A stretch of DNA of 64,000 nt from an uncultured Bacteroidota bacterium (lineage in GTDB: Bacteria; Bacteroidota; Bacteroidia; Chitinophagales; Chitinophagaceae), in NCBI GenBank assembly GCA_903835005.1, contig CAILLK010000027.1, forward strand, positions 1 through 64,000, read 5' to 3'. The notes under the pieces were generated by a model. That model was not told the origin of the DNA, did not search any database, and saw only the letters and a list, made by a program, of their open reading frames with translations. The position numbers and the translations under genes were made by a program. Within the stretch, counting starts at the first letter, position 1; each line of letters starts with the position of its first letter. Of the stretch, positions 1 to 64,000 are shown in pieces.

Positions 1-1
1 A

Positions 2-385
2 ACCCTCCCTCCCGATGCCGTACCCGAACCACCCGCAACAGATCAGTTTCAAACCGAAGCCCCGCAACCAATCGAACCAACCCCTACCGGGCCAGACACT
101 CAAATCGGGTTTCCTGATGAAAATTACACCCGCTCCTCTGTCCCCGTTAGCACAACACTGAACGAGGCCAATGGAATTTCCGGACATCAATGCGATAACA
201 ATGGGATAACCCCTCCACCATCCAAAAGCAGCAATAATCAATTGAAAAACAATGAAGTAAACCAGCCGGCAGCAGCTACTCCATATCCCATCACCAATTT
301 TTCAAACAATGGGATAACAACCCCTCAGTGGCAAAACCGGAGTTTCATTGATCTCCCGGCAAATGAGGTTCTGGGAAAAGGGTAG
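2..385 (+). CDS. C-terminal part of an unknown Pro/Asn/Thr-rich protein (5' end outside window)
   Basis: The frame is open from base 2 to a TAG stop at 383-385, giving 127 residues with no start in view, so the gene begins upstream of the window. The segment is low-complexity and hydrophilic: many Pro, Thr, Asn and Gln. A short motif, NNGIT followed by T/P, occurs twice, near residues 67 and 102. I see no catalytic motif, membrane segment or T9SS sorting domain. It reads like the disordered tail of a larger protein, and I do not recognise the family. An open frame of this length in Pro-rich DNA could arise by chance, so confidence is moderate. Confidence 0.4.
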   Translation, partial: TLPPDAVPEPPATDQFQTEAPQPIEPTPTGPDTQIGFPDENYTRSSVPVSTTLNEANGISGHQCDNNGITPPPSKSSNNQLKNNEVNQPAAATPYPITNFSNNGITTPQWQNRSFIDLPANEVLGKG

Positions 386-710
386 CAGCCGGTTATCTCC
401 TAATATTTAACGTGAGTTCGATGATTTAATTCGATCTTTGAAGCTTATTATTTTTGATAAACTGAAAATCCTGAAGGGATTATATGTTTATAACTGTTGA
501 TCAGGATGTTTGTCTGATGCTGCCCGCGTGCTGCCATAGCTTCAGCGGAGGCGCAAGGCATCGTATGTTTTAATTGCTATACGGGTAATCGGCACAATAA
601 GTTGATAATCTGATCAATAAGCTCCGAACTCAAATTAAATACATATTTAACTCTCAAACGGTGCCAACCAGTGATAAGAAGGTTGGGTCCCAGGGGAATG
701 TGTTATCCAC
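386..710. other. Intergenic region, nothing recognised
   Basis: About 325 bases between the partial protein and the toxin gene, whose 3' end faces this region. No ORF with coding character, no RNA gene and no clear hairpin followed by a T-run was seen. Confidence 0.4.
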
Positions 711-977
711 CTACGGGAAAAACCGATAAATATCTTTACGGTGAGCAAAAATAACGAGCCTGATAGTTTGATCGTGGTGTGTAAAGCCGATTCTGTAATC
801 AGCAACTCTGATGCGGTAGGCATCAGCAGCGCCAGATAACTTTTTAATCCCTTTGATTTCTGAAAGATGGTGTGCCGATTGCAAGGCCCTGATAATATGT
901 TCTACTCTCCGGGCGAGCGCTGAGTCTTTAATTTTGCTGATATCTTTATTGAAGGAAGGGGTGGATACTACCAGCAT
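711..977 (-). CDS. RelE/ParE-superfamily toxin
   Basis: An 88-residue basic protein with the RelE/ParE plan: an N-terminal strand (LVVSTPSFNKDISKI), a central helical pair, then the C-terminal sheet with YRIRVADYRIGF and an AHRKDIYRFFP ending. Members of this family either cleave mRNA at the ribosome (RelE, YoeB) or poison gyrase (ParE); the sequence alone does not separate these here. The conserved R-x-x-DYR-x-x-F segment and the final HRKDIY stretch are typical. It lies 10 bp downstream of a 67-residue gene that fits an antitoxin, so the two should be co-transcribed on the minus strand, antitoxin first. It appears full length. Confidence 0.8.
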   Translation of the reverse strand: MLVVSTPSFNKDISKIKDSALARRVEHIIRALQSAHHLSEIKGIKKLSGAADAYRIRVADYRIGFTHHDQTIRLVIFAHRKDIYRFFP

Positions 978-987
978 CGGGAGTCGT

Positions 988-1191
988 TTATTTCACATTT
1001 GCTAAAATATTCAAAGCACTCTCTATGGGTAACGACTCCTCTGAGCTGCGTTCTTCCATCATGGTAAGTAAAGCCAGGTTTTCATTCTGTTCATCGGTAA
1101 GCACCCGTGCTTTAAAATTCAGTTTTTTTGCCAGGTCTAGAAATAATTTTACTGAAGACCGGTCATTTGCATTTATTACTATGGTACTCAT
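988..1191 (-). CDS. Antitoxin partner of the RelE/ParE-like toxin
   Basis: A 67-residue protein placed immediately upstream of the toxin gene with a 10-bp gap, the usual antitoxin-first order. It starts with a short hydrophobic strand (MSTIVINANDR), continues with an amphipathic helix (KLFLDLAKKLNFKARVL) and ends with an acidic Glu/Ser-rich tail (EERSSEESLPIESALNIL) of the sort that wraps round RelE-fold toxins. No recognisable HTH domain is present, so autoregulation through this protein alone is uncertain. The call rests on size, position and partner; the family is not identified beyond that. Confidence 0.7.
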   Translation of the reverse strand: MSTIVINANDRSSVKLFLDLAKKLNFKARVLTDEQNENLALLTMMEERSSEESLPIESALNILANVK

Positions 1192-1489
1192 CAGGTTGTA
1201 TTTATTAGTTCTTTTCGTGTTACAAAGTTAGCCCTTTGTCTGGAAAAACAGTAATATTCAATGCAAACTCCGGTTTCTTAAGTATGGCGACTGTTTTCAT
1301 TATTTCCTGAGGATGCACCGAAGGATCGGTATTTTCAACTTCCTTCGTTTCAAAGACTATCATTATTTTGTATGTTTTGCGTTTGGCTATCTGGCAAGCT
1401 CAATAGGTATAGAAAACTTTCACGGTGCCATCCTTTGGCATAATAGGAGCACTAAGCCCATAACCCAAAACACGCTAATAGGCATCAAA
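1192..1489. other. Intergenic region upstream of the toxin-antitoxin pair
   Basis: About 300 bases between the antitoxin start and the metK terminator. A 64-codon plus-strand frame (1313-1507) runs through it but has no family resemblance and overlaps the terminator, so I did not call it. Confidence 0.4.
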
Positions 1490-1519
1490 AAAAATGCCCC
1501 GCTTTAGCAGAGCATTTTT
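1490..1519 (-). terminator. Rho-independent terminator of metK
   Basis: The arms AAAAATGC (1490-1497) and GCATTTTT (1512-1519) are perfect inverted repeats, with an inner GCT/AGC pairing. Read on the minus strand, the stem is followed by a run of eight T. It lies downstream of the metK stop, beyond the 8-bp repeat. A-runs on both sides suggest it can act in both directions. Confidence 0.6.
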
Positions 1520-1553
1520 ATCATCTATATAATTAGCACATTTTCAAATTCTC

Positions 1554-1670
1554 ACATTGCCAAATTGCCAAATTGCCAAATTGTCGAATTGTCGAATTGT
1601 CGAATTGCCAGATTGCAAAATTGTCGAATTGTCGAATTGCCACATTGTCACATTACCAAATTACCAAATT
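1554..1670. repeat. 8-bp tandem repeat, about 14-15 copies
   Basis: The unit is ATTGCCAA, with variants ATTGTCGA, ATTGCCAC and ATTACCAA. It runs without a break for about 117 bp and stops two bases before the metK stop codon. The register is kept at exactly 8 bp throughout, so it is a microsatellite/minisatellite and not a CRISPR (no spacers). Similar but shorter low-complexity tracts occur at 28.22 kb. Confidence 0.85.
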
Positions 1671-1672
1671 GA

Positions 1673-2926
1673 TTACTTAATCTTAAACACCTTCTTCACT
1701 TTGGCTACATAATCCAGTTTCTCCCATGTAAAGAGTTCTACCTTCATATTCTTGCTTTTGCCATCGGCGCTTTTGAAAGTTTTGGTTACTGTTACCGGGA
1801 TGCGGCCCATGTGTCCGTAGGCTGCTGCTTCGGAGTACATTGGCTGGCGGAGCTTGAGGCGCTCTTCGATGAAGTAAGGGCGCATATCAAATACTTCGCT
1901 TACTATTTTGGCTATTTCGCCGTCGCTCATGTCTACCTTGGCGGTGCCATAGGTCTGAACATAAATGCCCATAGGCTGTGCTACACCAATAGCGTAAGAT
2001 ACCTGGACCAGTATCTCATCGGCTACGCCGGCTGCTACCAGGTTTTTGGCTATATGCCTAGTAGCATAGGCTGCACTGCGGTCAACTTTGCTCGGGTCTT
2101 TACCGCTGAATGCGCCGCCGCCATGTGCGCCCTTGCCACCATAAGTATCTACTATGATCTTACGGCCAGTAAGCCCAGTATCGCCATGCGGCCCGCCGAT
2201 AACGAACTTGCCGGTGGGGTTAACGTGATACTTGATCTTATCGTTGAACAGGTGCTTGTGCTGCGGATAGCTCTTGAGTACGCGCGGAATAAGGATGGTC
2301 TTCACATCCTTGGTGATGCGGGCCTGCATTTCCTTTTCTTCGGCAAAGTCGTCGTGCTGGGTAGAGATAACGATAGCATCTATGCGCACGGGTTTATTGT
2401 CGTCGCTGTACTCGAGGGTTACCTGGCTCTTGGCATCGGGGCGCAGATACTTCATCTGCTTGCCTTCCTTACGGATGGCTGCGAGCTGTATGAGCAGGTT
2501 ATGTGCCAGATCGAGCGCCAGCGGCATGTAATTGTCGGTTTCGTTGGTAGCGTATCCAAACATCATACCCTGGTCTCCGGCTCCCTGGTCTTCCTTTTTC
2601 TTTTTCTCAACACCCTGGTTAATATCTGCGCTCTGCTCGTGGATAGCAGAAAGTACACCGCAGGAATGGGCTTCGAACATATACTCGCTCTTGGTATACC
2701 CGATACGGGCTATTACCTCGCGGGCAATGGTCTGCACATCTATATAGGTGTTGCATTTTACTTCGCCGGCAAGCACTACCTGGCCGGTGGTAACGAGGGT
2801 TTCGCAGGCTATTTTGGCTTGGGGATCCCAGGCAAGAAAATTATCAACGAGCGCGTCTGATATCTGGTCGGCAACCTTATCGGGATGCCCTTCGGAAACT
2901 GATTCTGATGTAAATAGATACGGCAT
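1673..2926 (-). CDS. metK: S-adenosylmethionine synthetase (methionine adenosyltransferase)
   Basis: A cytosolic enzyme that makes S-adenosylmethionine from methionine and ATP, releasing phosphate and diphosphate. The 417-residue protein has the usual length and all landmark motifs: [21 protein letters not shown] near the N-terminus, the [16 protein letters not shown] signature, [23 protein letters not shown], and the glycine-rich [19 protein letters not shown] loop. The start follows directly from the family N-terminus ([17 protein letters not shown]). It is transcribed alone on the minus strand, with a TAnnTTTG box at 2991-2998 and a terminator at 1490-1519. Confidence 0.97.
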
Positions 2927-2990
2927 GTTTCGTAAGTGGATTTTTATTTTTAGAATTGGGGTGCAATTTATGTATTGTTTATTGGTATAT

Positions 2991-2998
2991 CAAATTTA
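2991..2998 (-). promoter_or_regulatory. -7 box of the metK promoter (TAAATTTG)
   Basis: Read on the minus strand the bases are TAAATTTG, a perfect match to the Bacteroidota sigma-70 -7 consensus TAnnTTTG, 64 bp before the metK ATG. A good -33 TTTG was not obvious. Confidence 0.45.
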
Positions 2999-3146
2999 GC
3001 GGGTATTATTATAGGGTTTTATGTTTTTTTTGGATGTATATAGGTTAAGTACATGGGCCTGTCTTCGGAACAGGTTGCAATTTTGGATAGGTCGCATTGG
3101 ATCTGTGCAATCCCATAATCCTGTAAATCAGTGATTCAGATAACTA

Positions 3147-3683
3147 TCAAGCCTCTGAATGAATACTCAGGGTTCTGAGCAGGTCGGTGAAGTCTTTCTT
3201 TTTGGATTCGCCCAATACACTATCAAGGTCCAGGAAGCGGAAGTAGATACGGTCCAGTTCGTCTTCGGTAAACAGGCTGTAGGCTGTCTGGAAAAGTTCT
3301 TCGTTTTCTACGGCTATGTGATCGAGGAGGGCTTCGGTGTATTCGCTGATGCCGAGGTCGGCTTGGGGATAGTTCTGGTTACGGAGGTGGGCTTCAATGT
3401 CGCGCAGGGTTTCACGGAAGTATTCATGATCATCCTCCATCTGTTTGAGGATGCCCCCGGCAAGCAGTTCACTTTTCCGTGCTATTTCGGGAAAGAGTAT
3501 CTGTTCTTCCTTGTGGTGGTGGTACTGATCGGCATACACTCTGAAGAAGCGGATGAGCTCGCTGATGGTGAGTTCGTATTCTTCGTTGTTTATGCCTATC
3601 AGGTTTCCGGCTTCCCGGGCCACATAAGCAGCCCTGGTAATGACTTCGTGCTCGTTATAAAGCAGCTTCAGTGAGTTACTCAT
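3147..3683 (-). CDS. Hemerythrin-like (HHE domain) protein
   Basis: A 178-residue all-helical protein with hemerythrin-type metal ligands at the expected spacing: His12 (NEHEVITRAAY), His55-57 with Glu59/60 (QYHHHKEEQILFP), His86 (DDHEYFRETL), and His122/Glu126 (DHIAVENEELF). Such proteins bind a di-iron centre and serve in oxygen or NO sensing and iron handling; some help protect or repair Fe-S enzymes. It is the last gene of a four-gene minus-strand operon, 17 bp after the SDR gene. Placement opposite an operon for oxygen-sensitive Fe-S reductases fits a protective role, but that is inference. Confidence 0.85.
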   Translation of the reverse strand: MSNSLKLLYNEHEVITRAAYVAREAGNLIGINNEEYELTISELIRFFRVYADQYHHHKEEQILFPEIARKSELLAGGILKQMEDDHEYFRETLRDIEAHLRNQNYPQADLGISEYTEALLDHIAVENEELFQTAYSLFTEDELDRIYFRFLDLDSVLGESKKKDFTDLLRTLSIHSEA

Positions 3684-3700
3684 ATATTTAGTTGTTGGGA

Positions 3701-4438
3701 TTACATGTTTGCACCGATGCTTTTGCCGCCATCTACATAGATGGTTTGGCCGGTTATAAACCGGGTTTGTGAAGCTGCCAGGAAGGCGACAGTATTGGCT
3801 ACGTCTTCGGGGCTGCCCATAGAACGGGAGGGTTGGGCATTGATGAGCTGCTGCAGTACCTCTTTATCGAGCATTTGAGTGAGCGGGGTATCAATGAGGC
3901 CGGGGGCCACTGCGTTGACACTTACATTGTACTTGCCCAGCTCCAGCGCCAGTACCCGTGTAAGGGCCACTACACCGGCTTTGGATGCTGAGTAGTTGCT
4001 CTGGCCCCGGTTACCCAGCCATGCACGGGAGGCTATGTTTACTATCCTGCCGGATTTTTGCGCTTTCATGACTATGGCTGCCTCGCGGCACATGAGCCAT
4101 GTGCCTTTGAGGTTCACATTGATCACGGCATCGAAGTCATCGACACTCATATTCCAGATCATATTATCGCGTATGATGCCGGCATTGTTGATAACTGCGT
4201 CTATTCTGCCGTGGCGCTCCATGAGTGCTGCGAACAGCTCCTTTACCTTTTGCTCTTCGCAGATGTTCATGAGGTGGTATTCAAGATTAGTTTGGCCCAG
4301 TTCGGAGAGGAGTTCACCACCTTCGGGATCCATATCAACGGCGGCTACGTGGTAGTCGTCGGTTACCAATCTTGTACATATAGCTTTACCTATTCCTTTT
4401 GCTGCGCCGGTAACTATGGCAATTGGTTTATTGTTCAT
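3701..4438 (-). CDS. Short-chain dehydrogenase/reductase (FabG-like)
   Basis: A 245-residue classical SDR. It has the NAD(P)-binding TGAAKGIG motif (residues 10-17), NNAG (84-87) and the catalytic triad Ser137, Tyr149 and Lys153 (YSASK). It ends with the FITGQTIYVDGG segment of the 3-oxoacyl-ACP reductase branch. Asp35-Met-Asp at the end of strand 2 favours NAD over NADP, by family rule. Its ATG overlaps the end of xdhC by 4 bp, so it is translationally coupled in the mocA-xdhC operon. A role on a hydroxyacyl-CoA of the benzoyl-CoA route is possible from context, but the real substrate is unknown. Confidence 0.85.
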   Translation of the reverse strand: MNNKPIAIVTGAAKGIGKAICTRLVTDDYHVAAVDMDPEGGELLSELGQTNLEYHLMNICEEQKVKELFAALMERHGRIDAVINNAGIIRDNMIWNMSVDDFDAVINVNLKGTWLMCREAAIVMKAQKSGRIVNIASRAWLGNRGQSNYSASKAGVVALTRVLALELGKYNVSVNAVAPGLIDTPLTQMLDKEVLQQLINAQPSRSMGSPEDVANTVAFLAASQTRFITGQTIYVDGGKSIGANM

Positions 4439-5205
4439 TTTGCTGCTGTTTTGTTTTTTACGGCTATAAGTTTTGCTATAATGCTGATGGCTATTTCGTC
4501 GGGGCCATCGGCGCCAATTTCTATGCCCATAGGCATATCCACTTTGTCCAGTTCTTCCGGGGTGGCCAGGCCATCATCCAGGAACATTTTTTTGGTCAGC
4601 TCCACCTTGCGATGGCTGCCCATCATGCCTAGGTATGCCGAGGGTTTGTGGATGCAAAGAGAAAGTATTTCCCGGTCGCAAGTGTGGCTGTAGGTCATGA
4701 CCGTGATATAGGTATGGGAGTCGAAGGTCAGGCCATTTATGACATCGCTGTACTGGCCGGATAGTTTATGGATGCCTGGTTGGCTGAATTCGTCGAGGTA
4801 ATCTTTCCTGTCATCGATTATAGTGATATCGAAGTCGAATTCAGCAGCTTTTTTTGCGAGGGCACTGCCAGTGTGCCCGGCACCGAAAATGTATAGTTTG
4901 TTTTTGCTCATAACCGGTTCTATATATACATCCATACTGCCGCCACAGCTCATTTCCAATTGTTTCAGCAGATCATAATGAAGCAAGGCAGGTTCATTTG
5001 TTTTAAGGGAGGTGAGGGCGTCTTGTATCACCCGCTTTTCTATTCTGCCGCCGCCTATAGTGCCATAAATTTTGCCGTCGGTGTATACCAGCATTTTTGC
5101 CCCCGGGCCCCTGGGCACAGAGCCTTTAGTGCTCACTGCAATGCAAAGAGCAAAAGGCCTGTTGAGGCTGCGTTCGTCGGTAATTTTTTGAAAAACATCA
5201 TTCAT
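4435..5205 (-). CDS. xdhC: XdhC-family molybdenum cofactor maturation/insertion protein
   Basis: A 256-residue protein with the two XdhC domains. The N-terminal one carries STKGSVPRGPGAKML and GTIGGGRIEKRVI. The C-terminal Rossmann domain has LYIFGAGHTGSALAKKA and AYLGMMGSHRKV. XdhC proteins bind molybdenum cofactor, oversee its sulfuration and insert it into xanthine-dehydrogenase-type hydroxylases. It overlaps the MocA-like gene upstream and the SDR gene downstream by 4 bp each. No molybdenum hydroxylase subunit is in this window, so its client must be encoded elsewhere; 4-hydroxybenzoyl-CoA reductase would be an attractive client, but that is only inference. Confidence 0.88.
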   Translation of the reverse strand: MNDVFQKITDERSLNRPFALCIAVSTKGSVPRGPGAKMLVYTDGKIYGTIGGGRIEKRVIQDALTSLKTNEPALLHYDLLKQLEMSCGGSMDVYIEPVMSKNKLYIFGAGHTGSALAKKAAEFDFDITIIDDRKDYLDEFSQPGIHKLSGQYSDVINGLTFDSHTYITVMTYSHTCDREILSLCIHKPSAYLGMMGSHRKVELTKKMFLDDGLATPEELDKVDMPMGIEIGADGPDEIAISIIAKLIAVKNKTAAK

Positions 5206-5816
5206 GCCCGATGGGTTTTATAGCCTGAAAAATATTGTTCGTAATCTTCTTTTGTATTGATATTCAGGGTGCACTGCTCATCAGTGGTCGGGATTTTATA
5301 ACGGCTGAATCCAGCCAGGACATCCCGCAGGGTTTGGGTATAGTCGATTAACCCTGCAATGGTTTTCAGGATAGAAGCAGAAAGCAAGACAGGGTGGCCG
5401 CCTTTGCCATTAAATTCCGGTGATATGTAATCGGCGCAGGCTTTATGTTCGGCCAATTGATGTATGATTTTTGTGGTTACAAAAGGGGTGTCTATGTTTT
5501 GGATGAAACAAAATCCGGCATCCGGAGCGGCCAACAATCCGAGCTGGATGGAATAGAGACGGCCTTTTTCGGGGAAGCAATTATTGACGGTTGAAATGCC
5601 ATTTATTTCTGACTCTAACCCGGCAAAATCAATCTCTTTATTTTTTACTACAATGATCTCTTTTAATCCGGCCTGCTGATAAACTTCAATGATATGCTGA
5701 AGGAAATTTTGGTGAAGAGAGAAGGGCAGTAATGCCTTATGCGACTCCATGCGAGAGGACAAGCCACCTGTAAGAATAATGCAAGCCAGGTTATTTTTGG
5801 CATGTAAGTTATGCAT
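5202..5816 (-). CDS. mocA: MobA/MocA-like molybdopterin nucleotidyltransferase
   Basis: A 204-residue NTP-transferase-3 family protein. The signature loop LTGGLSSRMESHKALLPF near residues 15-32 binds the nucleotide; NIDTPFV is the metal-binding segment and GKGGHPVLL the acceptor site. The end, LNINTKEDYEQYF, is typical of MocA/MobA. The family attaches CMP or GMP to molybdopterin. Pairing with XdhC favours MocA (the cytosine dinucleotide form used by xanthine-oxidase-type enzymes). It is the first gene of the minus-strand operon and faces bcrC across a 209-bp regulatory region. Confidence 0.82.
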   Translation of the reverse strand: MHNLHAKNNLACIILTGGLSSRMESHKALLPFSLHQNFLQHIIEVYQQAGLKEIIVVKNKEIDFAGLESEINGISTVNNCFPEKGRLYSIQLGLLAAPDAGFCFIQNIDTPFVTTKIIHQLAEHKACADYISPEFNGKGGHPVLLSASILKTIAGLIDYTQTLRDVLAGFSRYKIPTTDEQCTLNINTKEDYEQYFSGYKTHRA

Positions 5817-6025
5817 TGTAAAAGTAAATATTAAGATGATTAAGTCTTTTTGTCTCTATTTAAAAACTGGTAATTGTGACGCAAATAAGTAATATTGAAA
5901 TGCATAAAACATGATATCAATCAAGCATTATTCTGATAGAAATCATAAACCAAAAGATAAGCGTATCGGAAATTGCAGTATTAATTCCAGCCACGTTTTA
6001 AGAGGTAAAAAATGGAATAAATCAG
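5817..6025. promoter_or_regulatory. Divergent promoter region between the mocA-xdhC and bcr operons
   Basis: A 209-bp AT-rich intergenic region with a 17-kb operon to the right and a four-gene operon to the left. It holds an FNR-type palindrome at 5911-5924, the only strong operator-like sequence I found. No canonical TAnnTTTG box is evident for bcrC. On the minus strand a looser TATCTTTTG lies near 5950. No Shine-Dalgarno sequence precedes bcrC. Confidence 0.5.
5911..5924. promoter_or_regulatory. FNR/CRP-type operator, ATGAT-ATCA-ATCAA
   Basis: The sequence ATGATATCAATCAA matches the FNR consensus TTGAT-N4-ATCAA at 9 of 10 specified positions (first base A instead of T). It is centred about 108 bp before the bcrC ATG and 101 bp before the mocA ATG, inside the divergent promoter region. 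Anaerobic CRP/FNR-family control of benzoyl-CoA genes is known in Azoarcus (AcpR). The match could be chance in AT-rich DNA; position is what makes it credible. Confidence 0.45.
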
Positions 6026-7204
6026 ATGATGAAACAAGCCCCCGAACGCTTGACCTCCTTGTTGGACGAATGCAAAACGCTGGCATTCGACCTTAATTTT
6101 ACTTACGCAAAACAATGGAAGGCTAAATCGAAATTCAGAATACTTGTTGGGTACCTGCCCATTTATGTTCCAAGGGAAATTATCCATGCTGCGAACGGAA
6201 TGGCGGTAGGAATAATGGGAGTGGGGGACAGAAAACAGATTATTAAGGGAGATGCCTACTACCAGTCTTATATATGCCATTTGCCGCGCGGGGTAATTGA
6301 GATGGCCCTCGATGATAACCTGAATGACTTTGATGGTTTTTTATTTCCTTCTATTTGCGATTGTGTGCGGAACCTGAGCGGGATGTTCAAGCTGGTGAAG
6401 AAGGGGAAGTTCACGCGTTACTTTGACTATCCGCAGAACTTTGAGAAACATATAGGCGGCACTTTCTACCTGGAATTGCTGGAGACAGTGATTGCTGATA
6501 TGTTTAAAATCAATGATCATAAAATTATTACAGCCCACCTCAATAATTCGATTGCGCTTTACAACAGAAACAGGGAGCTGATTGAGGCGATCTACGATAT
6601 CAGGGATGAATTTCCCTGGAGGCTATCGGCAGTTGATGTTTATCACATCATAAGGGCGGGAATGGTAATTAATGTGGAGAAGCACAATGAGATGCTGGCG
6701 GAAATTGTGGACCTGATCAGTGAAGATTTCGGAGAACCAATGGATAATATACGTGTTGTTATTTCCGGTTCATTCTGCGAACAGCCGCCCATAGGCCTTA
6801 TCAAATCCATTGAGATGGCAGGCTGCTATATAGTGGATGATGATTTTATGCTGGGTTCAAGATGGATACAGGGTAGTGTTGATGAAACGAGTCATGATCC
6901 GTTGAATGCTATTGTAGACGCCTTCCTTACCAAGAGCGGCCCTTCATCGGCCATTTATGATGTAGGCAACCCCAAGAGTGCACGGCTGGTAAAACAAGTA
7001 AGAAAGCGCAATGCAGATGGCGTGATATTCTGCGCGGCCAGTTTCTGCGATCCCGCACTGCTCGACAGGCCAGACCTGCAAAAGGGTTGCGATGATGCGG
7101 GCATAGCGCATATCAATTTCCAGTTTCACGAAAATACAGGCCAGTTCAAAGTGATCAAAGAACAGGCCGGAACCTTCTCCGATTCAATCAAGCTGTGGGT
7201 ATAA
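6026..7204 (+). CDS. bcrC: Benzoyl-CoA reductase subunit C (class I, ATP-dependent)
   Basis: One of the two substrate-reducing subunits of benzoyl-CoA reductase, which donates two electrons to the aromatic ring to give cyclohexa-1,5-diene-1-carbonyl-CoA. At 392 residues it has the usual BcrC length. It belongs to the 2-hydroxyacyl-CoA dehydratase fold family: a BcrC-like FDYPQNFEKHIGGTFY stretch (residues 133-148), LYNRNRELIEAIYD, and Cys pairs at C84, C111/C113, C251 and C336/C341 (FCAASFCDPALLDRP), which include the likely [4Fe-4S] ligands. It opens the operon, followed after 43 bp by bcrB. An ATG at 6029 is an equal alternative start. Gene order C-B-A-D matches the Thauera type. BzdN-type enzymes are the alternative, but BcrA size argues against that. 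Confidence 0.9.
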   Translation: MMKQAPERLTSLLDECKTLAFDLNFTYAKQWKAKSKFRILVGYLPIYVPREIIHAANGMAVGIMGVGDRKQIIKGDAYYQSYICHLPRGVIEMALDDNLNDFDGFLFPSICDCVRNLSGMFKLVKKGKFTRYFDYPQNFEKHIGGTFYLELLETVIADMFKINDHKIITAHLNNSIALYNRNRELIEAIYDIRDEFPWRLSAVDVYHIIRAGMVINVEKHNEMLAEIVDLISEDFGEPMDNIRVVISGSFCEQPPIGLIKSIEMAGCYIVDDDFMLGSRWIQGSVDETSHDPLNAIVDAFLTKSGPSSAIYDVGNPKSARLVKQVRKRNADGVIFCAASFCDPALLDRPDLQKGCDDAGIAHINFQFHENTGQFKVIKEQAGTFSDSIKLWV

Positions 7205-7247
7205 ATATTGATACGCCAGTGAAGTCTCAACCTAAATTATTTATAAA

Positions 7248-8552
7248 ATGAGTAACCCCAAAGAGGCAATCAAGGAAAAAAGCATGGTGATCCAGAAGGA
7301 TATGCTGGCCAATCTTTTTACCGAACTAAGCAATGCTAAAGCAAACGGGAAAAAAGTGGTGTACACCTTTGTACCGGGCAACCTTACCGAACTGATACTG
7401 GCAATGGATATGCTGCCCGTGTACCCGGAGATCAATGCGTTGCAATCGGGTATGCGCAAAAAATCAGGTTCTTATATCAAGGATGCTGAGAAAATGGGGT
7501 TTTCGGAGGATGTATGCACGTATGTGAAATGCGATATAGGTATGATGCTGAATGGCAATATAGGCCCGACTGGTGAGAAGTTGCCTGATCCGGATCTGCT
7601 GTTGCTGAGTTATACAGGCTGTTTTACTTTTCTTAAATGGTTTGAAAACCTAGAGCGGCTCTATCCTGGTGTAGAGATTGCTATGCTGCACACTCCTTAC
7701 CAGGAGGACGGTGTAATTACTGATGACCAGATAAGGTATATGGTAAAACAACTGCAGGAAGATGTGATACCCAAGATGGAAAAAGTGACCGGTAAAAAAC
7801 TGGATTACAACCGTCTTGAAAAAATGCTGGGGAATGCGGCCAAAGCAGAAGAACTATGGGTGCAAGTACTGGAAACCGCCAAGCACAAGCCATCACCGAT
7901 TGATTCTTATTTTGCCGGTGTATATTATATGGGGCCACTGAATACGGCTTTCCGGGGCACAGAAGAAGCTGTTCAGTATTATGAAGAGCTATTAAAAGAG
8001 GTTACTGACAGGATGGACCAAAACCTGTGCCCAGTAACGCCAGAGGGTGATATGAAGGAAGAAAAATTCAGGCTGGTGGTGGAAGGCCCGCCAAACTGGA
8101 CCAACTTCCGCGAGTTCTGGAAAATATTCTATGATATGGGCGCTGTGATAGTGGCCTCTACTTATACTAAGGTTGGCGGTCTTTATGATCAGGGTTTCCG
8201 TCATGAATCCGGCAAACCACTGGAAAGCCTTGCCAAATACTGCATGGGGTGCTACACTAATCTTAATCTGCCTCAGCGTGTAGACCTCATTGAACACTAT
8301 ATAAAAGAGTACAAAGCCGATGGATTCCTGATCAATTCTATAAAGAGTTGTAATTCATTTTCGGCAGGGCAGCTGCTGATGATGCGGGAGATAGAACAGC
8401 GTTGCAGTGTGCCGGTAGGGTTTATTGAAAGTGACCTGGTAGATCCCCGTTATTTCTCTTATGCCAATATTAAAAACAGGCTGGAGTCTTATTTCCAGAT
8501 GCTGGGGCAGCGCAAGGTGATACTGGCACAGGAAGAAGAGGTGGCAGCTTAA
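7248..8552 (+). CDS. bcrB: Benzoyl-CoA reductase subunit B (class I)
   Basis: A 434-residue partner of BcrC in the catalytic heterodimer, the usual BcrB length. HgdA/HgdB-like motifs are clear: VYTFVPGNLTELILAMDMLP (39-58), Cys90/Cys95 (SEDVCTYVKCDIG), Cys125 (SYTGCFTF), Cys332/Cys335 (YCMGCYTNLNLPQRV), Cys368 (KSCNSFSAGQLL) and the ESDLVDPRYFS segment near residue 394. These Cys would hold the active-site [4Fe-4S] cluster and neighbours. The fold is shared with 2-hydroxyacyl-CoA dehydratases, so that activity is the main alternative, but had/oah/dch in the same operon settles the call. Spacing is 43 bp from bcrC and 26 bp to bcrA. Confidence 0.9.
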   Translation: MSNPKEAIKEKSMVIQKDMLANLFTELSNAKANGKKVVYTFVPGNLTELILAMDMLPVYPEINALQSGMRKKSGSYIKDAEKMGFSEDVCTYVKCDIGMMLNGNIGPTGEKLPDPDLLLLSYTGCFTFLKWFENLERLYPGVEIAMLHTPYQEDGVITDDQIRYMVKQLQEDVIPKMEKVTGKKLDYNRLEKMLGNAAKAEELWVQVLETAKHKPSPIDSYFAGVYYMGPLNTAFRGTEEAVQYYEELLKEVTDRMDQNLCPVTPEGDMKEEKFRLVVEGPPNWTNFREFWKIFYDMGAVIVASTYTKVGGLYDQGFRHESGKPLESLAKYCMGCYTNLNLPQRVDLIEHYIKEYKADGFLINSIKSCNSFSAGQLLMMREIEQRCSVPVGFIESDLVDPRYFSYANIKNRLESYFQMLGQRKVILAQEEEVAA

Positions 8553-8578
8553 TTATGAACCAATAGAAACTTTAACTG

Positions 8579-10000
8579 ATGAGCAAATATTATCTCGGAA
8601 TTGATCTCGGATCAACAACCTCAAAAGCGGTAATCATCAATGAGCAAGATGAGATTATTGGCCGCGGTATTACCAACACCCGTGCCAACTATTCGGTAGC
8701 GGCAGATATCGCACGGATGGAAGCTATATACAATGCGCGTTTTTCGATTCTGAAGAAAAACCTTGCGAAGGAGATAGCATCTAAACCTCAATACCGTAAA
8801 TACCTCAGCGATTTGGAGAACGTATTTCAATATGAGCAGTTTAAGGTAAGGATTGATAAGCTGGGCGATGAACTGCTCAAGACCTGTTACAATCATTTTG
8901 AAGGGGAGCGCAGGTTAATGATGATTGATCATCTGAGACTGATACGCAGGGCTATTAAGCCGAAGATCAAACACATGTATATCTATGAAAACCTGGGTGA
9001 TAAAAACCAGTTCTTCAGGGATATTGTTTCTGAAAAATACAATGAAGAAGTAAACAAATTTGATATTGGTCTTTTTGAGCCGCTGATGACGATCTGGGAT
9101 AAGAGCATTACAGCAGCTGAGAATGAAGTTGTGCAGTTTGAGTTCGGCGCCTTGATTACCCAGGCTATGGACCTGCTCAAAGAAAAATATGAGCAATTGC
9201 CTGACCATTCGGAGAATATACCGATTGAAGCAGATAAGAATTTTGATGCGGAAATGTATTTGCTGAAAGGTGATTTTCAAAACGTATCGGAATCGCTTCG
9301 GGAGCGTATAGATGAAGTAGCCAATATTGATTTCAACATAGAAAACATGACTGGTACGGGATATGGTCGTGCACTACTGCCTTTTCCGCAGGATTGTATC
9401 CGGTCTGAAATTTTGTGCCATGCCTTTGGTGCCCATGCAGTGTTCCCTGAGACACGCACCGTGCTTGATATTGGTGGACAGGACACTAAGGCAATACAGG
9501 TAGATAAGTATGGACTGGTAACCAGTTTCCAGATGAACGACCGTTGTGCAGCAGGCTGCGGCAGGTACCTGGGTTACATAGCCGATGAAATGAGTATCTC
9601 ACTCAACGAACTGGGCCCGCTGGCTATGGAGGCAGAGAAAGAAGTAACTATCTGTTCTACATGTACTGTATTTGCGGGAGCAGAACTCCGGGAACTGACC
9701 AATATGGGCGAAAAGAGAGCAGACATTCTGGGTGGGTTGCATAAGGCAATAATCATGAGGGCAATGTCGCTTATAGCCAGGTCGGGAGGTGTGTTTAATG
9801 AATTCACCTTTACGGGCGGTGTTGCAAGAAATCAGGCGGTAATCAAGTACCTGACTCAACTGGTTAAGGCCAATTACGGCGATAACATCAAAATCAACAT
9901 CCACACTGATTCCATTTTTATGGGGGCCTTGGGTGGTGCGATGTTCGCGCGCAGGAATATTAAGGCGGACCTGCCGAGTGCAAAGAAAGTTATGGCTTAA
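8579..10000 (+). CDS. bcrA: Benzoyl-CoA reductase ATPase subunit A (class I)
   Basis: The larger of the two ATP-hydrolysing electron-activation subunits. It is an ASKHA-fold protein: phosphate loop LGIDLGSTTSKAV (6-18), DIGGQDTKAI (297-306) and FTGGVARN (411-418). Cluster-binding Cys are in NDRCAAGCGRYLG (C323, C327) and ICSTCTVFAGAEL (C359, C362). One [4Fe-4S] is expected to be shared with BcrD. Residues about 50-250 form a long helical insert between the ATPase halves, as in Thauera-type BcrA; the Azoarcus-type BzdQ lacks it, so this is a bcr-type enzyme. At 473 residues it is somewhat longer than the roughly 48-kDa Thauera protein. The gene lies 38 bp before bcrD. Confidence 0.92.
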   Translation: MSKYYLGIDLGSTTSKAVIINEQDEIIGRGITNTRANYSVAADIARMEAIYNARFSILKKNLAKEIASKPQYRKYLSDLENVFQYEQFKVRIDKLGDELLKTCYNHFEGERRLMMIDHLRLIRRAIKPKIKHMYIYENLGDKNQFFRDIVSEKYNEEVNKFDIGLFEPLMTIWDKSITAAENEVVQFEFGALITQAMDLLKEKYEQLPDHSENIPIEADKNFDAEMYLLKGDFQNVSESLRERIDEVANIDFNIENMTGTGYGRALLPFPQDCIRSEILCHAFGAHAVFPETRTVLDIGGQDTKAIQVDKYGLVTSFQMNDRCAAGCGRYLGYIADEMSISLNELGPLAMEAEKEVTICSTCTVFAGAELRELTNMGEKRADILGGLHKAIIMRAMSLIARSGGVFNEFTFTGGVARNQAVIKYLTQLVKANYGDNIKINIHTDSIFMGALGGAMFARRNIKADLPSAKKVMA

Positions 10001-10038
10001 ATGGTGAACAATTATTTCTGAAACCGAAAACAAATTTT

Positions 10039-10878
10039 ATGTCTGAAACAGTATATACAATGGGTATTGACGTGGGGAGCAACTTTATCAAGCTGGTATT
10101 GATGGAGTATTCTGCCCATCCACGGTTGATAGACAAGCATACCGAAAAAATCCGCAAGCGCAACCCTACGCAGGTAGCCGATGAAATGGTGCAAATTATG
10201 CTGGACAAGCATAACCTGAAATATGAAGATGTGGTGTACCTGGCATCTACCGGCGAAGGCGACCTGGTAAAACGCAAACGTGGCCATTTCTATGGTATGA
10301 CTACCCATGCCCGTGGTGCCAACTTCTTTTATCCTGAAGCAAGAACAGTGGTAGATCTGGGTGCATTGTATGTACGTTGTATACGAGTGAATGAAGGATC
10401 AAGAGTGGAGGACTATAAGATGACAGGTCAGTGCGCATCTGGTTCAGGCCAGTTTCTTGAAAATATTTCGCGCTATCTGGGCTTAAGCATTGAGGAAGTA
10501 GGAGAGGTTTCGCTGCAGGCGTCCAACCCCGAAATTTCGTCCGGTATCTGTGCTGTGCTAGCTGAGACAGACGTGATCAACATGGTTTCCAGAGGCATCA
10601 AGACGCCCGACATCATCAAGGGTATTCACCTTTCCATTGCTTCGCGCGTCATTAAATTACTGGGTTCTCTGAAGGCGGAATCACCTATTGTACTGACTGG
10701 CGGTATGGCGCTCAACACGGGAATGATTCAGGCGATTGACGAAACATTAAAAGAAGGGTCTAAGAAATTCGTGATCAAAGCTCATCCTGATTCTATTTAT
10801 GCCGGCGCTATAGGCGCAGCATTATGGGGTGGCTACCGTCATTTCAAACTAAAAGAGAAACAGGCAGTTTTAGCATAA
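10039..10878 (+). CDS. bcrD: Benzoyl-CoA reductase ATPase subunit D (class I)
   Basis: The small ATPase subunit, 279 residues and full length. ASKHA motifs: MGIDVGSNFIKLV (8-20), VVDLGALYVR (104-113, a variant of the DIGGQD loop, as is usual in BcrD) and LTGGMALN (219-226). Single cluster Cys are at C132 (GQCASGSGQFL) and C171 (GICAVLAETDVI). With BcrA it forms the two-ATP-per-two-electron module that drives electrons from ferredoxin to BcrBC. No ferredoxin gene lies in the operon, so the electron donor must come from elsewhere. Eleven bases separate it from the ligase gene. Confidence 0.9.
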   Translation: MSETVYTMGIDVGSNFIKLVLMEYSAHPRLIDKHTEKIRKRNPTQVADEMVQIMLDKHNLKYEDVVYLASTGEGDLVKRKRGHFYGMTTHARGANFFYPEARTVVDLGALYVRCIRVNEGSRVEDYKMTGQCASGSGQFLENISRYLGLSIEEVGEVSLQASNPEISSGICAVLAETDVINMVSRGIKTPDIIKGIHLSIASRVIKLLGSLKAESPIVLTGGMALNTGMIQAIDETLKEGSKKFVIKAHPDSIYAGAIGAALWGGYRHFKLKEKQAVLA

Positions 10879-10889
10879 AACAATATACT

Positions 10890-13019
10890 ATGGAAGCAAC
10901 GCTTCTTGAGCCGGTAAGAAACAGAGTTCACGAACTGGATTATTTATTCCAACCCAGATCAATAGCCATTATTGGTGCTTCTCAGAAAGAGCTGTCTATT
11001 GGGAATGTAATCATTAAGAACCTGGTTCATTATGGTTATACGGGTGAGATATATCCTATTAACCCTAAAATGGATGAGATTAGAGGCATTAAGGCTTATC
11101 CAGCTATAGCTGATGTTCCGGGAGAGATTGATCTGGCACATGTAATCATCCCTTCAAAAATGGTTCCTCAGGCGATTGAGGAGTGCGGAAAGAAGGGGAT
11201 AAAAGCTGTTATCATCAACTCGGCTGGCTTTAGTGAAATGGGAGAAGAGGGGATAGCATTACAAAAAGAGTTTCTGGCTATTGCAAAAGAATATGGTATA
11301 CGGATATTCGGACCTAACTGTCAGGGTATTATCAACACAGATCCTGAATACAGGGCCTATTGTGATTTTACTTTTACATTTCCCAAGCCAGGTCATATTT
11401 CCATTGCTGCTTTGAGCGGCGGGGTTGGGGCTTTCCTGATGCAGAGTCTTTTTGACCTGGAAATAGGTATGAGGCTATATGCATCAAATGGTAATGCCTG
11501 CGATATTTCGATCCCCGACGTTATAGAATATTATGGCGAAGATGCACAGACTAAAGCCATTATCCTGTATACCGAAGGCCTTTCCAACCCACTGGAGTTT
11601 ATGGAAGTGGCTAAGAAGGTGACCAAAAAGAAACCGATCCTCGCCATGAAGGCCGGCCGTACCGAAGAGGGAGCTAAGGCAGCAGCTTCTCATACCGGTT
11701 CTCTTGCGGGTGTGGATATTTCTACAGAGCTGATTTTTGAAAAAACAGGCATTCTCACTTTCCACAATGAAGAGGAGCTCTGCCAGGTAGCAATGGCATT
11801 TGCTACACAGCCTTTCCCTAAAGGCAACCGGGTAGGTATCATTACCAATACCGGAGGACCTGCGGTAATAGCCACTGACGAATTGGTTAATTCGGGATTG
11901 CATTTACCACAACTTTCCGACAGGGCAAAAGCTATACTTCAGGAAACCATGCTTCCTGAAGCAACAATAGGCAACCCGATTGATGTGGTAGCCACAGGCG
12001 GGGGTAAGCACTTCAGGAGCGCTATGGATGTGCTTATGGAAGAAGATACCATCGATTCCATTTTTATCAATTTTGTAACCGCGCCTTTTACAGATACAAA
12101 TGAGGTAGCCAGGAATATAGTGGAAGTCAGCCAGCTTAGAAAGAAGCCAATTGTCTGCAATTTCATGACGAACATGAGCCTTGAACGCTTTCAGGAAACT
12201 GCTAAAATATTGAAGGATGGTGGGGTGCCTTGTTATAGTTTCCCAACTACTGCAGCAAAAGCGCTGGGGGCTTTATACCGATACGGTAAAACACGCTCCA
12301 GGGCAATTGGTGAACCAAAAGAATTTCATGGGATAAATTACAAAATAGCTGAAGTAGCCATTAAGCAGGCTAAAAAGGAAGGCTTGTCCTATCTATGTGC
12401 CGACCGCGTTTATGAAGTACTAGCCGCGTATGGTATTCCGGTTGCCAAATGGTGGCTTGCCAATGATACAGAAGAAGCAGTGAATGCCGCCGGCAACATT
12501 GGTTACCCGGTGGTACTGAAAGCAGAATCAGCCGCTTTGGTTCATAAGAGCGACAAAGGTGGGGTTATGATTAATCTGAAAACTGCTGACGAAGTGAGGG
12601 CGGCGGCTGAGAAAATGAAAGATTCGTTTGGCTCTAAAGGGCTGAAAATTTTGGTTCAGCAGTTTTTGCCCGGCGGTAAGGAACTGATTGCCGGGGTCAG
12701 TACCAAGCCAGGATTGGGCCACCTTGTCATGTTTGGTTTGGGCGGCATTTATGTAGAAGTTTTGAAGGATGTGGTTTTCAAAATTGCTCCGGTAACAGAA
12801 ATAGAAGCAGGCGAGATGTTAGGCTCCATTAAAGCAGCCAGACTGCTTGATGGAGTGAGAGGGGAGAAGGGTATTAATAAAGAAAAGGTTATTGACATTA
12901 TTCAGCGCATCTCTAAACTGGTTACCGACTTCCCCGAAATAAAGGAAATGGACATGAACCCGATTATTGCGCTGGGTGATCAGGTATTTGCAGTAGATGC
13001 AAGGATTAAGATAGACTAA
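10890..13019 (+). CDS. ADP-forming acyl-CoA synthetase (acetate-CoA ligase type), alpha-beta fusion
   Basis: A 709-residue fused enzyme of the ADP-forming acetyl-CoA synthetase family, interconverting acyl-CoA + ADP + Pi and acid + CoA + ATP. In order: CoA-binding Rossmann domain (FQPRSIAIIGASQ, residues 20-32), succinyl-CoA-ligase-like domains with the phospho-His loop AASHTGSLAG (His268), and a C-terminal ATP-grasp domain (PVVLKAESAALVHKSDKGG). I chose ATG 10890, 11 bp after bcrD; an upstream in-frame ATG lies inside bcrD and is unlikely. Within this operon it could conserve energy by releasing acetate or another acid from CoA, or activate an aromatic or alicyclic acid. Substrate is not predictable from sequence. 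Confidence 0.88.
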   Translation: MEATLLEPVRNRVHELDYLFQPRSIAIIGASQKELSIGNVIIKNLVHYGYTGEIYPINPKMDEIRGIKAYPAIADVPGEIDLAHVIIPSKMVPQAIEECGKKGIKAVIINSAGFSEMGEEGIALQKEFLAIAKEYGIRIFGPNCQGIINTDPEYRAYCDFTFTFPKPGHISIAALSGGVGAFLMQSLFDLEIGMRLYASNGNACDISIPDVIEYYGEDAQTKAIILYTEGLSNPLEFMEVAKKVTKKKPILAMKAGRTEEGAKAAASHTGSLAGVDISTELIFEKTGILTFHNEEELCQVAMAFATQPFPKGNRVGIITNTGGPAVIATDELVNSGLHLPQLSDRAKAILQETMLPEATIGNPIDVVATGGGKHFRSAMDVLMEEDTIDSIFINFVTAPFTDTNEVARNIVEVSQLRKKPIVCNFMTNMSLERFQETAKILKDGGVPCYSFPTTAAKALGALYRYGKTRSRAIGEPKEFHGINYKIAEVAIKQAKKEGLSYLCADRVYEVLAAYGIPVAKWWLANDTEEAVNAAGNIGYPVVLKAESAALVHKSDKGGVMINLKTADEVRAAAEKMKDSFGSKGLKILVQQFLPGGKELIAGVSTKPGLGHLVMFGLGGIYVEVLKDVVFKIAPVTEIEAGEMLGSIKAARLLDGVRGEKGINKEKVIDIIQRISKLVTDFPEIKEMDMNPIIALGDQVFAVDARIKID

Positions 13020-13030
13020 ATTGACTACCA

Positions 13031-14248
13031 ATGTATAAGATAGAATCAGCAAAAACTTTGAAGGAGATAATGGCCAATTATTTCCTTGGAATGAAGGACC
13101 CCAATAAGAAATATGCATGGTGCACGAGTGTTGGCCCGGCAGAATTGCTCCGTTCTTTTGGGTTTGAAGTTCATTTTCCCGAAAATCATGGAGCATTGCT
13201 GGGGACATCCCGCACTGCCGGCGACCTGATACCCGAAACAGCCAAGCTGGGATACTCTAACGATATCTGCTCTTATCTTACTGCTGATATTGGTTCTTAC
13301 TTAAAGAAGGAAACCCCTCTTACAAAACACTACGGATTGGATGGCCCGCCAACTCCAAGCCTGATAGTATATAATACGAATCAGTGCCGGGAAGTACAGG
13401 ATTGGTTTAATTACTATGGTAAGGAACTGGGCGTGCCGGTGTTTGGCATCACACCTCCCCGCCATATGGATGAAGTAGAGCAGGAAGAAATTGATGATGT
13501 GGCACAGCAATTCAAAAATATGATTCCCCTGTGTGAGCAGATAAGCGGCCAAAAGTTCGATATTGATAAATTCAGAGAAACACTCAGGCTAAGTAAAGAA
13601 GCAACCGACCTGTGGAAACAGGTTTTGTGGACAGCCAGGGTTTCTCCAGCCCCTATAAGTTTTTTCGATGCCACGATTCATATGGGACCGATTGTGGTAT
13701 TGCGCGGTACTCAGATAGCCAAGGATTACTATAAAATGCTGCTCGGAGAGTTGCAGGGTAATGTAAAGAAAGGTATCGGATTTCTTGATGAAGAAAGGTG
13801 CCGCATTTACTGGGATGGCATGCCTATATGGGGTAAACTAAGGCCGTTGTCTGAATTGTTTATTCAGAATAAAGCAGCCATAGTTGCCTCCACTTACTGC
13901 AACAGTTGGGTGTTTGATGCCTTTGATGAACGCCATCCGTTTGAGTCGTCGGCTAAAGCCTATACCGAAATTTTCATTAACAGAAGCGAGAGTGCCAAAG
14001 AGCGGATACTATCCAGGCTGGTAAAGGACTTCAATATTGATGGTGTTATTTTTCACGATGCAAAAACCTGTGCCAATAACAGTAACTCCCGGTTTGGCAT
14101 GCCACAACGACTAAGGGAATCACTGGGAATACCAACATTGGTAATTGAGGGTGATTTGTGTGATCTCAGGTTCTATTCAGAGGGGCAGAGCATTACAAAA
14201 ATGGAAACATTTATAGAGCAGATAGAAAGTTCAAAAGTATTCAATTAA
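13031..14248 (+). CDS. Orphan 2-hydroxyacyl-CoA dehydratase / BcrB-C-like subunit
   Basis: A 405-residue member of the HgdB/FldC/BcrB-BcrC fold family, distinct from the bcrB and bcrC products of the same operon. Recognisable segments: WCTSVGPAELLRSFGFEVHF (30-49), Cys80 (SNDICSYLTADIG), Cys119 (NTNQCREVQDWF), Cys347 (HDAKTCANNSNSRFG) and IEGDLCDLRFYSEGQ (372-386), a dehydratase-type C-terminal motif. Cys80, Cys119 and Cys347 are likely [4Fe-4S] ligands. Known dehydratases need two such subunits plus an activator; only one is present here, followed 559 bp downstream by an activator-domain fusion. It may work as a homodimer, pair with BcrB or BcrC, or be a third electron-accepting subunit. No substrate can be named. 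Confidence 0.8.
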   Translation: MYKIESAKTLKEIMANYFLGMKDPNKKYAWCTSVGPAELLRSFGFEVHFPENHGALLGTSRTAGDLIPETAKLGYSNDICSYLTADIGSYLKKETPLTKHYGLDGPPTPSLIVYNTNQCREVQDWFNYYGKELGVPVFGITPPRHMDEVEQEEIDDVAQQFKNMIPLCEQISGQKFDIDKFRETLRLSKEATDLWKQVLWTARVSPAPISFFDATIHMGPIVVLRGTQIAKDYYKMLLGELQGNVKKGIGFLDEERCRIYWDGMPIWGKLRPLSELFIQNKAAIVASTYCNSWVFDAFDERHPFESSAKAYTEIFINRSESAKERILSRLVKDFNIDGVIFHDAKTCANNSNSRFGMPQRLRESLGIPTLVIEGDLCDLRFYSEGQSITKMETFIEQIESSKVFN

Positions 14249-14268
14249 GCAATACAAAATCGTATGCC

Positions 14269-14748
14269 ATGTATGTGCCTGTTGAAAATATGGAAATGAC
14301 ACTACCCAATGGGCTATTGGTGGACCGGGATTTATTGGAACACGAAATAAAGAAAATATGCCATTATGTTCACCATGTAGTATTTGTGGTAAAGGATAAT
14401 TTATTGCTGGCAGCAATGATTTTTCCAAACAGGTCATTATTTTCCAAACCTGATTACAAGTTATCGCCTGAAGAAGGTTGCTTTTGTCCCAGGAGCATTC
14501 CTGAATTAGGTAAATGCCTTGCTGGCTGCATGAATTCATTAAATCATAAACTCATATCAGGCTATGCAAAAGTTAATGCTGCTGTAATTGTTAATTCTGA
14601 ATTATCTGTTATTGATGGTACACTTACTACAGATTTAAAACCGGTTGTAAATACAGTAGCCGAAAAATATAGAAATCATATCCGGAATTTATTTGGAGAA
14701 CTTCTGCCGGTACAGGAAGAAGACTTTAAAATGATTTTGGAAAGCTAA
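14269..14748 (+). CDS. Free-standing C-terminal domain of an ANL (acyl-CoA synthetase) protein with a Cys cluster
   Basis: A 159-residue protein that resembles only the last third of long-chain AMP-forming acyl-CoA ligases: a VDRDLLEHEIKKI opening, VVFVVKDNLLLAAMIFPN, then ISGYAKVNAAVIVNSELSVI and GTLTTDLKPVVNTVAEKYR, which parallels the ligase ending with TPTLKLKR. The conserved catalytic Lys position falls at Lys124. No AMP-binding N-domain is encoded here. Between the two halves lies a Cys-rich insert, EEGCFCPRSIPELGKCLAGC, with Cys71, 73, 83 and 87 (CxC-x9-CxxxC), which could bind a metal or Fe-S cluster. The gene sits 20 bp after the orphan dehydratase subunit. Family resemblance is fair; function unknown. 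Confidence 0.6.
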   Translation: MYVPVENMEMTLPNGLLVDRDLLEHEIKKICHYVHHVVFVVKDNLLLAAMIFPNRSLFSKPDYKLSPEEGCFCPRSIPELGKCLAGCMNSLNHKLISGYAKVNAAVIVNSELSVIDGTLTTDLKPVVNTVAEKYRNHIRNLFGELLPVQEEDFKMILES

Positions 14749-14807
14749 AGAATGAATTGAAATGAGCCTTGCCAGGAATACATAATCTAACCTGTTTAAT
14801 TGAATTG

Positions 14808-16661
14808 ATGGAAGATTTCAGTAAAATAAAAGTAGGAATAATAGGCCTGGGGCCTGTGGGTATGATTCTTGCCGTGAAACTGGCCGAGGCAGGTTGTGAT
14901 GTGGCTATCTGTGATAAGGATGAATTCAAGCTGAAGAAAATCAGGGAAGAGGGAATAGTGTTGCAGAATATGTTTCAGTCTGTTACCAGGTTTCATAAGG
15001 TCTACAGCTCATTTGCTGATATGGCTCCGATGGATCTTGACTATCTGGTGTTTTCTTTGAAGTCCTACCATACTCCCGGGGCTGTACGGGAAGCAGAAAT
15101 ACTGAAGTCAGATAAACTCACTGTTATCTCTGCCCAGAACGGAATTGATATAGAAAGCCTGCTGGTGCCATCTTTTGGTGAGCTGAGGTCGATGAGAATG
15201 ATCATCAATTATGCCGGCAACCTTGTGGCTCCGAATACAGTGAGGGTATCATTTTTTACACCACCTAATTACATTGGGCCAATTGATGATGCAAGGACAG
15301 AACAGGCTGAGCTATATGCTGCTATTCTGAATAGCGTTGGGTTTACTACTCAAAACGTAGATTCATTTGAACTTGTAAAAAGATCCTGGGAGAAAACTAT
15401 ACTTAATTCTTCGCTCAGCGCTTTGTGCGGAGTAGGCAGGCTCACAATGGCTGAAGCAGTAGCCGATGCAGATACATGTGAACTTGTAGAGCAGATTATT
15501 AATGAAGGGATAGAAGTAGCTGAAAAGGAAAAGATCAGGTTCCCGGATGACTTTGTGAGGAAGTGTATGCGTTACCTCAAGAACGGCGGAGATCACTTCC
15601 CGTCAATGGCAGTGGATATCATCAACAACCGGCATACAGAAATTGATTACTTCAACGGCAAGATTGTGGAGTATGGAAAGAAGCATTACGTAAAGACTTC
15701 GCTCAACCTTTCTTTCACCAATATGGTGAAGGCAATGACCAACAAGAATATCCTTTCGCGGATGCCGGGTGTAACAGGAGAAGTAAATAAGAAGCTAATC
15801 AATAAAGGTCTGGTGGATAAAGAAAAATCTGCACTTTATTATAAAGATCAGAATTGCTTTTTAGGTATTGATCTCGGCTCTGCATATACCAAGTTTACTG
15901 TGATAGATGATAAGGGAGTTCCGGTATTCCGATATTTGCTGCAGACCCTGAATAAAGACCGGCAGGCAATGAAAAATGTGCTGCAGGCTATTCATGGCGT
16001 ATTTAAAATAAAATACAGTTGCGCTACCGGCTATGGCAGAAAACATTTCACTGATACTGATATTATAAAGACGGAAATCAATTGCGGCGCTGCCGGGGCA
16101 TCCCAATATTTCAGCGGTGCAAAAAACCTCATCGATATAGGGGGTGAAGATATCAAAATCGTGCAGTGCGATGCAGAGAATCATGTCTCCAACTTTTACA
16201 TGAATGATAAGTGTGCAGCGGGTACAGGCGCTTTCCTATCGGAGATAGCAGAACGAGCAGGAATCAGCGATGCCGATATGAGTAGCCTTGCATCGCTTTC
16301 GGAATACGACAAAGAGTTGAATAGTTTCTGTACGGTATTTGCCAAAACAGAAATCATGAACTGGGTGTTTGATGGTATGCCTGTGCAGGATATTGCCAGA
16401 GGTATCTATATATCTATAGCCAATAAGGTGGCCAAGATGAAGATGATGCCTGGACTACCTGTGTATATTATCGGTGGTGTTATTGCGTACCATCCGTATC
16501 TGAGTACAATCCTGTCTCAGAAGTTCAATAAAGAAATTAAAATGGTGGACAATCCGCAATACACAGTGTCATTTGGTGCAGCCACGATTGCCCGGCAAAG
16601 CTGGGTTGAGCCCGGAAAGGAAGCAGTGGAATTGGGAAAAGAAGCAGTAACTATTCATTAA
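14808..16661 (+). CDS. Fusion: ketopantoate-reductase-like dehydrogenase + BcrA/BadF-type activator ATPase
   Basis: A 617-residue two-domain protein. Residues 1-310 are a PanE/ApbA-type NAD(P)-dependent reductase: GLGPVG (13-18), WEKTILN with catalytic-type Lys196 and Asn200, Ser266-x3-Asp270, and the HTEIDYFNG signature (276-284). A linker of about 40 residues follows. Residues 350-597 are a dehydratase-activator ATPase: FLGIDLGSAYTK (351-362), LIDIGGEDIK (441-450), NDKCAAGTG (466-474, Cys469), SFCTVFAKTEI (Cys508) and YIIGGV (553-558). Each protomer offers two Cys, enough for a shared [4Fe-4S] in a homodimer. I start at ATG 14808; a TTG at 14769 is less likely. Such a fusion could couple 2-oxoacid reduction to dehydratase activation, which is inference. 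Confidence 0.85.
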   Translation: MEDFSKIKVGIIGLGPVGMILAVKLAEAGCDVAICDKDEFKLKKIREEGIVLQNMFQSVTRFHKVYSSFADMAPMDLDYLVFSLKSYHTPGAVREAEILKSDKLTVISAQNGIDIESLLVPSFGELRSMRMIINYAGNLVAPNTVRVSFFTPPNYIGPIDDARTEQAELYAAILNSVGFTTQNVDSFELVKRSWEKTILNSSLSALCGVGRLTMAEAVADADTCELVEQIINEGIEVAEKEKIRFPDDFVRKCMRYLKNGGDHFPSMAVDIINNRHTEIDYFNGKIVEYGKKHYVKTSLNLSFTNMVKAMTNKNILSRMPGVTGEVNKKLINKGLVDKEKSALYYKDQNCFLGIDLGSAYTKFTVIDDKGVPVFRYLLQTLNKDRQAMKNVLQAIHGVFKIKYSCATGYGRKHFTDTDIIKTEINCGAAGASQYFSGAKNLIDIGGEDIKIVQCDAENHVSNFYMNDKCAAGTGAFLSEIAERAGISDADMSSLASLSEYDKELNSFCTVFAKTEIMNWVFDGMPVQDIARGIYISIANKVAKMKMMPGLPVYIIGGVIAYHPYLSTILSQKFNKEIKMVDNPQYTVSFGAATIARQSWVEPGKEAVELGKEAVTIH

Positions 16662-16670
16662 TCTTACTAT

Positions 16671-17936
16671 ATGCAGGCATATCATAACAAGGAAAAGGGG
16701 TTTGGAATAATCTACGATGATATTTTTCTGGTGAACGGGGCGCGTACTCCTTTTGGTAAGTTGTGCGGCACCCTGGCTAATATTTCCCCCACTGATTTGG
16801 GAATTTATGCCTGCCGGGCGGCATTGGCAAAGGCAGGTGTTTCGCCAGGTGATATTGACCAGGTGATGATGGCAAACATCGGTCAGTGTTCTTACGATTC
16901 CTATTTCCTTCCGCGCCATGTAGGACTCTATTCCGGTGTGCCTGAAAAAGTACCTGCAGTAATGCTGCAAAGAATATGCGGGTCGGGATTTGAGACCATC
17001 ACAGCAGGTGCTGATCAGATTACATTAGGTAAGGCAGATGTTGCCCTTTGCGGTGGCACGGAGAGTATGTCCCTTGCGCCAACAGTAAGTTATGGAAACC
17101 GCATGGGTTATGCTTTGGGCAAGGTAGAGTTCCGGGATTTTCTATGGGAAGCGCTCAATGATACTGCTGGTGTACCTATGGGTTGCACTGCCGAGAATGT
17201 GGCAAAGCAATATGGCATCACAAGGGCTGAAACCGATGAGTTCGGGAAGTTGTCGATGGACAGGGCTATCGCGGCAACTGAGCGGGGATTTCTGAGGGAT
17301 GAAATTACGCCTTTGAATAGCGCCGTATTTGAAGCCGCAGGTTGTAAACCCAGGAAAGTTAACCTTCCCAAGAAGGTTATTGATTTTGTAACTGATGAAA
17401 ACATCAGGACCTCCTCACTCGAAATTATGTCAAAACTGCCAACGGTATTTGATAAGGAGGGTGTGCAGACAGCAGCAAATTCGAGTGGTATGGTTGATGG
17501 AGCCGCAGCGGCAATTGTGGCCCGGAAATCATACATCGACGCGAAAGGAATTAGCCCCTTGTCGCGCATTGTGGCGTCTGCTACAAGTGCGGTCGACCAT
17601 AAAGTTATGGGCCTTGGCCCGATACCTGCTATCCGTCTTTTGCTTGAAATGACCGGCTTAAGAATTGAGGATATCGGCCTTGTAGAAATTAACGAAGCAT
17701 TTGGCGCGCAGTTCATCGGTTGTGAAAGAGAACTGGGACTGGACAGGAATATATGCAATGTAAATGGCGGCGCCATTGCTTATGGGCATCCCCTGGCGGC
17801 TACGGGTTTACGCCTGTCAGTCACACTTTCCAGGGAGATGACCATTCGGAATGTAAAGTATGGTATTGCTTCAGCCTGTATTGGCGGCGGACAGGGTAAT
17901 GCAATCTTATTTGAGAATATAAATCTAAGACAATGA
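16671..17936 (+). CDS. Thiolase (acetyl-CoA acyltransferase), probable 3-oxopimelyl-CoA thiolase
   Basis: A 421-residue type-II/degradative thiolase. Nucleophile Cys103 lies in MLQRICGSGFETI; the C-terminal pair appears as NGGAIAYGHPLAATG (His) and ACIGGGQGNAI (Cys). NEAFGAQF is also conserved. The N-terminus is about 15 residues longer than usual. In this operon the expected reaction is cleavage of 3-oxopimelyl-CoA with CoA to glutaryl-CoA and acetyl-CoA, the last step after ring opening; acetoacetyl-CoA thiolysis is an alternative. It begins 9 bp after the fusion gene, and its TGA overlaps the had ATG (ATGA), so translation is coupled. Confidence 0.88.
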   Translation: MQAYHNKEKGFGIIYDDIFLVNGARTPFGKLCGTLANISPTDLGIYACRAALAKAGVSPGDIDQVMMANIGQCSYDSYFLPRHVGLYSGVPEKVPAVMLQRICGSGFETITAGADQITLGKADVALCGGTESMSLAPTVSYGNRMGYALGKVEFRDFLWEALNDTAGVPMGCTAENVAKQYGITRAETDEFGKLSMDRAIAATERGFLRDEITPLNSAVFEAAGCKPRKVNLPKKVIDFVTDENIRTSSLEIMSKLPTVFDKEGVQTAANSSGMVDGAAAAIVARKSYIDAKGISPLSRIVASATSAVDHKVMGLGPIPAIRLLLEMTGLRIEDIGLVEINEAFGAQFIGCERELGLDRNICNVNGGAIAYGHPLAATGLRLSVTLSREMTIRNVKYGIASACIGGGQGNAILFENINLRQ

Positions 17937-19000
17937 CGGACCAGAAAATATTTAAATGGCAGATGACCGAGTTGAACAAAGAGTTCACACTGGTTGAGCA
18001 GAAGATTCCAGTTCTTAAGGATGGCGAAGCGCTAGTAAAAGTTGCAGGTTGTGGTGTGTGCCACACCGATATCAGCTTCTGGCATCATGGCGTGCAAACC
18101 AAGCATGCATTGCCCCTTACATTAGGCCACGAAATAAGCGGCAAGGTAGTGAACGGACCTGATGAATGGCTGAATAAAAATGTGATTATACCAGCTGTTC
18201 TTCCATGTGGCGAATGTGAATTGTGCCGTAAGGGCCGCAGCAATATCTGCCGCAACCAATTGATGCCTGGCAATGACTTTGATGGTGGGTTTGCATCTCA
18301 TATTGTTGTGCCTGCGGGATTTCTTTGCCCCGTACCAGATAAAGTGCTGAAAAAGTATAGCCTAGACCAGCTTTCTATTATAGCTGATGCTGTCTCGACA
18401 CCCTACCAGGTAATGAAGAAGGCCGAGATAGAACATGGCGATGTAGCAATTGTAATAGGTATAGGTGGGGTAGGTATTTATGGCGCACAGATCGCTAAAA
18501 TCATGGGCGCTAAAGTAATAGCACTGGATATTAATGATGATAAGCTGGCCCTGGCTAAGGAGAATGGCATTGATGCCACACTTAATATTAAGGGTCTGGG
18601 AATTAAGGAAATCAAAGATGCAGTAAAAGGGATAGTAAAGGAATTAAAAGCCTCGCCCTTCTGCTGGAAAATATTTGAAATGTCAGGCACAAAGGCAGGG
18701 CAGGACACAGCTTTCAATTTGATCACTTTTGCATCAACGCTATCGGTGGTTGGTTTCACAATGGATAAGGTAGAAGTGCGCCTCAGCAATCTGATGGCCT
18801 TCGATGCTAAACTTATAGGTACATGGGGCTGCAAGCCGGAATTATATCCGGAAGTGGTGCAGCTTGTGGCTAATGACCAACTGCATATTGATGAGTTTGT
18901 AGAGATCTTTCCTATGTCGCAGATAAATGAAGTTTTCAGAAATACCCTCGATCATAAATATATTAAACGGTCAGTGCTGGTACCAGATTTTAATAACTAA
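17933..19000 (+). CDS. had: 6-hydroxycyclohex-1-ene-1-carbonyl-CoA dehydrogenase
   Basis: A 355-residue zinc-dependent medium-chain dehydrogenase oxidising the ring hydroxyl after dienoyl-CoA hydration, with NAD. Catalytic-zinc side: GCGVCHTDISFWHHG (Cys43, His44) and LTLGHEISG (GHE 65-67). The structural zinc site has Cys92, 95, 98 and 106 (PCGECELCRKGRSNIC). The Rossmann motif is GIGGVGIYGAQIAKIMGAK. Overall pattern and neighbours (oah, dch) identify Had and not a general alcohol dehydrogenase. It overlaps the thiolase gene by 4 bp and precedes oah by 9 bp. Confidence 0.88.
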   Translation: MTDQKIFKWQMTELNKEFTLVEQKIPVLKDGEALVKVAGCGVCHTDISFWHHGVQTKHALPLTLGHEISGKVVNGPDEWLNKNVIIPAVLPCGECELCRKGRSNICRNQLMPGNDFDGGFASHIVVPAGFLCPVPDKVLKKYSLDQLSIIADAVSTPYQVMKKAEIEHGDVAIVIGIGGVGIYGAQIAKIMGAKVIALDINDDKLALAKENGIDATLNIKGLGIKEIKDAVKGIVKELKASPFCWKIFEMSGTKAGQDTAFNLITFASTLSVVGFTMDKVEVRLSNLMAFDAKLIGTWGCKPELYPEVVQLVANDQLHIDEFVEIFPMSQINEVFRNTLDHKYIKRSVLVPDFNN

Positions 19001-19009
19001 ACTATATAT

Positions 19010-20110
19010 ATGAGCATCCTGAAGAATCACGATCTTGTATCGGTTGACTTTAAAGAGATCCTGTTTGAAAAAAGGCCTTGCCCGGACAGGGACGGACGTG
19101 CAATTGAGGGGCTTTTCAATGCCTGGATCATACTAAATAATCCCAAGCAGTATAATTCCTATACCACTGCGGCTATAAAGGAAGTTATTCTTGCATTCCG
19201 CACTGCATCCAATGACCGGAGTGTTGTTGCTGTGGTACTTACTGCAGTGGGCGATAAAGCATTCTGTACCGGTGGCAACACCAAGGAATATGCCGAATAT
19301 TATTCAGGAAATCCGCAAGAGTATTCTCAGTATATGCGGCTTTTCAATGATATGGTGTCGGCCATATTGATGTGCGAGAAGCCGGTTATCTGCCGCATCA
19401 ATGGCATGCGGGTAGGTGGCGGACAGGAGATAGGCATGGCCTGCGATTTCAGTATAGCCAGCGATATGGCACGCCTCGGCCAGGCTGGACCTAAGCACGG
19501 AAGCGCACCAATTGGTGGTGCTACCGATTTTCTGCCTTTGTTTGTAGGTGTAGAACGGGCTATGTACTCACTTACTTTGTGCGAACCATGGTCAGCACAC
19601 CAGGCTTACTATTATGGCGTACTGACGGATATAGCACCGGTTCTGAAACTGGAGGGTAAGTTCATTGTAAACCCTATGGTGGTTACCGATAGAATTATGG
19701 ATGAGTATGGGCGTATCACTTTTGGTTCTGCCAAGACCGGGGAGGAACTATCAAAGGCTAAAGAGATAGTTGCTAAGGCCGAAGTTGATTTGTCAATGCT
19801 CGATAAAGCCGTGAATAACCTCATAGCCAAGATACTGCATACATTCCCTAATTGTATGAACAAAACCATCAGCGAGGTGCGCAAATTTAAGCTTGAGCAC
19901 TGGGATAAGAACAAAGAAGGCAGCCGTGAATGGCTTGCGTTGAATATGATGAGCGAAGCCAAAGCAGGTTTCCGTGCATTTAATGACGGTCCGAAAGAAA
20001 ACAGGGAAGTAGATTTTGTTTTGCTTCGTCTTTTACTTGCTCAGGGCCATGAGTGGAACGAAGAACTACATCATAAAATTTCTCCACAATATCAGAATCA
20101 AACTGTTTAG
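19010..20110 (+). CDS. oah: 6-oxocyclohex-1-ene-1-carbonyl-CoA hydrolase (ring opening)
   Basis: A 366-residue crotonase-fold enzyme that adds two waters and hydrolytically opens the ring to 3-hydroxypimelyl-CoA. It has the features that set Oah apart from ordinary enoyl-CoA hydratases: the long N-terminal section with KRPCPDRDGRAIEGLFNAWI, an oxyanion-hole pair in DKAFCTGGNTKEYAEYYSGN and INGMRVGGGQEIGMACDFSI, then GQAGPKHGSAPIGGATDFLP. Its length is close to that of Thauera Oah. This is the diagnostic marker gene of the benzoyl-CoA route, so its presence confirms the pathway assignment. It is 6 bp before dch. Confidence 0.93.
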   Translation: MSILKNHDLVSVDFKEILFEKRPCPDRDGRAIEGLFNAWIILNNPKQYNSYTTAAIKEVILAFRTASNDRSVVAVVLTAVGDKAFCTGGNTKEYAEYYSGNPQEYSQYMRLFNDMVSAILMCEKPVICRINGMRVGGGQEIGMACDFSIASDMARLGQAGPKHGSAPIGGATDFLPLFVGVERAMYSLTLCEPWSAHQAYYYGVLTDIAPVLKLEGKFIVNPMVVTDRIMDEYGRITFGSAKTGEELSKAKEIVAKAEVDLSMLDKAVNNLIAKILHTFPNCMNKTISEVRKFKLEHWDKNKEGSREWLALNMMSEAKAGFRAFNDGPKENREVDFVLLRLLLAQGHEWNEELHHKISPQYQNQTV

Positions 20111-20116
20111 TTTTTT

Positions 20117-20890
20117 ATGGAAAAAATCAAGATCAATTTTCATCATGGTGGTGCCGTTGCCCAGATTATAATGGAGAATGGTAAAGGCAATGTAATTGAT
20201 AGCGGTATGATGGCTGAATTGTTGATTGCATTTGAAGATTTCAGATCAATGGGTGAATTGAAACTGATTACTTTTGAAGGGGCAGGTAAGCATTTCTCTT
20301 TCGGAGCGAGTGTAGAGGAGCATCAGAAAGAACAGGCGGCAGAAATGATACATTCATTCCATAACCTGTTCCTGAAGTTAAAAGATCTTGCAATACCCAC
20401 ACTTGCCAAAATTAACGGACAATGCCTGGGTGGCGGCATGGAACTGGCTATAATGTGCAATTTTCTTTTTGCCGAAAAAACTTCAAAGTTCTGTCAGCCT
20501 GAGATAATATTGGGTGTTTTTCCGCCTCCCGCCTCTATAATTCTTGCCGAAAAAATAGGCCTTGCAAAGGCAGAAGAAATAATTATTACCGGTATGACTT
20601 TTACCGGAGAGGAAGGTAAAGATTTCGGGTTGATCAATGATGTTTTCGACGACGTGATAGAATTGGAAGCAGAGGTGAATAAGTTTATCGATCATCACAT
20701 TTTACCAAAGAGCGCTTCATCATTACGGTTTGCAGTGAGAGCATCGCGGGTGAAATTCAACCGTTTGCTTGAAGATTTTTTGCCACTGCTTGAAGAGATG
20801 TATGTAAAGGAACTAATGAACACAAGGGATGCCAATGAAGGCATTATCTCATTTTTGGAGAAAAGAAAACCTGTTTGGAATAATTCTTAA
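20117..20890 (+). CDS. dch: Cyclohexa-1,5-diene-1-carbonyl-CoA hydratase
   Basis: A 257-residue crotonase-family protein with the shape of dienoyl-CoA hydratases. It opens with INFHHGGAVAQIIMENGKGN, has the first oxyanion-hole region FEGAGKHFSFGASVEEHQ, the second INGQCLGGGMELAIMCNFLF, and a distinctive FCQPEIILGVFPPPASIILA where hydratases usually read PE-x-x-LG. It adds water to the diene to give 6-hydroxycyclohex-1-ene-1-carbonyl-CoA. Position directly after oah and had supports this over a generic enoyl-CoA hydratase. It is followed 9 bp later by the bifunctional gene. Confidence 0.88.
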   Translation: MEKIKINFHHGGAVAQIIMENGKGNVIDSGMMAELLIAFEDFRSMGELKLITFEGAGKHFSFGASVEEHQKEQAAEMIHSFHNLFLKLKDLAIPTLAKINGQCLGGGMELAIMCNFLFAEKTSKFCQPEIILGVFPPPASIILAEKIGLAKAEEIIITGMTFTGEEGKDFGLINDVFDDVIELEAEVNKFIDHHILPKSASSLRFAVRASRVKFNRLLEDFLPLLEEMYVKELMNTRDANEGIISFLEKRKPVWNNS

Positions 20891-20899
20891 TCAATTTTT

Positions 20900-22897
20900 A
20901 TGAAGACCATCAAGACAGTAGGTATCGTGGGTGCGGGTACAATGGGAGCAGCTATTGCCCAGAAATTTGCACAGGAAAATTTTATTGTAATCCTGGCCGA
21001 CAGGGAGGAAAGTTATGTTCAGCGCGGTATTGCAAATATTACCAGAATGCTTCAGGAAGGTGCAGACAGGAAAGTCTTTACCCCGGAGCAGGTAGATAAT
21101 TATCTGTCCAATATAATGGGCTCTCATCATCTTACGGACCTGAAGAAATGTGATCTCATAGTCGAAGCTATTTTTGAGGATTTTAATGCAAAAACAGATT
21201 TGTTTAAATCGCTCTCTGCCATTGTGGATAAAGATACTATAATTGCTACCAATACGTCTTCCTTCTCGGTTACCGAACTGGCTGAATCTATTACTCATCC
21301 GGAGCGATTTGTGGGGTTGCATTATTTTTATCATGCTGCCAAAAACCGCCTGGTTGAAATAATCCCCGGCGAAAAAACATCGACGGAAACAATTGAATCG
21401 GTAAAGGCTTTCTCGATGTTATCGGGCAAGGATGCCATCATCTGCCGGGATTCTTATGGATTTGTGGTTAACCGATTCTTTGTTCCATGGCTCAATGAGG
21501 CCGCCCGGCTGCTTGATGAACATATCGGCAACATAGCCACTATAGATGATGTGTGCATGAGGATTTTTGGGATTGGCATGGGGCCCTTTGCATTAATGAA
21601 TGCAACTGGTGTGCCGGTAGCTTACCATGCAGAGAAAACACTCGAAAGGTTTGGCAGTTTATATGCTGTTAGCGGGAAATTGAAAGATCAGGCCTTATCT
21701 GGCACGCAATGGGACCTTTCTGGTGATGTAATGCCCGATGAGCATATTGTAAAGGAAATTACGGAAAGGATGCTTGGGGTGGTGTTTTTTGTTTGCACCC
21801 AGTTGCTGGATGAAAAGGTTTGTGAGGCAGTAGATATTAACAAGGGGGCAAAGATAGGATTGAAATGGCGCAAAGGCCCTGTAGAGCTCATGCAGCAATA
21901 TGGTGAAGACAAGGTGTGGTACCTGGTACACAAAATAGCAGGCATGTACCAGATGCAAATTCCTGCATCAATAGGATCTGGTCATTGGCAAATGCAGTTT
22001 GTTGATCTGGAAAGAAAGGGAAAAGTAGCTGTCATTACCATGAACCGGCCCGAAGACCTGAACGCACTGAATGAAGAGGTAATGAAGCAACTGAATGCTC
22101 AGTTTGATCTGGTTAACAAGGACCCGGCTATTGAAACTGTATTTATCACGGGGGCAGGCAAGGCATTTGTGGCCGGGGCTGATATTAAGTTCTTTATCAA
22201 AAACATAAAGGCCAATAAGATTAAGGATATAGAGACTTTCACTGGTTTCGGGCAGGAGGTATTTAAAAAGATAGACGAATCGCAAAAGAAAGTGGTAGCG
22301 GTGCTCAATGGACTGGCACTTGGTGGTGGCCTGGAACTTGCGCTATGTGCCGATGTAATTCTTGCATTGCCTAAAGCACAAATGGCATTCCCGGAAACGG
22401 GGATTGGCATTTATCCCGGGCTTGGCGGTACGCAGCGCAGTGCCATTAAAATTGGTAAACCACTGAGTAAGTACCTTATACATACCGGTAAAATGCTGAG
22501 CGCTAAAGACGCGCAGGAAATAGGCCTCGTAGATAAAATTATATCTACAGATGAACTCTTTTCAATGATATCCGGAAAGGTTCCGGTTCCTGAAAATTGT
22601 AGTGTCCAGTTGAGTGCTAATTGGAAGATCATTGATCAGTTTTTCAGTAACAACCCAATTGAAAAAGTACTGGCCCACCAGTACGCTGTAGATGGTATGA
22701 ATACTGAAGATGCAGAAAAAATTTACAAGACCCTAAAAAGAAAAGCGCCCATTGCCCTTTATACAGCGGATAAGCTGATAGAAGAAGCCAAAGGCTGCGA
22801 GTCTGAACTGAAGTACCTGGATAAGATTTTCTCCACTTCAGATGCTTTACTTGGCCTGAGTTCTATTGGTAAGCAGGTGGAGTTTAAAGGGAGTTAA
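20900..22897 (+). CDS. 3-hydroxyacyl-CoA dehydrogenase / enoyl-CoA hydratase fusion
   Basis: A 665-residue bifunctional enzyme. Residues 1-300 form the NAD-binding 3-hydroxyacyl-CoA dehydrogenase (VGIVGAGTMGAAIA at 7-20, VGLHYFYHAAKNRLVEIIPG, DSYGFVVNRF), with a second C-terminal dehydrogenase domain to about 365. From about 372 it is a crotonase domain: VAVITMNRPEDLNALN, TGAGKAFVAGADIKFF, LNGLALGGGLELALCADV and FPETGIGIYPGLGGTQ. Dehydrogenase first and hydratase second is the reverse of FadB/FadJ. In the operon it should oxidise 3-hydroxypimelyl-CoA to 3-oxopimelyl-CoA, and may handle crotonyl-CoA further on. It is the last gene before the terminator. Confidence 0.9.
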   Translation: MKTIKTVGIVGAGTMGAAIAQKFAQENFIVILADREESYVQRGIANITRMLQEGADRKVFTPEQVDNYLSNIMGSHHLTDLKKCDLIVEAIFEDFNAKTDLFKSLSAIVDKDTIIATNTSSFSVTELAESITHPERFVGLHYFYHAAKNRLVEIIPGEKTSTETIESVKAFSMLSGKDAIICRDSYGFVVNRFFVPWLNEAARLLDEHIGNIATIDDVCMRIFGIGMGPFALMNATGVPVAYHAEKTLERFGSLYAVSGKLKDQALSGTQWDLSGDVMPDEHIVKEITERMLGVVFFVCTQLLDEKVCEAVDINKGAKIGLKWRKGPVELMQQYGEDKVWYLVHKIAGMYQMQIPASIGSGHWQMQFVDLERKGKVAVITMNRPEDLNALNEEVMKQLNAQFDLVNKDPAIETVFITGAGKAFVAGADIKFFIKNIKANKIKDIETFTGFGQEVFKKIDESQKKVVAVLNGLALGGGLELALCADVILALPKAQMAFPETGIGIYPGLGGTQRSAIKIGKPLSKYLIHTGKMLSAKDAQEIGLVDKIISTDELFSMISGKVPVPENCSVQLSANWKIIDQFFSNNPIEKVLAHQYAVDGMNTEDAEKIYKTLKRKAPIALYTADKLIEEAKGCESELKYLDKIFSTSDALLGLSSIGKQVEFKGS

Positions 22898-22924
22898 ATT
22901 TAACGGAATTTATAAAGGATAATA

Positions 22925-22953
22925 AACAGCCATGGAATTACATGGCTGTTTTT
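22925..22953 (+). terminator. Terminator of the bcr operon
   Basis: Perfect 10-bp arms AACAGCCATG (22925-22934) and CATGGCTGTT (22941-22950) with a 6-base loop, followed by TTT. It begins 28 bp after the last operon gene. It is symmetrical enough to serve the convergent gene remnant on the minus strand too. Confidence 0.85.
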
Positions 22954-23258
22954 GTTCCTGTTACCTCAGCAATCTTATTCAGAAAGTATTTTGCACTGCT
23001 GCATTCAGTATGTTGCGCTGCTTTCAGAATTGAGAAATTATTCTTAACCATTTGCTTAGCCAGTATAGGTTTACTGCCAAATCCTCTTCCGGTTGTTGCA
23101 TATCTTATTGCCCTTATTTCTTCATATGGATCAGCTATGGCTTCCGGATGCCCATACACAAATTCCGGATCGTTAATAAAGCTGCTCATGGCTTTAGAAT
23201 CAGCAAGAAACCAGCTTTCAATTGTTTGATGCCCACCACCACGGAATGCTTCAATTAA
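22938..23258 (-). pseudogene. 5'-truncated remnant of a DUF4276-like gene
   Basis: The minus-strand frame ends at the operon terminator and can be read upstream past its only ATG (23189) to a stop at 23340-23342. The readable part includes GGGHQTIESWFLADSKAM and a Cys/Phe-containing end, ECSSAKYFLNKIAEV. The E-x-WFLAD motif and the C-terminal pattern resemble the C-terminal half of DUF4276 proteins, which often accompany AAA-type ATPases. The N-terminal half is absent, so it is likely dead; alternatively an 83-residue protein starts at 23189. The family call is tentative. Confidence 0.4.
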
Positions 23259-23376
23259 CGAAATGGTAATGGTTGTAAACCCGAAAAATAATTTGCCGGG
23301 TTTAAAATGTGAAAATATCCTATTATTTTTGATGAGGTTCAGCTACCTTTAATTTTAACTATCTAAAAATCATCAG

Positions 23377-24744
23377 ATGAAAAATGGAGTTAGGTTTTTT
23401 GTCAGTAGTTTAATTTGTTTGGGTGCAGGCATCATTCTCTCCGGTTGTGGCAATAAACTAAAACAAACAGGTTTTGATTCCGGTATCAATCAGGTGGGTC
23501 ATGTAGTTGTTATTTACATGGAGAACCATAGCTACGATAATCTTTATGGCCGGTTTGCACATGCCAATGGTCATGACAATGCGACACTGGGTGCGGTAAC
23601 CCAGCTTGATTCAAACGACAAGCCATATGTTACACTGCCCATGGATTCGGGCGCAATTCCATCCACACTGCCAAACAATATTTTCAATATTGATAAATAC
23701 ATAGCGCCGGACAAGAAAACACCCGATGTTTTGCACCAGTATTACCAGGAACAGATGCAGATAAATGGTGGTAAAATGAATAAATATGCCTTGTATAACG
23801 CATGGTCTTACGGGCTTACCATGGGCTATTATATTACTGATTCTCTGCCATTAGATACTTTTGCCAAAAGTTATACTTTATGCGATAATTTTTTCCATAG
23901 CGCATTCGGCGGGTCATTTTTAAACCATCAGTGGCTTATAGCAGCCGCATCACCGGTAAATAAAAATGGTTGTGATTCTGTAATCGCAAAGGTGCAGAAT
24001 GGCAAGCTTATAAGGGATGGCCTTATTACGCCCGATGGCTATGTAGTCAACACCAGTTTTTCAGTTAATGCCCCGCATGCCCCGGCCAGTAAGTATAACT
24101 ACAATCCGGCAAGGCTCGTACCCAGTCAGACCCATCCCACCATTGGTGATCGTTTAAACGACAGAGGTGTTTCCTGGGTTTGGTATTCGGGTGGCTGGGA
24201 TAATGCCAACAGAACTCATCCCGACTCTAATTTTCAGTATCATCATCAGCCCTTTACTTATTTTGCCAATTATTCAGATACCGCAATTGAAGCCCGGAGA
24301 AAGCATCTTAAAGATGAAAGCCTGTTTTTTGCCGATGCCCGCAATGGCACGCTGCCAGCCGTTTCGTTTGTTAAGCCGCTCGGCGATTTTAATGAGCACC
24401 CGGGTTATTCTGATGTGAAGGATGGAGAAGATCATGCCGTGGCGCTGATCAATGCAGTGCTCAGCGGGCCTTCGCGCAATGATGTAGTTATCATACTTAC
24501 TTATGATGAAAATGGTGGTTTCTGGGACCATGTAGCCCCGCCGGTTATAGATACCGTATGGGGGCCGGGCACACGTGTGCCGGCGATAATTATTTCTCCT
24601 TTTGCCAAAAAAAGAAATGTTGACCACACCCAATACGAAACACTCAGTATTCTTGCCTTTATAGAAAAACGCTGGGGTTTACAGCCTTTGAATGATCGCG
24701 ACAGAAATGCCAATCCTTTAAGGAATGCTTTTGATTTTCAGTAA
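23377..24744 (+). CDS. Secreted phosphoesterase lipoprotein (phospholipase C/acid phosphatase AcpA-like)
   Basis: A 455-residue protein of the phosphoesterase family that includes phospholipase C and AcpA. The N-terminus is a lipoprotein signal with lipobox LSGC (Cys near residue 25), so it is exported and anchored. Catalytic-type segments: [17 protein letters not shown] (metal site with the likely nucleophile region), [55 protein letters not shown] and [14 protein letters not shown]. Together these are the standard blocks of the family. It stands alone on the plus strand. The substrate (phospholipid, phosphomonoester or other) cannot be told. Confidence 0.85.
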
Positions 24745-25072
24745 ATCTGAGATGGAATTTCCGACTTTTTGCTACTATCCTGAGTTGAGAGGGTCTTGCA
24801 TAACCTTGAGATGTCGGAAGTATACAAACTGCACATATTGAAGATAATTGATAAGTTTTGAAGTCTTAATGAGGTTGATTAAGAAAAATATATATTAAAA
24901 AGTAAGCAAACTTAAGGATGTGTTTTTTGGCATATAATTTAATTGCACTCGTAGTGTCTGGTATCAGGAGGATGTATTTATTTTCAGTATTTGTCCGCGA
25001 ATTTTAATGATAAAAGTCATTTTCCTTTCTGTAGATAATCCTTACCTTCGCGCCACAAAAATTCCGCTCCAA
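24745..25072. other. Intergenic region before sucC
   Basis: About 330 bases with no gene. A TACCTTCG near 25042-25049, close to the TAnnTTTG consensus, could be the -7 box of sucC, about 24 bp before its ATG. No other structure seen. Confidence 0.35.
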
Positions 25073-26293
25073 ATGAATCTGCACGAATACCAGGCTAAAG
25101 AACTGCTGAAAAGATACAATGTACCCACCCAGGAAGGCGTTGCCGTGGATAAGGTAGATGATGCTGTAAATGCCTACAAGCAAATGGCTACCAATTCGGG
25201 CAGTAAGTTTGCCGTAGTAAAGGCACAGATACATGCCGGTGGCCGTGGTAAAGGGCGCATAAAGGAATATCCCGATCAAGCTGGTGTGAAGGTGGTGAAA
25301 AGTGCTGATGAGGTAGAAACAGTGGCGCACAACATATTGGGGCATACACTTGTTACTATCCAGACCGGCCCTACAGGTAAAAAAGTAAACAAGATCCTTA
25401 TTGCTCAGGATATGTATTACGATGGACCCAGCGAACGAAAGGAGTTTTATATGAGCATCCTGCTCGACAGGGCTAAGAAACAGAATGTAATTATGTACAG
25501 TACCGAAGGGGGTATGGATATTGAAACCGTGGCCCATGATACTCCTGAGAAAATATTTAAGGAGTGGGTGCATCCGGGTTTTCCGCTGATGCCCTTCCAG
25601 GCACGTAAAATTGCATTCAACCTGGGCCTGAACGGTCTGGCTTTTATAAACATGGTGGCATTTGTGGGCAAGCTGTACGATGCCTATGTTGGCCTTGATT
25701 GCTCTATGCTGGAGATCAACCCGCTGTTCAAAAGCGCAGACGACAAGATCATTGCGGTAGACTGCAAAATGAACGTGGATGAAAACGCACTCATCCGCCA
25801 CAGCGACCTGGCTGATATGCGCGATAAGAGTGAAGAAGACCCAACCGAAGTGGAAGCCGGCGAATACAACCTGAATTATGTGAAGCTGGACGGCAATGTA
25901 GGCTGCATGGTCAACGGTGCAGGCCTTGCCATGGCTACCATGGATATGATAAAACTGGCTGGTGGTGAGCCCGCCAACTTCCTGGACGTAGGCGGCAGCG
26001 CCAATGCCCAGACCGTAGAGGCAGGATTCCGCATCATTCTTAAGGACCCGCACGTAAAGGCCATTCTTATCAATATATTCGGGGGCATCGTTCGTTGCGA
26101 CAGGGTAGCATCGGGCGTAATTGAGGCCTATAAGAACCTCGGCAACATCAATATCCCCATCATTGTGCGCCTGCAGGGCACCAATGCCGAGATTGCCAAG
26201 GAACTGATAGTAAATTCAGGGCTTAAGGTGCAATCGGCTATTTTGCTGAGTGAAGCTGCGGAGTTGGTGCAGAAGGCAGTGGCGGGAAATTAA
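25073..26293 (+). CDS. sucC: Succinate-CoA ligase (ADP-forming), beta subunit
   Basis: The beta subunit of the citric-acid-cycle succinyl-CoA synthetase. 406 residues from the family start MNLHEYQAKELLKRYNVP. It has an ATP-grasp domain (VVKAQIHAGGRGKGRIKEYP), DCSMLEINPLF, VGCMVNGAGLAMATMD, EPANFLDVGGSA and NIFGGIVRCDRVASG, which faces the phosphohistidine of the alpha subunit. I chose ATG 25073; the open frame extends 66 bp upstream but the extra residues do not fit the family. The alpha subunit gene sucD is not adjacent, as is frequent in Bacteroidota. A clear terminator follows at 26329. Confidence 0.96.
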   Translation: MNLHEYQAKELLKRYNVPTQEGVAVDKVDDAVNAYKQMATNSGSKFAVVKAQIHAGGRGKGRIKEYPDQAGVKVVKSADEVETVAHNILGHTLVTIQTGPTGKKVNKILIAQDMYYDGPSERKEFYMSILLDRAKKQNVIMYSTEGGMDIETVAHDTPEKIFKEWVHPGFPLMPFQARKIAFNLGLNGLAFINMVAFVGKLYDAYVGLDCSMLEINPLFKSADDKIIAVDCKMNVDENALIRHSDLADMRDKSEEDPTEVEAGEYNLNYVKLDGNVGCMVNGAGLAMATMDMIKLAGGEPANFLDVGGSANAQTVEAGFRIILKDPHVKAILINIFGGIVRCDRVASGVIEAYKNLGNINIPIIVRLQGTNAEIAKELIVNSGLKVQSAILLSEAAELVQKAVAGN

Positions 26294-26328
26294 TTGGAAT
26301 AATTTTTTTCGAATTAAAATATAAAAAA

Positions 26329-26353
26329 GACATCCAGTTGGATGTCTTTTTTT
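26329..26353 (+). terminator. Terminator of sucC
   Basis: Perfect arms GACATCCA (26329-26336) and TGGATGTC (26339-26346) with a 2-base loop, preceded by six A and followed by seven or more T. A near-identical hairpin recurs at 27580 next to tRNA-Met. Confidence 0.9.
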
Positions 26354-26554
26354 ATTGAAGAAATCATTCCTGACAAATGGATCTGCATTACAGGATTAAG
26401 AAGAAGTATAGGCACAAAAAACGTTAATCTTAATGACTGGCTTTTCTTGAAGCGGGAACCAGAATCGAATAAGTGATTTTTTGTGATTACTCCGGTTTTA
26501 AGAATTTCAATTGGCCAATATGATTCTACTTTGCTATAGGTTGGCTGAGGCATT

Positions 26555-27265
26555 TTGTTGGCGGAAAAATTTCATTACCTTGCTCTTGTGGTTCGCATTT
26601 TCCGGGATATTACTATATACATCTTGCTGTGTATTTCCACCTTCCTTATGCTCAACGGTATTGTACGCTACTATCCCATGAGCGATGATATTGGCTTTCT
26701 GAAGTTCAAGCAGCCATACCTGCATAACCCCGTATGGAAAGCGGCGTTTTATATCCATGTCTATTCCATTATGCCTGCGCTGCTGGCCGGGTTTACACAA
26801 TTTTCCCGGTACATACTACGGGAGCAGAAGCAGTTGCACCGGCTGATGGGGAGAATATATGCTTACGATGTATTGCTGATCAATGCGCCGGCAGCAATGG
26901 TACTGGCCGTTAACGCCAATGGTCTGCTGCCGGGCAGGGCAGCCTTTGTTATCTTAGATTGCCTTTGGTTCCTGTTCACTTTGAAGGCAGTACTTGAAGC
27001 CCGCAAAGGCAACATCGCGGCTCACCGCCGTTACATGATTCGCAGCTATGCCCTCACACTGTCTGCCGTCATGCTGCGTGCGTGGAAATTAATTATCCTC
27101 AGCTTTGTCTACATTGATCCTGTACACCTTTATATGATTGACGCATGGCTGGGTTTTGTACCTAATCTCTTGTTTGCAGAATGGCTGATCAGGCGCAAAA
27201 CTTACCGCTCAAAACTAACAGTGCTTAAAAACCACACTACCTCAACGGCCAGGAGCAGCAGATAG
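26555..27265 (+). CDS. DUF2306-like multi-pass membrane protein
   Basis: About 236 residues with roughly six hydrophobic segments: ITIYILLCISTFLMLNGIV, the stretch around IHVYSIMPALLAGF, VLLINAPAAMVLAVN, FVILDCLWFLFTLKAVLEA, LTLSAVMLRAWKLIILSF and LGFVPNLLFAEWLI. Conserved polar points HRLMGRIYAYDV and GNIAAHRRYMIRSYALT fit the DUF2306 family of predicted membrane proteins with paired His, possibly heme-binding. The start is uncertain: TTG 26555, GTG 26585 or ATG 26648. It converges with a small membrane-protein gene and overlaps its 3' end by 64 bp. Confidence 0.7.
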   Translation: MLAEKFHYLALVVRIFRDITIYILLCISTFLMLNGIVRYYPMSDDIGFLKFKQPYLHNPVWKAAFYIHVYSIMPALLAGFTQFSRYILREQKQLHRLMGRIYAYDVLLINAPAAMVLAVNANGLLPGRAAFVILDCLWFLFTLKAVLEARKGNIAAHRRYMIRSYALTLSAVMLRAWKLIILSFVYIDPVHLYMIDAWLGFVPNLLFAEWLIRRKTYRSKLTVLKNHTTSTARSSR

Positions 27266-27408
27266 CTGAGGATAAAGATAATAATACGCATCCGCCTCGG
27301 ACGACTACTACCTTTCTTTACCAATTTCTTATAGCTAAACAATGCTATTACATAAGCAATTAAGGCAGGAATGCCGATAACGAGCAAAAGGGCAATGATA
27401 CCAAACAT
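27202..27408 (-). CDS. Small two-TM membrane protein, unknown
   Basis: A 68-residue peptide with two hydrophobic helices (FGIIALLLVIGIPALIAYVI and IIIFILSYLLLLAVEVVWFL) joined by a basic loop, KKLVKKGSSRPRRMR. That topology and the positive loop look like a real small inner-membrane protein. No family recognised. Its 3' end overlaps the convergent DUF2306-like gene by 64 bp, which lowers confidence somewhat. Confidence 0.5.
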   Translation of the reverse strand: MFGIIALLLVIGIPALIAYVIALFSYKKLVKKGSSRPRRMRIIIFILSYLLLLAVEVVWFLSTVSFER

Positions 27409-27508
27409 AAAGAGAGCTATATAGATGTTACTAAAAGGGTACTAAAGATTAAATTTAACGATTTTATCCGGAAATTACTTCACTGGAATGGGTTTTAACT
27501 TTTTATGG

Positions 27509-27535
27509 TAGCGAGAACATCTATCGAACCTGAGA
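27509..27535 (-). repeat. Degenerate partial copy of the initiator tRNA 3' end
   Basis: 27 bases match the 3' end of the tRNA at 27603-27629 at 23 of 27 positions, in the same orientation, 94 bp away. The copy covers the acceptor 3' strand and the T-arm only. It cannot make a tRNA. Confidence 0.6.
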
Positions 27536-27575
27536 TTCCGCATTTTTACGGGAGAAATGGGCCTTTAAAATGCAA

Positions 27576-27601
27576 AAAAGACACCCGTTTGGATGTCTTT
27601 T
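27576..27601 (-). terminator. Terminator downstream of tRNA-Met
   Basis: Arms GACACCC (27580-27586) and GGATGTC (27591-27597) with one A-C mismatch and a GTTT loop. Read on the minus strand it is followed by TTTTTT. It directly abuts the tRNA 3' end and closely resembles the sucC terminator. Confidence 0.75.
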
Positions 27602-27602
27602 G

Positions 27603-27674
<72 letters not shown>

Positions 27675-27774
27675 ATGTGGGTGCAAAAGTAGGGGTTACG
27701 AAGTTACCCACCAAACTTATTATTGCCTCAAACGTTAAAGTATTGCTTTTGGAACAAAATTTTAATTAAGCCAA

Positions 27775-28035
27775 GTGATTCATCAAAATTCAGTATCTTT
27801 ACCTCAAAGCAATTTATCTGCTACATATCATATCCGCAATAAAAAAGAATATTCCAAGGCAGTGATAGAAGATTTGCGTAAAAATGATGCGGTTGAGTTT
27901 ATACCCGAGGAGGAAGCTTTTGATGTGCCTCAATGGCAAAAAAATGAAGTGCTAAGGAGAATTGAAAAACATAAAACCAGCCCGGAGCAGATTATAGATG
28001 AGGATACTTTTTTTGCCATGCTAAACGATGATTGA
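27775..28035 (+). CDS. Orphan addiction-module antitoxin-like protein
   Basis: An 86-residue acidic protein whose C-terminal half, VPQWQKNEVLRRIEKHKTSP followed by an IIDEDTFFAML end, follows the pattern of the short unstable-antitoxin/addiction-module component family (PxW....V..R...). The start is GTG 27775; there is no internal ATG before the last residues. A following toxin gene would be expected, but the overlapping ATG at 28028 opens a frame of only 24 codons, so the toxin seems lost. It may be non-functional or an orphan. Confidence 0.55.
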   Translation: MIHQNSVSLPQSNLSATYHIRNKKEYSKAVIEDLRKNDAVEFIPEEEAFDVPQWQKNEVLRRIEKHKTSPEQIIDEDTFFAMLNDD

Positions 28036-28091
28036 GTTTAATCGCATATTTGATCATTACTCCCTCTGTCAAACAAATATAGACCTAAACT

Positions 28092-28208
28092 ATGTCGCCT
28101 AAAATTGACCAATACCTGTTTGGATGGTTTTGCGGCCTTGGCTTTTTATCTGCATACTGTCTCTTTTTCATAGCGCATCTGTATGAGAAATTTTTTGCAA
28201 CTACCTAA
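28092..28208 (+). CDS. Possible 38-residue single-TM peptide
   Basis: A short frame, ATG to TAA, encoding MSPKIDQYLFGWF, then a hydrophobic stretch (CGLGFLSAYCLFFIAHLY) and EKFFATT. It has the form of a small membrane protein. No ribosome-binding site is visible, and chance cannot be excluded for an ORF of this size. Confidence 0.25.
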   Translation: MSPKIDQYLFGWFCGLGFLSAYCLFFIAHLYEKFFATT

Positions 28209-28219
28209 CAGGTACGCAG

Positions 28220-28268
28220 TAAGTAACTTATCAACCTTTCAACTTATCAACTTATCATCCTATCAACC
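28220..28268. repeat. Short low-complexity repeat (TTATCAAC-like units)
   Basis: About five imperfect copies of a 9-10-bp unit resembling CTTATCAAC, directly upstream of the rnr -7 box. It is similar in style to the 8-bp repeat next to metK. Confidence 0.6.
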
Positions 28269-28276
28269 AATCCCCC

Positions 28277-28284
28277 TACCTTTG
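28277..28284 (+). promoter_or_regulatory. -7 box of the rnr promoter (TACCTTTG)
   Basis: A perfect TAnnTTTG box, 18 bp before the rnr ATG, which would give a leader of about ten bases. No clear -33 TTTG, since the tandem repeat occupies that position. Confidence 0.6.
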
Positions 28285-28302
28285 CACTATTAATTATTAT
28301 AA

Positions 28303-30393
28303 ATGCCTAAAAACACAAAAAGAAAAAACAAAAACCCTGTTGCCGGAAAACACATCTATACAGGCAAGCTTGAAGTAACCCGAAGCGGTATGGGATTTGT
28401 AGTGGTAGATGGACTGGAAACAGACATCATCATTGACCGCAACAACATGGATACCGCCCTCAACGGCGATGAAGTAAAAGTAGAAGTAAGAGCTAATAAC
28501 GAACCCGGCAAGCGACTAAAGGGAACCATTACTGAGGTAATCCGCCGCAAGCAATCTGAGTTCAGCGGACGGGTAGAGGTTCATCCTCATTTCGCATTCC
28601 TGATACCGGAGAGCGAAAAGATGCCTGTGGATATATTTATACCCCTGCACCTGCTTAATGGCGCCAAAAACGGCGACCACGCCATGGGGCGTATAGTAGA
28701 ATGGAGTGGCAAGACAAAGAACCCGGTTGGCGAGATAGTAAGTGTGCTTACCAACCAATCAATAAATGAAATAGCCATGCAGGGGCTGCTGGTAGAAAAT
28801 GGTTTCCCGCTCACATTCCCTGATGATGTGCTGGAAGATGCAGCAAGGTACCCGGAATACATGGACATTAAGGAGATAGCTAAAAGAAAGGATATCCGCG
28901 ATGTGCTTACCGTAACCATAGACCCTGCGGATGCCAAAGACTTTGACGATGCCCTTTCTTTTAAAGAACTGAAAGGCGGGTGGTATGAAGTAGGTGTTCA
29001 TATAGCCGATGTAAGCCATTATATAGAGCCTGGCTCCGCACTCGATAAGGAGGCTTACCGGCGGGCTACCAGTGTTTACCTGCCCGACAGGGTATCGCCT
29101 ATGTTGCCTGAGCGGCTTTCAAATGAACTCTGTTCGCTTCGCCCACATGAAGATAAATATACCTTTTCGGTCCTATTCCGGATCAATGAACATGGCAAAG
29201 TAAAAGACCACTGGATAGGGAAAACAGTGATCCATTCAGATCGCCGTTACTCTTACGAGGAAGTACAGGAGATAATAGAAGGGGCTGATGGCGATAATGC
29301 TGCGGTATTACATACATTGAACGGGATAGCAAAAAACCTGCGCAGCCAACGCTTCAAAAAAGGGGCTATCAATTTCTCTTCTCAGGAGGTACGGTTCCAG
29401 CTCGATGAAACCGGCAAGCCAATTGGTATTGTCATTAAGGAAAGCAAGGAAGCACACCAGCTTATAGAAGAGTTTATGTTGCTGGCCAACAGGACCATAG
29501 CAGAATATGTGGGAGGAATTAAGTTTAAAGGCGAGGATGTACCCTTTCCATACCGTGTGCATGATGTGCCGGATGAGGATAAACTGAGGGTGTTTTCCTT
29601 ATTTGCCGGCCGGTTTGGTGTGAAATTTGATTTGAGTACACCCGGAACAATTTCCAAGTCGTTCAATGCTATGCTTGAAACAGTGAGGGGTAATCCGGAG
29701 CAGCATGTGCTGGAGCAACTAGGTATCCGAACGATGTCGAAGGCGGTATATACAACTGATAATATCGGCCATTACGGGCTGGGGTTTGAGCACTACTGCC
29801 ATTTTACTTCACCTATACGCAGGTATCCTGATGTGCTGGTGCACCGTATTTTGCAGGAATGCATTGCGGGAGATATACACCCGATAAAGCACCTCGAAGC
29901 CCAGTGCCGCCATTGCAGCGACCAGGAGCGAAGGGCTATGGAAACAGAGCGCGCCGCGAATAAGTATAAGCAGGTAGAATTTATGCAGGACTATGTGGGC
30001 GATGATTTTGAAGCGGTTATCAGTGGTGTTGCCACATTCGGATTCTGGGCCGAGACTGTTGCACATAAGTGTGAAGGCATGGTATCTATTAATGACCTTT
30101 CGGAATTTGATGATTTTGAATTTAATGAGGGTGAATATGCCCTTGTCGGGCGTTCCAGCGGGCTGAGGTTCGCGATGGGTGATAAGGTAAAGGTGCAGGT
30201 AGTATCGGCCAATCTTGCCAAAAGGCAGATTGATTTTTCTATCTTAGAGCTACCCGACCGGCCAGCCAGGAAAATGATGAGCGGTTCGACACGCGCGTAT
30301 GGACAGGGCAAGAAACTGACTGCAACCGAATCATTTGCCTACGGCAAAAAAACTGCAAAAACAAAGACAAATAACAACCGCAAAAAGAAATAG
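28303..30393 (+). CDS. rnr: Ribonuclease R
   Basis: A 696-residue 3'-5' exoribonuclease of the RNB family, acting on structured RNA in RNA turnover and quality control. Order: N-terminal cold-shock domains (residues about 20-150: YTGKLEVTRSGMGFVVV, FSGRVEVHPHFAFLIP), the RNB catalytic domain with the metal-binding DPADAKDFDDALSF (residues 207-220) and VGVHIADVSHYI, HYCHFTSPIRRYPDVLVHRI, then the S1 domain (FEAVISGVATFGFW to about 635) and a basic Lys-rich tail. ATG 28303 follows the TAnnTTTG box. Its TAG is immediately followed by the ATG of the next gene. Confidence 0.96.
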   Translation: MPKNTKRKNKNPVAGKHIYTGKLEVTRSGMGFVVVDGLETDIIIDRNNMDTALNGDEVKVEVRANNEPGKRLKGTITEVIRRKQSEFSGRVEVHPHFAFLIPESEKMPVDIFIPLHLLNGAKNGDHAMGRIVEWSGKTKNPVGEIVSVLTNQSINEIAMQGLLVENGFPLTFPDDVLEDAARYPEYMDIKEIAKRKDIRDVLTVTIDPADAKDFDDALSFKELKGGWYEVGVHIADVSHYIEPGSALDKEAYRRATSVYLPDRVSPMLPERLSNELCSLRPHEDKYTFSVLFRINEHGKVKDHWIGKTVIHSDRRYSYEEVQEIIEGADGDNAAVLHTLNGIAKNLRSQRFKKGAINFSSQEVRFQLDETGKPIGIVIKESKEAHQLIEEFMLLANRTIAEYVGGIKFKGEDVPFPYRVHDVPDEDKLRVFSLFAGRFGVKFDLSTPGTISKSFNAMLETVRGNPEQHVLEQLGIRTMSKAVYTTDNIGHYGLGFEHYCHFTSPIRRYPDVLVHRILQECIAGDIHPIKHLEAQCRHCSDQERRAMETERAANKYKQVEFMQDYVGDDFEAVISGVATFGFWAETVAHKCEGMVSINDLSEFDDFEFNEGEYALVGRSSGLRFAMGDKVKVQVVSANLAKRQIDFSILELPDRPARKMMSGSTRAYGQGKKLTATESFAYGKKTAKTKTNNNRKKK

Positions 30394-31359
30394 ATGCATT
30401 CTTTCATAGAACTTGTCGCCTCTTTTGAGGGACGATTTACAGGCTCATTACCTTTCAGGCCTGCGCCTGCATCACTATATGATCCTTGCCGCTATTTACT
30501 GAAACTTGGGGGTAAAAGGGTGCGGCCTGTATTGTGCCTGATGGCCAATGAGCTGTTTGGCGATATCAATGAAGATGCATGGTACGCTGCATTCGGTATA
30601 GAATTGTTTCACAATTTTACCCTGATACATGATGATATCATGGACAAAGCGCCTCTGAGAAGGGGTAACCCCACCATACACACCAAGTATGGCCTTACCA
30701 GCGGCATCCTATCGGGAGATGTGATGTGTATTTATGCTTACGAACAGATGGCGAATATCAGGCAATTTCTGCCCCAGGCGCTGCGAGTTTTTAATAAGAC
30801 TGCAGTAGAAGTTTGTGAGGGCCAGCAGCTGGATATGGACTTTGAGCACCGTAATGATGTTACCATTGACGAATACATCCACATGATCATGCTTAAAACC
30901 TCGGTGTTGCTGGGTTGCAGCCTGAAAATGGGCGTCCTGGTGGGTGGCGGGCTGGGCGATAATGCCAATAAGCTTTATGAGTTTGGTCGCAACCTCGGTA
31001 TTGCCTTCCAGCTACAGGACGACTACCTGGATGCATTTGGAGATACGGGAAAGCTGGGTAAGCAGAATGGCGGAGATATTATTGCCAATAAGAAAACTTA
31101 CCTGCTGCTTAAAACGCTTGAAAATGTGGATAAGGAGCAACGCAACTACCTTGAAGGGTTGCTGCAATCTAACAGCGACAACAAAGTGCCTTCGATGCTG
31201 GAACTTTACCGGACCACAGGAGCAGATATTGCTTGCCGGGATGCAGTGGCTGAATATTCCCGGTTAGCTTTTGAGTGCCTGGAAAATGTGGCTATACCAT
31301 CCAAAAGGAAAGAGCCACTGATGGAGCTGGCTAGCTATTTACTGATGAGGGATAAATAA
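30394..31359 (+). CDS. Polyprenyl diphosphate synthase (trans-isoprenyl synthase)
   Basis: A 321-residue trans-prenyltransferase that condenses isopentenyl diphosphate with allylic diphosphates. The first Asp-rich motif is LIHDDIMDKAPLRRGNPT (DDIMD at 80-84) and the second is FQLQDDYLDAFGD near residue 208. GGKRVRPVLCLMANELFG is the IPP-binding helix. Length fits either farnesyl/geranylgeranyl or a longer-chain synthase; chain length cannot be fixed from motifs alone. The ATG touches the rnr stop codon, so the two are co-transcribed. Confidence 0.92.
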   Translation: MHSFIELVASFEGRFTGSLPFRPAPASLYDPCRYLLKLGGKRVRPVLCLMANELFGDINEDAWYAAFGIELFHNFTLIHDDIMDKAPLRRGNPTIHTKYGLTSGILSGDVMCIYAYEQMANIRQFLPQALRVFNKTAVEVCEGQQLDMDFEHRNDVTIDEYIHMIMLKTSVLLGCSLKMGVLVGGGLGDNANKLYEFGRNLGIAFQLQDDYLDAFGDTGKLGKQNGGDIIANKKTYLLLKTLENVDKEQRNYLEGLLQSNSDNKVPSMLELYRTTGADIACRDAVAEYSRLAFECLENVAIPSKRKEPLMELASYLLMRDK

Positions 31360-31407
31360 TTTAGATTTGCTTATAGAAACTTTCAAAAACTAAACGTAAA
31401 ACACTGC

Positions 31408-31815
31408 ATGAACTACTGGCTAGCTAAATCGGAACCATCGAAATACAGTTTTGACCAACTGGTAAAGGATAAGAAAACGATATGGGACGGAGTGCGCAAC
31501 TATGCAGCCCGGAATAACCTGAGGGCTATGAAGAAAGGCGACCAGGTTCTGTTTTACCACAGCAATGAGGGTAAGGAAATTGTTGGCATTGCAGAAGTGG
31601 CGAAGGAAGCCTATCAGGACCCGACAACTGAAGATACCAACTGGGTGGTGGTGGAGCTGAAGCCAGTCAAGGCACTGCCTTCACCGGTATCACTTGCTGC
31701 TATTAAAGCAGAGTCATCACTAGCAACCATTGAACTGGTGAGGTTAAGCCGATTGTCTGTTAGTATAGTGAAAGAAGATGAGTTTAAGAAGGTACTGAAG
31801 ATGGGGGGATTGTAA
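31408..31815 (+). CDS. EVE-domain protein
   Basis: A 135-residue protein beginning MNYWLAKSEPSKYSFDQL, the standard start of EVE proteins, and containing WDGVRNYAARNNLRAMKKGD and VLFYHSNEGKEIVGIAEV. The EVE fold belongs to the PUA-like superfamily and binds modified bases in DNA or RNA. It is complete as a stand-alone form. It lies 48 bp after the prenyl synthase gene on the same strand; a functional link is not apparent. Confidence 0.93.
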   Translation: MNYWLAKSEPSKYSFDQLVKDKKTIWDGVRNYAARNNLRAMKKGDQVLFYHSNEGKEIVGIAEVAKEAYQDPTTEDTNWVVVELKPVKALPSPVSLAAIKAESSLATIELVRLSRLSVSIVKEDEFKKVLKMGGL

Positions 31816-31843
31816 TTTTTGGAATTAGGAATTTGGGATTTTG

Positions 31844-32743
31844 TTATTTGGTATTTCCATGATAGTATTCCTTCTGTAATTCTTTGGAAGTTTTAGTGCT
31901 GCCGTCGGGGCTCCAGCCCGGGGGATTGAAGAGGTATTTCAGTTTGGTTTTGAAGGAATTGGTTTTATGAAAATCGAGGGCGATTTCTTTCCATTCGTGG
32001 GTAATAATATGTAACGGGTGGTAGGGTTTTTCTATAGGTTTGGTAATGCCATAGTGCGGTATTTCTGTTTCCATCTCTTCGGTAAAAGTGCCAAACATGC
32101 GATCCCAGAAGATGAAAAGCATACCCATATTCCGGTCGAGATAGGGGATATTACTGGCGTGGTGCACGCGGTGGTGAGATGGGGTAACAAAGATATACTC
32201 TATCCAGCGGGGCAGTTTCTTTATGGCCTGGGTATGCACCAGAATACCATATATCTGGGTAATGGAATACATAAATATCACATCGAGCGGGCGGAAGCCA
32301 ATAATAACAAGGGGTATGAAGTAGAAGTACTTATAAACCGGCATGAGCACAGATGAACGGAAACCGGTAGAGAGGTTGTATTCGGGTGAAGAGTGGTGGG
32401 TAACATGCACTGCCCAGAACAACCGCACAGAATGATCGACATAATGTATCAGCCAGAAGATAAGATCCTCGGCCAGAAGGAGGAGGACCCAGTAAATAAT
32501 TGGATTCCAATTGTTTAACAAGTGATATTTAAAAAAATAATCTAGGACAACGAGGCCAACGAACAATCTCAGAACCGCATCAATACCCGTATTTACCAGG
32601 TTAAGGTAAATATTCATCCAGGTTTCCTTCCAGCTATAAAATTGTTGCTGCCTGAAGTTGCTGAGCAATATTTCCAGAGGAATAATTACCAGGTAAACCG
32701 GCAAGGACAACAGGAGTAATATTTGTTTATGCAACTCACTCAT
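31844..32743 (-). CDS. Sterol desaturase / fatty acid hydroxylase superfamily membrane protein
   Basis: A 299-residue integral membrane di-iron protein. The His motifs are in order: WLIHYVDHSVRLFW (HxxxH), AVHVTHHSSPEYNLS (HxxHH) and THHRVHH-type THSHHRVHHASN (here PSHHRVHHASNIPYLDRN). Four to five hydrophobic helices flank these (HKQILLLLSLPVYLVIIPLE, FVGLVVLDYFFKY, WVLLLLAEDLIFWLIHY, FYFIPLVIIGF). The family hydroxylates or desaturates lipids with O2; it would imply aerobic metabolism in the same organism. Convergent with the EVE gene. The substrate is unknown. Confidence 0.88.
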   Translation of the reverse strand: MSELHKQILLLLSLPVYLVIIPLEILLSNFRQQQFYSWKETWMNIYLNLVNTGIDAVLRLFVGLVVLDYFFKYHLLNNWNPIIYWVLLLLAEDLIFWLIHYVDHSVRLFWAVHVTHHSSPEYNLSTGFRSSVLMPVYKYFYFIPLVIIGFRPLDVIFMYSITQIYGILVHTQAIKKLPRWIEYIFVTPSHHRVHHASNIPYLDRNMGMLFIFWDRMFGTFTEEMETEIPHYGITKPIEKPYHPLHIITHEWKEIALDFHKTNSFKTKLKYLFNPPGWSPDGSTKTSKELQKEYYHGNTK

Positions 32744-33230
32744 TCTTTCCTGATTATAATTCCCTGATTTCTGGCAGAGGATTTACTAATTCCTGTAGCA
32801 TCCGGGCTGATTAGACAAATAATTGTCTGATAAGTTTAAGCATCCTTTCCGATTCAGATGCCCCTCACTATGTCGTAAACAGGGCTTTAATTATATTTCT
32901 CGCGTGGTAGAATTATGCATTAAAATGTTTCACGCAAAGGCACAAAGTCGCGATTTCATTGATTGATAACAAGCGCATCATAAAATCAAGATTGCAAAGC
33001 CACTAATTCCTGCAATGCACAAATTAAAGCATATGGTATAGGTGTTTATTTGTACCGGGGGGCTTAACCCACGACTATTATATTACGCTATTTCAGAACT
33101 GTTTGCCTTTCAATTTAATGAACCGGAGGGCTTCAGCCCCCTGTTATTATAGTTCATTCTATGCCCTGGCAGCAAGCGCTGATCCTTAATAATTCTAAAG
33201 CTACAAATTGCTTATCGGGAGTAACTGCTG
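32744..33230. other. Intergenic region with degenerate REP-like sequences
   Basis: About 490 bases between the hydroxylase start and the frr 3' end, with no gene. The notable content is the pair of GC-rich imperfect palindromes at 33054-33154, listed separately. Confidence 0.4.
33054..33154. repeat. Two degenerate copies of a REP-like element
   Basis: Two direct copies of a unit of about 32 bp, ACCGGGGGGCTTAACCC.. (33054) and ACCGGAGGGCTTCAGCCCC (from 33122), each followed by a TATTATA stretch. The second can fold through GGGCT/AGCCC. This is the shape of small palindromic intergenic elements seen in many Bacteroidota genomes. Confidence 0.5.
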
Positions 33231-33794
33231 TTATATGGTCATTATTTCTTTATCCTTGTCTTTGCAATGCTGATCGACGAGGGCAATGAATTTATCCGTT
33301 ACACCTTGTATACGGGCTTCACCTGCTTTGGCTATGTCTTCGCTCAGACCGTCTTTCTGTAATTTTTTGATCTGCTCAATACCATCGCGTCTGATGTTGC
33401 GAATGGCAATTTTGGCGTGTTCGCCTTCGCCCAGGCAGCGTTTCACCAGTTCTTTACGGCGCTCTTCAGTGAGTGGCGGAAGAAACAGGCGTATTATAAT
33501 ACCGTCGTTTTGAGGTGTTAGTCCTATGTTAGATTGAAGTATTGCTTTTTCGATGACGCCAATCATTTTCTTTTCCCACGGCTGGATGGTTATGGTGCGG
33601 GAATCTGCAATCATAATGTTGGCTACCTGGTTAAGTTGGGTCGGGGCGCCATAGTAATCAACATGAACGCCATCCAGTATCTGCGGAGATGCTTTTCCGG
33701 CGCGGATCTTGCTCAGTTCCAGCTCCAGGTGGCCAATGGCTTTTTTCATTTGCACCGATACATCATCAATTATATCTTCCATTAATCCGGTCAT
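33231..33794 (-). CDS. frr: Ribosome recycling factor
   Basis: A 187-residue protein which, with EF-G, splits the post-termination ribosome. It matches the family from end to end: LSKIRAGKASPQILDGVHVD, TIQPWEKKMIGVIEKAI, NIGLTPQNDGIIIRLFLPPL, LTEERRKELVKRCLGEGEHA and IRNIRRDGIEQIKKLQKDGL. Met5 is an alternative start. A TACTTTTG box lies 26 bp upstream. pyrH, its usual partner, is not adjacent. Confidence 0.96.
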   Translation of the reverse strand: MTGLMEDIIDDVSVQMKKAIGHLELELSKIRAGKASPQILDGVHVDYYGAPTQLNQVANIMIADSRTITIQPWEKKMIGVIEKAILQSNIGLTPQNDGIIIRLFLPPLTEERRKELVKRCLGEGEHAKIAIRNIRRDGIEQIKKLQKDGLSEDIAKAGEARIQGVTDKFIALVDQHCKDKDKEIMTI

Positions 33795-34106
33795 AGACTA
33801 TGATTTTTTTTGCAGAACGCAAAAGTAATAAAAGAAGCTAAAATTATTGTGATTAAAAGGTTGTAATGTGAATGATGTTTGATTTTGTTATTAGGTTTTG
33901 TCAGCATCTTGCGCCGGCCTGCAGTCCACTAGTTTTGAGAATAGCTTGAATATTGAAATACAGGTGGTGAAAGCGGGAGCCTCAAAAGGGATAGTGTTTT
34001 ATGATTTTAAGAAAATATTGATTTTTCCCGGACCACAATTTGAAGTTAATCATTTAGTACTATAAACTTAGCAGTATATTTACTTTTCGCAGCTTTACCA
34101 GCAAAG
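33795..34106. other. Intergenic region between frr and an SDR gene
   Basis: About 310 bases between divergent genes. Apart from the frr -7 box I see no gene, RNA or repeat. Confidence 0.4.
33820..33827 (-). promoter_or_regulatory. -7 box of the frr promoter (TACTTTTG)
   Basis: On the minus strand the bases read TACTTTTG, a perfect TAnnTTTG, ending 26 bp before the frr ATG, which gives a short leader. Confidence 0.55.
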
Positions 34107-34964
34107 ATGTTTAGAATATATAAGTACAGTTTTACGGAGATGCTGCTGTTTCCACCTGTGGGAGTGAATGAGCTAAGGCTAAAGGCGCGATTGGAGGGTA
34201 AGACGGTGCTGATAACCGGTGCAAGCTTTGGTATAGGTGAAAGCCTTGCTTATCAGCTGGCGGCTACCGGGGTGCATTTAATACTAGTGGCCAGAACACA
34301 AGACAAACTTGAGGAGGTAAAAGCACGGATTGAGGCCCTGGGGGGGAAGGCAACGGTTTTCACGGCTGATATGTCGAGGTCGGATGATGTGCTTCGTTTG
34401 ACGGAATTCCTGAGCAGGCTGCAGGGAGGTGTTGATATTGTGGTTAATAATGCGGGTAAATCTATCCGGCGACCTGTGATGGAGTCGCTGGACAGGCTAC
34501 ATGATTTCGGTCGCACCATGGCCATTAATTATTCGGGGCCAGTGCAACTGATACTTGCCCTAATACCAGGGCTGTTGAAAAACAAGGGGCAGATCATTAA
34601 TGTTTCTTCGGTATCTGTGTTGCTGGCGCCAGCTCCCAAATGGGCAGCATATCAGGCATCTAAATCGGCATTTGACCAGTGGTTCAGATGCGTATCGCCG
34701 GAATTGAATGCCGGGGGGGTAGCAACTACAACAGTGTACCTGCCGCTGGTGAGGACCCGGATGATAGCACCAACGGAGGCCTACAATAAAATGCCTGCCA
34801 TGAACCCCGGGCATGTGGCTGCTATAATAGGAAGGGCTATGATTAACAGAAAGAGAAGGCATGCGCCCTGGTGGTTGTTTTTTGGTCAACTGGGATCTCT
34901 GCTTTTCAGAGGTGTATTGGAATCAATGAATATCTGGTTTCTTAATAGAAAACAAACATTATGA
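34107..34964 (+). CDS. Short-chain dehydrogenase/reductase
   Basis: A 285-residue SDR with TGASFGIG (residues 37-44), NNAGKS, the serine in NVSSVSV and the YQASK active site. A C-terminal extension, RKRRHAPWWLFFGQLGSLLF, is hydrophobic and may attach to the membrane, as in the long-chain acyl reductase branch of SDRs. The gene overlaps the next one (acyl-CoA ligase) by 4 bp (ATGA), so the two are translationally coupled. An activated long-chain acid or lipid as substrate is plausible from that pairing but not shown. Confidence 0.85.
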   Translation: MFRIYKYSFTEMLLFPPVGVNELRLKARLEGKTVLITGASFGIGESLAYQLAATGVHLILVARTQDKLEEVKARIEALGGKATVFTADMSRSDDVLRLTEFLSRLQGGVDIVVNNAGKSIRRPVMESLDRLHDFGRTMAINYSGPVQLILALIPGLLKNKGQIINVSSVSVLLAPAPKWAAYQASKSAFDQWFRCVSPELNAGGVATTTVYLPLVRTRMIAPTEAYNKMPAMNPGHVAAIIGRAMINRKRRHAPWWLFFGQLGSLLFRGVLESMNIWFLNRKQTL

Positions 34965-36490
34965 TCGTAGCCCTAACTAAATTATATCGTCTCAAACTAC
35001 TCAGCCCGAGGGGCTTGTATTGTCTTTTTCATTCCGTATTGACAGGAGGTATTAATCTGATGGCAATAGTGCGGTATGCTGCTAAAAGGTATCCGGGAAA
35101 TATTGCTGTAACGGATGAACAGGGAGATATCAGCTATACGGATTTGCTTACCCAATGTGAACAACTGGCTATAGTATTGACAAATAAATACAAACTGTGC
35201 AAGGGCAAAAAGGTGGCAGTGATGTGCCGGAACCATGTAACGTTGGTGCGGTCGGTTTTTGGCATATCGCAAACCGGGGCTGATCTGTATCTCCTGAATG
35301 TGGAAATGAGCCAGGGTCAGTTCGACAATTTTTGCAGCAGGCATTCATTTGATCTGATCATTTATGATGAGGATGTCGAAGCGCTGATTCAGGAATCACC
35401 ATTAAAGAATAAGGCGATAGCAGCATATAATTATGGACCTGCTTCGGTGGATAGTTTGGTCAGGAAGAGGTGGGTAAGCAATGGCAAAATTACCAGGGCG
35501 CGCTCGGGGAAAATAACTGTCCTTACAGGTGGTACTACTGGTGAATTCAAAACAGCCGCACGCAAAGCATCTATGGTCAATTTCCTGGACCCTTTTACAG
35601 ACCTGGTTACAAAATTGAAACTGGAGGAAATCAAATCTGTTTACATAGCCACCCCAGTTTATCATGGTTTTGGTTTAGCAGCGGTTTTCATGGGGTTGAT
35701 GCTGGGTTGCAGGTTGTATCTGCTGCCAAGGTTTGAAAAGCAAAAAGCTTGTGAACTGATAGCCGGTAACAGGATAGAAGCGGTAGCCCTTGTGCCTGTG
35801 ATGCTGCAACGGATGATGGCCTGTGATGCAGGAGCTTTAAAGTCTTTAACCTGCATAATTTCGGGAGGGGCCATACTTGATGCTAAACTGGTGCAGGAAG
35901 CCACTGTGCGGCTAGGCAGTATTCTTTTTAACCTTTATGGAACCTCAGAGGCAGGTGTGTCGATAATGGCAACACCGGCAGACCTGGCATATGATTGCAG
36001 GACATTGGGTAAGGCCATAAAAGGGGTCGCTATAAACCTTCTGGATAAAAATGATACAGAGGTGCCCGTTGGTGAAACAGGAAGGATATGCATAAGCAGC
36101 AGGTGGAGTGTGCGGCCTGGGGGTGGTAGCAGGATTGTAACGGGCGACCTTGGTTACCGGGATAAGGCTGGGTACTATTATCTGTGCGGCAAGACCGATG
36201 ACATGATAGTATCGGGTGGGGAAAATGTTTATCCGGCAGAACTGGAGCGGATATTGCTGCAGCATGAGCACATAAAACAGGCAGCAGTGATAGGGATTAG
36301 CGATGAGGAATTCGGGCAGCGGCTGAAGGCGTTTGTGGTACTTACTGATGAATGTGTTTTACCAGTGAAAGAACTGAGACATTGGCTGAGTAAAAGGGTT
36401 GCCAGATACCAGATGCCTGGGGAGATTGCATTTATGGGTGAACTACCTTATACTTCATTGGGGAAGCCGGATAAGAAGAATTTAGTTTGA
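34961..36490 (+). CDS. AMP-forming acyl-CoA synthetase (ANL superfamily)
   Basis: A 509-residue ligase that adenylates a carboxylic acid and transfers it to CoA. Motifs: ATP loop TVLTGGTTGEFKTAARK, IATPVYHGFGLAAVFMG, NLYGTSEAGVS, TGDLGYRDKAGYYYLCGKTD, IVSGGENVYPAELERI and the final catalytic Lys in LPYTSLGKPDKKN. The first 30 residues are unusual for the family. It is coupled to the upstream SDR. Substrate class is unclear; the sequence is not the aryl-CoA (BadA/BclA) pattern I would expect for benzoate-CoA ligase. Confidence 0.88.
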   Translation: MIVALTKLYRLKLLSPRGLYCLFHSVLTGGINLMAIVRYAAKRYPGNIAVTDEQGDISYTDLLTQCEQLAIVLTNKYKLCKGKKVAVMCRNHVTLVRSVFGISQTGADLYLLNVEMSQGQFDNFCSRHSFDLIIYDEDVEALIQESPLKNKAIAAYNYGPASVDSLVRKRWVSNGKITRARSGKITVLTGGTTGEFKTAARKASMVNFLDPFTDLVTKLKLEEIKSVYIATPVYHGFGLAAVFMGLMLGCRLYLLPRFEKQKACELIAGNRIEAVALVPVMLQRMMACDAGALKSLTCIISGGAILDAKLVQEATVRLGSILFNLYGTSEAGVSIMATPADLAYDCRTLGKAIKGVAINLLDKNDTEVPVGETGRICISSRWSVRPGGGSRIVTGDLGYRDKAGYYYLCGKTDDMIVSGGENVYPAELERILLQHEHIKQAAVIGISDEEFGQRLKAFVVLTDECVLPVKELRHWLSKRVARYQMPGEIAFMGELPYTSLGKPDKKNLV

Positions 36491-36511
36491 AGAAGGAATT
36501 TCTTTTTTCCA

Positions 36512-37054
36512 TTAATCAAATGAATAAGCGGATACATTATGGTATTTGTGAAACGTGGTGGTTTCTTTGGGGTCATAGCTGTCGGGGTTATTCATATTGT
36601 ATTTGAGGTATTTCCAAAGCTCGGCTGTGGTAGTGGAGTAGGGCAGTTTGCCGGCTTTGAAACCAGCAAGTGTAAATTCTACATTGCTTATTTTGCGGAA
36701 TTCGTAAATGAAATAACCTTCATCGGTGCCATCGTCGGCAATATGGTTAATGCAGGCAAATGTTTTACCACCCAGGTTGCTCATGATCGCTTTGCGGGGA
36801 GTTAAGTAGTCGGGATTACCGGTGCTGTCTACCTCATAAATAGTGAGGTTGCCTTTTGCCAGGTCGCGCTCCACAAGCCATGCTTTTTCGGGTTTGCCGA
36901 GTTCATTTTCTTCGTGCCAGCTGCCGCGCAGCCATGGCTGCACCGTATATGAACCCTGATCGACCGGAATTTTGGTAAGCAGCGGGCAGCCCGTAAGCGG
37001 GAAAAGGAATATTACCAAACAATAGATTGCCAGCTTTTTCATCCAGGAATGCAT
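36512..37054 (-). CDS. Lipoprotein of unknown function
   Basis: A 180-residue protein with a lipoprotein signal: basic start, hydrophobic stretch LAIYCLVIFLFPL and lipobox LTGC (Cys near residue 23). The mature part contains LRGSWHEENELGKPEKAWLV and EGYFIYEFRK, a beta-rich pattern like the small lipoprotein at 61508-62002 (both have L-x-G-x-W early and a similar length). No enzyme motif. Met5 is an equally good start. It lies between two convergent or divergent ligase genes but shows no link to them. Confidence 0.7.
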   Translation of the reverse strand: MHSWMKKLAIYCLVIFLFPLTGCPLLTKIPVDQGSYTVQPWLRGSWHEENELGKPEKAWLVERDLAKGNLTIYEVDSTGNPDYLTPRKAIMSNLGGKTFACINHIADDGTDEGYFIYEFRKISNVEFTLAGFKAGKLPYSTTTAELWKYLKYNMNNPDSYDPKETTTFHKYHNVSAYSFD

Positions 37055-37167
37055 TTAGGAATAAAAGTAATCAGGATTTTTCAAATTGTTCGGATCTATA
37101 TCCCGATTTCTTATTTTCGGCTGGTACTGTTTTTAATTGCCTAATTTTACTGCATATACTACCAGCT

Positions 37168-38511
37168 ATGTTTTACCAGCCAGAAATAGAAACTATGCCC
37201 TTGGCTAAACTGCGGGAGTTGCAGAGCCAGCGGCTAAGGGAGCAGGTGAATTACCTTTATAAAAATGTGCCATTCTATAAACGGCAACTGGATGAAGCAT
37301 CGGTAGACCCCGCAAGTATAAAGGGTATTGCGGATATCCGCAGGCTGCCCTTTAGTAAAAAGACCGACCTGCGCGATAACTATCCTTTCGGGCTGATTGC
37401 GGTGCCGCAGAAAGAGATTTCGCGGATACATTGCAGCAGCGGCACTACCGGCAAACCTACAGTGGTAGCGTATACAAAGGGAGACCTGGATATTTTCTCG
37501 GAATGTGTGGCACGCTCGCTGACCGCAGCCGGATGCAGGCCCGGAATGATTATGCAGAACGCATATGGTTATGGATTGTTTACCGGCGGGCTGGGTTTGC
37601 ATTATGGCGCTGAGCGGCTGGGAATGGCAGTGGTACCGGTATCGGGCGGGATGACTGAACGGCAGATTATGCTGATGAAAGACTTCGGTACGGATGCTTT
37701 ATGTTGCACGCCATCATATGCCATGACTATTGTGGAAGAACTGCATCGGAAAGGGATAGATAAAAATTCGCTAAAGCTGAAACTGGCTATTCTGGGAGCA
37801 GAGCCCTGGACAGAAAGTATAAGGGCAGGTGTGGAAGCCGGGCTGGGTGTGTTGGCTACAAACATATACGGACTATCGGAGATAATGGGGCCGGGAGTGT
37901 CGCAGGAAGACTATGAAGAAAAGGGTACGGGCAGCTATATATGGGAGGATCATTTTTTTCCTGAGGTAGTGGACCGGCATACCGGCGAACCACAGCCAGA
38001 AGGCAGGCCAGGCGTACTGGTATTTACAACTCTTACCAAAAAAGCCATGCCGTTGCTGCGTTACTGGACCAATGATATCTGCACCCTGCATTATGACAAG
38101 GGAGGGAAGCGCACCCACATAAAGATGGGACAGATATTGGGCCGTGCCGATGATATGCTGATAATAAGGGGCGTAAATCTGTTTCACACTCAGGTAGAGG
38201 CTGTGCTGGAAGAATTCAATAAGCTGAGTACCAATTACCAGTTGCTGGTGAGCAGGGACGGGAATATGGATATGGTAACAGTGAATGTGGAACTGGAAAG
38301 TGGCTTTTTTAATGAACTGGGTATTGATACTATTTCGCCGGAGGTAATTAAAGAACAACCGCACCTGAGTGAATTATATTATGGATTTGTAAAGAAAATA
38401 AAAGATAATACCGGGCTGAGTATGCACTTGCACCTGCTCGTGCCCGGCGCTATTCCTCGTAGTGAGGGTGGTAAACTGAACAGGATAATTGATCTGCGTA
38501 AAAAAGACTAA
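37168..38511 (+). CDS. paaK: Phenylacetate-CoA ligase (PaaK family)
   Basis: A 447-residue AMP-forming aryl-acid CoA ligase. The family pattern is complete: NYLYKNVPFYKRQLDEA (residues 28-44), RLPFSKKTDLRDNYPFGL, the ATP loop CSSGTTGKPTV (89-99), NAYGYGLFTGGLGLHYGAE, NIYGLSEIMGPGVSQE, EDHFFPEVVD, MGQILGRADDMLIIRGVNLF and a C-terminal GGKLNRIIDLRKK. I chose ATG 37168; the open frame upstream overlaps the divergent lipoprotein and has no family match. It activates phenylacetate, or a related aromatic acid, with CoA; in Bacteroidota it may serve arylacetates from amino-acid breakdown. A PaaI-type thioesterase follows 165 bp later. Confidence 0.92.
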   Translation: MFYQPEIETMPLAKLRELQSQRLREQVNYLYKNVPFYKRQLDEASVDPASIKGIADIRRLPFSKKTDLRDNYPFGLIAVPQKEISRIHCSSGTTGKPTVVAYTKGDLDIFSECVARSLTAAGCRPGMIMQNAYGYGLFTGGLGLHYGAERLGMAVVPVSGGMTERQIMLMKDFGTDALCCTPSYAMTIVEELHRKGIDKNSLKLKLAILGAEPWTESIRAGVEAGLGVLATNIYGLSEIMGPGVSQEDYEEKGTGSYIWEDHFFPEVVDRHTGEPQPEGRPGVLVFTTLTKKAMPLLRYWTNDICTLHYDKGGKRTHIKMGQILGRADDMLIIRGVNLFHTQVEAVLEEFNKLSTNYQLLVSRDGNMDMVTVNVELESGFFNELGIDTISPEVIKEQPHLSELYYGFVKKIKDNTGLSMHLHLLVPGAIPRSEGGKLNRIIDLRKKD

Positions 38512-38676
38512 AGGATCAAAGGATAAGATGTGCATTAGGGTGTTACCACAAAGATGCACAAAGGATTACACAAAGTTCACAATATAATACGGATAAAAAG
38601 GCAACTGCACAAAGTTCATAGTATAAGATAAATGTTTTTATATACCTGTGCAAGTATATGAGGCAATAGCAGAAAG

Positions 38677-39114
38677 ATGGAACTTAAAAAGAATACTATT
38701 ACGCCGCAGGAAGTAGTGGAAATAATGACAGCCAGGGATGGGTTCTCGAAGTGGCTGGGGCTGGCGATAGATGAGGTTAGGCTGGGGTATTGCAGGCTGC
38801 ACTATACTGTGCGCGGTGAAATGCTGAACGGGTTTGCTAGCCTGCATGGCGGGGTATTATTTTCGGCATCTGATTCGGCATTTGCATTTGCCTGCAATTC
38901 GCACGGGAGGCTCACTGTGGCGCTTGATGTTTCGATATCCTTTACCCGGCCTGCGGGAGAAGGGGATGTTCTTACTGTAGAGGCACAGGAAATATATCTT
39001 GGGAATAAAACAGGGGTTTATGATATACGGACAACCAATGCGGCAGGTGAGCTGGTGGCAGTTTTTAAGGGCACAGCTTACCGGACTTCTGCAATGGTAA
39101 AATCTGAGCTTTAA
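38677..39114 (+). CDS. PaaI-type hotdog-fold thioesterase
   Basis: A 145-residue hotdog thioesterase. The signature GFASLHGGVLFSASDSAFAF includes the HGG turn and catalytic-type Asp; VALDVSISFTRPAGEGDVLT and NAAGELVAVFKGTAYR complete the fold. PaaI hydrolyses ring-hydroxylated phenylacetyl-CoA and frees CoA when the phenylacetate route stalls. Proximity to paaK supports PaaI, although no paaABCE genes are in the window. Confidence 0.88.
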   Translation: MELKKNTITPQEVVEIMTARDGFSKWLGLAIDEVRLGYCRLHYTVRGEMLNGFASLHGGVLFSASDSAFAFACNSHGRLTVALDVSISFTRPAGEGDVLTVEAQEIYLGNKTGVYDIRTTNAAGELVAVFKGTAYRTSAMVKSEL

Positions 39115-39172
39115 TAATTTCTGGCTGTACCTGATAAATAATATTATTTTTGTCATCTAAATATATCTTTTA

Positions 39173-39373
39173 ATGAATTTAAAAACAGGCATTTTTGCAT
39201 TTGTTGGCTATACTGCTTTTATGTTCTTTGCGGCAAAGTATTTTATTATACCCGAAAAGCCAGTAAAGGATTGTTTGTTTTTCGCTATAGTAAGCGGTGT
39301 ATTGTCAAGTCTTTTTTATTGGTTGTTTTATAAGCTGCTTAAGCAATTTGCAAATAAGAAAAAAGCGGATTAA
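39173..39373 (+). CDS. Small two-TM membrane protein, unknown
   Basis: 66 residues: two hydrophobic segments, GIFAFVGYTAFMFFAAKYF and CLFFAIVSGVLSSLFYWLFY, and a basic tail KKKAD. No family recognised. The first start codon follows AT-rich DNA without a Shine-Dalgarno, like other genes here. Confidence 0.5.
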   Translation: MNLKTGIFAFVGYTAFMFFAAKYFIIPEKPVKDCLFFAIVSGVLSSLFYWLFYKLLKQFANKKKAD

Positions 39374-39498
39374 AGGTTTTTGTAAGTGGTAATAGTACAG
39401 TCGATGCACGCTTATCGGTTGGCATAAACTGCCATTTCTTTTTTGGTTTTGATTTTTATTCTGATGATTTTATCTGCTAAGATGCATTTATTATTATA

Positions 39499-39945
39499 AT
39501 GGATTTCTTAAGGTTTTATAATTCAAAGATTATGCGGCATCTGATACTGATAATGGCCCTTCTGTTTGCCCATAGAGCCCTGGCGCAGGTAAAAGAGGGT
39601 AGTAATGCCAGCCGGTTAAGGAGTTTTTACTCGTGGTATATTACTTTGAATGACGGAGGGGTACCTGAATGGAAGTTAATGAATGATTCACTGAAAAGGC
39701 ATTGTACTGCCGCCTTTCTGAAGAGGATGCATGGTAATAAAAGCCTTGAATCGGACCCTGTATTGCATTGCCAGGATTTTGACAAAGGATGGGTGAAGAC
39801 ACTGTCTGTAACAAGATTGCCAGCAGGTGAGAAAGAAAAATATGCTGTTTGCTTCACAGAAGAAAACCCTGCTGCAAAGCATTGTGTGAATGTTTTTTTG
39901 CTGAAGGAAGGAGGCGAATGGAAGATTGATAAGGTATCGGAATAG
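39499..39945 (+). CDS. Secreted DUF3828-like protein
   Basis: 148 residues from the first ATG; Met12 (39532) gives a better signal peptide, LILIMALLFAHRALAQ, cleaved after AQ. The mature part (RLRSFYSWYITLNDGG, LKRHCTAAFLKRM, VNVFLLKEGGEWKIDKV) resembles the DUF3828/NTF2-like periplasmic proteins, with Tyr/Trp at the start and a final W-x-ID strand. Family assignment is by eye. No operon partners. Confidence 0.6.
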   Translation: MDFLRFYNSKIMRHLILIMALLFAHRALAQVKEGSNASRLRSFYSWYITLNDGGVPEWKLMNDSLKRHCTAAFLKRMHGNKSLESDPVLHCQDFDKGWVKTLSVTRLPAGEKEKYAVCFTEENPAAKHCVNVFLLKEGGEWKIDKVSE

Positions 39946-40077
39946 GGGCCTGTATTGCGTTTGAATCCGATCAGATCATAACAAGAGTTATGCTATCAAA
40001 GCCTTGGGTTAGTAACCTTTGGTTTGAGCAGAGTGTATCAGACCCTATTAGTTTTTGCAATCATTTCACCAAGCTTC

Positions 40078-40809
40078 TCAGGGCATTAATGGCAACAATA
40101 AATCGTCGAGGCTGCTGATACCTGGTATGTTTTCGGAAATGAAAGATTCGCCATATTTTACCCCAATCCGCTTTCCATTGAACCCATCTTTATGAATTAT
40201 GTTGTCGATAAAACCTTCTGTGGCGATATAGGACAATGGTTCGGTAGAATCGGGATTGTAGAACTGGCTGCCATAGCATTTTATTGCCTTCAGCTTCGTC
40301 TCGAATGTATCGGTAATATCGACAATAAAGGTAGGTTCGGCATGTCTGTCCTGCAGGTAGTGGTAAACCCGTTTCGGGCGCCATGCTTCCTGTGGCTGGC
40401 CTTCCCAGGTGGTTTCTATTTTTCGCAGGCCGGCATAGAAGCAGGCATCGGCAATCAATCTTCCTCCACGGCTATGATCGGGATGGCGGTCGGCAATGGC
40501 GTTGGCTAAAACAATTTCGGGCCTGTAGTGGCGGATATAAGCAATAAGCTTTCGCTGATGTGCTTCATCATTGCGGAAAAAGCCATCGGCCATACCCAGA
40601 TTATGTCGCACCTTAATACCCATTACTTCACCGGCAGCCTGAGCTTCTTTATGCCTGTTTTCGACAGTGCCCCGTGTGCTCAACTCGCTTTCGGAAAGGT
40701 CGATAACACCAGTAGCCTGACCAGCAAGCGCATGTTTGATGAGCGTGCCTGCGCAACTTAATTCCACATCATCGGGATGGGCAGCAATGGCTAGTATGTG
40801 TAGTTTCAT
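40078..40809 (-). CDS. bshB1: Bacillithiol biosynthesis deacetylase BshB1 (LmbE family)
   Basis: A 243-residue zinc deacetylase that removes the acetyl group from GlcNAc-malate, the second step of bacillithiol synthesis. The metal and active-site motif AAHPDDVELSCAGTL is at residues 8-22; ANAIADRHPDHSRGGRLI holds the second His pair; KIETTWEGQPQEAWRPKRVYHYL and EPTFIVDITDTFETKLKAI are typical of BshB1. Bacillithiol is common in Bacteroidota. bshA and bshC are not adjacent. Confidence 0.93.
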   Translation of the reverse strand: MKLHILAIAAHPDDVELSCAGTLIKHALAGQATGVIDLSESELSTRGTVENRHKEAQAAGEVMGIKVRHNLGMADGFFRNDEAHQRKLIAYIRHYRPEIVLANAIADRHPDHSRGGRLIADACFYAGLRKIETTWEGQPQEAWRPKRVYHYLQDRHAEPTFIVDITDTFETKLKAIKCYGSQFYNPDSTEPLSYIATEGFIDNIIHKDGFNGKRIGVKYGESFISENIPGISSLDDLLLPLMP

Positions 40810-40861
40810 TTATCCGTAAAAAGGATGCAAAGCTACAGATTGAAATTATTTAAACCTAAAT

Positions 40862-42229
40862 CTACCTTACGAATACTTTTGAATTAACAGTTCCATGTGC
40901 TGTTACAACTGAAATAAAATATACGCCCGGCGGCTGGTTGAGGTCGAGAATAGTATTCTGATTGGTATTGGCTGATACTTCTTTTACTTTCTGACCTGCC
41001 ATGTTACTTACAATCAACTGAACCTTTTCATCGGATGCGGAACTGATATGCAGCGTAAATTGTCCATCGCCGGGATTGGGAAATACATTTAAGCCAACAA
41101 ATGATGCTTTGGTTGCCGGAGTTGCTAATGTGGTGCTTGCATACCGAAGCCGGTTATTTCCTTTATCGCAAATGTAAACGCCCCCGGCAGAATTAATTGC
41201 CAGGCCCTGCGGGAAATAGATTTTTGCAGCTTTAGCAGGTCCGTTGTCTCCACCATAACCCTGAATGCCATCGCCGGCAAATGTGGTAATAATATTGGTA
41301 ACAGCATCTATCTTGCGGATGCGGGCATTTGCAAAGTCGGAAAAGTAAACATTTCCGGCGGCATCGGTAGCAATACCAGTGGGTTCAAAAAGATTGGCAT
41401 TGGTGGCCATGCCACTATCGCCTGAATAACCGGGGTAGGCGATACCAGCAAAGGTACTGATGTTGCCGGTCAGATCAACTTTGCGGATGCGGCTGTTTTT
41501 ATAATCAGCAATATATATAATACCTGTCGGGTCAATAGCCATATCCTGGGCGCCATTAAGGATGCCCATAGTTGCAGCGCCACCATCGCCGCCAAAACCA
41601 GCAGTACCATTGCCAGCGATTGTTGCAATATTGCCGGTAGCAGCAGTCACCATCCTGATTACATTATTTCCTGCATCAGCGATATAAACATTACCTGAAG
41701 GATCACAAGCCACTCTTGTCGGGCTATCCAGTTGGGCGGCAGAAGCTGCAGCGCCATCGCCGGTATACCCTACTGTTCCGTTTCCGGCAAAAGTAGAGAT
41801 AACGCCGGCCGGATTAACCATGCGGATACGGCTGTTTCTGCGGTCGGCAATGTACATATTACCCGCAGGATCGAAAGCTACACCAGATGGATAGTTAAGC
41901 CGCGCAGCAGAAGCAGGCCCACCATCGCCGCCATAGCCACCTTCGCCCGTACCTGATTCAAAACCGGAACCCACTACAGTACGTATTTTGCCACTGCCAT
42001 CAATTTCGCGAATGACATTATTATCAGCATCGGCTATAAATATATTTTCTGAATCATTGAGAGCAATGGCTTCAGGCCAGTGCATCTGGCAATGAGAAGC
42101 CAGGCCACCATCGCCTTCATACCCTTCGGTGGTAATACCGGAAACAGTAATTATCACCTGTGCATGAAGCCTTGATGATAAGCTAACAGCTGATAGAAGA
42201 AAAAAAGCTAAGAAAATGCGTATATTCAT
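40862..42229 (-). CDS. NHL-repeat secreted protein with T9SS sorting domain
   Basis: A 455-residue exported protein: signal peptide ending in LSSRLHAQ, then six NHL repeats (residues about 30-370), each ending in a pattern like GNVYIADAGNNVIRMV preceded by GDGG-AxxAxL. They would fold as a six-bladed propeller. The C-terminus (from about 385) is a T9SS type A sorting domain: VFPNPGDGQFTLHI, KVQLIVSNMAGQKV and GVYFISVV with KVFVR at the end. It is thus secreted by the type IX system and likely cell-surface. Ligand unknown. Confidence 0.9.
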   Translation of the reverse strand: MNIRIFLAFFLLSAVSLSSRLHAQVIITVSGITTEGYEGDGGLASHCQMHWPEAIALNDSENIFIADADNNVIREIDGSGKIRTVVGSGFESGTGEGGYGGDGGPASAARLNYPSGVAFDPAGNMYIADRRNSRIRMVNPAGVISTFAGNGTVGYTGDGAAASAAQLDSPTRVACDPSGNVYIADAGNNVIRMVTAATGNIATIAGNGTAGFGGDGGAATMGILNGAQDMAIDPTGIIYIADYKNSRIRKVDLTGNISTFAGIAYPGYSGDSGMATNANLFEPTGIATDAAGNVYFSDFANARIRKIDAVTNIITTFAGDGIQGYGGDNGPAKAAKIYFPQGLAINSAGGVYICDKGNNRLRYASTTLATPATKASFVGLNVFPNPGDGQFTLHISSASDEKVQLIVSNMAGQKVKEVSANTNQNTILDLNQPPGVYFISVVTAHGTVNSKVFVR

Positions 42230-42372
42230 AACTAACAGTTAATATATGGTATATTCAGTGGTTTCCCGCTTTAAAGGTAAGGAAAGAAAAGGAATAAAAT
42301 TACATTAATCAGTGGAATTGTCAATCCTTTTCGTATGACAAACTGCATAGTTGAATGATACTGGCAGCGAAA

Positions 42373-43938
42373 CTACAACTTTACGAATTTCCTTACTTCT
42401 GAATTGTTTATCTTCAGGATGTAGATCCCGGGTTCCAGGCCTGAAACATTTATCTGCACCAGATTCGTGTTAAAGTCATTGGCGAATACTATTTGGCCTA
42501 AAAGATTTGAAATAACTATTGCAGATATTCCACTTACTGAACTGATATTTAGGAAAACAGATGCGGGATTAGGTGAAATAGTGATACAATTAATACTAGT
42601 CAGGTTGCTGACACCGGCATTGTACGGCCGGAGTGTACTAGTAAATGATCCGCAGGTATCCATGCCCTTTTTATAAAATGAATAACCCTGCTGTTGCTGA
42701 ATACCGGTGGTTGCATTGAAAGAGGACTTGCCGGTTATACCGTAACCTATGCTGTAAGTGTTTGATGCACTTGAAGCCCGGTAGGCGGTGCCATCGTACC
42801 CAAAACCTGTGGCTTTATAATCCTGGTCTATAACATAGGCAGCCGGGGTATCGCACAGGCCGCTGAATGGAACATTTTTCGGGAAATAATGAAGCAGGTA
42901 TCCGGCAGTTGATTCTTCGGGCATTGTCAATTTGCTCACAAGCGGGGTTGTATCTGCTGTGTTGGCATAAGTTCCGGTGGTATAAGTAGTATCCCATGTG
43001 GTTGCCGGATATGTTGTTGCGAGATTTATAGTCATGGTATGCTCTGATCCGGTATAAACTGAAGTGGCAGCTATGGTGGTGGCAGTGAAAATGGAATCAA
43101 GCGTATACGTCTGCAGGAAGTAAGGGGTTGTAATACTTGTTGCTGCCAGATGGGATTCATAAACATCACCAACACCGAAATTAAAGATTTGCTTTTTCGT
43201 CGGGTTATAAAAATCAAAGAGGCGGAAAATAGAATTCACCGTATCGGGTGCAATGTCGGCGCAGCCAAGATCGCAGGTACCCAGGTTGCCCAAAACTACA
43301 TCAAGGTAATAATCTATAAAACGGATATTGTGGCTGGTGTGGGGTGGGATGAAAAGTAGGGTATCGGGCCTGTGGTAGGGGAAAGTATACAAATCAAAAA
43401 CCTTTACAAAGCCATGGTTTTTGCTGAGCCAGATCTGGAAGTAATTTACCGGGTCGCCGGGGTAAGAAAATACGAAACTATCGCAATAAATAGTGATTTT
43501 TTTAACCGAATCAAGGGTGCCCATAATGGTCATGGTATCTATTGCAGTTATTGTGGCTGTATAATTAAAATGCGAAGTATCGTTGTAGAAGGGCCAGCTT
43601 GCGCCAATGGGAGCCTGGGTTTTTATAATTACTGTATCCCATAAGTTATCGAAAAGATAAGTGCCATCTGAGTGGCGGATTACTTTGCCCCCAAGCCAGC
43701 TGCCGCCAAGGAAACTGTTCAGGTCGGTAGGTGCCAGATAATTACTGATGCGCTGGGTCTTGTAGGGATAATAAATTACATCGGTGCCACTGGTTTTGGA
43801 AGAGTCGATACGGATACCGCGCACATAACCATTACCATTGATGAAGTAATTCTTTGCGGTTGGCTGGAAGCAGCTATAGTTTTGTGCAACAGCATTACAA
43901 GAAAACAGAATTAAGGCAAAAAGTATCAGATTCTTCAT
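42373..43938 (-). CDS. T9SS-sorted secreted protein, paralogue 1
   Basis: A 521-residue secreted protein: signal peptide ILFALILFSCNAVAQ, then FQPTAKNYFINGNGYVRGIR and Cys-poor beta-rich sequence with YFQIWLSKNHGFVKVFDLYT and RFIDYYLDVVLGNLGTCDLG. The last 75 residues are a T9SS type A domain (ISPNPASVFLNISS and GIYILKINNSEVRKF). The next gene on the same strand (43953) is a paralogue and shares all these blocks in order. No enzyme motif found. Confidence 0.85.
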   Translation of the reverse strand: MKNLILFALILFSCNAVAQNYSCFQPTAKNYFINGNGYVRGIRIDSSKTSGTDVIYYPYKTQRISNYLAPTDLNSFLGGSWLGGKVIRHSDGTYLFDNLWDTVIIKTQAPIGASWPFYNDTSHFNYTATITAIDTMTIMGTLDSVKKITIYCDSFVFSYPGDPVNYFQIWLSKNHGFVKVFDLYTFPYHRPDTLLFIPPHTSHNIRFIDYYLDVVLGNLGTCDLGCADIAPDTVNSIFRLFDFYNPTKKQIFNFGVGDVYESHLAATSITTPYFLQTYTLDSIFTATTIAATSVYTGSEHTMTINLATTYPATTWDTTYTTGTYANTADTTPLVSKLTMPEESTAGYLLHYFPKNVPFSGLCDTPAAYVIDQDYKATGFGYDGTAYRASSASNTYSIGYGITGKSSFNATTGIQQQQGYSFYKKGMDTCGSFTSTLRPYNAGVSNLTSINCITISPNPASVFLNISSVSGISAIVISNLLGQIVFANDFNTNLVQINVSGLEPGIYILKINNSEVRKFVKL

Positions 43939-43952
43939 AGTGCAAAAATACG

Positions 43953-45548
43953 TTAGTGATTGATAACTATTTTTTGTTTCTGAATAATTCCATTATTATC
44001 CTGTATGATTACCATATAAAGGCCATCGGGGAAGGATGAGGTATTGATGGTAAGCGTGTTTTGCAAATAAATATTATTGCGGAACAAGGCTTTACCGGTA
44101 ACATCATATACCGTAACCAATGTAATTTGGTTAAGAGACGTATTTGCGGTGATATTGATAAGGTTTGAAGCAGGGTTAGGGGATATTGAAATTTTGTTAC
44201 CCAATTGTAAAGGATTGACAGCAGTGTTCGTATAAGCCATTAAATAGTCACCGCAGGTGATTGTATCTTTATGGTACCATGATAACCATGTGGTTTCAAT
44301 CCTGTCCTCTGCCGGTGGATAATTTCTGGTTTTTCCGGTTTGTCCAAAACCTATACTAAAGCAATCAGAGTCGATGGCCGGTAACATAGCAAAGCCATTA
44401 TACCAGAAGGCTATGTTAGTGATAAAGACATAGGTGGCTGGACTATCGCAGGTAAGGCCTCCCGGAAAAAGGTGAGGGAAGTAATGCAAAATATAACCGT
44501 GTACCGATTCTTCAGGCATATAATACTCACTTACAAGGTGGCTTGTATCTCCGGTCTGGCCAAAAATCATGGAAGAACAGGCTGTATCAAAAGACCATGG
44601 AAATGCTGAAATATCTGTAGTAATATTTATCATATGCTCTTTACCACCGTAATTAAAGTTAAAAGGCGTTATTGTTTTACTGCGGACTGAATCAAGGGTG
44701 TAAATGTCAGTTATAAGAGGATACTCAACTGTATTGAAATGTCTCTCAAACACATCACCAGTATCAAAATTATAAATTTCCATTTTTGTAGGGCAGTGAA
44801 ATGGTATCAGCTTGAATATTGAATTGATTGTGTCAGGCAAATTATCTATACAAGGTCCCAGATCGCAAGTTCCCAGATTATTTAGCACCACATCCAGATA
44901 GTAATCAAAATATCTAATATATGTAAGGAAACCAGAAGGATTATGCTGAACAGTATCTGGTCTGTGATAAGGAAATGTATACAAGTCGAATATTTGAACA
45001 AAGCCATGATTTTTACTAAGAATAATCTTAAAATTATTGACCGGATCAACAGGAAAGGGTACTCCGGCACTGTCAGCATTGATTGTAATGGTTTTAATAG
45101 AGTCCGGACTGCCGAGAACATTATCTATACCTTCGGAAGTAACTGTAGCAGTATAGGAGTATACAGTTGAATCCTTATAAAAAAACCAGGAATCTCCTGT
45201 ATGTGCCTGCGCTTTTATTATCACACTATCCCACATATTATCGAAAACATAGGTGCCGTCAATATGCCTGATAACTTTTTTGCCAAGCCAGCTTGCACCT
45301 AAGGAGTCAACTCTATAACCTCCCCAATAGAACGAATCAGTTAAAATATAATTACTGATTCTCGCAGTATGAAAAGGGTAATATATTGTATCATTTCCAT
45401 TTGTTCTAATTGAATCAATCCTGATACCACGCACATAACCATTTCCATTGATGAAGTAATTCTTTACTTCGTCTTGGAAACAATTAAAATTTTGCGCTAT
45501 ACCATTAAACGTAAAAATCAGAAAAAGCGCTGAGAAAAAATACTTCAT
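43953..45548 (-). CDS. T9SS-sorted secreted protein, paralogue 2
   Basis: A 531-residue paralogue of the neighbouring gene, 14 bp away and in the same orientation. Shared blocks: KNYFINGNGYVRGIRID, ILSKNHGFVQIFDLYTFPYH, FDYYLDVVLNNLGTCDLG and MPEESVHGYILHYFP. It has a signal peptide ending in FNGIAQ and a C-terminal T9SS domain (ISPNPASNLINITA and KIVINH). The two likely arose by tandem duplication and are transcribed in the order 43953-then-42373. Function unknown. Confidence 0.85.
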   Translation of the reverse strand: MKYFFSALFLIFTFNGIAQNFNCFQDEVKNYFINGNGYVRGIRIDSIRTNGNDTIYYPFHTARISNYILTDSFYWGGYRVDSLGASWLGKKVIRHIDGTYVFDNMWDSVIIKAQAHTGDSWFFYKDSTVYSYTATVTSEGIDNVLGSPDSIKTITINADSAGVPFPVDPVNNFKIILSKNHGFVQIFDLYTFPYHRPDTVQHNPSGFLTYIRYFDYYLDVVLNNLGTCDLGPCIDNLPDTINSIFKLIPFHCPTKMEIYNFDTGDVFERHFNTVEYPLITDIYTLDSVRSKTITPFNFNYGGKEHMINITTDISAFPWSFDTACSSMIFGQTGDTSHLVSEYYMPEESVHGYILHYFPHLFPGGLTCDSPATYVFITNIAFWYNGFAMLPAIDSDCFSIGFGQTGKTRNYPPAEDRIETTWLSWYHKDTITCGDYLMAYTNTAVNPLQLGNKISISPNPASNLINITANTSLNQITLVTVYDVTGKALFRNNIYLQNTLTINTSSFPDGLYMVIIQDNNGIIQKQKIVINH

Positions 45549-45729
45549 AAAGTGAAATTAATTATTCGGATATGCAGATCTTCACATAGTATTGCCACAA
45601 ATATTATGCCATATTTGCGGGTTTAAAAAATTTACAGGATTTATTATTTATTTGCAAGCACAATGTTTCAGGCAAATCAGCGTTGCAAATAGGTAGTTCG
45701 CAGTATTTTTTTTAATTTCACGCTCCAAG

Positions 45730-46401
45730 TTGGATACTATGCATCAAATAATAGATTTATTAAAGACATTGCTTGCTGACCCTGATAAACTCATGTCGTT
45801 TATTACTACCCATGGCGGATTGTATGTGGTAATGTTTATCATTTTTGCCGAGACCGGATTGTTTGTAGGATTCTTTCTGCCGGGTGATTCCTTGTTGTTT
45901 ATTACAGGTATTATAATAGCCAATTCTCCGGCTCCATTTAGTAATGAAATACTCAACCTTGTTTGGTGGATATCCCTGATTAGTATTTCTGCCATTTTAG
46001 GCAATCTGGTTGGGTATGCATTCGGCTGGGAGTCGGGTCATTTATGGTTTGAGAAAAGAGACACCTGGCTGTTCAAGCAAAAACATCTGAAACAGGCACA
46101 TGATTTTTATGAGAAAAATGGCAACCTCGCTGTTATCCTCAGCAGGTTTTTGCCAATAGTGCGCACATTTGCACCGCTGGTAGGTGGTATAGTGAAAATG
46201 AGCCTTAAAAAATTCATTTCATACAGTATTATAGGTGCGTTTGCCTGGGTCATCAGTATGGTTATGGCTGGTTATCTGCTGGGTCATAATGCATTTGTAA
46301 AACATAATATTGATAAGATAGTCATTGTAATCATCCTGGTTACTACGCTGCCTGTAATATTCAAAATGATCTTCGGAAAGCGGAAACCATCGGCTGGCTG
46401 A
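45730..46401 (+). CDS. DedA-family membrane protein
   Basis: A 223-residue integral membrane protein of the DedA/SNARE-associated (VTT) family, linked to phospholipid flipping and membrane homeostasis. It has the conserved FAETGLFVGFFLPGDSLLFI (residues 37-56), WESGHLWFEKRD, FYEKNGNLAVILSRFLPIVR (conserved FLPxxR), TFAPLVGGIVKMSLKKF and a set of five to six hydrophobic helices. It is followed 21 bp later by the MFS gene, so co-transcription is likely. Confidence 0.93.
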   Translation: MDTMHQIIDLLKTLLADPDKLMSFITTHGGLYVVMFIIFAETGLFVGFFLPGDSLLFITGIIIANSPAPFSNEILNLVWWISLISISAILGNLVGYAFGWESGHLWFEKRDTWLFKQKHLKQAHDFYEKNGNLAVILSRFLPIVRTFAPLVGGIVKMSLKKFISYSIIGAFAWVISMVMAGYLLGHNAFVKHNIDKIVIVIILVTTLPVIFKMIFGKRKPSAG

Positions 46402-46422
46402 TAAAAGGCACCACTACTTAAT

Positions 46423-47646
46423 ATGGATCAGAAAAAGGCAATAGGTTTACTGAGTATTCCGGTGCTGGTGGCAGCCCTAGGGTATTTTGTGGATATATAT
46501 GACCTGCTGCTGTTTGGCATGATCCGCAAATCAAGCTTGCAGAGCCTGGGGCTTACGGGCGATGAGGCGGTAAAAGTGGGCCTGGATGTGATGAGTTACC
46601 AGATGTACGGCCTGCTTATTGGGGGCATAATCTGGGGGGTGATGGGCGATAAAAAGGGCAGGTTAAGCGTATTGTTCGGATCTATTGTTTTATACTCAAT
46701 GGCCAATATTTTTAATGGCCTGGTGCAAACAGTAGCGCAATACCACATCTGCCGTTTTATAGCTGGTGTCGGCCTGGCAGGAGAACTTGGCGCGGGTATT
46801 ACCCTGGTGAGCGAACTGATATCGAAGGAAAAAAGAGGAATAGCTACTTCGCTGGTAGCAGGTATAGGGCTGACCGGCGCGGTTGTAGCTTATTTTATTT
46901 CGCAGGCTTTCGACTGGCGTGTGTGTTATTATATAGGCGGAGGACTGGGCTTGCTGCTGTTACTGCTGAGGGTAAGTGTATTTGAGTCTGGCATGTATCA
47001 GCGTCTCCGGAGTTCAAATGTTCAGAAAGGAAATTTCTTTCTGTTTTTCACCAATGGTAAAAGGTTTAAAAAATATCTGCTGGCCATTTTAATTGGTTTG
47101 CCTACCTGGTACGTGATCGGTATACTGATTCAGGTATCCGATAAATTCGGAAAGGAATTCGGGATTAAAGAAGCAATAGTGCCCGGCAAGGCCGTGATGT
47201 TTGCCTATATAGCAATTTCTATTGCAGATATGCTGATTGGCCTGGTGAGTCACTGGCTAAAAAGCCGAAAAAAAGCACTGTATATTTTTTATGCCATCAC
47301 CATTGCGGGAATTGTCATCTATTTTCAGCAATACAACGGGACGGCTGGAAATATGTACCTTATTTGTGCCCTGCTTGGATTCGGCACTGGCTTCTGGGCT
47401 TTGTTTGTAACTATGGCTGCAGAGCATTTCGGTACCAATATGAGGGCAACAGCCGCAACCACCGTTCCCAATATGGTGCGGGGATCTTTACCTATTATGA
47501 TTATTTTATTTAAATCATTGCAACCCAGGTTCAGCTTTATACAGGCAGCTGAAATTACGGGTTTTATCGTAATGATCGTCAGCACCGTCTCAGTGCTGAT
47601 GACTGAAGAAACCTTCGGTAAGGATTTGAATTTTATTGAAGAATAG
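46423..47646 (+). CDS. MFS transporter (sugar/aromatic-acid-type symporter)
   Basis: A 407-residue major-facilitator protein with about 12 helices. The N-terminal half has the MFS signature loop GVMGDKKGRLSVLFGS between helices 2 and 3 and RFIAGVGLAGELGAG in helix 4. DIYDLLLFGMI in helix 1 resembles the charged helix of metabolite:H+ symporters that include aromatic acid transporters. The C-terminal half has SHWLKSRKKAL and EHFGTNMRATAATTVPNMVRG. Substrate is undetermined; benzoate-like acids are a possibility suggested only by the helix-1 motif and the window's bcr genes. Confidence 0.85.
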   Translation: MDQKKAIGLLSIPVLVAALGYFVDIYDLLLFGMIRKSSLQSLGLTGDEAVKVGLDVMSYQMYGLLIGGIIWGVMGDKKGRLSVLFGSIVLYSMANIFNGLVQTVAQYHICRFIAGVGLAGELGAGITLVSELISKEKRGIATSLVAGIGLTGAVVAYFISQAFDWRVCYYIGGGLGLLLLLLRVSVFESGMYQRLRSSNVQKGNFFLFFTNGKRFKKYLLAILIGLPTWYVIGILIQVSDKFGKEFGIKEAIVPGKAVMFAYIAISIADMLIGLVSHWLKSRKKALYIFYAITIAGIVIYFQQYNGTAGNMYLICALLGFGTGFWALFVTMAAEHFGTNMRATAATTVPNMVRGSLPIMIILFKSLQPRFSFIQAAEITGFIVMIVSTVSVLMTEETFGKDLNFIEE

Positions 47647-47831
47647 GGGGTATATTTAATGCCGTTTTATTTATAGTGTTCTCTTTGATATTTTATATTT
47701 ATCTTTCAATTACCTGGAATTTTGTCCCAAAAGGAATATTGGCCTTAATTGGTATGTGAAATTTGGACAATAATTCGCCTATTTATTTCAGCTATGTTTT
47801 GTTTTTTTTGGAATAAAGCATTATGTTTACA

Positions 47832-47892
47832 ATTCATAATGTTACATTGTCGCAGACTGCATCGGTAGACTGCGGCATAATTCATTATGAAT
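47832..47892. repeat. Nested inverted repeat upstream of the giant gene
   Basis: Outer perfect arms ATTCATAATG (47832-47841) and CATTATGAAT (47883-47892), inner arms CGCAGACT (47851-47858) and AGACTGCG (47867-47874) with one internal mismatch. It ends about 50 bp before the giant gene's ATG and has no T-run, so it is not a simple terminator. Confidence 0.7.
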
Positions 47893-47942
47893 AATATTTA
47901 TTCAACCCATTTCTGAGTACACTTTTTAAATAAAGCAAGATT

Positions 47943-50900
47943 ATGAGATCAGGAAAACTTTACCTACTGCAAGCTAACGTTAAGGCGATTTTGAAAGGTT
48001 TTGGACATAAAAGTGCCCTGCTTTCATTCAGTTTAATATTGCTTGGCCTATCAGCTTTTGCGCAAACAACTAGTTTTACGTCTGCCGGCTCATATACATA
48101 TACTGTACCGGGCGGAGTTACTTCTCTGACTGTTGATATGGCCGGTGCCCAGGGAGGCTCAACATTCTCAAGCGGCGCTTTGGGTGGAAAAGGGGGCCGT
48201 GTTCAGGCTACTCTTGCCGTCAGTAGTGGACAGATATTGTATGTATATGTAGGCGGAACCGGGACAAACGGATCTGGCAGCGGTGTAAGGGCCGGAGGCA
48301 CAAACGGCGGCGGTAATGGCTTTGGTTATGGTGGCGGCGGCGGCGGCATGAGTGATATAAGAAAAGTTTCGGGTGCATTTCTTGCAGCCAATGAATTATT
48401 GGTAGCCGCCGGTGGCGGCGGTGGTGGTTTCAATTACGGAAACTCAGGTGAGATAGGTGGTTATGGCGGAGGTACTACCGGCGGAGCCGGTTACGAGGGA
48501 AGCCCAGCAGGGCCAAACACAGTATATGGGGGTGCACCAGGCACACCAACAGCCGGCGGAGCCGGTGGTACCTATTGTGCAGCACCTGCCGGGTCGGCAG
48601 GTCAAGGAGGTAATGCAGCAGGTGGTACCGGATATGCTGGTGGCGGCGGCGGCGGTTTTTATGGTGGCGGCGCGGGCTGTTATGGCGGCGGCGGCGGCGG
48701 GTCATCGTGGCTTTTGGGTACAGGCGTTTCTTCTGCGACTACAACATTGAATTACCAGAGCGGTGTTGGATATGTGAATATTACTCCAGTTCTTTGTATG
48801 TCGGGTAATTCAGGCCCTTCGAGTGTTTGTACCGGTTCTACTATTACTTTAAGTAATTCGAATTCAGGCGGCACCTGGAGTAGCAGCACCCCTTCAATTG
48901 CTAATGTTGGAACCGGTGGTGTAGTAACAGGTTATTCTTCAGGAACTGCAACTATTTCCTATACAATTGGTTCATGCTCTGCTACAACTGTTGTTACCGT
49001 TAACCAGACACCCACAGGTATCAGTGGCACCTTCAGTGTATGTATGGGTGGCACTACTACTCTGACCAATGGCTATGCCGGAGGAACATGGAGTGCAAGC
49101 CCGGCAGGTATAGTTTCCATAAATGCAGGAACCGGTGCTATTACTACTGTCTCTGCTGGATCTACTATCATAACATATACTTTGCCCGGCGGTTGTACCG
49201 CAACTGCTGGTTTTACAGTTAATCCAAATCCGGCTGCTATAGGCGGCCCTACAGCAGTTTGCGTTGGCCAGACCATTACTGCTACTGATGGTTCAACGGG
49301 CGGGGTATGGAGCAGCAGCGCGCCAACAGTTGCCTCCATATGGTCGGGATCAGGACTCATTACCGGAATGTCAGCAGGCACACCTAATATCACTTATACT
49401 CTGGGTACAGGTTGCTATACCACCAGCCCTATAACAGTGAATCCGGGACCAGGAACAATTACGGGTACTAATTTTGTATGCGTAGGATTAACTACTACGT
49501 TAGGCGGTGTTTCAGGGGTGGGCACATGGACCAGCAGTAATACTACTTTGGCTAGTGTAGTGAGTAGTACCGGAGTAGTAACAGGCGTATCAGCTGGTGT
49601 TTTGACTATTACTTATACCATCACTGCAACAGGATGTTATTCAACCACGCCGTTTACGGTTAATCCAAATCCGGCTGCCATTGTTGGCGCAACTACCGTT
49701 TGCCAGGGGCTTACTACCTCGCTTACTGATGCCGCAACAGGCGGATTATGGAGCAGCAGCGCTCCGGGTGTTGCTACAATAGGGTCAACTACAGGTGTCG
49801 TTACCGGTATTTCAGGAGGTAGTGCTTCCATTACCTACTCATTGCCTACCGGTTGTATTGCGGCAACTGCGCCATTGGGTTTTGTTGTTAATCCAACTCC
49901 GGCAACAATAGATGGCGGCCCGATACCGACAATTTGCCCCGGTACCACTACCACGCTTACCGATGCCACAGGCGCCGGAACATGGGTAAGCAACAATACA
50001 GCTGTTGCTACCATGGCAGGGGCGGTAGCTACAGGTGTTGCAGCAGGCACTTCAACTATTACATTTACCCTCACAGCAACAGGCTGTGCTACTACATCTG
50101 TGCTAACAGTTAATCCGAATCCCGCAGCAATTACCGGAACGGCTGTTGTATGCCAGGGTTTAACAACCACACTTGCCGATGGTACGGGCGGCGGCACATG
50201 GAGCAGCTTAGCTCCAGCTAATGGTTCTGTAGTTTCAGCAACAGGTGTTGTAACTGGTGTTTCAGGCAGCACTACAGCTACTATAGTTTATACCTTGCCT
50301 ACCGGTTGCCTTAATTCAGTAATCGTTACTGTTAATCCATTACCTGCCTCAATCGGTGGTTCGAACAATGTGTGCGTTGGTTTAACTACTACACTTACAG
50401 ATGCAACAGGTACTTCGACCTGGACAAGCAGCAATACTGCATTGGCCACAGTTGGTGCTTCAACCGGAATTGTTACCGGTGTGGCTGCGGGATCACTTAC
50501 CATCACTTATACCAATCCGGCAAATGGCTGTGTGGCTACTTTGCCATTTACTGTTAACCCAACTCCTGCAGCAATTGTTGGCGCTAACAATGTTTGTGTT
50601 GCTGCTACCGATGCATTATCGGATGCTACCGGTGGTGGCACATGGAGTGTTTTAGCCGGAACCGGTACCGCTTCGGTTTCTGTATCAGGAGTTGTTACCG
50701 GCTTAACCGCAGGCAGCGCTAATATATTGTATACACTGCCAGCGGGTTGCCTATACAATTTGCCATTTACCATTAATTCAACGCCTTCAACACCAACAGG
50801 TGCTTCATCTGTATGCACAGGATTAACAACTACACTTACCGGTTCGGGTGGTGGAACCTGGACGAGCAGCAGTCCTTCAAAGGCTACAGTGGGTGGAGGA

Positions 50901-53900
50901 ACAGGATTAGTAACAGGAGTAAGTGCGGGTACTACTACTATTACGTATACTACGTCACCAGGAAGTTGCTTTGCAGTATGGCCAATGACAGTTAATCAGA
51001 CACCTGCGGCAAATACAGGTGCTGCCACAGTTTGTATGGGTTCTAATACTACTCTTGCCAACAGTACATCTGGAGGTACCTGGAGCAGTGTTACCACAGC
51101 AGTAGGGACTGTATCAGTTGCCGGAGTTGTAAGTGGTATTGCAGCAGGTAATACAGTTATTTCCTATACTTTACCTACAGGTTGTTTTGCCAATACTACT
51201 GTTACTGTTAATTCCACACCAGCAGCAATAACTGGTGCTAACACAGTTTGTACCGGAGCTACATTATCATTAACCAGCTCAGGTGGTACTACCTGGAGCA
51301 GCAGCAATACAGCACAAGCTACCGTAAACTCAAGTGGAGTAGTGTCAGGAGTGGCTGTGGGAACACCAACAATTACTTACACAACAGGAACCTGTTATGT
51401 TATCTACCCTATTACAGTAAATCAGACACCACCAACAATTGTGGGCAGCGGGCTTCTTTGCCTCGGGCTTACTACTACCTTAACCGATGGAATAGCCGGC
51501 GGAACATGGGCGAGCAGTAATACCGGTGTTGCTACAATAACCAGCGGAGGTGTTATTACTGCGGCAGGTTTAGGCAATTCCAATATCAATTATACCTTAC
51601 CGGCAGGCTGCACCACACTTCTCGTGGTTACGGTTAATACTCAGCCAGTGGCTATTTCAGGAGCTGCCACCTTGTGTACCGGGGCTACAACTACTTTGAG
51701 TGATGGCACACCCGGTGGTGCATGGACAAGCAGTGCTCCTTCTATTGCTACAATAGGTAGCGGAACAGGGCTGGTAACCGGGGTTACCGCAGGAAATGTA
51801 ACCATGACGTACACAATGCCGGGTAGTTGCATCGTTACCTTCCCGATGACCATTAACCTTCAGCCTGCAGCTATTACTGGAACTGTATCAGTATGTGTGG
51901 CCGGTACCACTTTATTGAGTGATGCTACCGCAGGAGGTGTATGGAGCAGCAGTGTTCCCACACAGGGTTCAATAGGTTCGGCTACCGGCATTCTGGCTGG
52001 TATTGCGCCAGGTAATCCTGTTATAACTTATACTTATCCTGGTGGTTGTACATCAACAGTTACGGCAACTGTCAATCCACAACCAAATGTATATGCAATT
52101 ACCGGCGGCGGCTCATATTGCTCGGGCGGAACTGGTGTTGCAATAGCTCTGAGCGGGGTAGATGCGGGTATCAGTTACCAGTTATATAATGGTCTTGCTG
52201 CATCAGGCAGCGCAGTTATTGGTGGTGGCACCCCTGTTAATTTCGGAAACAGAACAGCGGCAGGTACTTATACGGCGGTCGCTACAAACACAACAACTGG
52301 ATGTTCGATTAATATGTCGGGCAGCACTTCAGTAATTATTAATCCCAATCCGTTTGCATTCAGTGTTACCGGTGGTGGCAGCTATTGCGCAGGAAGCACC
52401 TCTACTTTACATGTAGGGCTAAGTGGCTCGGCAGGGTTCGGAGCAATTTATACTTTAATGCTCGGCGGAGTTTCAACTGGTTTATCTATTCCCGGAACAG
52501 GTGTATTGCTTGACTTTGGTATCCAGTCTGCAACGGGTAATTATACTGTTCTGGGCACTTATACTGCTACAGGTTGTACCACAACCATGACCGGCAGCGC
52601 TACAATATCAATTAATAGTTCACCAACAGTATATACAGTTACAACCCTTGGCGGCACGAGTTACTGTGCAGGTGGCAGCGGTGTTCATATTGGTCTGAAC
52701 AGTTCTGATGCAGGTATCAGTTACCAGTTATATCTTGGTGGAGCGCCATCAGGTACACCATTAGCCGGCATAGCGGGCACTGCACTTGACTTCGGATTAA
52801 GGACTACAGCAGGTACGTATACCGTATTGGCAACCAATACCACTACAGGTTGCAATATACTGATGAGCGGCGCTCCGGTAATTTCAGTTAATCCGTTACC
52901 TACCCTCTATTCCGTAACCGCTCCGGCCGGAACAGGATATTGTGCTGGCGGATCGGGATTAACTGTAGGACTTAGCGGTTCGACTCTGGGTGTTAATTAC
53001 CAGCTTTATCTGAATGGTGTTTCAACCGGGCCATCAGGTCTTATAGCAGGTACAGGTATCGCACTGACCATGACTACTACTGCATCCGCAGGAGTTTATA
53101 CAATTGTAGCAACCAATGCGACAACCGGTTGTATTCAGGCAATGAGTGGCAGCGTTACAATTGTAATGAATGCTTTACCAACAGCCTATAATGTTACAGG
53201 TGGTGGCGCTTATTGTGCAACCGGAACCGGTGTTCATATATTTTTGAGCGGTTCGCAGATAGGTGTTTCTTACCAGTTGTACAATACGTTTGGTATTGTT
53301 ACCAGTGCAGTTATGAGTGGAACCGGTGGCACACTTGATTTCGGAGCGCAAACAGTAGCAAGTACTTATACTATTACAGCAACCAATATTTCAACTGGTT
53401 GCACCAATGCAATGACCGGCAGCCAGGTAATTACGATAAATGCCTTACCGAATGTGTATCCTATGTCGGCCAATGGCAGTTTCTGTTTTGGCGGCACTGG
53501 TTGGGATGTGCAGGTAGGCGCTTCAGATCCGGGCATCAGCTACCAGCTTTACCTGGGCGCTACTGCAACCGGAGCTCCGATATTAGGTGGCGGAGGTGGC
53601 GGAGCAGTGGATTTCGGTAATCAGCTGATTGGCGGAACCTATACAGTTAAAGCCACCAATACCGGTACAGGTTGTTCGGTTTTCATGAGTGGAAGCACGG
53701 TTGTAACAGTTAATCCCTTACCTGCATTATTTACTGTAAATGGCGGCGGAAGTTTCTGCGTGGGTGGTGCTGGCGTTAATGTGGGATTGAGCGGATCACA
53801 GCTTACCGTTAATTATCAGTTATATAATGGTTCCAGTCCTGTTGCCGGCGGACCGACTGCTGGCAGTGGTACCGGATTAGGTTTTGGTTTGCAGACAGCA

Positions 53901-56900
53901 GCCGGACCTTATTCTGTTATTGCTACAAGTGCAGCTGGATGTGTTAATAATATGACAGGTACAGTACTGGTAACAACTAATCCATTGCCAAATACTTATG
54001 GCATCACCGGTGGCGCTGCATATTGTGCCGGCGCCGCAGGTACCCATATCGGACTGGCCAGTTCAGATATAGGTATTAATTACCAGTTATACATTGGCTC
54101 GGTTACATCAGGCACTGCATTGGCAGGAACAGGTGGAGCTCTTGATTTTGGGGTTATCGCGCCTATTGGAACCTATAGTGTATCTGCAACAAATGCAACT
54201 ACCGGTTGTCAGAATGGTATGACTGGTACAGTAACTGTAGCTACCAATCCGGTGCCAACAGTATATCCTGTAACCGGCGGAGGCCCTTATTGCGCAGGTG
54301 GTACAGGAGTTGCTATTAATATGGCTAACTCTGATCCTTCTGCAAGTTATCAGTTATATATGGGTACTGTGGCAGTTGGTCTGACAGTAGCAGGATCAGC
54401 CATTCCGGGTACTTTATTTTTAGGAAATGAGACTGCTGCCGGTACTTATACTGTAGTAGCAAGAAACCCGCTTACAGGTTGTACCTCAAATATGACCGGA
54501 AGCGCAACGGTTTCAATAATTCCGTTGCCGAATGTATATACAATTACCGGCGGAGGCAATTATTGCACCGGCGGTTCTGGTGTTACTATCGGGCTGAGCG
54601 GCTCAGATGCTACCATAAGTTACTCTCTGATTAAAGGTGGGGTAGCGGTTCCTCCGGCCGTTATAGGTTCTGGTACACCATTTAATTTTGGCCTTGAAAC
54701 AAACGGCACTTATACGGTTATTGCAACCAACCCGGTTACCAGCTGTTCTGTAAATATGCTCAGCACCGCTGTTGTGGGTATTAATCCGCTTCCTGGTTTA
54801 TTTACCATCAGTGCAGGCGGACATTATTGTGCCGGAAGTGCAGGTGTAAATATTACTCTCAGCGGATCAGCAGTGGGAATAAATTATCAGCTTATGTATG
54901 GAGGTGTGCCGGTTGGCAGCCCGATACCGGGAACATTATTACCAATCAGTTTTGGATCTCAGACTGCTGCCGGAATTTATACAGTTAAGGCTACAAATGC
55001 AGTTACTGGCTGCAGTGCAACCATGACAGGTACGGCTACTGTTGTTATTGATCCGCTTCCAACTACCCAGTTTGTTACTGGTGGTGGCAATTATTGTCCG
55101 GGTGGCAGTGGTGTTAATGTAGGATTGCTTTCTTCATCAATTGGAACCAGTTATGTTTTGTATAATGGTAGTTCACCTGTTACCGGATCAGTTTCCGGCG
55201 TAGGATCAACGCTGCCTTTCGGATTACAGACTACACCAGGAGTATACACAGTAATAGCTACTGCAGGTTTGCCTACAGCATGTACGAGTACAATGTCGGG
55301 TAGTGCTACCGTGGGCATTTATGCACTCCCTACCGCTTATAGCGTAGCCGGTGGCGGTAGTTATTGTGCCGGTGGCACAGGCTTGCCGGTATCACTTTCC
55401 GGCTCCGACATCAACACTAATTACCAGTTATTCAATGATGATACGGTAATAGGAGGAATATATTCCGGTAGCGGCTCTGCCATAAACTTCGGTCTGCAGA
55501 CTGCAGGCGGATCTTATATGGTAGTGGCCACAAGTACCACTACCAGCTGCGTTGATACCATGTATGATTCAGCCTCAATTACTGTTAATGCATTACCAAT
55601 AGTGCAGACAGTGAGCGGCGGCGGTAGTTATTGTCCCGGTGGTACCGGAGTTAATATTTTACTGGGTGCTTCTGAAACAGGCGTCAATTACCAGTTGTAT
55701 AAAGGTACTTTGGCAACAGGCAGTCCGGTACCTGGCACAGGCCTTGGCCTGAACTTTGGTTTGTTTACCGGAACTGGTATTTATACCATCAAGGCTACAA
55801 ATGCATCTACCTTATGTGCCAGCAACATGGCAGGCAGCGATACTATCAACCTGTATCCGTTGCCGGTAGTGTATAATGTAACCGGTGGCGGCGGTTATTG
55901 CTCAGGTGGTACAGGTATGACCATCGGACTGAGTAATTCACAGACTGGTGTTGTTTATCAGCTATATCGCGGCACTTCCATGGTAGGAGTGCCGGATACC
56001 GGTACCGGTGCAGCAATCACTTTTGGATTGCAAACTGGTGCAGGTATCTATACAATAGTAGCTACCAACCTGACTTCAGGATGTACCAATAATATGTCGG
56101 GAACCGCTACTATAGTAATAAATGCTTTGCCTGTATCTTATAATGTTACCGGCGGCGGCGGTTATTGTACAGGTGGAACAGGTGTCAATATTGGCCTCAG
56201 TGGTTCAACAACAGGTGTATCTTATCAGTTAATGAGTGGAGGTGCAACTATTGGTCTTCCGGTAACAGGTACCGGATTAGCGCTTAATATGGGCTGGCAT
56301 ACAGCCCCTGGTAATTATGAGGTAGTGGCTACAAAAACCACTACAGGTTGCCAGAGTAATATGCTGGACAGTGTGGCTGTGATTATTAATCCGCTGCCTG
56401 CACTATATTCTGTTTCTGCAAGCAGCTCGAGCTATTGTATTGGCGGTACAGGAGTTACTGTTTATCTCAGCAATTCTCAGCTGGGTGTTAATTATCAGTT
56501 ATACAGAGGTGCAACCCCCATAGGTATTTCTATTGCCGGAACAGGTACCACAGCATTGGATTTTGGTCCGGAAACAGTTGCCGGCACTTATACTATTCTT
56601 GCTACCAATACATCTACAGGATGTGTACAAACCATGACGGGCAGCGCTTCATTTACTATTGATGCACTACCTGTACCTTATTCGGTAACAGGTGGCGGCA
56701 ATTATTGTGCCGGAGGCGCTGGCGTAAGTGTTGGCCTTGCAGGTTCCAGTACAGGCGTAAGTTATCAGCTGTTCAGAACTGGTATAGTAACCGGAACACC
56801 GGTTTATGGTACAGGCGCACCAATTACCTTGGGTACTGAAACAAGTACAGGTGTTTATACAGTTGTTGCAACAAATACAACTACCGGATGCATAAGTAAT

Positions 56901-58832
56901 ATGGCTGGAAGCGCTACTGTGGGTATTAATCCGCTTCCGGATGTATTTACTGCTGGTGGCGGCGGCGCATATTGCACTGGTAGTACCGGTGTAAATATTA
57001 CATTAAGTGGTTCGGTTACCGGTATTAATTATCAGCTGTCGCTGGCTGGCTTGCCGTATGGTGGTGTTACACCGGGCACAGGCCTGGGGCTGACCTTCGG
57101 ACCAGAAACAACAGCAGGTACCTACTCAATTACTGCGATGAACACTGCTACAGGCTGTTCAAATACAATGGCAGGAGCACCATCGGTAGCAGTAAATTCA
57201 CTCCCAGTGGCATTCCCGGTTACTGGCGGCGGCAACTATTGTCCCGGCGGCACAGGTGTTTCTTTAGGTCTGTATGGTTCTGTAACCGGTGTTAAGTATC
57301 AGTTGTATGATGGCACAGCGGTATCGGGCGGAGCAATGTATGGTACAGGCCTTCCGGTTAATTTTGGTATCAGGACAGCTACCGGAAGTTATTCAGTGGT
57401 AGCTACAGATACTGCAACCGGGTGTACAATGAATATGACCGGAATGGTAAGTGTAGGAAATTATCCTTTACCTGCAATTTATAATGTAACAGGCGGCGGC
57501 AGCTATTGCGCTGGCGGTACCGGTGTTAATATCGGGCTCGACGGATCAAACAGCGGCATCAATTACCAACTGATTGCAGCCGGAGGAGCCACAGTAGCTG
57601 TTGCTTACGGAACAGGCGCGGCAGTCAATTTTGGCCCCGAGACAACATTGACAGCCTATACAGTACTGGCAACAAATGCCGTTACTACCTGTAGTGTCAA
57701 TATGGCCGGTACCGTTTCTGTATCAGTGAATCCGCTGGTTACACCAACGGTTTCTATAACTTCTTCAAATGGCGATACTGCCTGCGCAGGCCTTACTGCT
57801 GCATTCACAGCTTCAATTACCAATGGCGGATCAAATCCACTATATATGTGGACTGTAAATGGTATGCCTGCAGGTTCAGACAGTACTATTAATTATGTTC
57901 CTTCAACAGGTGATGTTATCAATGTATTACTGACCAGCAATGCAGTTTGTGCAACTCCTGATACGGTTAGCAGCTCGATGACCATGTTTGTAATACCACA
58001 GTTAACTCCGGCAGTTTCAATTGCTTCGGCACCCGGCGATATAGTATGCCGTGGTACCAGTGTTGCATTTACTGCAAGTCCGGTAAATGGTGGCTATGCA
58101 CCTTCCTATGCATGGAAAAAGAATGGTTTACCTGCAGGTACAAACAGCCCGGTATATAATTATCCACCGGCTAATGGCGATATTATCAGTTGTGATCTCA
58201 CCAGCAATTACCAGTGCCGGACTGCTAACACTGTAATGAGCAATGCCATTACTATGGAAGTAGATACGCCGGTTACGCCACAGGCTACCATAACCGTAAG
58301 CCCGCTTAATTATATAACAAGCGGCGAGGTGGTAACCTTTACAGCAACTATTGCTAATGCAGTAATTGATCCATCTTATCAGTGGATGGTAAACGGGCAT
58401 TTTGTTCCGGGTGCAACTTATGCTACGTATTCAGATAACACTTTCACCAACGGCCAGACGATAAAATGTATCGTAATTTCTGGTGGCGGATGTGGTGGTA
58501 GCAGGGATACAACCAATTCGATTCTGTTGCATGTATCGGATGTGGCTGTTCAGCAAATCAATGGTTCAGTGGCAGATATCCAGCTGGTGCCAAACCCTAA
58601 CAAGGGTGCATTTGTTCTGAAAGGAACAATGGGTACAGCAATTGACCAGGAAGTGAATATTGAGATTACCAACATGCTGGGCCAGGTAATTTATACCACC
58701 AGGAGCAGGACAAATAACGGAACAATTAATGAGCAGATTCAGCTCAGTTCTGTACCTGCAAATGGAATGTATATTGTGAACCTGAGGACAGACTCAGAGA
58801 ATAAAGTCTTCCACATGGTAATTGAGCAATAG
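47943..58832 (+). CDS. Giant T9SS repeat surface protein (3629 residues)
   Basis: Domains in order: signal peptide (cleavage near AFAQ, residue about 41); a Gly-rich domain (about 45-280) like the ALK/LTK glycine-rich type (VDMAGAQGGS, YVYVGGTG, GGGGG runs); 15 type-A repeats of about 73 residues (285-1381), Ig-like BIG_2 type, ending VTVNPxP and each with two Cys; 21 type-B repeats of about 90 residues (1382-3263), with the motif VTGGGxYCxGGTGVxIGLSG, then SYQLYxG and a second Cys; three Ig-like domains of about 88 residues (3264-3540); and a T9SS type A sorting domain (about 3543-3629). The paired Cys in every repeat suggest disulfides. Likely a filamentous surface or gliding adhesin; SprB-like function is inference. 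Confidence 0.92.
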   Translation: MRSGKLYLLQANVKAILKGFGHKSALLSFSLILLGLSAFAQTTSFTSAGSYTYTVPGGVTSLTVDMAGAQGGSTFSSGALGGKGGRVQATLAVSSGQILYVYVGGTGTNGSGSGVRAGGTNGGGNGFGYGGGGGGMSDIRKVSGAFLAANELLVAAGGGGGGFNYGNSGEIGGYGGGTTGGAGYEGSPAGPNTVYGGAPGTPTAGGAGGTYCAAPAGSAGQGGNAAGGTGYAGGGGGGFYGGGAGCYGGGGGGSSWLLGTGVSSATTTLNYQSGVGYVNITPVLCMSGNSGPSSVCTGSTITLSNSNSGGTWSSSTPSIANVGTGGVVTGYSSGTATISYTIGSCSATTVVTVNQTPTGISGTFSVCMGGTTTLTNGYAGGTWSASPAGIVSINAGTGAITTVSAGSTIITYTLPGGCTATAGFTVNPNPAAIGGPTAVCVGQTITATDGSTGGVWSSSAPTVASIWSGSGLITGMSAGTPNITYTLGTGCYTTSPITVNPGPGTITGTNFVCVGLTTTLGGVSGVGTWTSSNTTLASVVSSTGVVTGVSAGVLTITYTITATGCYSTTPFTVNPNPAAIVGATTVCQGLTTSLTDAATGGLWSSSAPGVATIGSTTGVVTGISGGSASITYSLPTGCIAATAPLGFVVNPTPATIDGGPIPTICPGTTTTLTDATGAGTWVSNNTAVATMAGAVATGVAAGTSTITFTLTATGCATTSVLTVNPNPAAITGTAVVCQGLTTTLADGTGGGTWSSLAPANGSVVSATGVVTGVSGSTTATIVYTLPTGCLNSVIVTVNPLPASIGGSNNVCVGLTTTLTDATGTSTWTSSNTALATVGASTGIVTGVAAGSLTITYTNPANGCVATLPFTVNPTPAAIVGANNVCVAATDALSDATGGGTWSVLAGTGTASVSVSGVVTGLTAGSANILYTLPAGCLYNLPFTINSTPSTPTGASSVCTGLTTTLTGSGGGTWTSSSPSKATVGGGTGLVTGVSAGTTTITYTTSPGSCFAVWPMTVNQTPAANTGAATVCMGSNTTLANSTSGGTWSSVTTAVGTVSVAGVVSGIAAGNTVISYTLPTGCFANTTVTVNSTPAAITGANTVCTGATLSLTSSGGTTWSSSNTAQATVNSSGVVSGVAVGTPTITYTTGTCYVIYPITVNQTPPTIVGSGLLCLGLTTTLTDGIAGGTWASSNTGVATITSGGVITAAGLGNSNINYTLPAGCTTLLVVTVNTQPVAISGAATLCTGATTTLSDGTPGGAWTSSAPSIATIGSGTGLVTGVTAGNVTMTYTMPGSCIVTFPMTINLQPAAITGTVSVCVAGTTLLSDATAGGVWSSSVPTQGSIGSATGILAGIAPGNPVITYTYPGGCTSTVTATVNPQPNVYAITGGGSYCSGGTGVAIALSGVDAGISYQLYNGLAASGSAVIGGGTPVNFGNRTAAGTYTAVATNTTTGCSINMSGSTSVIINPNPFAFSVTGGGSYCAGSTSTLHVGLSGSAGFGAIYTLMLGGVSTGLSIPGTGVLLDFGIQSATGNYTVLGTYTATGCTTTMTGSATISINSSPTVYTVTTLGGTSYCAGGSGVHIGLNSSDAGISYQLYLGGAPSGTPLAGIAGTALDFGLRTTAGTYTVLATNTTTGCNILMSGAPVISVNPLPTLYSVTAPAGTGYCAGGSGLTVGLSGSTLGVNYQLYLNGVSTGPSGLIAGTGIALTMTTTASAGVYTIVATNATTGCIQAMSGSVTIVMNALPTAYNVTGGGAYCATGTGVHIFLSGSQIGVSYQLYNTFGIVTSAVMSGTGGTLDFGAQTVASTYTITATNISTGCTNAMTGSQVITINALPNVYPMSANGSFCFGGTGWDVQVGASDPGISYQLYLGATATGAPILGGGGGGAVDFGNQLIGGTYTVKATNTGTGCSVFMSGSTVVTVNPLPALFTVNGGGSFCVGGAGVNVGLSGSQLTVNYQLYNGSSPVAGGPTAGSGTGLGFGLQTAAGPYSVIATSAAGCVNNMTGTVLVTTNPLPNTYGITGGAAYCAGAAGTHIGLASSDIGINYQLYIGSVTSGTALAGTGGALDFGVIAPIGTYSVSATNATTGCQNGMTGTVTVATNPVPTVYPVTGGGPYCAGGTGVAINMANSDPSASYQLYMGTVAVGLTVAGSAIPGTLFLGNETAAGTYTVVARNPLTGCTSNMTGSATVSIIPLPNVYTITGGGNYCTGGSGVTIGLSGSDATISYSLIKGGVAVPPAVIGSGTPFNFGLETNGTYTVIATNPVTSCSVNMLSTAVVGINPLPGLFTISAGGHYCAGSAGVNITLSGSAVGINYQLMYGGVPVGSPIPGTLLPISFGSQTAAGIYTVKATNAVTGCSATMTGTATVVIDPLPTTQFVTGGGNYCPGGSGVNVGLLSSSIGTSYVLYNGSSPVTGSVSGVGSTLPFGLQTTPGVYTVIATAGLPTACTSTMSGSATVGIYALPTAYSVAGGGSYCAGGTGLPVSLSGSDINTNYQLFNDDTVIGGIYSGSGSAINFGLQTAGGSYMVVATSTTTSCVDTMYDSASITVNALPIVQTVSGGGSYCPGGTGVNILLGASETGVNYQLYKGTLATGSPVPGTGLGLNFGLFTGTGIYTIKATNASTLCASNMAGSDTINLYPLPVVYNVTGGGGYCSGGTGMTIGLSNSQTGVVYQLYRGTSMVGVPDTGTGAAITFGLQTGAGIYTIVATNLTSGCTNNMSGTATIVINALPVSYNVTGGGGYCTGGTGVNIGLSGSTTGVSYQLMSGGATIGLPVTGTGLALNMGWHTAPGNYEVVATKTTTGCQSNMLDSVAVIINPLPALYSVSASSSSYCIGGTGVTVYLSNSQLGVNYQLYRGATPIGISIAGTGTTALDFGPETVAGTYTILATNTSTGCVQTMTGSASFTIDALPVPYSVTGGGNYCAGGAGVSVGLAGSSTGVSYQLFRTGIVTGTPVYGTGAPITLGTETSTGVYTVVATNTTTGCISNMAGSATVGINPLPDVFTAGGGGAYCTGSTGVNITLSGSVTGINYQLSLAGLPYGGVTPGTGLGLTFGPETTAGTYSITAMNTATGCSNTMAGAPSVAVNSLPVAFPVTGGGNYCPGGTGVSLGLYGSVTGVKYQLYDGTAVSGGAMYGTGLPVNFGIRTATGSYSVVATDTATGCTMNMTGMVSVGNYPLPAIYNVTGGGSYCAGGTGVNIGLDGSNSGINYQLIAAGGATVAVAYGTGAAVNFGPETTLTAYTVLATNAVTTCSVNMAGTVSVSVNPLVTPTVSITSSNGDTACAGLTAAFTASITNGGSNPLYMWTVNGMPAGSDSTINYVPSTGDVINVLLTSNAVCATPDTVSSSMTMFVIPQLTPAVSIASAPGDIVCRGTSVAFTASPVNGGYAPSYAWKKNGLPAGTNSPVYNYPPANGDIISCDLTSNYQCRTANTVMSNAITMEVDTPVTPQATITVSPLNYITSGEVVTFTATIANAVIDPSYQWMVNGHFVPGATYATYSDNTFTNGQTIKCIVISGGGCGGSRDTTNSILLHVSDVAVQQINGSVADIQLVPNPNKGAFVLKGTMGTAIDQEVNIEITNMLGQVIYTTRSRTNNGTINEQIQLSSVPANGMYIVNLRTDSENKVFHMVIEQ

Positions 58833-58849
58833 GCTTAATTGAGTTAATT

Positions 58850-58893
58850 AAAACAGATGTGCCACACCAGAAAAGTGTGGAACATCTGTTTTA
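58850..58893 (+). terminator. Terminator of the giant gene
   Basis: Long stem: AAACAGATGT and CCACAC (58851-58867) pair with GTGTGG and AACATCTGTTT (58875-58891), loop about 7 bases, ending in TTT. It follows the stop codon by about 20 bp. Confidence 0.85.
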
Positions 58894-58995
58894 ACTATGG
58901 GGTGGGATCAGAACGACCACTTATCCCTTTAGTTGATTTTAAATTCAGGCATTGAGGAGCAGGTATATCGGTACTCTATTCTGAAAGGAAGCAAC

Positions 58996-60033
58996 TCAAT
59001 AGCAACCGCAAGCTCTTATTTCCTCTTTTAACTTCTTCTGCCATGCCTCCTGTGTATTGTTTATAGTGCCATGGTTGGTTTCGTGATCATAAAGAATTTC
59101 TTCTTTTTCGGCATCCTCTTCATTTTGTTTCTGCAGGTTTTCAAGTACCCGGTCATAATTCTCTTTGGTGAGTTTTGCAGCCCTTACCGCATTATACAGC
59201 TTACAGGCATAGAGGGCAGTAATATCGAAATGGGTTTGTTCATGGGCAAGTACCCGCTGGTTTTGCTCTGTTTTTCTGAACCAGGACAGGTTGGTGCGGA
59301 AATAGGGCGAAATGGTAACATCTATCACCAGCTGGCTGTTCAGTGTTTCTCCATGGTACCTGATACCTATGCCGCTCACTGTTGCCGCCGCCTCAGATGG
59401 GTTGCTGCCATGCGGACCCTGGAAATCATTGATCTGTAAAGGTTGTTGGGCGGAATACACAATCTGGTCTTCCTTTTCAGAATTTCGTGCCAGGCTAACG
59501 TTCACCTTAACATTTGATGAAAGTGCTACATCGCTTTTATTTTCTATCCACCAATCATCAAATTGTTTAAAATCGTTTGCCAGTGCTTTTTTTAGCAATG
59601 TTGACAGGTAACCAATGGGATCGGAACCGGTGCGCGCATTGCCACTGCCTGTAAACTCAACCAGTGCTGCATCACCTGTATAAAATGCCAAGCCCATTTC
59701 CGTATTGATTTTCCACTGGCCTTTTTTTTGTGTTATTTCGCAATACAATTTGGTTATATGCAATATTATTGGTTGCGCCGACTTATTTTGCCGTACATTA
59801 TTTGCAATAAATGTGCTGAAACTGGTTGCTGCACCTTTTTTAAATTCCAGATGATCTTCATTCATCCAACCGGCGAATTCACCCTTCTTCAGGTCGTTGA
59901 CCACTTTACTGACATAAAACTGCCGTGGGGAATAACTGAATTTTTCATTTTTCAACTCAATGGTTTTTTTATGCTGAGCATGAACTGCAGGCAGCACGGT
60001 AACCAGGCACAAAACAAAGAGAGGAAGCCTCAT
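58996..60033 (-). CDS. Secreted DUF922-like HExxH protein
   Basis: From Met10 of the longest frame (60033) the protein has 345 residues, with signal peptide FVLCLVTVLPAVHAQ. Using the longest frame, the HExxH motif is HEQTHFDIT at 273-281, a zinc-peptidase-type site. ITKLYCEIT and LQINDFQGPHGSNP (the DUF922 DFxG segment), then TVSGIGIRYHGETLNSQLVI are also typical. The C-terminal helices are charged. It is probably periplasmic and metal-binding; peptidase activity is not proven for the family. It converges with the giant gene. Confidence 0.75.
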   Translation of the reverse strand: MRLPLFVLCLVTVLPAVHAQHKKTIELKNEKFSYSPRQFYVSKVVNDLKKGEFAGWMNEDHLEFKKGAATSFSTFIANNVRQNKSAQPIILHITKLYCEITQKKGQWKINTEMGLAFYTGDAALVEFTGSGNARTGSDPIGYLSTLLKKALANDFKQFDDWWIENKSDVALSSNVKVNVSLARNSEKEDQIVYSAQQPLQINDFQGPHGSNPSEAAATVSGIGIRYHGETLNSQLVIDVTISPYFRTNLSWFRKTEQNQRVLAHEQTHFDITALYACKLYNAVRAAKLTKENYDRVLENLQKQNEEDAEKEEILYDHETNHGTINNTQEAWQKKLKEEIRACGCY

Positions 60034-60244
60034 GGTTATTGTTCTTTCAATTATAATCAAAGTTAAGATGAGGCGCTAAGCAGTCTTGTTAATTTTTTCA
60101 TGCGAGGGTGCATTATTTTAAGCGTAACAATCCATAACTTTAGGTATTGGAATTGGGGGTTGTGTATTTGGAATTTGGAATTTTGATTTTGGAATTAAAC
60201 TTTAGACTAGATACTTTAGACTTACGACTAAATTGATTTTAAAA

Positions 60245-61420
60245 ATGCAGACAGCATATATAGTAGCCGGATACCGCACTGCGGTGGGAAAATCAAAACG
60301 GGGTGGTTTTCGTTTTTATCGTCCGGATGATCTGGCGGTAGATGTGATAAAAGGATTGCTGGCAAGTGTGCCGCAGCTGGATGCGAAGATGGTTGATGAT
60401 GTGATTGTGGGCAATGCTGTTCCTGAAGCCGAACAAGGATTGCAGGTGGGGCGTATAATTGCCAACAGGGCAATAGGCGAGTGGGCGGCAGGTGTAACAA
60501 TAAACAGGTATTGTGGCTCTGGCCTGGATGCTATTGCTACTGCCACTGCAAAAATACAAAGTGGTATGGCCGACTGCATTATAGCCGGCGGTACCGAGAG
60601 CATGAGCCTCGTGCCCACTGCAGGCTGGCGCACTATGCCCAATTATGAGTATGCCAAAGACAACGGCGATTACTACCTGAGTATGGGCCTTACCGCCGAG
60701 GAGGTAGCCAAGGATTATAAAATAACCCGTGAAGACCAGGATGCGTTTTCATGGCGGTCGCATCAGCGGGCAATTAATGCCATAAAGGAAGGGTATTTCA
60801 AGGGCGGTATATTGCCCATCAAGGTAAAGGAAATATATCTGAACGAAAAGAACAAAAGGGCGCAAAGGGAAACTATTGTGGATACTGATGAAGGCCCGCG
60901 CGCTGATACCTCACTTGCTGTACTGGCAAAATTACCTGCTGTATTTGCACAGGGTGGTTCGGTAACCGCGGGCAATTCTTCTCAAACATCGGATGGGGCT
61001 GCCTTCACCATTGTAATGAGTGAGCGGCTGATGAAACAGCTGGAGCTGCAACCATTAGGCAGACTTGTGAATTGCGCCAGTGCCGGCGTTGATCCCCGCG
61101 TCATGGGCATAGGGCCCATTAAGGCTATACCCAAAGTACTGAAGCAGGCAGGTATGAACCTGGAGGATATAGACCTGATAGAGCTTAATGAAGCCTTTGC
61201 ATCACAGTCGCTGGCGGTTATCCGCACACTGGGATTGAATGAAGATAAAGTGAACATCAACGGTGGCGCTATTTCTTTGGGGCATCCGCTGGGTTGCACA
61301 GGGGCAAAGCTGACAATACAGATATTGGGCGACCTGAAACGGCTGAATAAGAAATATGGCCTTGTTACCGCCTGCATTGGTGGGGGGCAGGGGATCGCAG
61401 GGATTATAGAACGGTATTGA
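60245..61420 (+). CDS. Acetyl-CoA C-acyltransferase (thiolase)
   Basis: A 391-residue thiolase of usual length, starting MQTAYIVAGYRTAVGKSKRG; upstream in-frame codons (TTT/ATT) are not good starts. Nucleophile Cys90 in INRYCGSGLDAIA; GGTESMSLVP; NEAFASQSLAVI; His in GGAISLGHPLGCTGAK; second Cys in TACIGGGQGIAGII. It is a different type from the operon thiolase at 16671 (no N-terminal extension). A role in fatty acid beta-oxidation is likely; no hydratase partner is next to it. Confidence 0.94.
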   Translation: MQTAYIVAGYRTAVGKSKRGGFRFYRPDDLAVDVIKGLLASVPQLDAKMVDDVIVGNAVPEAEQGLQVGRIIANRAIGEWAAGVTINRYCGSGLDAIATATAKIQSGMADCIIAGGTESMSLVPTAGWRTMPNYEYAKDNGDYYLSMGLTAEEVAKDYKITREDQDAFSWRSHQRAINAIKEGYFKGGILPIKVKEIYLNEKNKRAQRETIVDTDEGPRADTSLAVLAKLPAVFAQGGSVTAGNSSQTSDGAAFTIVMSERLMKQLELQPLGRLVNCASAGVDPRVMGIGPIKAIPKVLKQAGMNLEDIDLIELNEAFASQSLAVIRTLGLNEDKVNINGGAISLGHPLGCTGAKLTIQILGDLKRLNKKYGLVTACIGGGQGIAGIIERY

Positions 61421-61507
61421 GTCTGTATATTATTATGGTTTATATATTAAAAATGTATAGAAAGACAAATGAAACCCTTTAAGCCTGTTATATAGAATCA
61501 ATCCACC

Positions 61508-62002
61508 TTATTTCACTTTTACAAAATGCAGTGTATCGCTGTAGAATGCCGGGTTGTTGAGGTTTTGCCGGATCCGTTCGCGAACGCCGGCGCTGCTGCC
61601 CACATGTTTCATCATACTGTCGGATACTGCTGCGGCGGTTATCAGGTTTCCGGAGGCATTGATATCCAGTATCCTTATGAACAGATAACCATTTGCCGAA
61701 TCATCTTTATACAACACATTCAGGAAGCGGACATTGTTTACATCAGATAACCAGGCATCATACTTTAGTTTTCGTTTCAGTTCATATTCTTTTACGGTTA
61801 CGAGGTATTGGTTATCGCCTTTTTGGGTCAGGGTATACAGGTCGCTCTGTTCTTTCTTTTCCTTTTCTTTCCATTTGCCCAGCAGCCGGGCATCTGTTTT
61901 GATAACCGCATGGTCGTCAATAGGATAATTCGACAATTCGCATCCGGTAAGCAGAGCCAGGAATGCTATCAGCAAATTGAACTTCAGAATTGTATGCATC
62001 AT
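61508..62002 (-). CDS. Small lipoprotein of unknown function
   Basis: 164 residues: lipobox LTGC near residue 21, then a short Pro/Asp linker and a beta-rich mature domain (ARLLGKWKEKEKK, DLYTLTQKGDNQYLV, YLFIRILDINASGN). Similar in plan to the lipoprotein at 36512. No enzymatic motif. Convergent with the thiolase gene. Confidence 0.7.
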   Translation of the reverse strand: MMHTILKFNLLIAFLALLTGCELSNYPIDDHAVIKTDARLLGKWKEKEKKEQSDLYTLTQKGDNQYLVTVKEYELKRKLKYDAWLSDVNNVRFLNVLYKDDSANGYLFIRILDINASGNLITAAAVSDSMMKHVGSSAGVRERIRQNLNNPAFYSDTLHFVKVK

Positions 62003-62102
62003 AGTATAAAATTAGCGGTATTAATTATATCCGGTACTATTTTCAGGAAATTTATAGTTTCATTATCAATGCCCAAATCACCCCAGGCAGAAAAAACATG
62101 GA

Positions 62103-62232
62103 CCATGGTTTCAACCGTGGGTAAAATAAAACGCATGATATATAACCGTTTCAACGGTTTATTATTGAATGATAAATGGTTAAAACCGTTACTGAAATTT
62201 TTGATTTTAAGCCCACGGTTGAAACCGTGGGC
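62103..62232. repeat. REP/BIME-like palindromic element
   Basis: Three palindromes: CCATGGTTTCAACCGTGG (62103-62120), AACCGTTTCAACGGTT (62144-62159) and GCCCACGGTTGAAACCGTGGGC (62211-62232, arms GCCCACGGTT). The first and last are inverted copies of each other, giving the whole element MITE-like ends. Confidence 0.7.
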
Positions 62233-62348
62233 TATGTGGGCTAAATAAATTCCTAAGTTGTTTTAACTGGCATAATCAATAAGTTACTCTAATGACCTTA
62301 TCAATTTAGTTTTAGTAAACCATTCTATCACTTCTTCCTGTTTTTACT

Positions 62349-62356
62349 TAATTTTG
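62349..62356 (+). promoter_or_regulatory. -7 box of the IscA-like gene (TAATTTTG)
   Basis: A perfect TAnnTTTG, 18 bp before the ATG at 62375. Confidence 0.55.
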
Positions 62357-62374
62357 CATAAAAAAGGATATAAC

Positions 62375-62719
62375 ATGGAAACTTTAGTGAGCACACCGGT
62401 GAAACTGACTGATAGCGCTGTGGCAGAAGTAAAAAGACTGATGCGTGAGCCGGGTTTTGACGCCAGCCAGTATCTCAGGTTGGGTGTAAAAGGTGGTGGT
62501 TGTTCTGGCATGACATATGTGCTGGGTTTTGATAAGCAGGAGGAAGATGATGAAATGTTTGCAATAGATGGTGTGCCGGTAGTGATGAAAAATTCTCATG
62601 GTATGTATCTGTTTGAGATGACTGTTGATTTCTCTGACGGACTGAATGCCCGTGGCTTTGTTTTTAATAACCCTAATGCCAGCACCACTTGTGGTTGCGG
62701 CAGTTCGTTTGGTGTGTAA
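62375..62719 (+). CDS. HesB/IscA-family iron-sulfur carrier
   Basis: A 114-residue A-type Fe-S carrier that passes [4Fe-4S] or [2Fe-2S] clusters to apo-proteins. The three conserved Cys are in GGGCSGMTYVL and TTCGCGSSFGV. I used ATG 62375, which gives METLVSTPVKLTDSAVAEVK; an upstream TTG start adds no family sequence and overlaps the promoter. Complete, single gene. In an organism with a benzoyl-CoA reductase, such carriers would be in demand, but the link is only general. Confidence 0.93.
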   Translation: METLVSTPVKLTDSAVAEVKRLMREPGFDASQYLRLGVKGGGCSGMTYVLGFDKQEEDDEMFAIDGVPVVMKNSHGMYLFEMTVDFSDGLNARGFVFNNPNASTTCGCGSSFGV

Positions 62720-63926
62720 CGCTGTATTCAGATTATTGTACTCGTGGTTTAAAAATGTGCAATAATAGGTTTCATGCAAATACGCAATTGAAATAATTGA
62801 TAATTAGCATATTGTAAAAATTGAGCCCGCTAATCCATCAATTACTTCAATGCCAGCCTGTATTCGGGCAGGGACAAATATTTGCGGATGGGTATAGTTT
62901 TGGTGGTGAAGTTTTCTTATACATATAATTAATTATTAACTATTATCTTCATCTTAAAATTGAGTATTTTCTGTAAAACACTTCCTTTTTACTTCCTCTT
63001 TTCTGAAAAAAAACACATCTTTTTATTGAATGTATCTCATTGCACATTTCGGTCCCGGTTTAGAATTTGTTTTTTGGGAATTTGAGGTGCATATCCCATT
63101 TTCTGAAAATAAGTAAAAATGATCAGGCTGATAGCTGAAACCCGCAATAGTGGATAGTATAAAAAAAATTCCGGTTATCTCATATGCTCTCATTATATCC
63201 CATTATCATTCTATCAGATTATAATTTTATTAAAATATAATACATTAATAAGTTAATAAATTAGTATTTAAGTTGCGATTTTGTGTCAAAAGCTATTGAA
63301 ATTAATCATTTAGTTTCAGGAACAGGGTATAATGTAAAAAACATTGAAATAAATATTATTTATAAAATAATGATTATCAATTTTAATGCTCAGTATTTAT
63401 AATTAAAAACAGGGTATAAAAAGGTATAAAAAGGTATAAAAAGGTATAAAAAGGTATAAAAAGGTATAAAAAGGTATAAAAGTTTATACTTGGGTATAAT
63501 GTATATTGGAACCAAACCTATTTGCAGGCAGGTTTGGGAAAGATCATTCTTCGGCAACTAAGGATGCCAATAAAATTGTTTCATAGTTGAATAAGTGCGT
63601 ATTTTTGGTTAGATTTGGCACGAAGGTAAATTGAATAGTTGGAAATTCCTAATTATTTAGCAAATTTATTTGTGTCACCTATATTAGATTTGTGACTGTA
63701 GTTGTTTTTGAGACCTTGCTGCGGTCTCCCTATTTCAGCATTTTGTCTTGATTATTCAAACGGAGACTTGGTTAAAATTGAATAATAATTCGTTCGTTGC
63801 AAATGCATTGCCAAAGCATTCGCATTATAAATGCGGATGAGAGGGCTTCGGAAGTGAGGCTCGCACAGACATATAAATAGAGCCTGATTGAAAGGCCCTG
63901 TTTATATAAAATACTGGAAACAAAAT
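62720..63926. other. AT-rich non-coding region of about 1.2 kb
   Basis: No ORF with coding features on either strand. It contains a 10-bp tandem repeat (63413-63481) and a perfect 6-bp hairpin at 63710-63728 without a T-run. No tRNA or rRNA segment was recognised. Strongly AT-rich blocks lie at 62930-63030 and 63220-63420. Confidence 0.5.
63413..63481. repeat. 10-bp tandem repeat GGTATAAAAA, about 7 copies
   Basis: Seven consecutive copies of GGTATAAAAA, nearly perfect, followed by a degenerate eighth (GTTTATACTT). The A5 runs recur every 10 bp, in phase with one helical turn. Confidence 0.9.
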
Positions 63927-64000
63927 TTATTTACCTATAATTATTTTACCAGTCTGGGTGATACCGTTGGTGATGACCTGGTACATGTAGATACCAGGTG
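63927..64000 (-). CDS. C-terminus of a T9SS-sorted protein (rest outside window)
   Basis: On the minus strand the last 23 codons before TAA (63927-63929) read PGIYMYQVITNGITQTGKI and end in IIGK. This is the final strand pair of a T9SS type A sorting domain (PGIYxYQV..G...GK). The gene starts beyond the window. Confidence 0.8.
   Translation of the reverse strand, partial: PGIYMYQVITNGITQTGKIIIGK

Follow-up and report, generated by a model that had tools for sequence, protein, structure and literature searches.

An operon for benzoyl-CoA degradation in an uncultured Bacteroidota bacterium contains three genes, here called X, Y and Z, which the initial annotation took for a second, dehydratase-like module beside a full reductase set. 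This raises the question of which reaction such a module would serve, and with which partner. The window analysed here is the whole stretch of 64,000 nucleotides (contig CAILLK010000027.1, positions 1 to 64,000). All three genes are real, being intact open reading frames on one strand at the positions given below.

6026 to 10878, + strand: bcrC, bcrB, bcrA and bcrD, class I benzoyl-CoA reductase (TIGR02263, TIGR02260 and TIGR02261 over cut-off; BcrA, at 438.6 bits, is below its model cut-off of 578)
10890 to 13019, + strand: ADP-forming acyl-CoA synthetase, the CoA ligase of the set here (Pfam Succ_CoA_lig and ATP-grasp_5)
13031 to 14248, + strand: X, predicted alpha-type (HadB-like) 2-hydroxyacyl-CoA dehydratase subunit, 405 aa (PF06050, HadB model, AF2)
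14269 to 14748, + strand: Y, stand-alone Cys-rich C-terminal domain of an AMP-forming (ANL) ligase, 159 aa (alignment, model)
14808 to 16661, + strand: Z, PanE/ApbA-type 2-oxoacid reductase fused to a dehydratase activase (ApbA/PanE and BcrAD Pfam domains)
16671 to 17936, + strand: thiolase, the first gene past Z (Pfam; TIGR01930, 383.7 bits, over cut-off)
17933 to 20890, + strand: had, oah and dch, ring-modification and ring-opening enzymes (TIGR03201 and TIGR03200 over cut-off; dch, with 215 bits to TIGR03189, is below the cut-off of 292.5)
20900 to 22897, + strand: 3-hydroxyacyl-CoA dehydrogenase/enoyl-CoA hydratase fusion (both kinds of model, across the two halves; no match to either kind over its own cut-off)

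The gene set and its conservation

The activator fusion proposed for Z was borne out, since the protein joins an ApbA/PanE domain (about 14808-15810; TIGR00745, 153.6 bits) to a BcrAD activase domain (about 15834-16661; TIGR00241, 160.7 bits), both over cut-off. Close orthologues (L016-L022, 616-618 aa) fit an ATG start at 14808, which gives 617 aa; the TTG at 14769 that was listed as the start is therefore probably incorrect. The lysine and glutamate of PanE are retained in 63/63 aligned rows, and the two conserved activase cysteines, which we take to be the cluster cysteines, in 69 and 68 of 70. With TIGR00241 over cut-off, the set thus has the ATPase activase of a HadBC-type dehydratase. 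The two halves are fused in 48 of the 62 PanE hits.

The three tightly packed genes do form a conserved unit, but the limit to three genes did not hold, as a CoA ligase also belongs to it. In the window this ligase has 709 aa from ATG 10890 (the listed reading frame begins at 10824), and its best NCBIfam match is 4-hydroxybutyrate--CoA ligase (591.8 bits, below the cut-off of 1300). At other loci a full-length AMP-forming ligase replaces the ADP-forming one. Where X has 3 kb or more of sequence on each side (56 loci), PanE was found within 6 kb in 51, the activase in 54 and the ligase in 53. All three occur together in only 7 of 13 distant well-flanked loci, and one locus (L096) has no PanE, activase or ligase within 6 kb of X. 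Dozens of genomes have the set, which is therefore not a chance arrangement, and no paper describing it was found in the open-licence literature searched. X, ligase, PanE and activase are also found together, free of bcr genes among them, in Thermoplasmata, in Gammaproteobacteria (L097) and in an archaeon record (L087), so the initial annotation is not refuted by its own condition that the genes never co-occur elsewhere. The thiolase is the next gene after Z in many related loci, and other X loci carry inserts that lack a Pfam match.

Y had been described as a Cys-rich ligase fragment, and this description stands. The protein has no Pfam or NCBIfam match; alignment shows homology to the C-terminal part of full-length AMP-forming ligases, and its model (pLDDT 90) best matches the C-terminal part of carboxylic acid reductase adenylation domains (Z score 12.8). 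Y therefore has the C-terminal domain fold of ANL ligases and lacks the adenylation domain. In addition, C31, C71, C83 and C87 occur in 41/41 short Y rows (<250 aa) and C73 in 40/41. We judged Y by what we presume to be the catalytic lysine motif of the ANL C-terminal domain; this stretch is present in the window's Y and missing from the six other short Y proteins in the displayed part of the alignment. It is puzzling in its own right that Y keeps the cysteines after losing the adenylating part.

The dehydratase-like subunit and its possible partner

The dehydratase-like character of X was confirmed. X matches Pfam HGD-D PF06050 with 210 bits (cut-off 28.4), and its best NCBIfam model is HadB, followed by BcrB. 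The HadB score of 207.8 bits lies below the threshold of 750 of this equivalog model, which covers one substrate. The AF2 model (pLDDT 88) has HadB (PDB 3o3m) as its best structural match, with a Z score of 46.4 and 2.0 A over 393 residues. X forms a clade of its own (100/100) on the alpha side of the tree, which does not resolve X relative to HadB, BcrB and BzdO. Judged by sequence and model, X is an alpha-type (HadB/BcrB-like) subunit, so that the earlier view of X as a third subunit of the HgdB/BcrC fold was right on the fold and wrong on the BcrC class.

Five cysteines (C31, C80, C119, C290 and C347) are invariant in 80/80 full-length X proteins including that of the window, with row 81 (L076) omitted as short. 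By alignment, C80, C119 and C347 are the predicted cluster ligands, in agreement with the claim that X carries its own, and an equivalent of Glu65 is retained. X thus has what the alpha subunit of a HadBC-type dehydratase requires, the HGD-D fold and, by alignment, the three cysteines of the cluster. As the protein also models well, the second refuting condition of the initial annotation, a missing cluster site in a reliable model, did not refute it either. At the BzdO His131 column the MAFFT alignment has valine in X, and hence no histidine equivalent, and also valine in HadB. The consulted part of PMC11971306 gives alanine for HadB, which makes this column unsure. HMMER and MAFFT also place the BzdO Trp46 region differently, and MAFFT was used because the following proline stays in register.

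A role as a reductase for a substituted benzoyl-CoA, as first suggested, is not supported. X scores 155.7 bits against BcrB (cut-off 486.55) and 84 bits against BzdO (cut-off 448.6), has no aligned His131, and goes with one activase half (in Z) in place of the two activases of class I enzymes; bcrA and bcrD pair with bcrC and bcrB. X and the activase half of Z are rather likely to act as an ATP-activated (R)-2-hydroxyacyl-CoA dehydratase that has no dedicated beta subunit and works upstream of benzoyl-CoA.

The single fold subunit noted in the initial annotation is also supported. The dehydratases and reductases compared have two subunits, whereas X is predicted to be a lone alpha subunit; no dedicated beta subunit was seen encoded with it, nor was one of its own seen among the three HGD-D proteins of the window genome (BcrC, BcrB and X). 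Eleven further genomes of the phylum have three such proteins in ten cases and four in one (G246, where one is a 258-aa frame), and all beta-type HGD-D proteins examined belong to pairs. X would therefore be a homodimer or borrow a partner. Borrowing, with X as an alternative catalytic subunit pairing with whatever beta the genome has (BcrC here, BzdN elsewhere), is unlikely. It would fit the two alpha proteins (BcrB and X) and one beta protein (BcrC) of the window genome, and an alpha/beta pair is present in most X genomes examined. However, these genomes offer betas of the Bcr type, of the Bzd type or of neither, with about 22-28% identity among them (blast), while X proteins remain 52-96% identical to the window's X. 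Moreover, four X genomes (G080, G081, G082 and G084, completeness not given) have no other HGD-D protein. Both this and the divergence of the betas lower the borrowing reading.

Benzoyl-CoA degradation and alternative roles

X is linked to benzoyl-CoA degradation across genomes. Among 392 genomes of the phylum, five carry X, and the same five and no others have a benzoyl-CoA ring hydrolase scoring over cut-off. The two occur together alongside Bcr-type pairs and alongside Bzd-type pairs. In three Desulfomonile genomes (G065, G067 and G077) both occur with a single HGD-D pair that is neither Bcr- nor Bzd-type; this statement rests on these three only, since G063 and G064 hold further pairs that are not all classified. 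A full ring hydrolase was not seen in 6 of 34 X genomes (G066, with a match of 155 bits, and G080, G081, G082, G084 and G085; completeness not given).

A role of the set for the reductase or for benzoate itself, with its ligase as a benzoate-CoA ligase and X as an accessory, is quite improbable. The set lies in close operon with bcrCBAD, and no benzoate-CoA ligase over cut-off was found in the three Bacteroidota genomes tested (G000, the window genome, G145 and G380). The best match in the window genome has 234 bits against a cut-off of 375, so the ADP-forming ligase could serve benzoate instead. On the other hand, the ligase accompanies X and PanE also where bcr genes are not adjacent, and G071 has a benzoate-CoA ligase over cut-off (689.5 bits) on a different contig from the set's ligase. 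Three Pseudomonadota genomes carry bcrCBA-like genes and X was not found in them, which also lowers the idea of X as a subunit of the reductase. An accessory role leaves the PanE, racemase and CoA-transferase neighbours unexplained.

A DCCP-like role for X, as a homodimeric low-potential reductase of open substrate with a double-cubane-type cluster, is very improbable. DCCP with DCCP-R resembles the X set in having a single HGD-D protein and one activase, and DCCP is a homodimer according to the consulted part of PMC11971306. The five invariant cysteines had suggested a double-cubane protein, as two of them (C31 and C290) are additional to the three predicted ligands and one of these two, C290, falls in the alignment at the distal ligand C263 of BzdN. 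This is weakened by ligand alignment, model score and tree. With the BzdN positions given in the same part of PMC11971306, X has equivalents of C73, C100, C263 and C327 among the six [8Fe-9S] ligands, but C31 lies one residue off C36 and an equivalent of C293 is absent. X reaches 54.2 bits against the double-cubane model (cut-off 350), and DCCP groups with the beta side of the tree (100/100), unlike the alpha-type X.

A proposed route and related systems

The neighbours of X indicate what a dehydratase of this kind might act on. Unrelated 2-hydroxyacid enzymes adjoin X at two loci: one without PanE (L094) has a GlcD-like FAD dehydrogenase and a CCG protein immediately past X and the activase, and another (L095) has two lactate-racemase-family genes, an Ldh_2 dehydrogenase and two class III CoA-transferases beside X. 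In L072 the two PanE genes adjoining X flank a HisC-like aminotransferase. L078 and the single-contig genome G380 each have a 4-hydroxybenzoyl-CoA-reductase-like pair, placed between PanE and the activase. The 2-hydroxyacid dehydrogenases, racemases, CoA-transferases, thiolase and 4-hydroxybenzoyl-CoA-reductase-like enzyme indicate an entry path that lies upstream of benzoyl-CoA, and the ring-derived 2-hydroxyacyl-CoA put forward earlier is not favoured.

The known anaerobic breakdown of aromatic amino acids runs either reductively to aryl-propionates or oxidatively via aryl-acetates. From the gene content we infer a reaction, its direction, an aryl (aryl-lactate) substrate and a homodimeric X, as follows. 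The PanE half of Z would reduce a 2-oxoacid to the (R)-2-hydroxyacid, and the ligase (10890-13019 here, AMP-forming elsewhere) would convert this to its CoA ester. The activase half of Z would deliver an ATP-driven electron to the three-Cys [4Fe-4S] cluster of X, which by ketyl chemistry would remove water to give the 2-enoyl-CoA. The likeliest substrate would be phenyllactate and/or 4-hydroxyphenyllactate, made from phenylalanine and tyrosine, so that shortening by the hydratase/dehydrogenase fusion and thiolysis by the thiolase would yield benzoyl-CoA or 4-hydroxybenzoyl-CoA. The latter may be dehydroxylated by a molybdenum enzyme, and BcrCBAD, Dch, Had and Oah would then process the ring of benzoyl-CoA. 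We put forward only tentatively the fuller reading, in which a homodimeric aryl-lactyl-CoA dehydratase opens an undescribed oxidative route from Phe/Tyr through aryl-lactate and a cinnamoyl-type CoA to benzoyl-CoA, nearly complete in one Bacteroidota operon and spread across bacteria and archaea, with Y as a metal- or Fe-S-binding ligase relic and partner of X.

Among known systems, HadBC with its activator (PDB 3o3m, 4eht) shares with the X set the alpha fold, the three cluster cysteines, a single activase, 2-hydroxyacid neighbours and the CoA-ester substrate proposed for X. In contrast, no beta of its own was seen for X, the activase is in most cases fused to PanE, a CoA ligase belongs to the set, and the set sits with the benzoyl-CoA pathway. 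BcrCBAD, BzdNOPQ and MbdONPQ are of the same superfamily as X, with the BzdO-type three-Cys cluster site, and a reductase of this kind lies in the same operon here. FldBC is presumably the known system closest to the X set in proposed substrate. It is named as phenyllactyl-CoA dehydratase in the consulted part of PMC13416013, which hypothesises a route from 2-oxo-3-phenylpropanoate through cinnamoyl-CoA to benzoyl-CoA in the benzene degrader BzS1 and leaves the dehydratase unassigned, the candidates including a singular gene 30% identical to FldB. The chemistry in that part is the same as proposed for the X set. However, the BzS1 route is hypothesised for benzene, and that strain has a class II reductase, whereas here there is a conserved gene set.

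If true, a dehydratase route into benzoyl-CoA would be an added entry to the central anaerobic aromatic pathway, and could explain how the ring-opening operon is supplied in the three Bacteroidota genomes lacking a benzoate-CoA ligase over cut-off. It would also offer a minimal system in which to ask whether a second subunit with a cluster is necessary for radical 2-hydroxyacyl-CoA dehydration.

Operon organisation in the window

We found a single same-strand run of genes, from 6026 to 22897, which includes the three genes of the module noted in the initial annotation, and this module stands as observed: a dehydratase-like protein (X), a ligase fragment (Y) and an activase fusion (Z).

3147-3683 (-): hemerythrin-like small ORF beside the operon, recognised by eye
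3701-5816 (-): SDR, XdhC-like and molybdenum-cofactor NTP-transferase-like genes, recognised by eye, diverging from bcrC
6026-22897 (+): in order, bcrC, bcrB, bcrA, bcrD, ADP-forming acyl-CoA synthetase, X, Y, Z, thiolase, had, oah, dch and a 3-hydroxyacyl-CoA dehydrogenase/enoyl-CoA hydratase fusion
13031-14248 (+): X, 405 aa, 2-hydroxyacyl-CoA dehydratase family (HGD-D)
14269-14748 (+): Y, 159 aa, Cys-rich C-terminal domain of an AMP-forming ligase
14808-16661 (+): Z, PanE-type reductase joined to a dehydratase activase

BcrC, BcrB, BcrD, Had and Oah score above the cut-offs of their TIGR models, and BcrA (438.6 bits, cut-off 578) and Dch (215, cut-off 292.5) score below them. Judging by their orthologues, the synthetase probably starts at 10890 and Z at 14808. 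The window's genome (5.9 Mb, 99% complete) encodes three HGD-D proteins, BcrC, BcrB and X, and the records closest to its organism are titled Bacteroidetes or Chitinophagaceae. Within the genus (G000-G034) the distribution of the island is patchy, with X in 8 of 35 genomes (one of them that of the window), which suggests that the operon has been gained and lost.

Clusters matching the SDR, XdhC-like and NTP-transferase-like genes in length and place were seen in 25, 24 and 30 of the 68 loci compared, and one matching the hemerythrin-like ORF in length in 13 of the 68, some of these loci being the same genome counted twice. The genes at 3701-5816 may serve a 4-hydroxybenzoyl-CoA-reductase-like molybdenum enzyme; the single molybdenum hydroxylase found in the window's genome, its one PF02738 match, lies on a different contig (C125).

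Structural class of X and features of Y and Z

X had been described as a subunit of the HgdB/BcrC fold with its own Cys ligands. The dehydratase fold and the cluster cysteines (C80, C119 and C347, by alignment) are upheld, but X is an alpha-type subunit. HadB is its best NCBIfam model (207.8 bits), followed by BcrB (155.7), with X below the curated cut-offs of both. An AF2 model built from 25 X sequences (pLDDT 88, pTM 0.90) matches HadB with a Z of 46.4 (2.0 Å, 393 aligned, 28% identity), then BzdO (42.8), MbdO (40.0), the double-cubane cluster protein DCCP (33.8) and HadC (32.2). A tree of 56 rows groups the X proteins as a single clade (100/100) with the alpha subunits and puts DCCP and the beta subunits on the opposite side; it does not settle the branching order of X relative to HadB, BcrB and BzdO.

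With the cluster ligands taken from excerpts of PMC11971306, the family alignment equates X C80 with BzdO C95, C119 with BzdO C128 and C347 with BzdO C380, the last placed via the BzdN C327 column since that BzdO stretch is incomplete. E51 takes the Glu65 position and V122 the His131 position, where BcrB has Phe and HadB also has Val, versus the alanine that the same excerpts give for HadB. Two more cysteines, C31 and C290, are present in every one of the 80 full-length rows, a single short row being left out, and C290 falls at the position of the BzdN distal ligand C263. The alignment does not support a full double cubane in X, because it offers no equivalent of C293 and places C36 one residue off.

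Y is a remnant of a ligase. By blast, a Y-homologous ligase of at least 400 aa occurs in 16 of the 80 X loci, a Y shorter than 250 aa in 40 (36 of these loci also carry the ADP-forming synthetase) and no Y-like ORF was found in 24, some loci being short contigs and the 232-aa piece of L075 being cut by a contig end. Only L060 combines the long ligase with the ADP-forming synthetase. C31, C71, C83 and C87 of Y are invariant in all 41 rows below 250 aa, and C73 is conserved in 40 of the 41, the window included. The displayed long ligases of Bacteroidota, Ignavibacteria, Gammaproteobacteria and the archaeon record L087 have the same number of cysteines, with altered spacing in the most distant of these ligases; the four Thermoplasmata ligases do not have that number. 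The window's Y retains the C-domain lysine stretch, which is missing from all six other short Y proteins displayed, and its model (pLDDT 90) finds its match in the adenylation domains of carboxylic acid reductases, in their C-terminal part (Z 12.8). We infer that the adenylation domain was lost on takeover by the ADP-forming ligase and that the Cys domain was retained in a different role.

The reductase and activase that are joined in Z share one ORF in 48 of 62 PanE matches and are separate in 14. The PanE lysine and glutamate, whose roles we assume, are conserved in 63 of 63 aligned rows from X loci, and the two activase cysteines in 69 and 68 of 70. The PDB matches of the PanE part (2ew2 at the top, 8wl1 and 3wfi among the next) carry the name 2-dehydropantoate 2-reductase; 3wfi is presumably a D-mandelate dehydrogenase.

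Conservation of the gene set and the possible partner of X

A genome scan, from which 80 of 127 loci were kept, identified X at 52-96% identity to the window's protein in records titled Bacteroidetes, Ignavibacteria, Thermoplasmata, Desulfomonile or Desulfobacteraceae, Planctomycetota, Gammaproteobacteria and Acidobacteria. Where the flanks reach 3 kb or more on each side (56 loci), PanE was found within 6 kb of X in 51, an activase in 54 and a CoA ligase in 53. All three accompany X in each of the 43 near loci and in 7 of the 13 distant ones (not in L072, L082, L084, L093, L094 and L096, the last having none of them within 6 kb). The genes, whose tight packing had been read as a sign of shared function, form a conserved unit. 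It was also found without adjoining bcr genes, in the Thermoplasmata loci L098, L101 and L102, whose genomes (G076, G078 and G079) have a Bzd-type pair on the contig of an X match, at a distance of 12 to 18 kb. At L093, an indoleacetamide-hydrolase-like amidase (12670-14196; 583.4 bits, above the cut-off of 532) follows X and the activase, with one small ORF between.

The earlier view that X has no second fold subunit of its own agrees with the genomes compared, no X-specific beta being seen among the HGD-D proteins classified, which are part of all HGD-D matches. In a further 11 X genomes of the phylum, the HGD-D matches number three in ten cases and four in G246, where one of them is a 258-aa frame. 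A sample of 29 X genomes, most from other groups, gives counts from 1 to 9, and in G080, G081, G082 and G084 X is the sole HGD-D protein. X would act either by itself or with any beta that its genome supplies; the low identity among the compared betas makes the former the more probable.

The reductase is independent of X, since three (G645, G672 and G840) of the 397 genomes surveyed from the phylum of G071, a record titled Gammaproteobacteria, have bcrCBA-like genes and no X. X was found only in G071 among the 397, with a weak 50-bit match in G774. G645 also has a second reductase-like set (L209; 36.7% to MbdO, activase-like genes adjoining), about 150 kb from its Bcr-type set on the same contig.

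Ring degradation and the proposed substrate

Co-occurrence with a ring hydrolase points to an aromatic substrate. X was found in five of the 392 genomes of the window's phylum that are at least 90% complete (at least 682 bits; 13 others gave only matches below 34 bits), and exactly the same five carry the ring hydrolase Oah (TIGR03200) over cut-off. In 60 relatives, the window's genome included, the hydrolase is over cut-off in 7 of the 9 with X and in none of the 51 without it; in the other two, the contig ends just past X (G003) or a partial hydrolase lies at a contig end (G024). It is over cut-off in 27 of 34 X genomes from all groups, lies in two pieces in G067 (399.9 and 140.6 bits) and is not over cut-off in G066, G080, G081, G082, G084 and G085. 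The reductase in X genomes varies, being Bcr-type, Bzd-type or a single HGD-D pair of neither type. In Desulfomonile, G065, G067 and G077 have only one HGD-D pair, neither Bcr nor Bzd, and such pairs (alpha 31-33% to X) were recorded at L147, L148, L150 and L157, in genomes also with X and the ring hydrolase.

At L078, PanE and the activase flank a 4-hydroxybenzoyl-CoA-reductase-like enzyme (876 bits with the alpha model, below the cut-off of 994.55). The single-contig genome G380 has a homologue (79% identity) in the same place, in the order bcrCBAD, ligase, X, PanE, this enzyme, activase, thiolase, had, oah, dch.

Several unrelated 2-hydroxy- or 2-oxo-acid enzyme families cluster around X, which points to a 2-hydroxyacid as the starting compound. 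At L094, where PanE was not found within 6 kb, a GlcD-like FAD dehydrogenase (405 bits, under the equivalog cut-off of 567.9) and a CCG protein directly follow X and its activase. L095 has two lactate-racemase-family genes, an Ldh_2 dehydrogenase, two class III CoA-transferases, an ADP-forming synthetase and a PanE-like gene (29% identity), and is a neighbourhood rather than an operon because some genes are on the opposite strand; phenyllactate racemase belongs to the lactate-racemase family, according to excerpts of PMC7583248. At L072, a HisC-like aminotransferase (325.8 bits, above cut-off) lies between two PanE genes adjoining X. This pattern is not shared by the distant loci L084, L091 and L096, where the neighbours of X are of other, unrelated kinds.

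The chemistry proposed for X is that of HadBC and of the FldBC dehydratase, both of which have two subunits. We found no description of the X gene set in the open-licence papers searched. Excerpts of PMC13416013 (2026) propose a route from phenylpyruvate through cinnamoyl-CoA to benzoyl-CoA in a benzene degrader and leave the dehydratase open; their candidates include a singular gene with 30% identity to FldB. X would work like a 2-hydroxyacyl-CoA dehydratase but differs from the two-subunit enzymes known so far, no second subunit specific to it having been seen, and it is the gene context that points to aryl-lactate, as the CoA ester, as the probable substrate.
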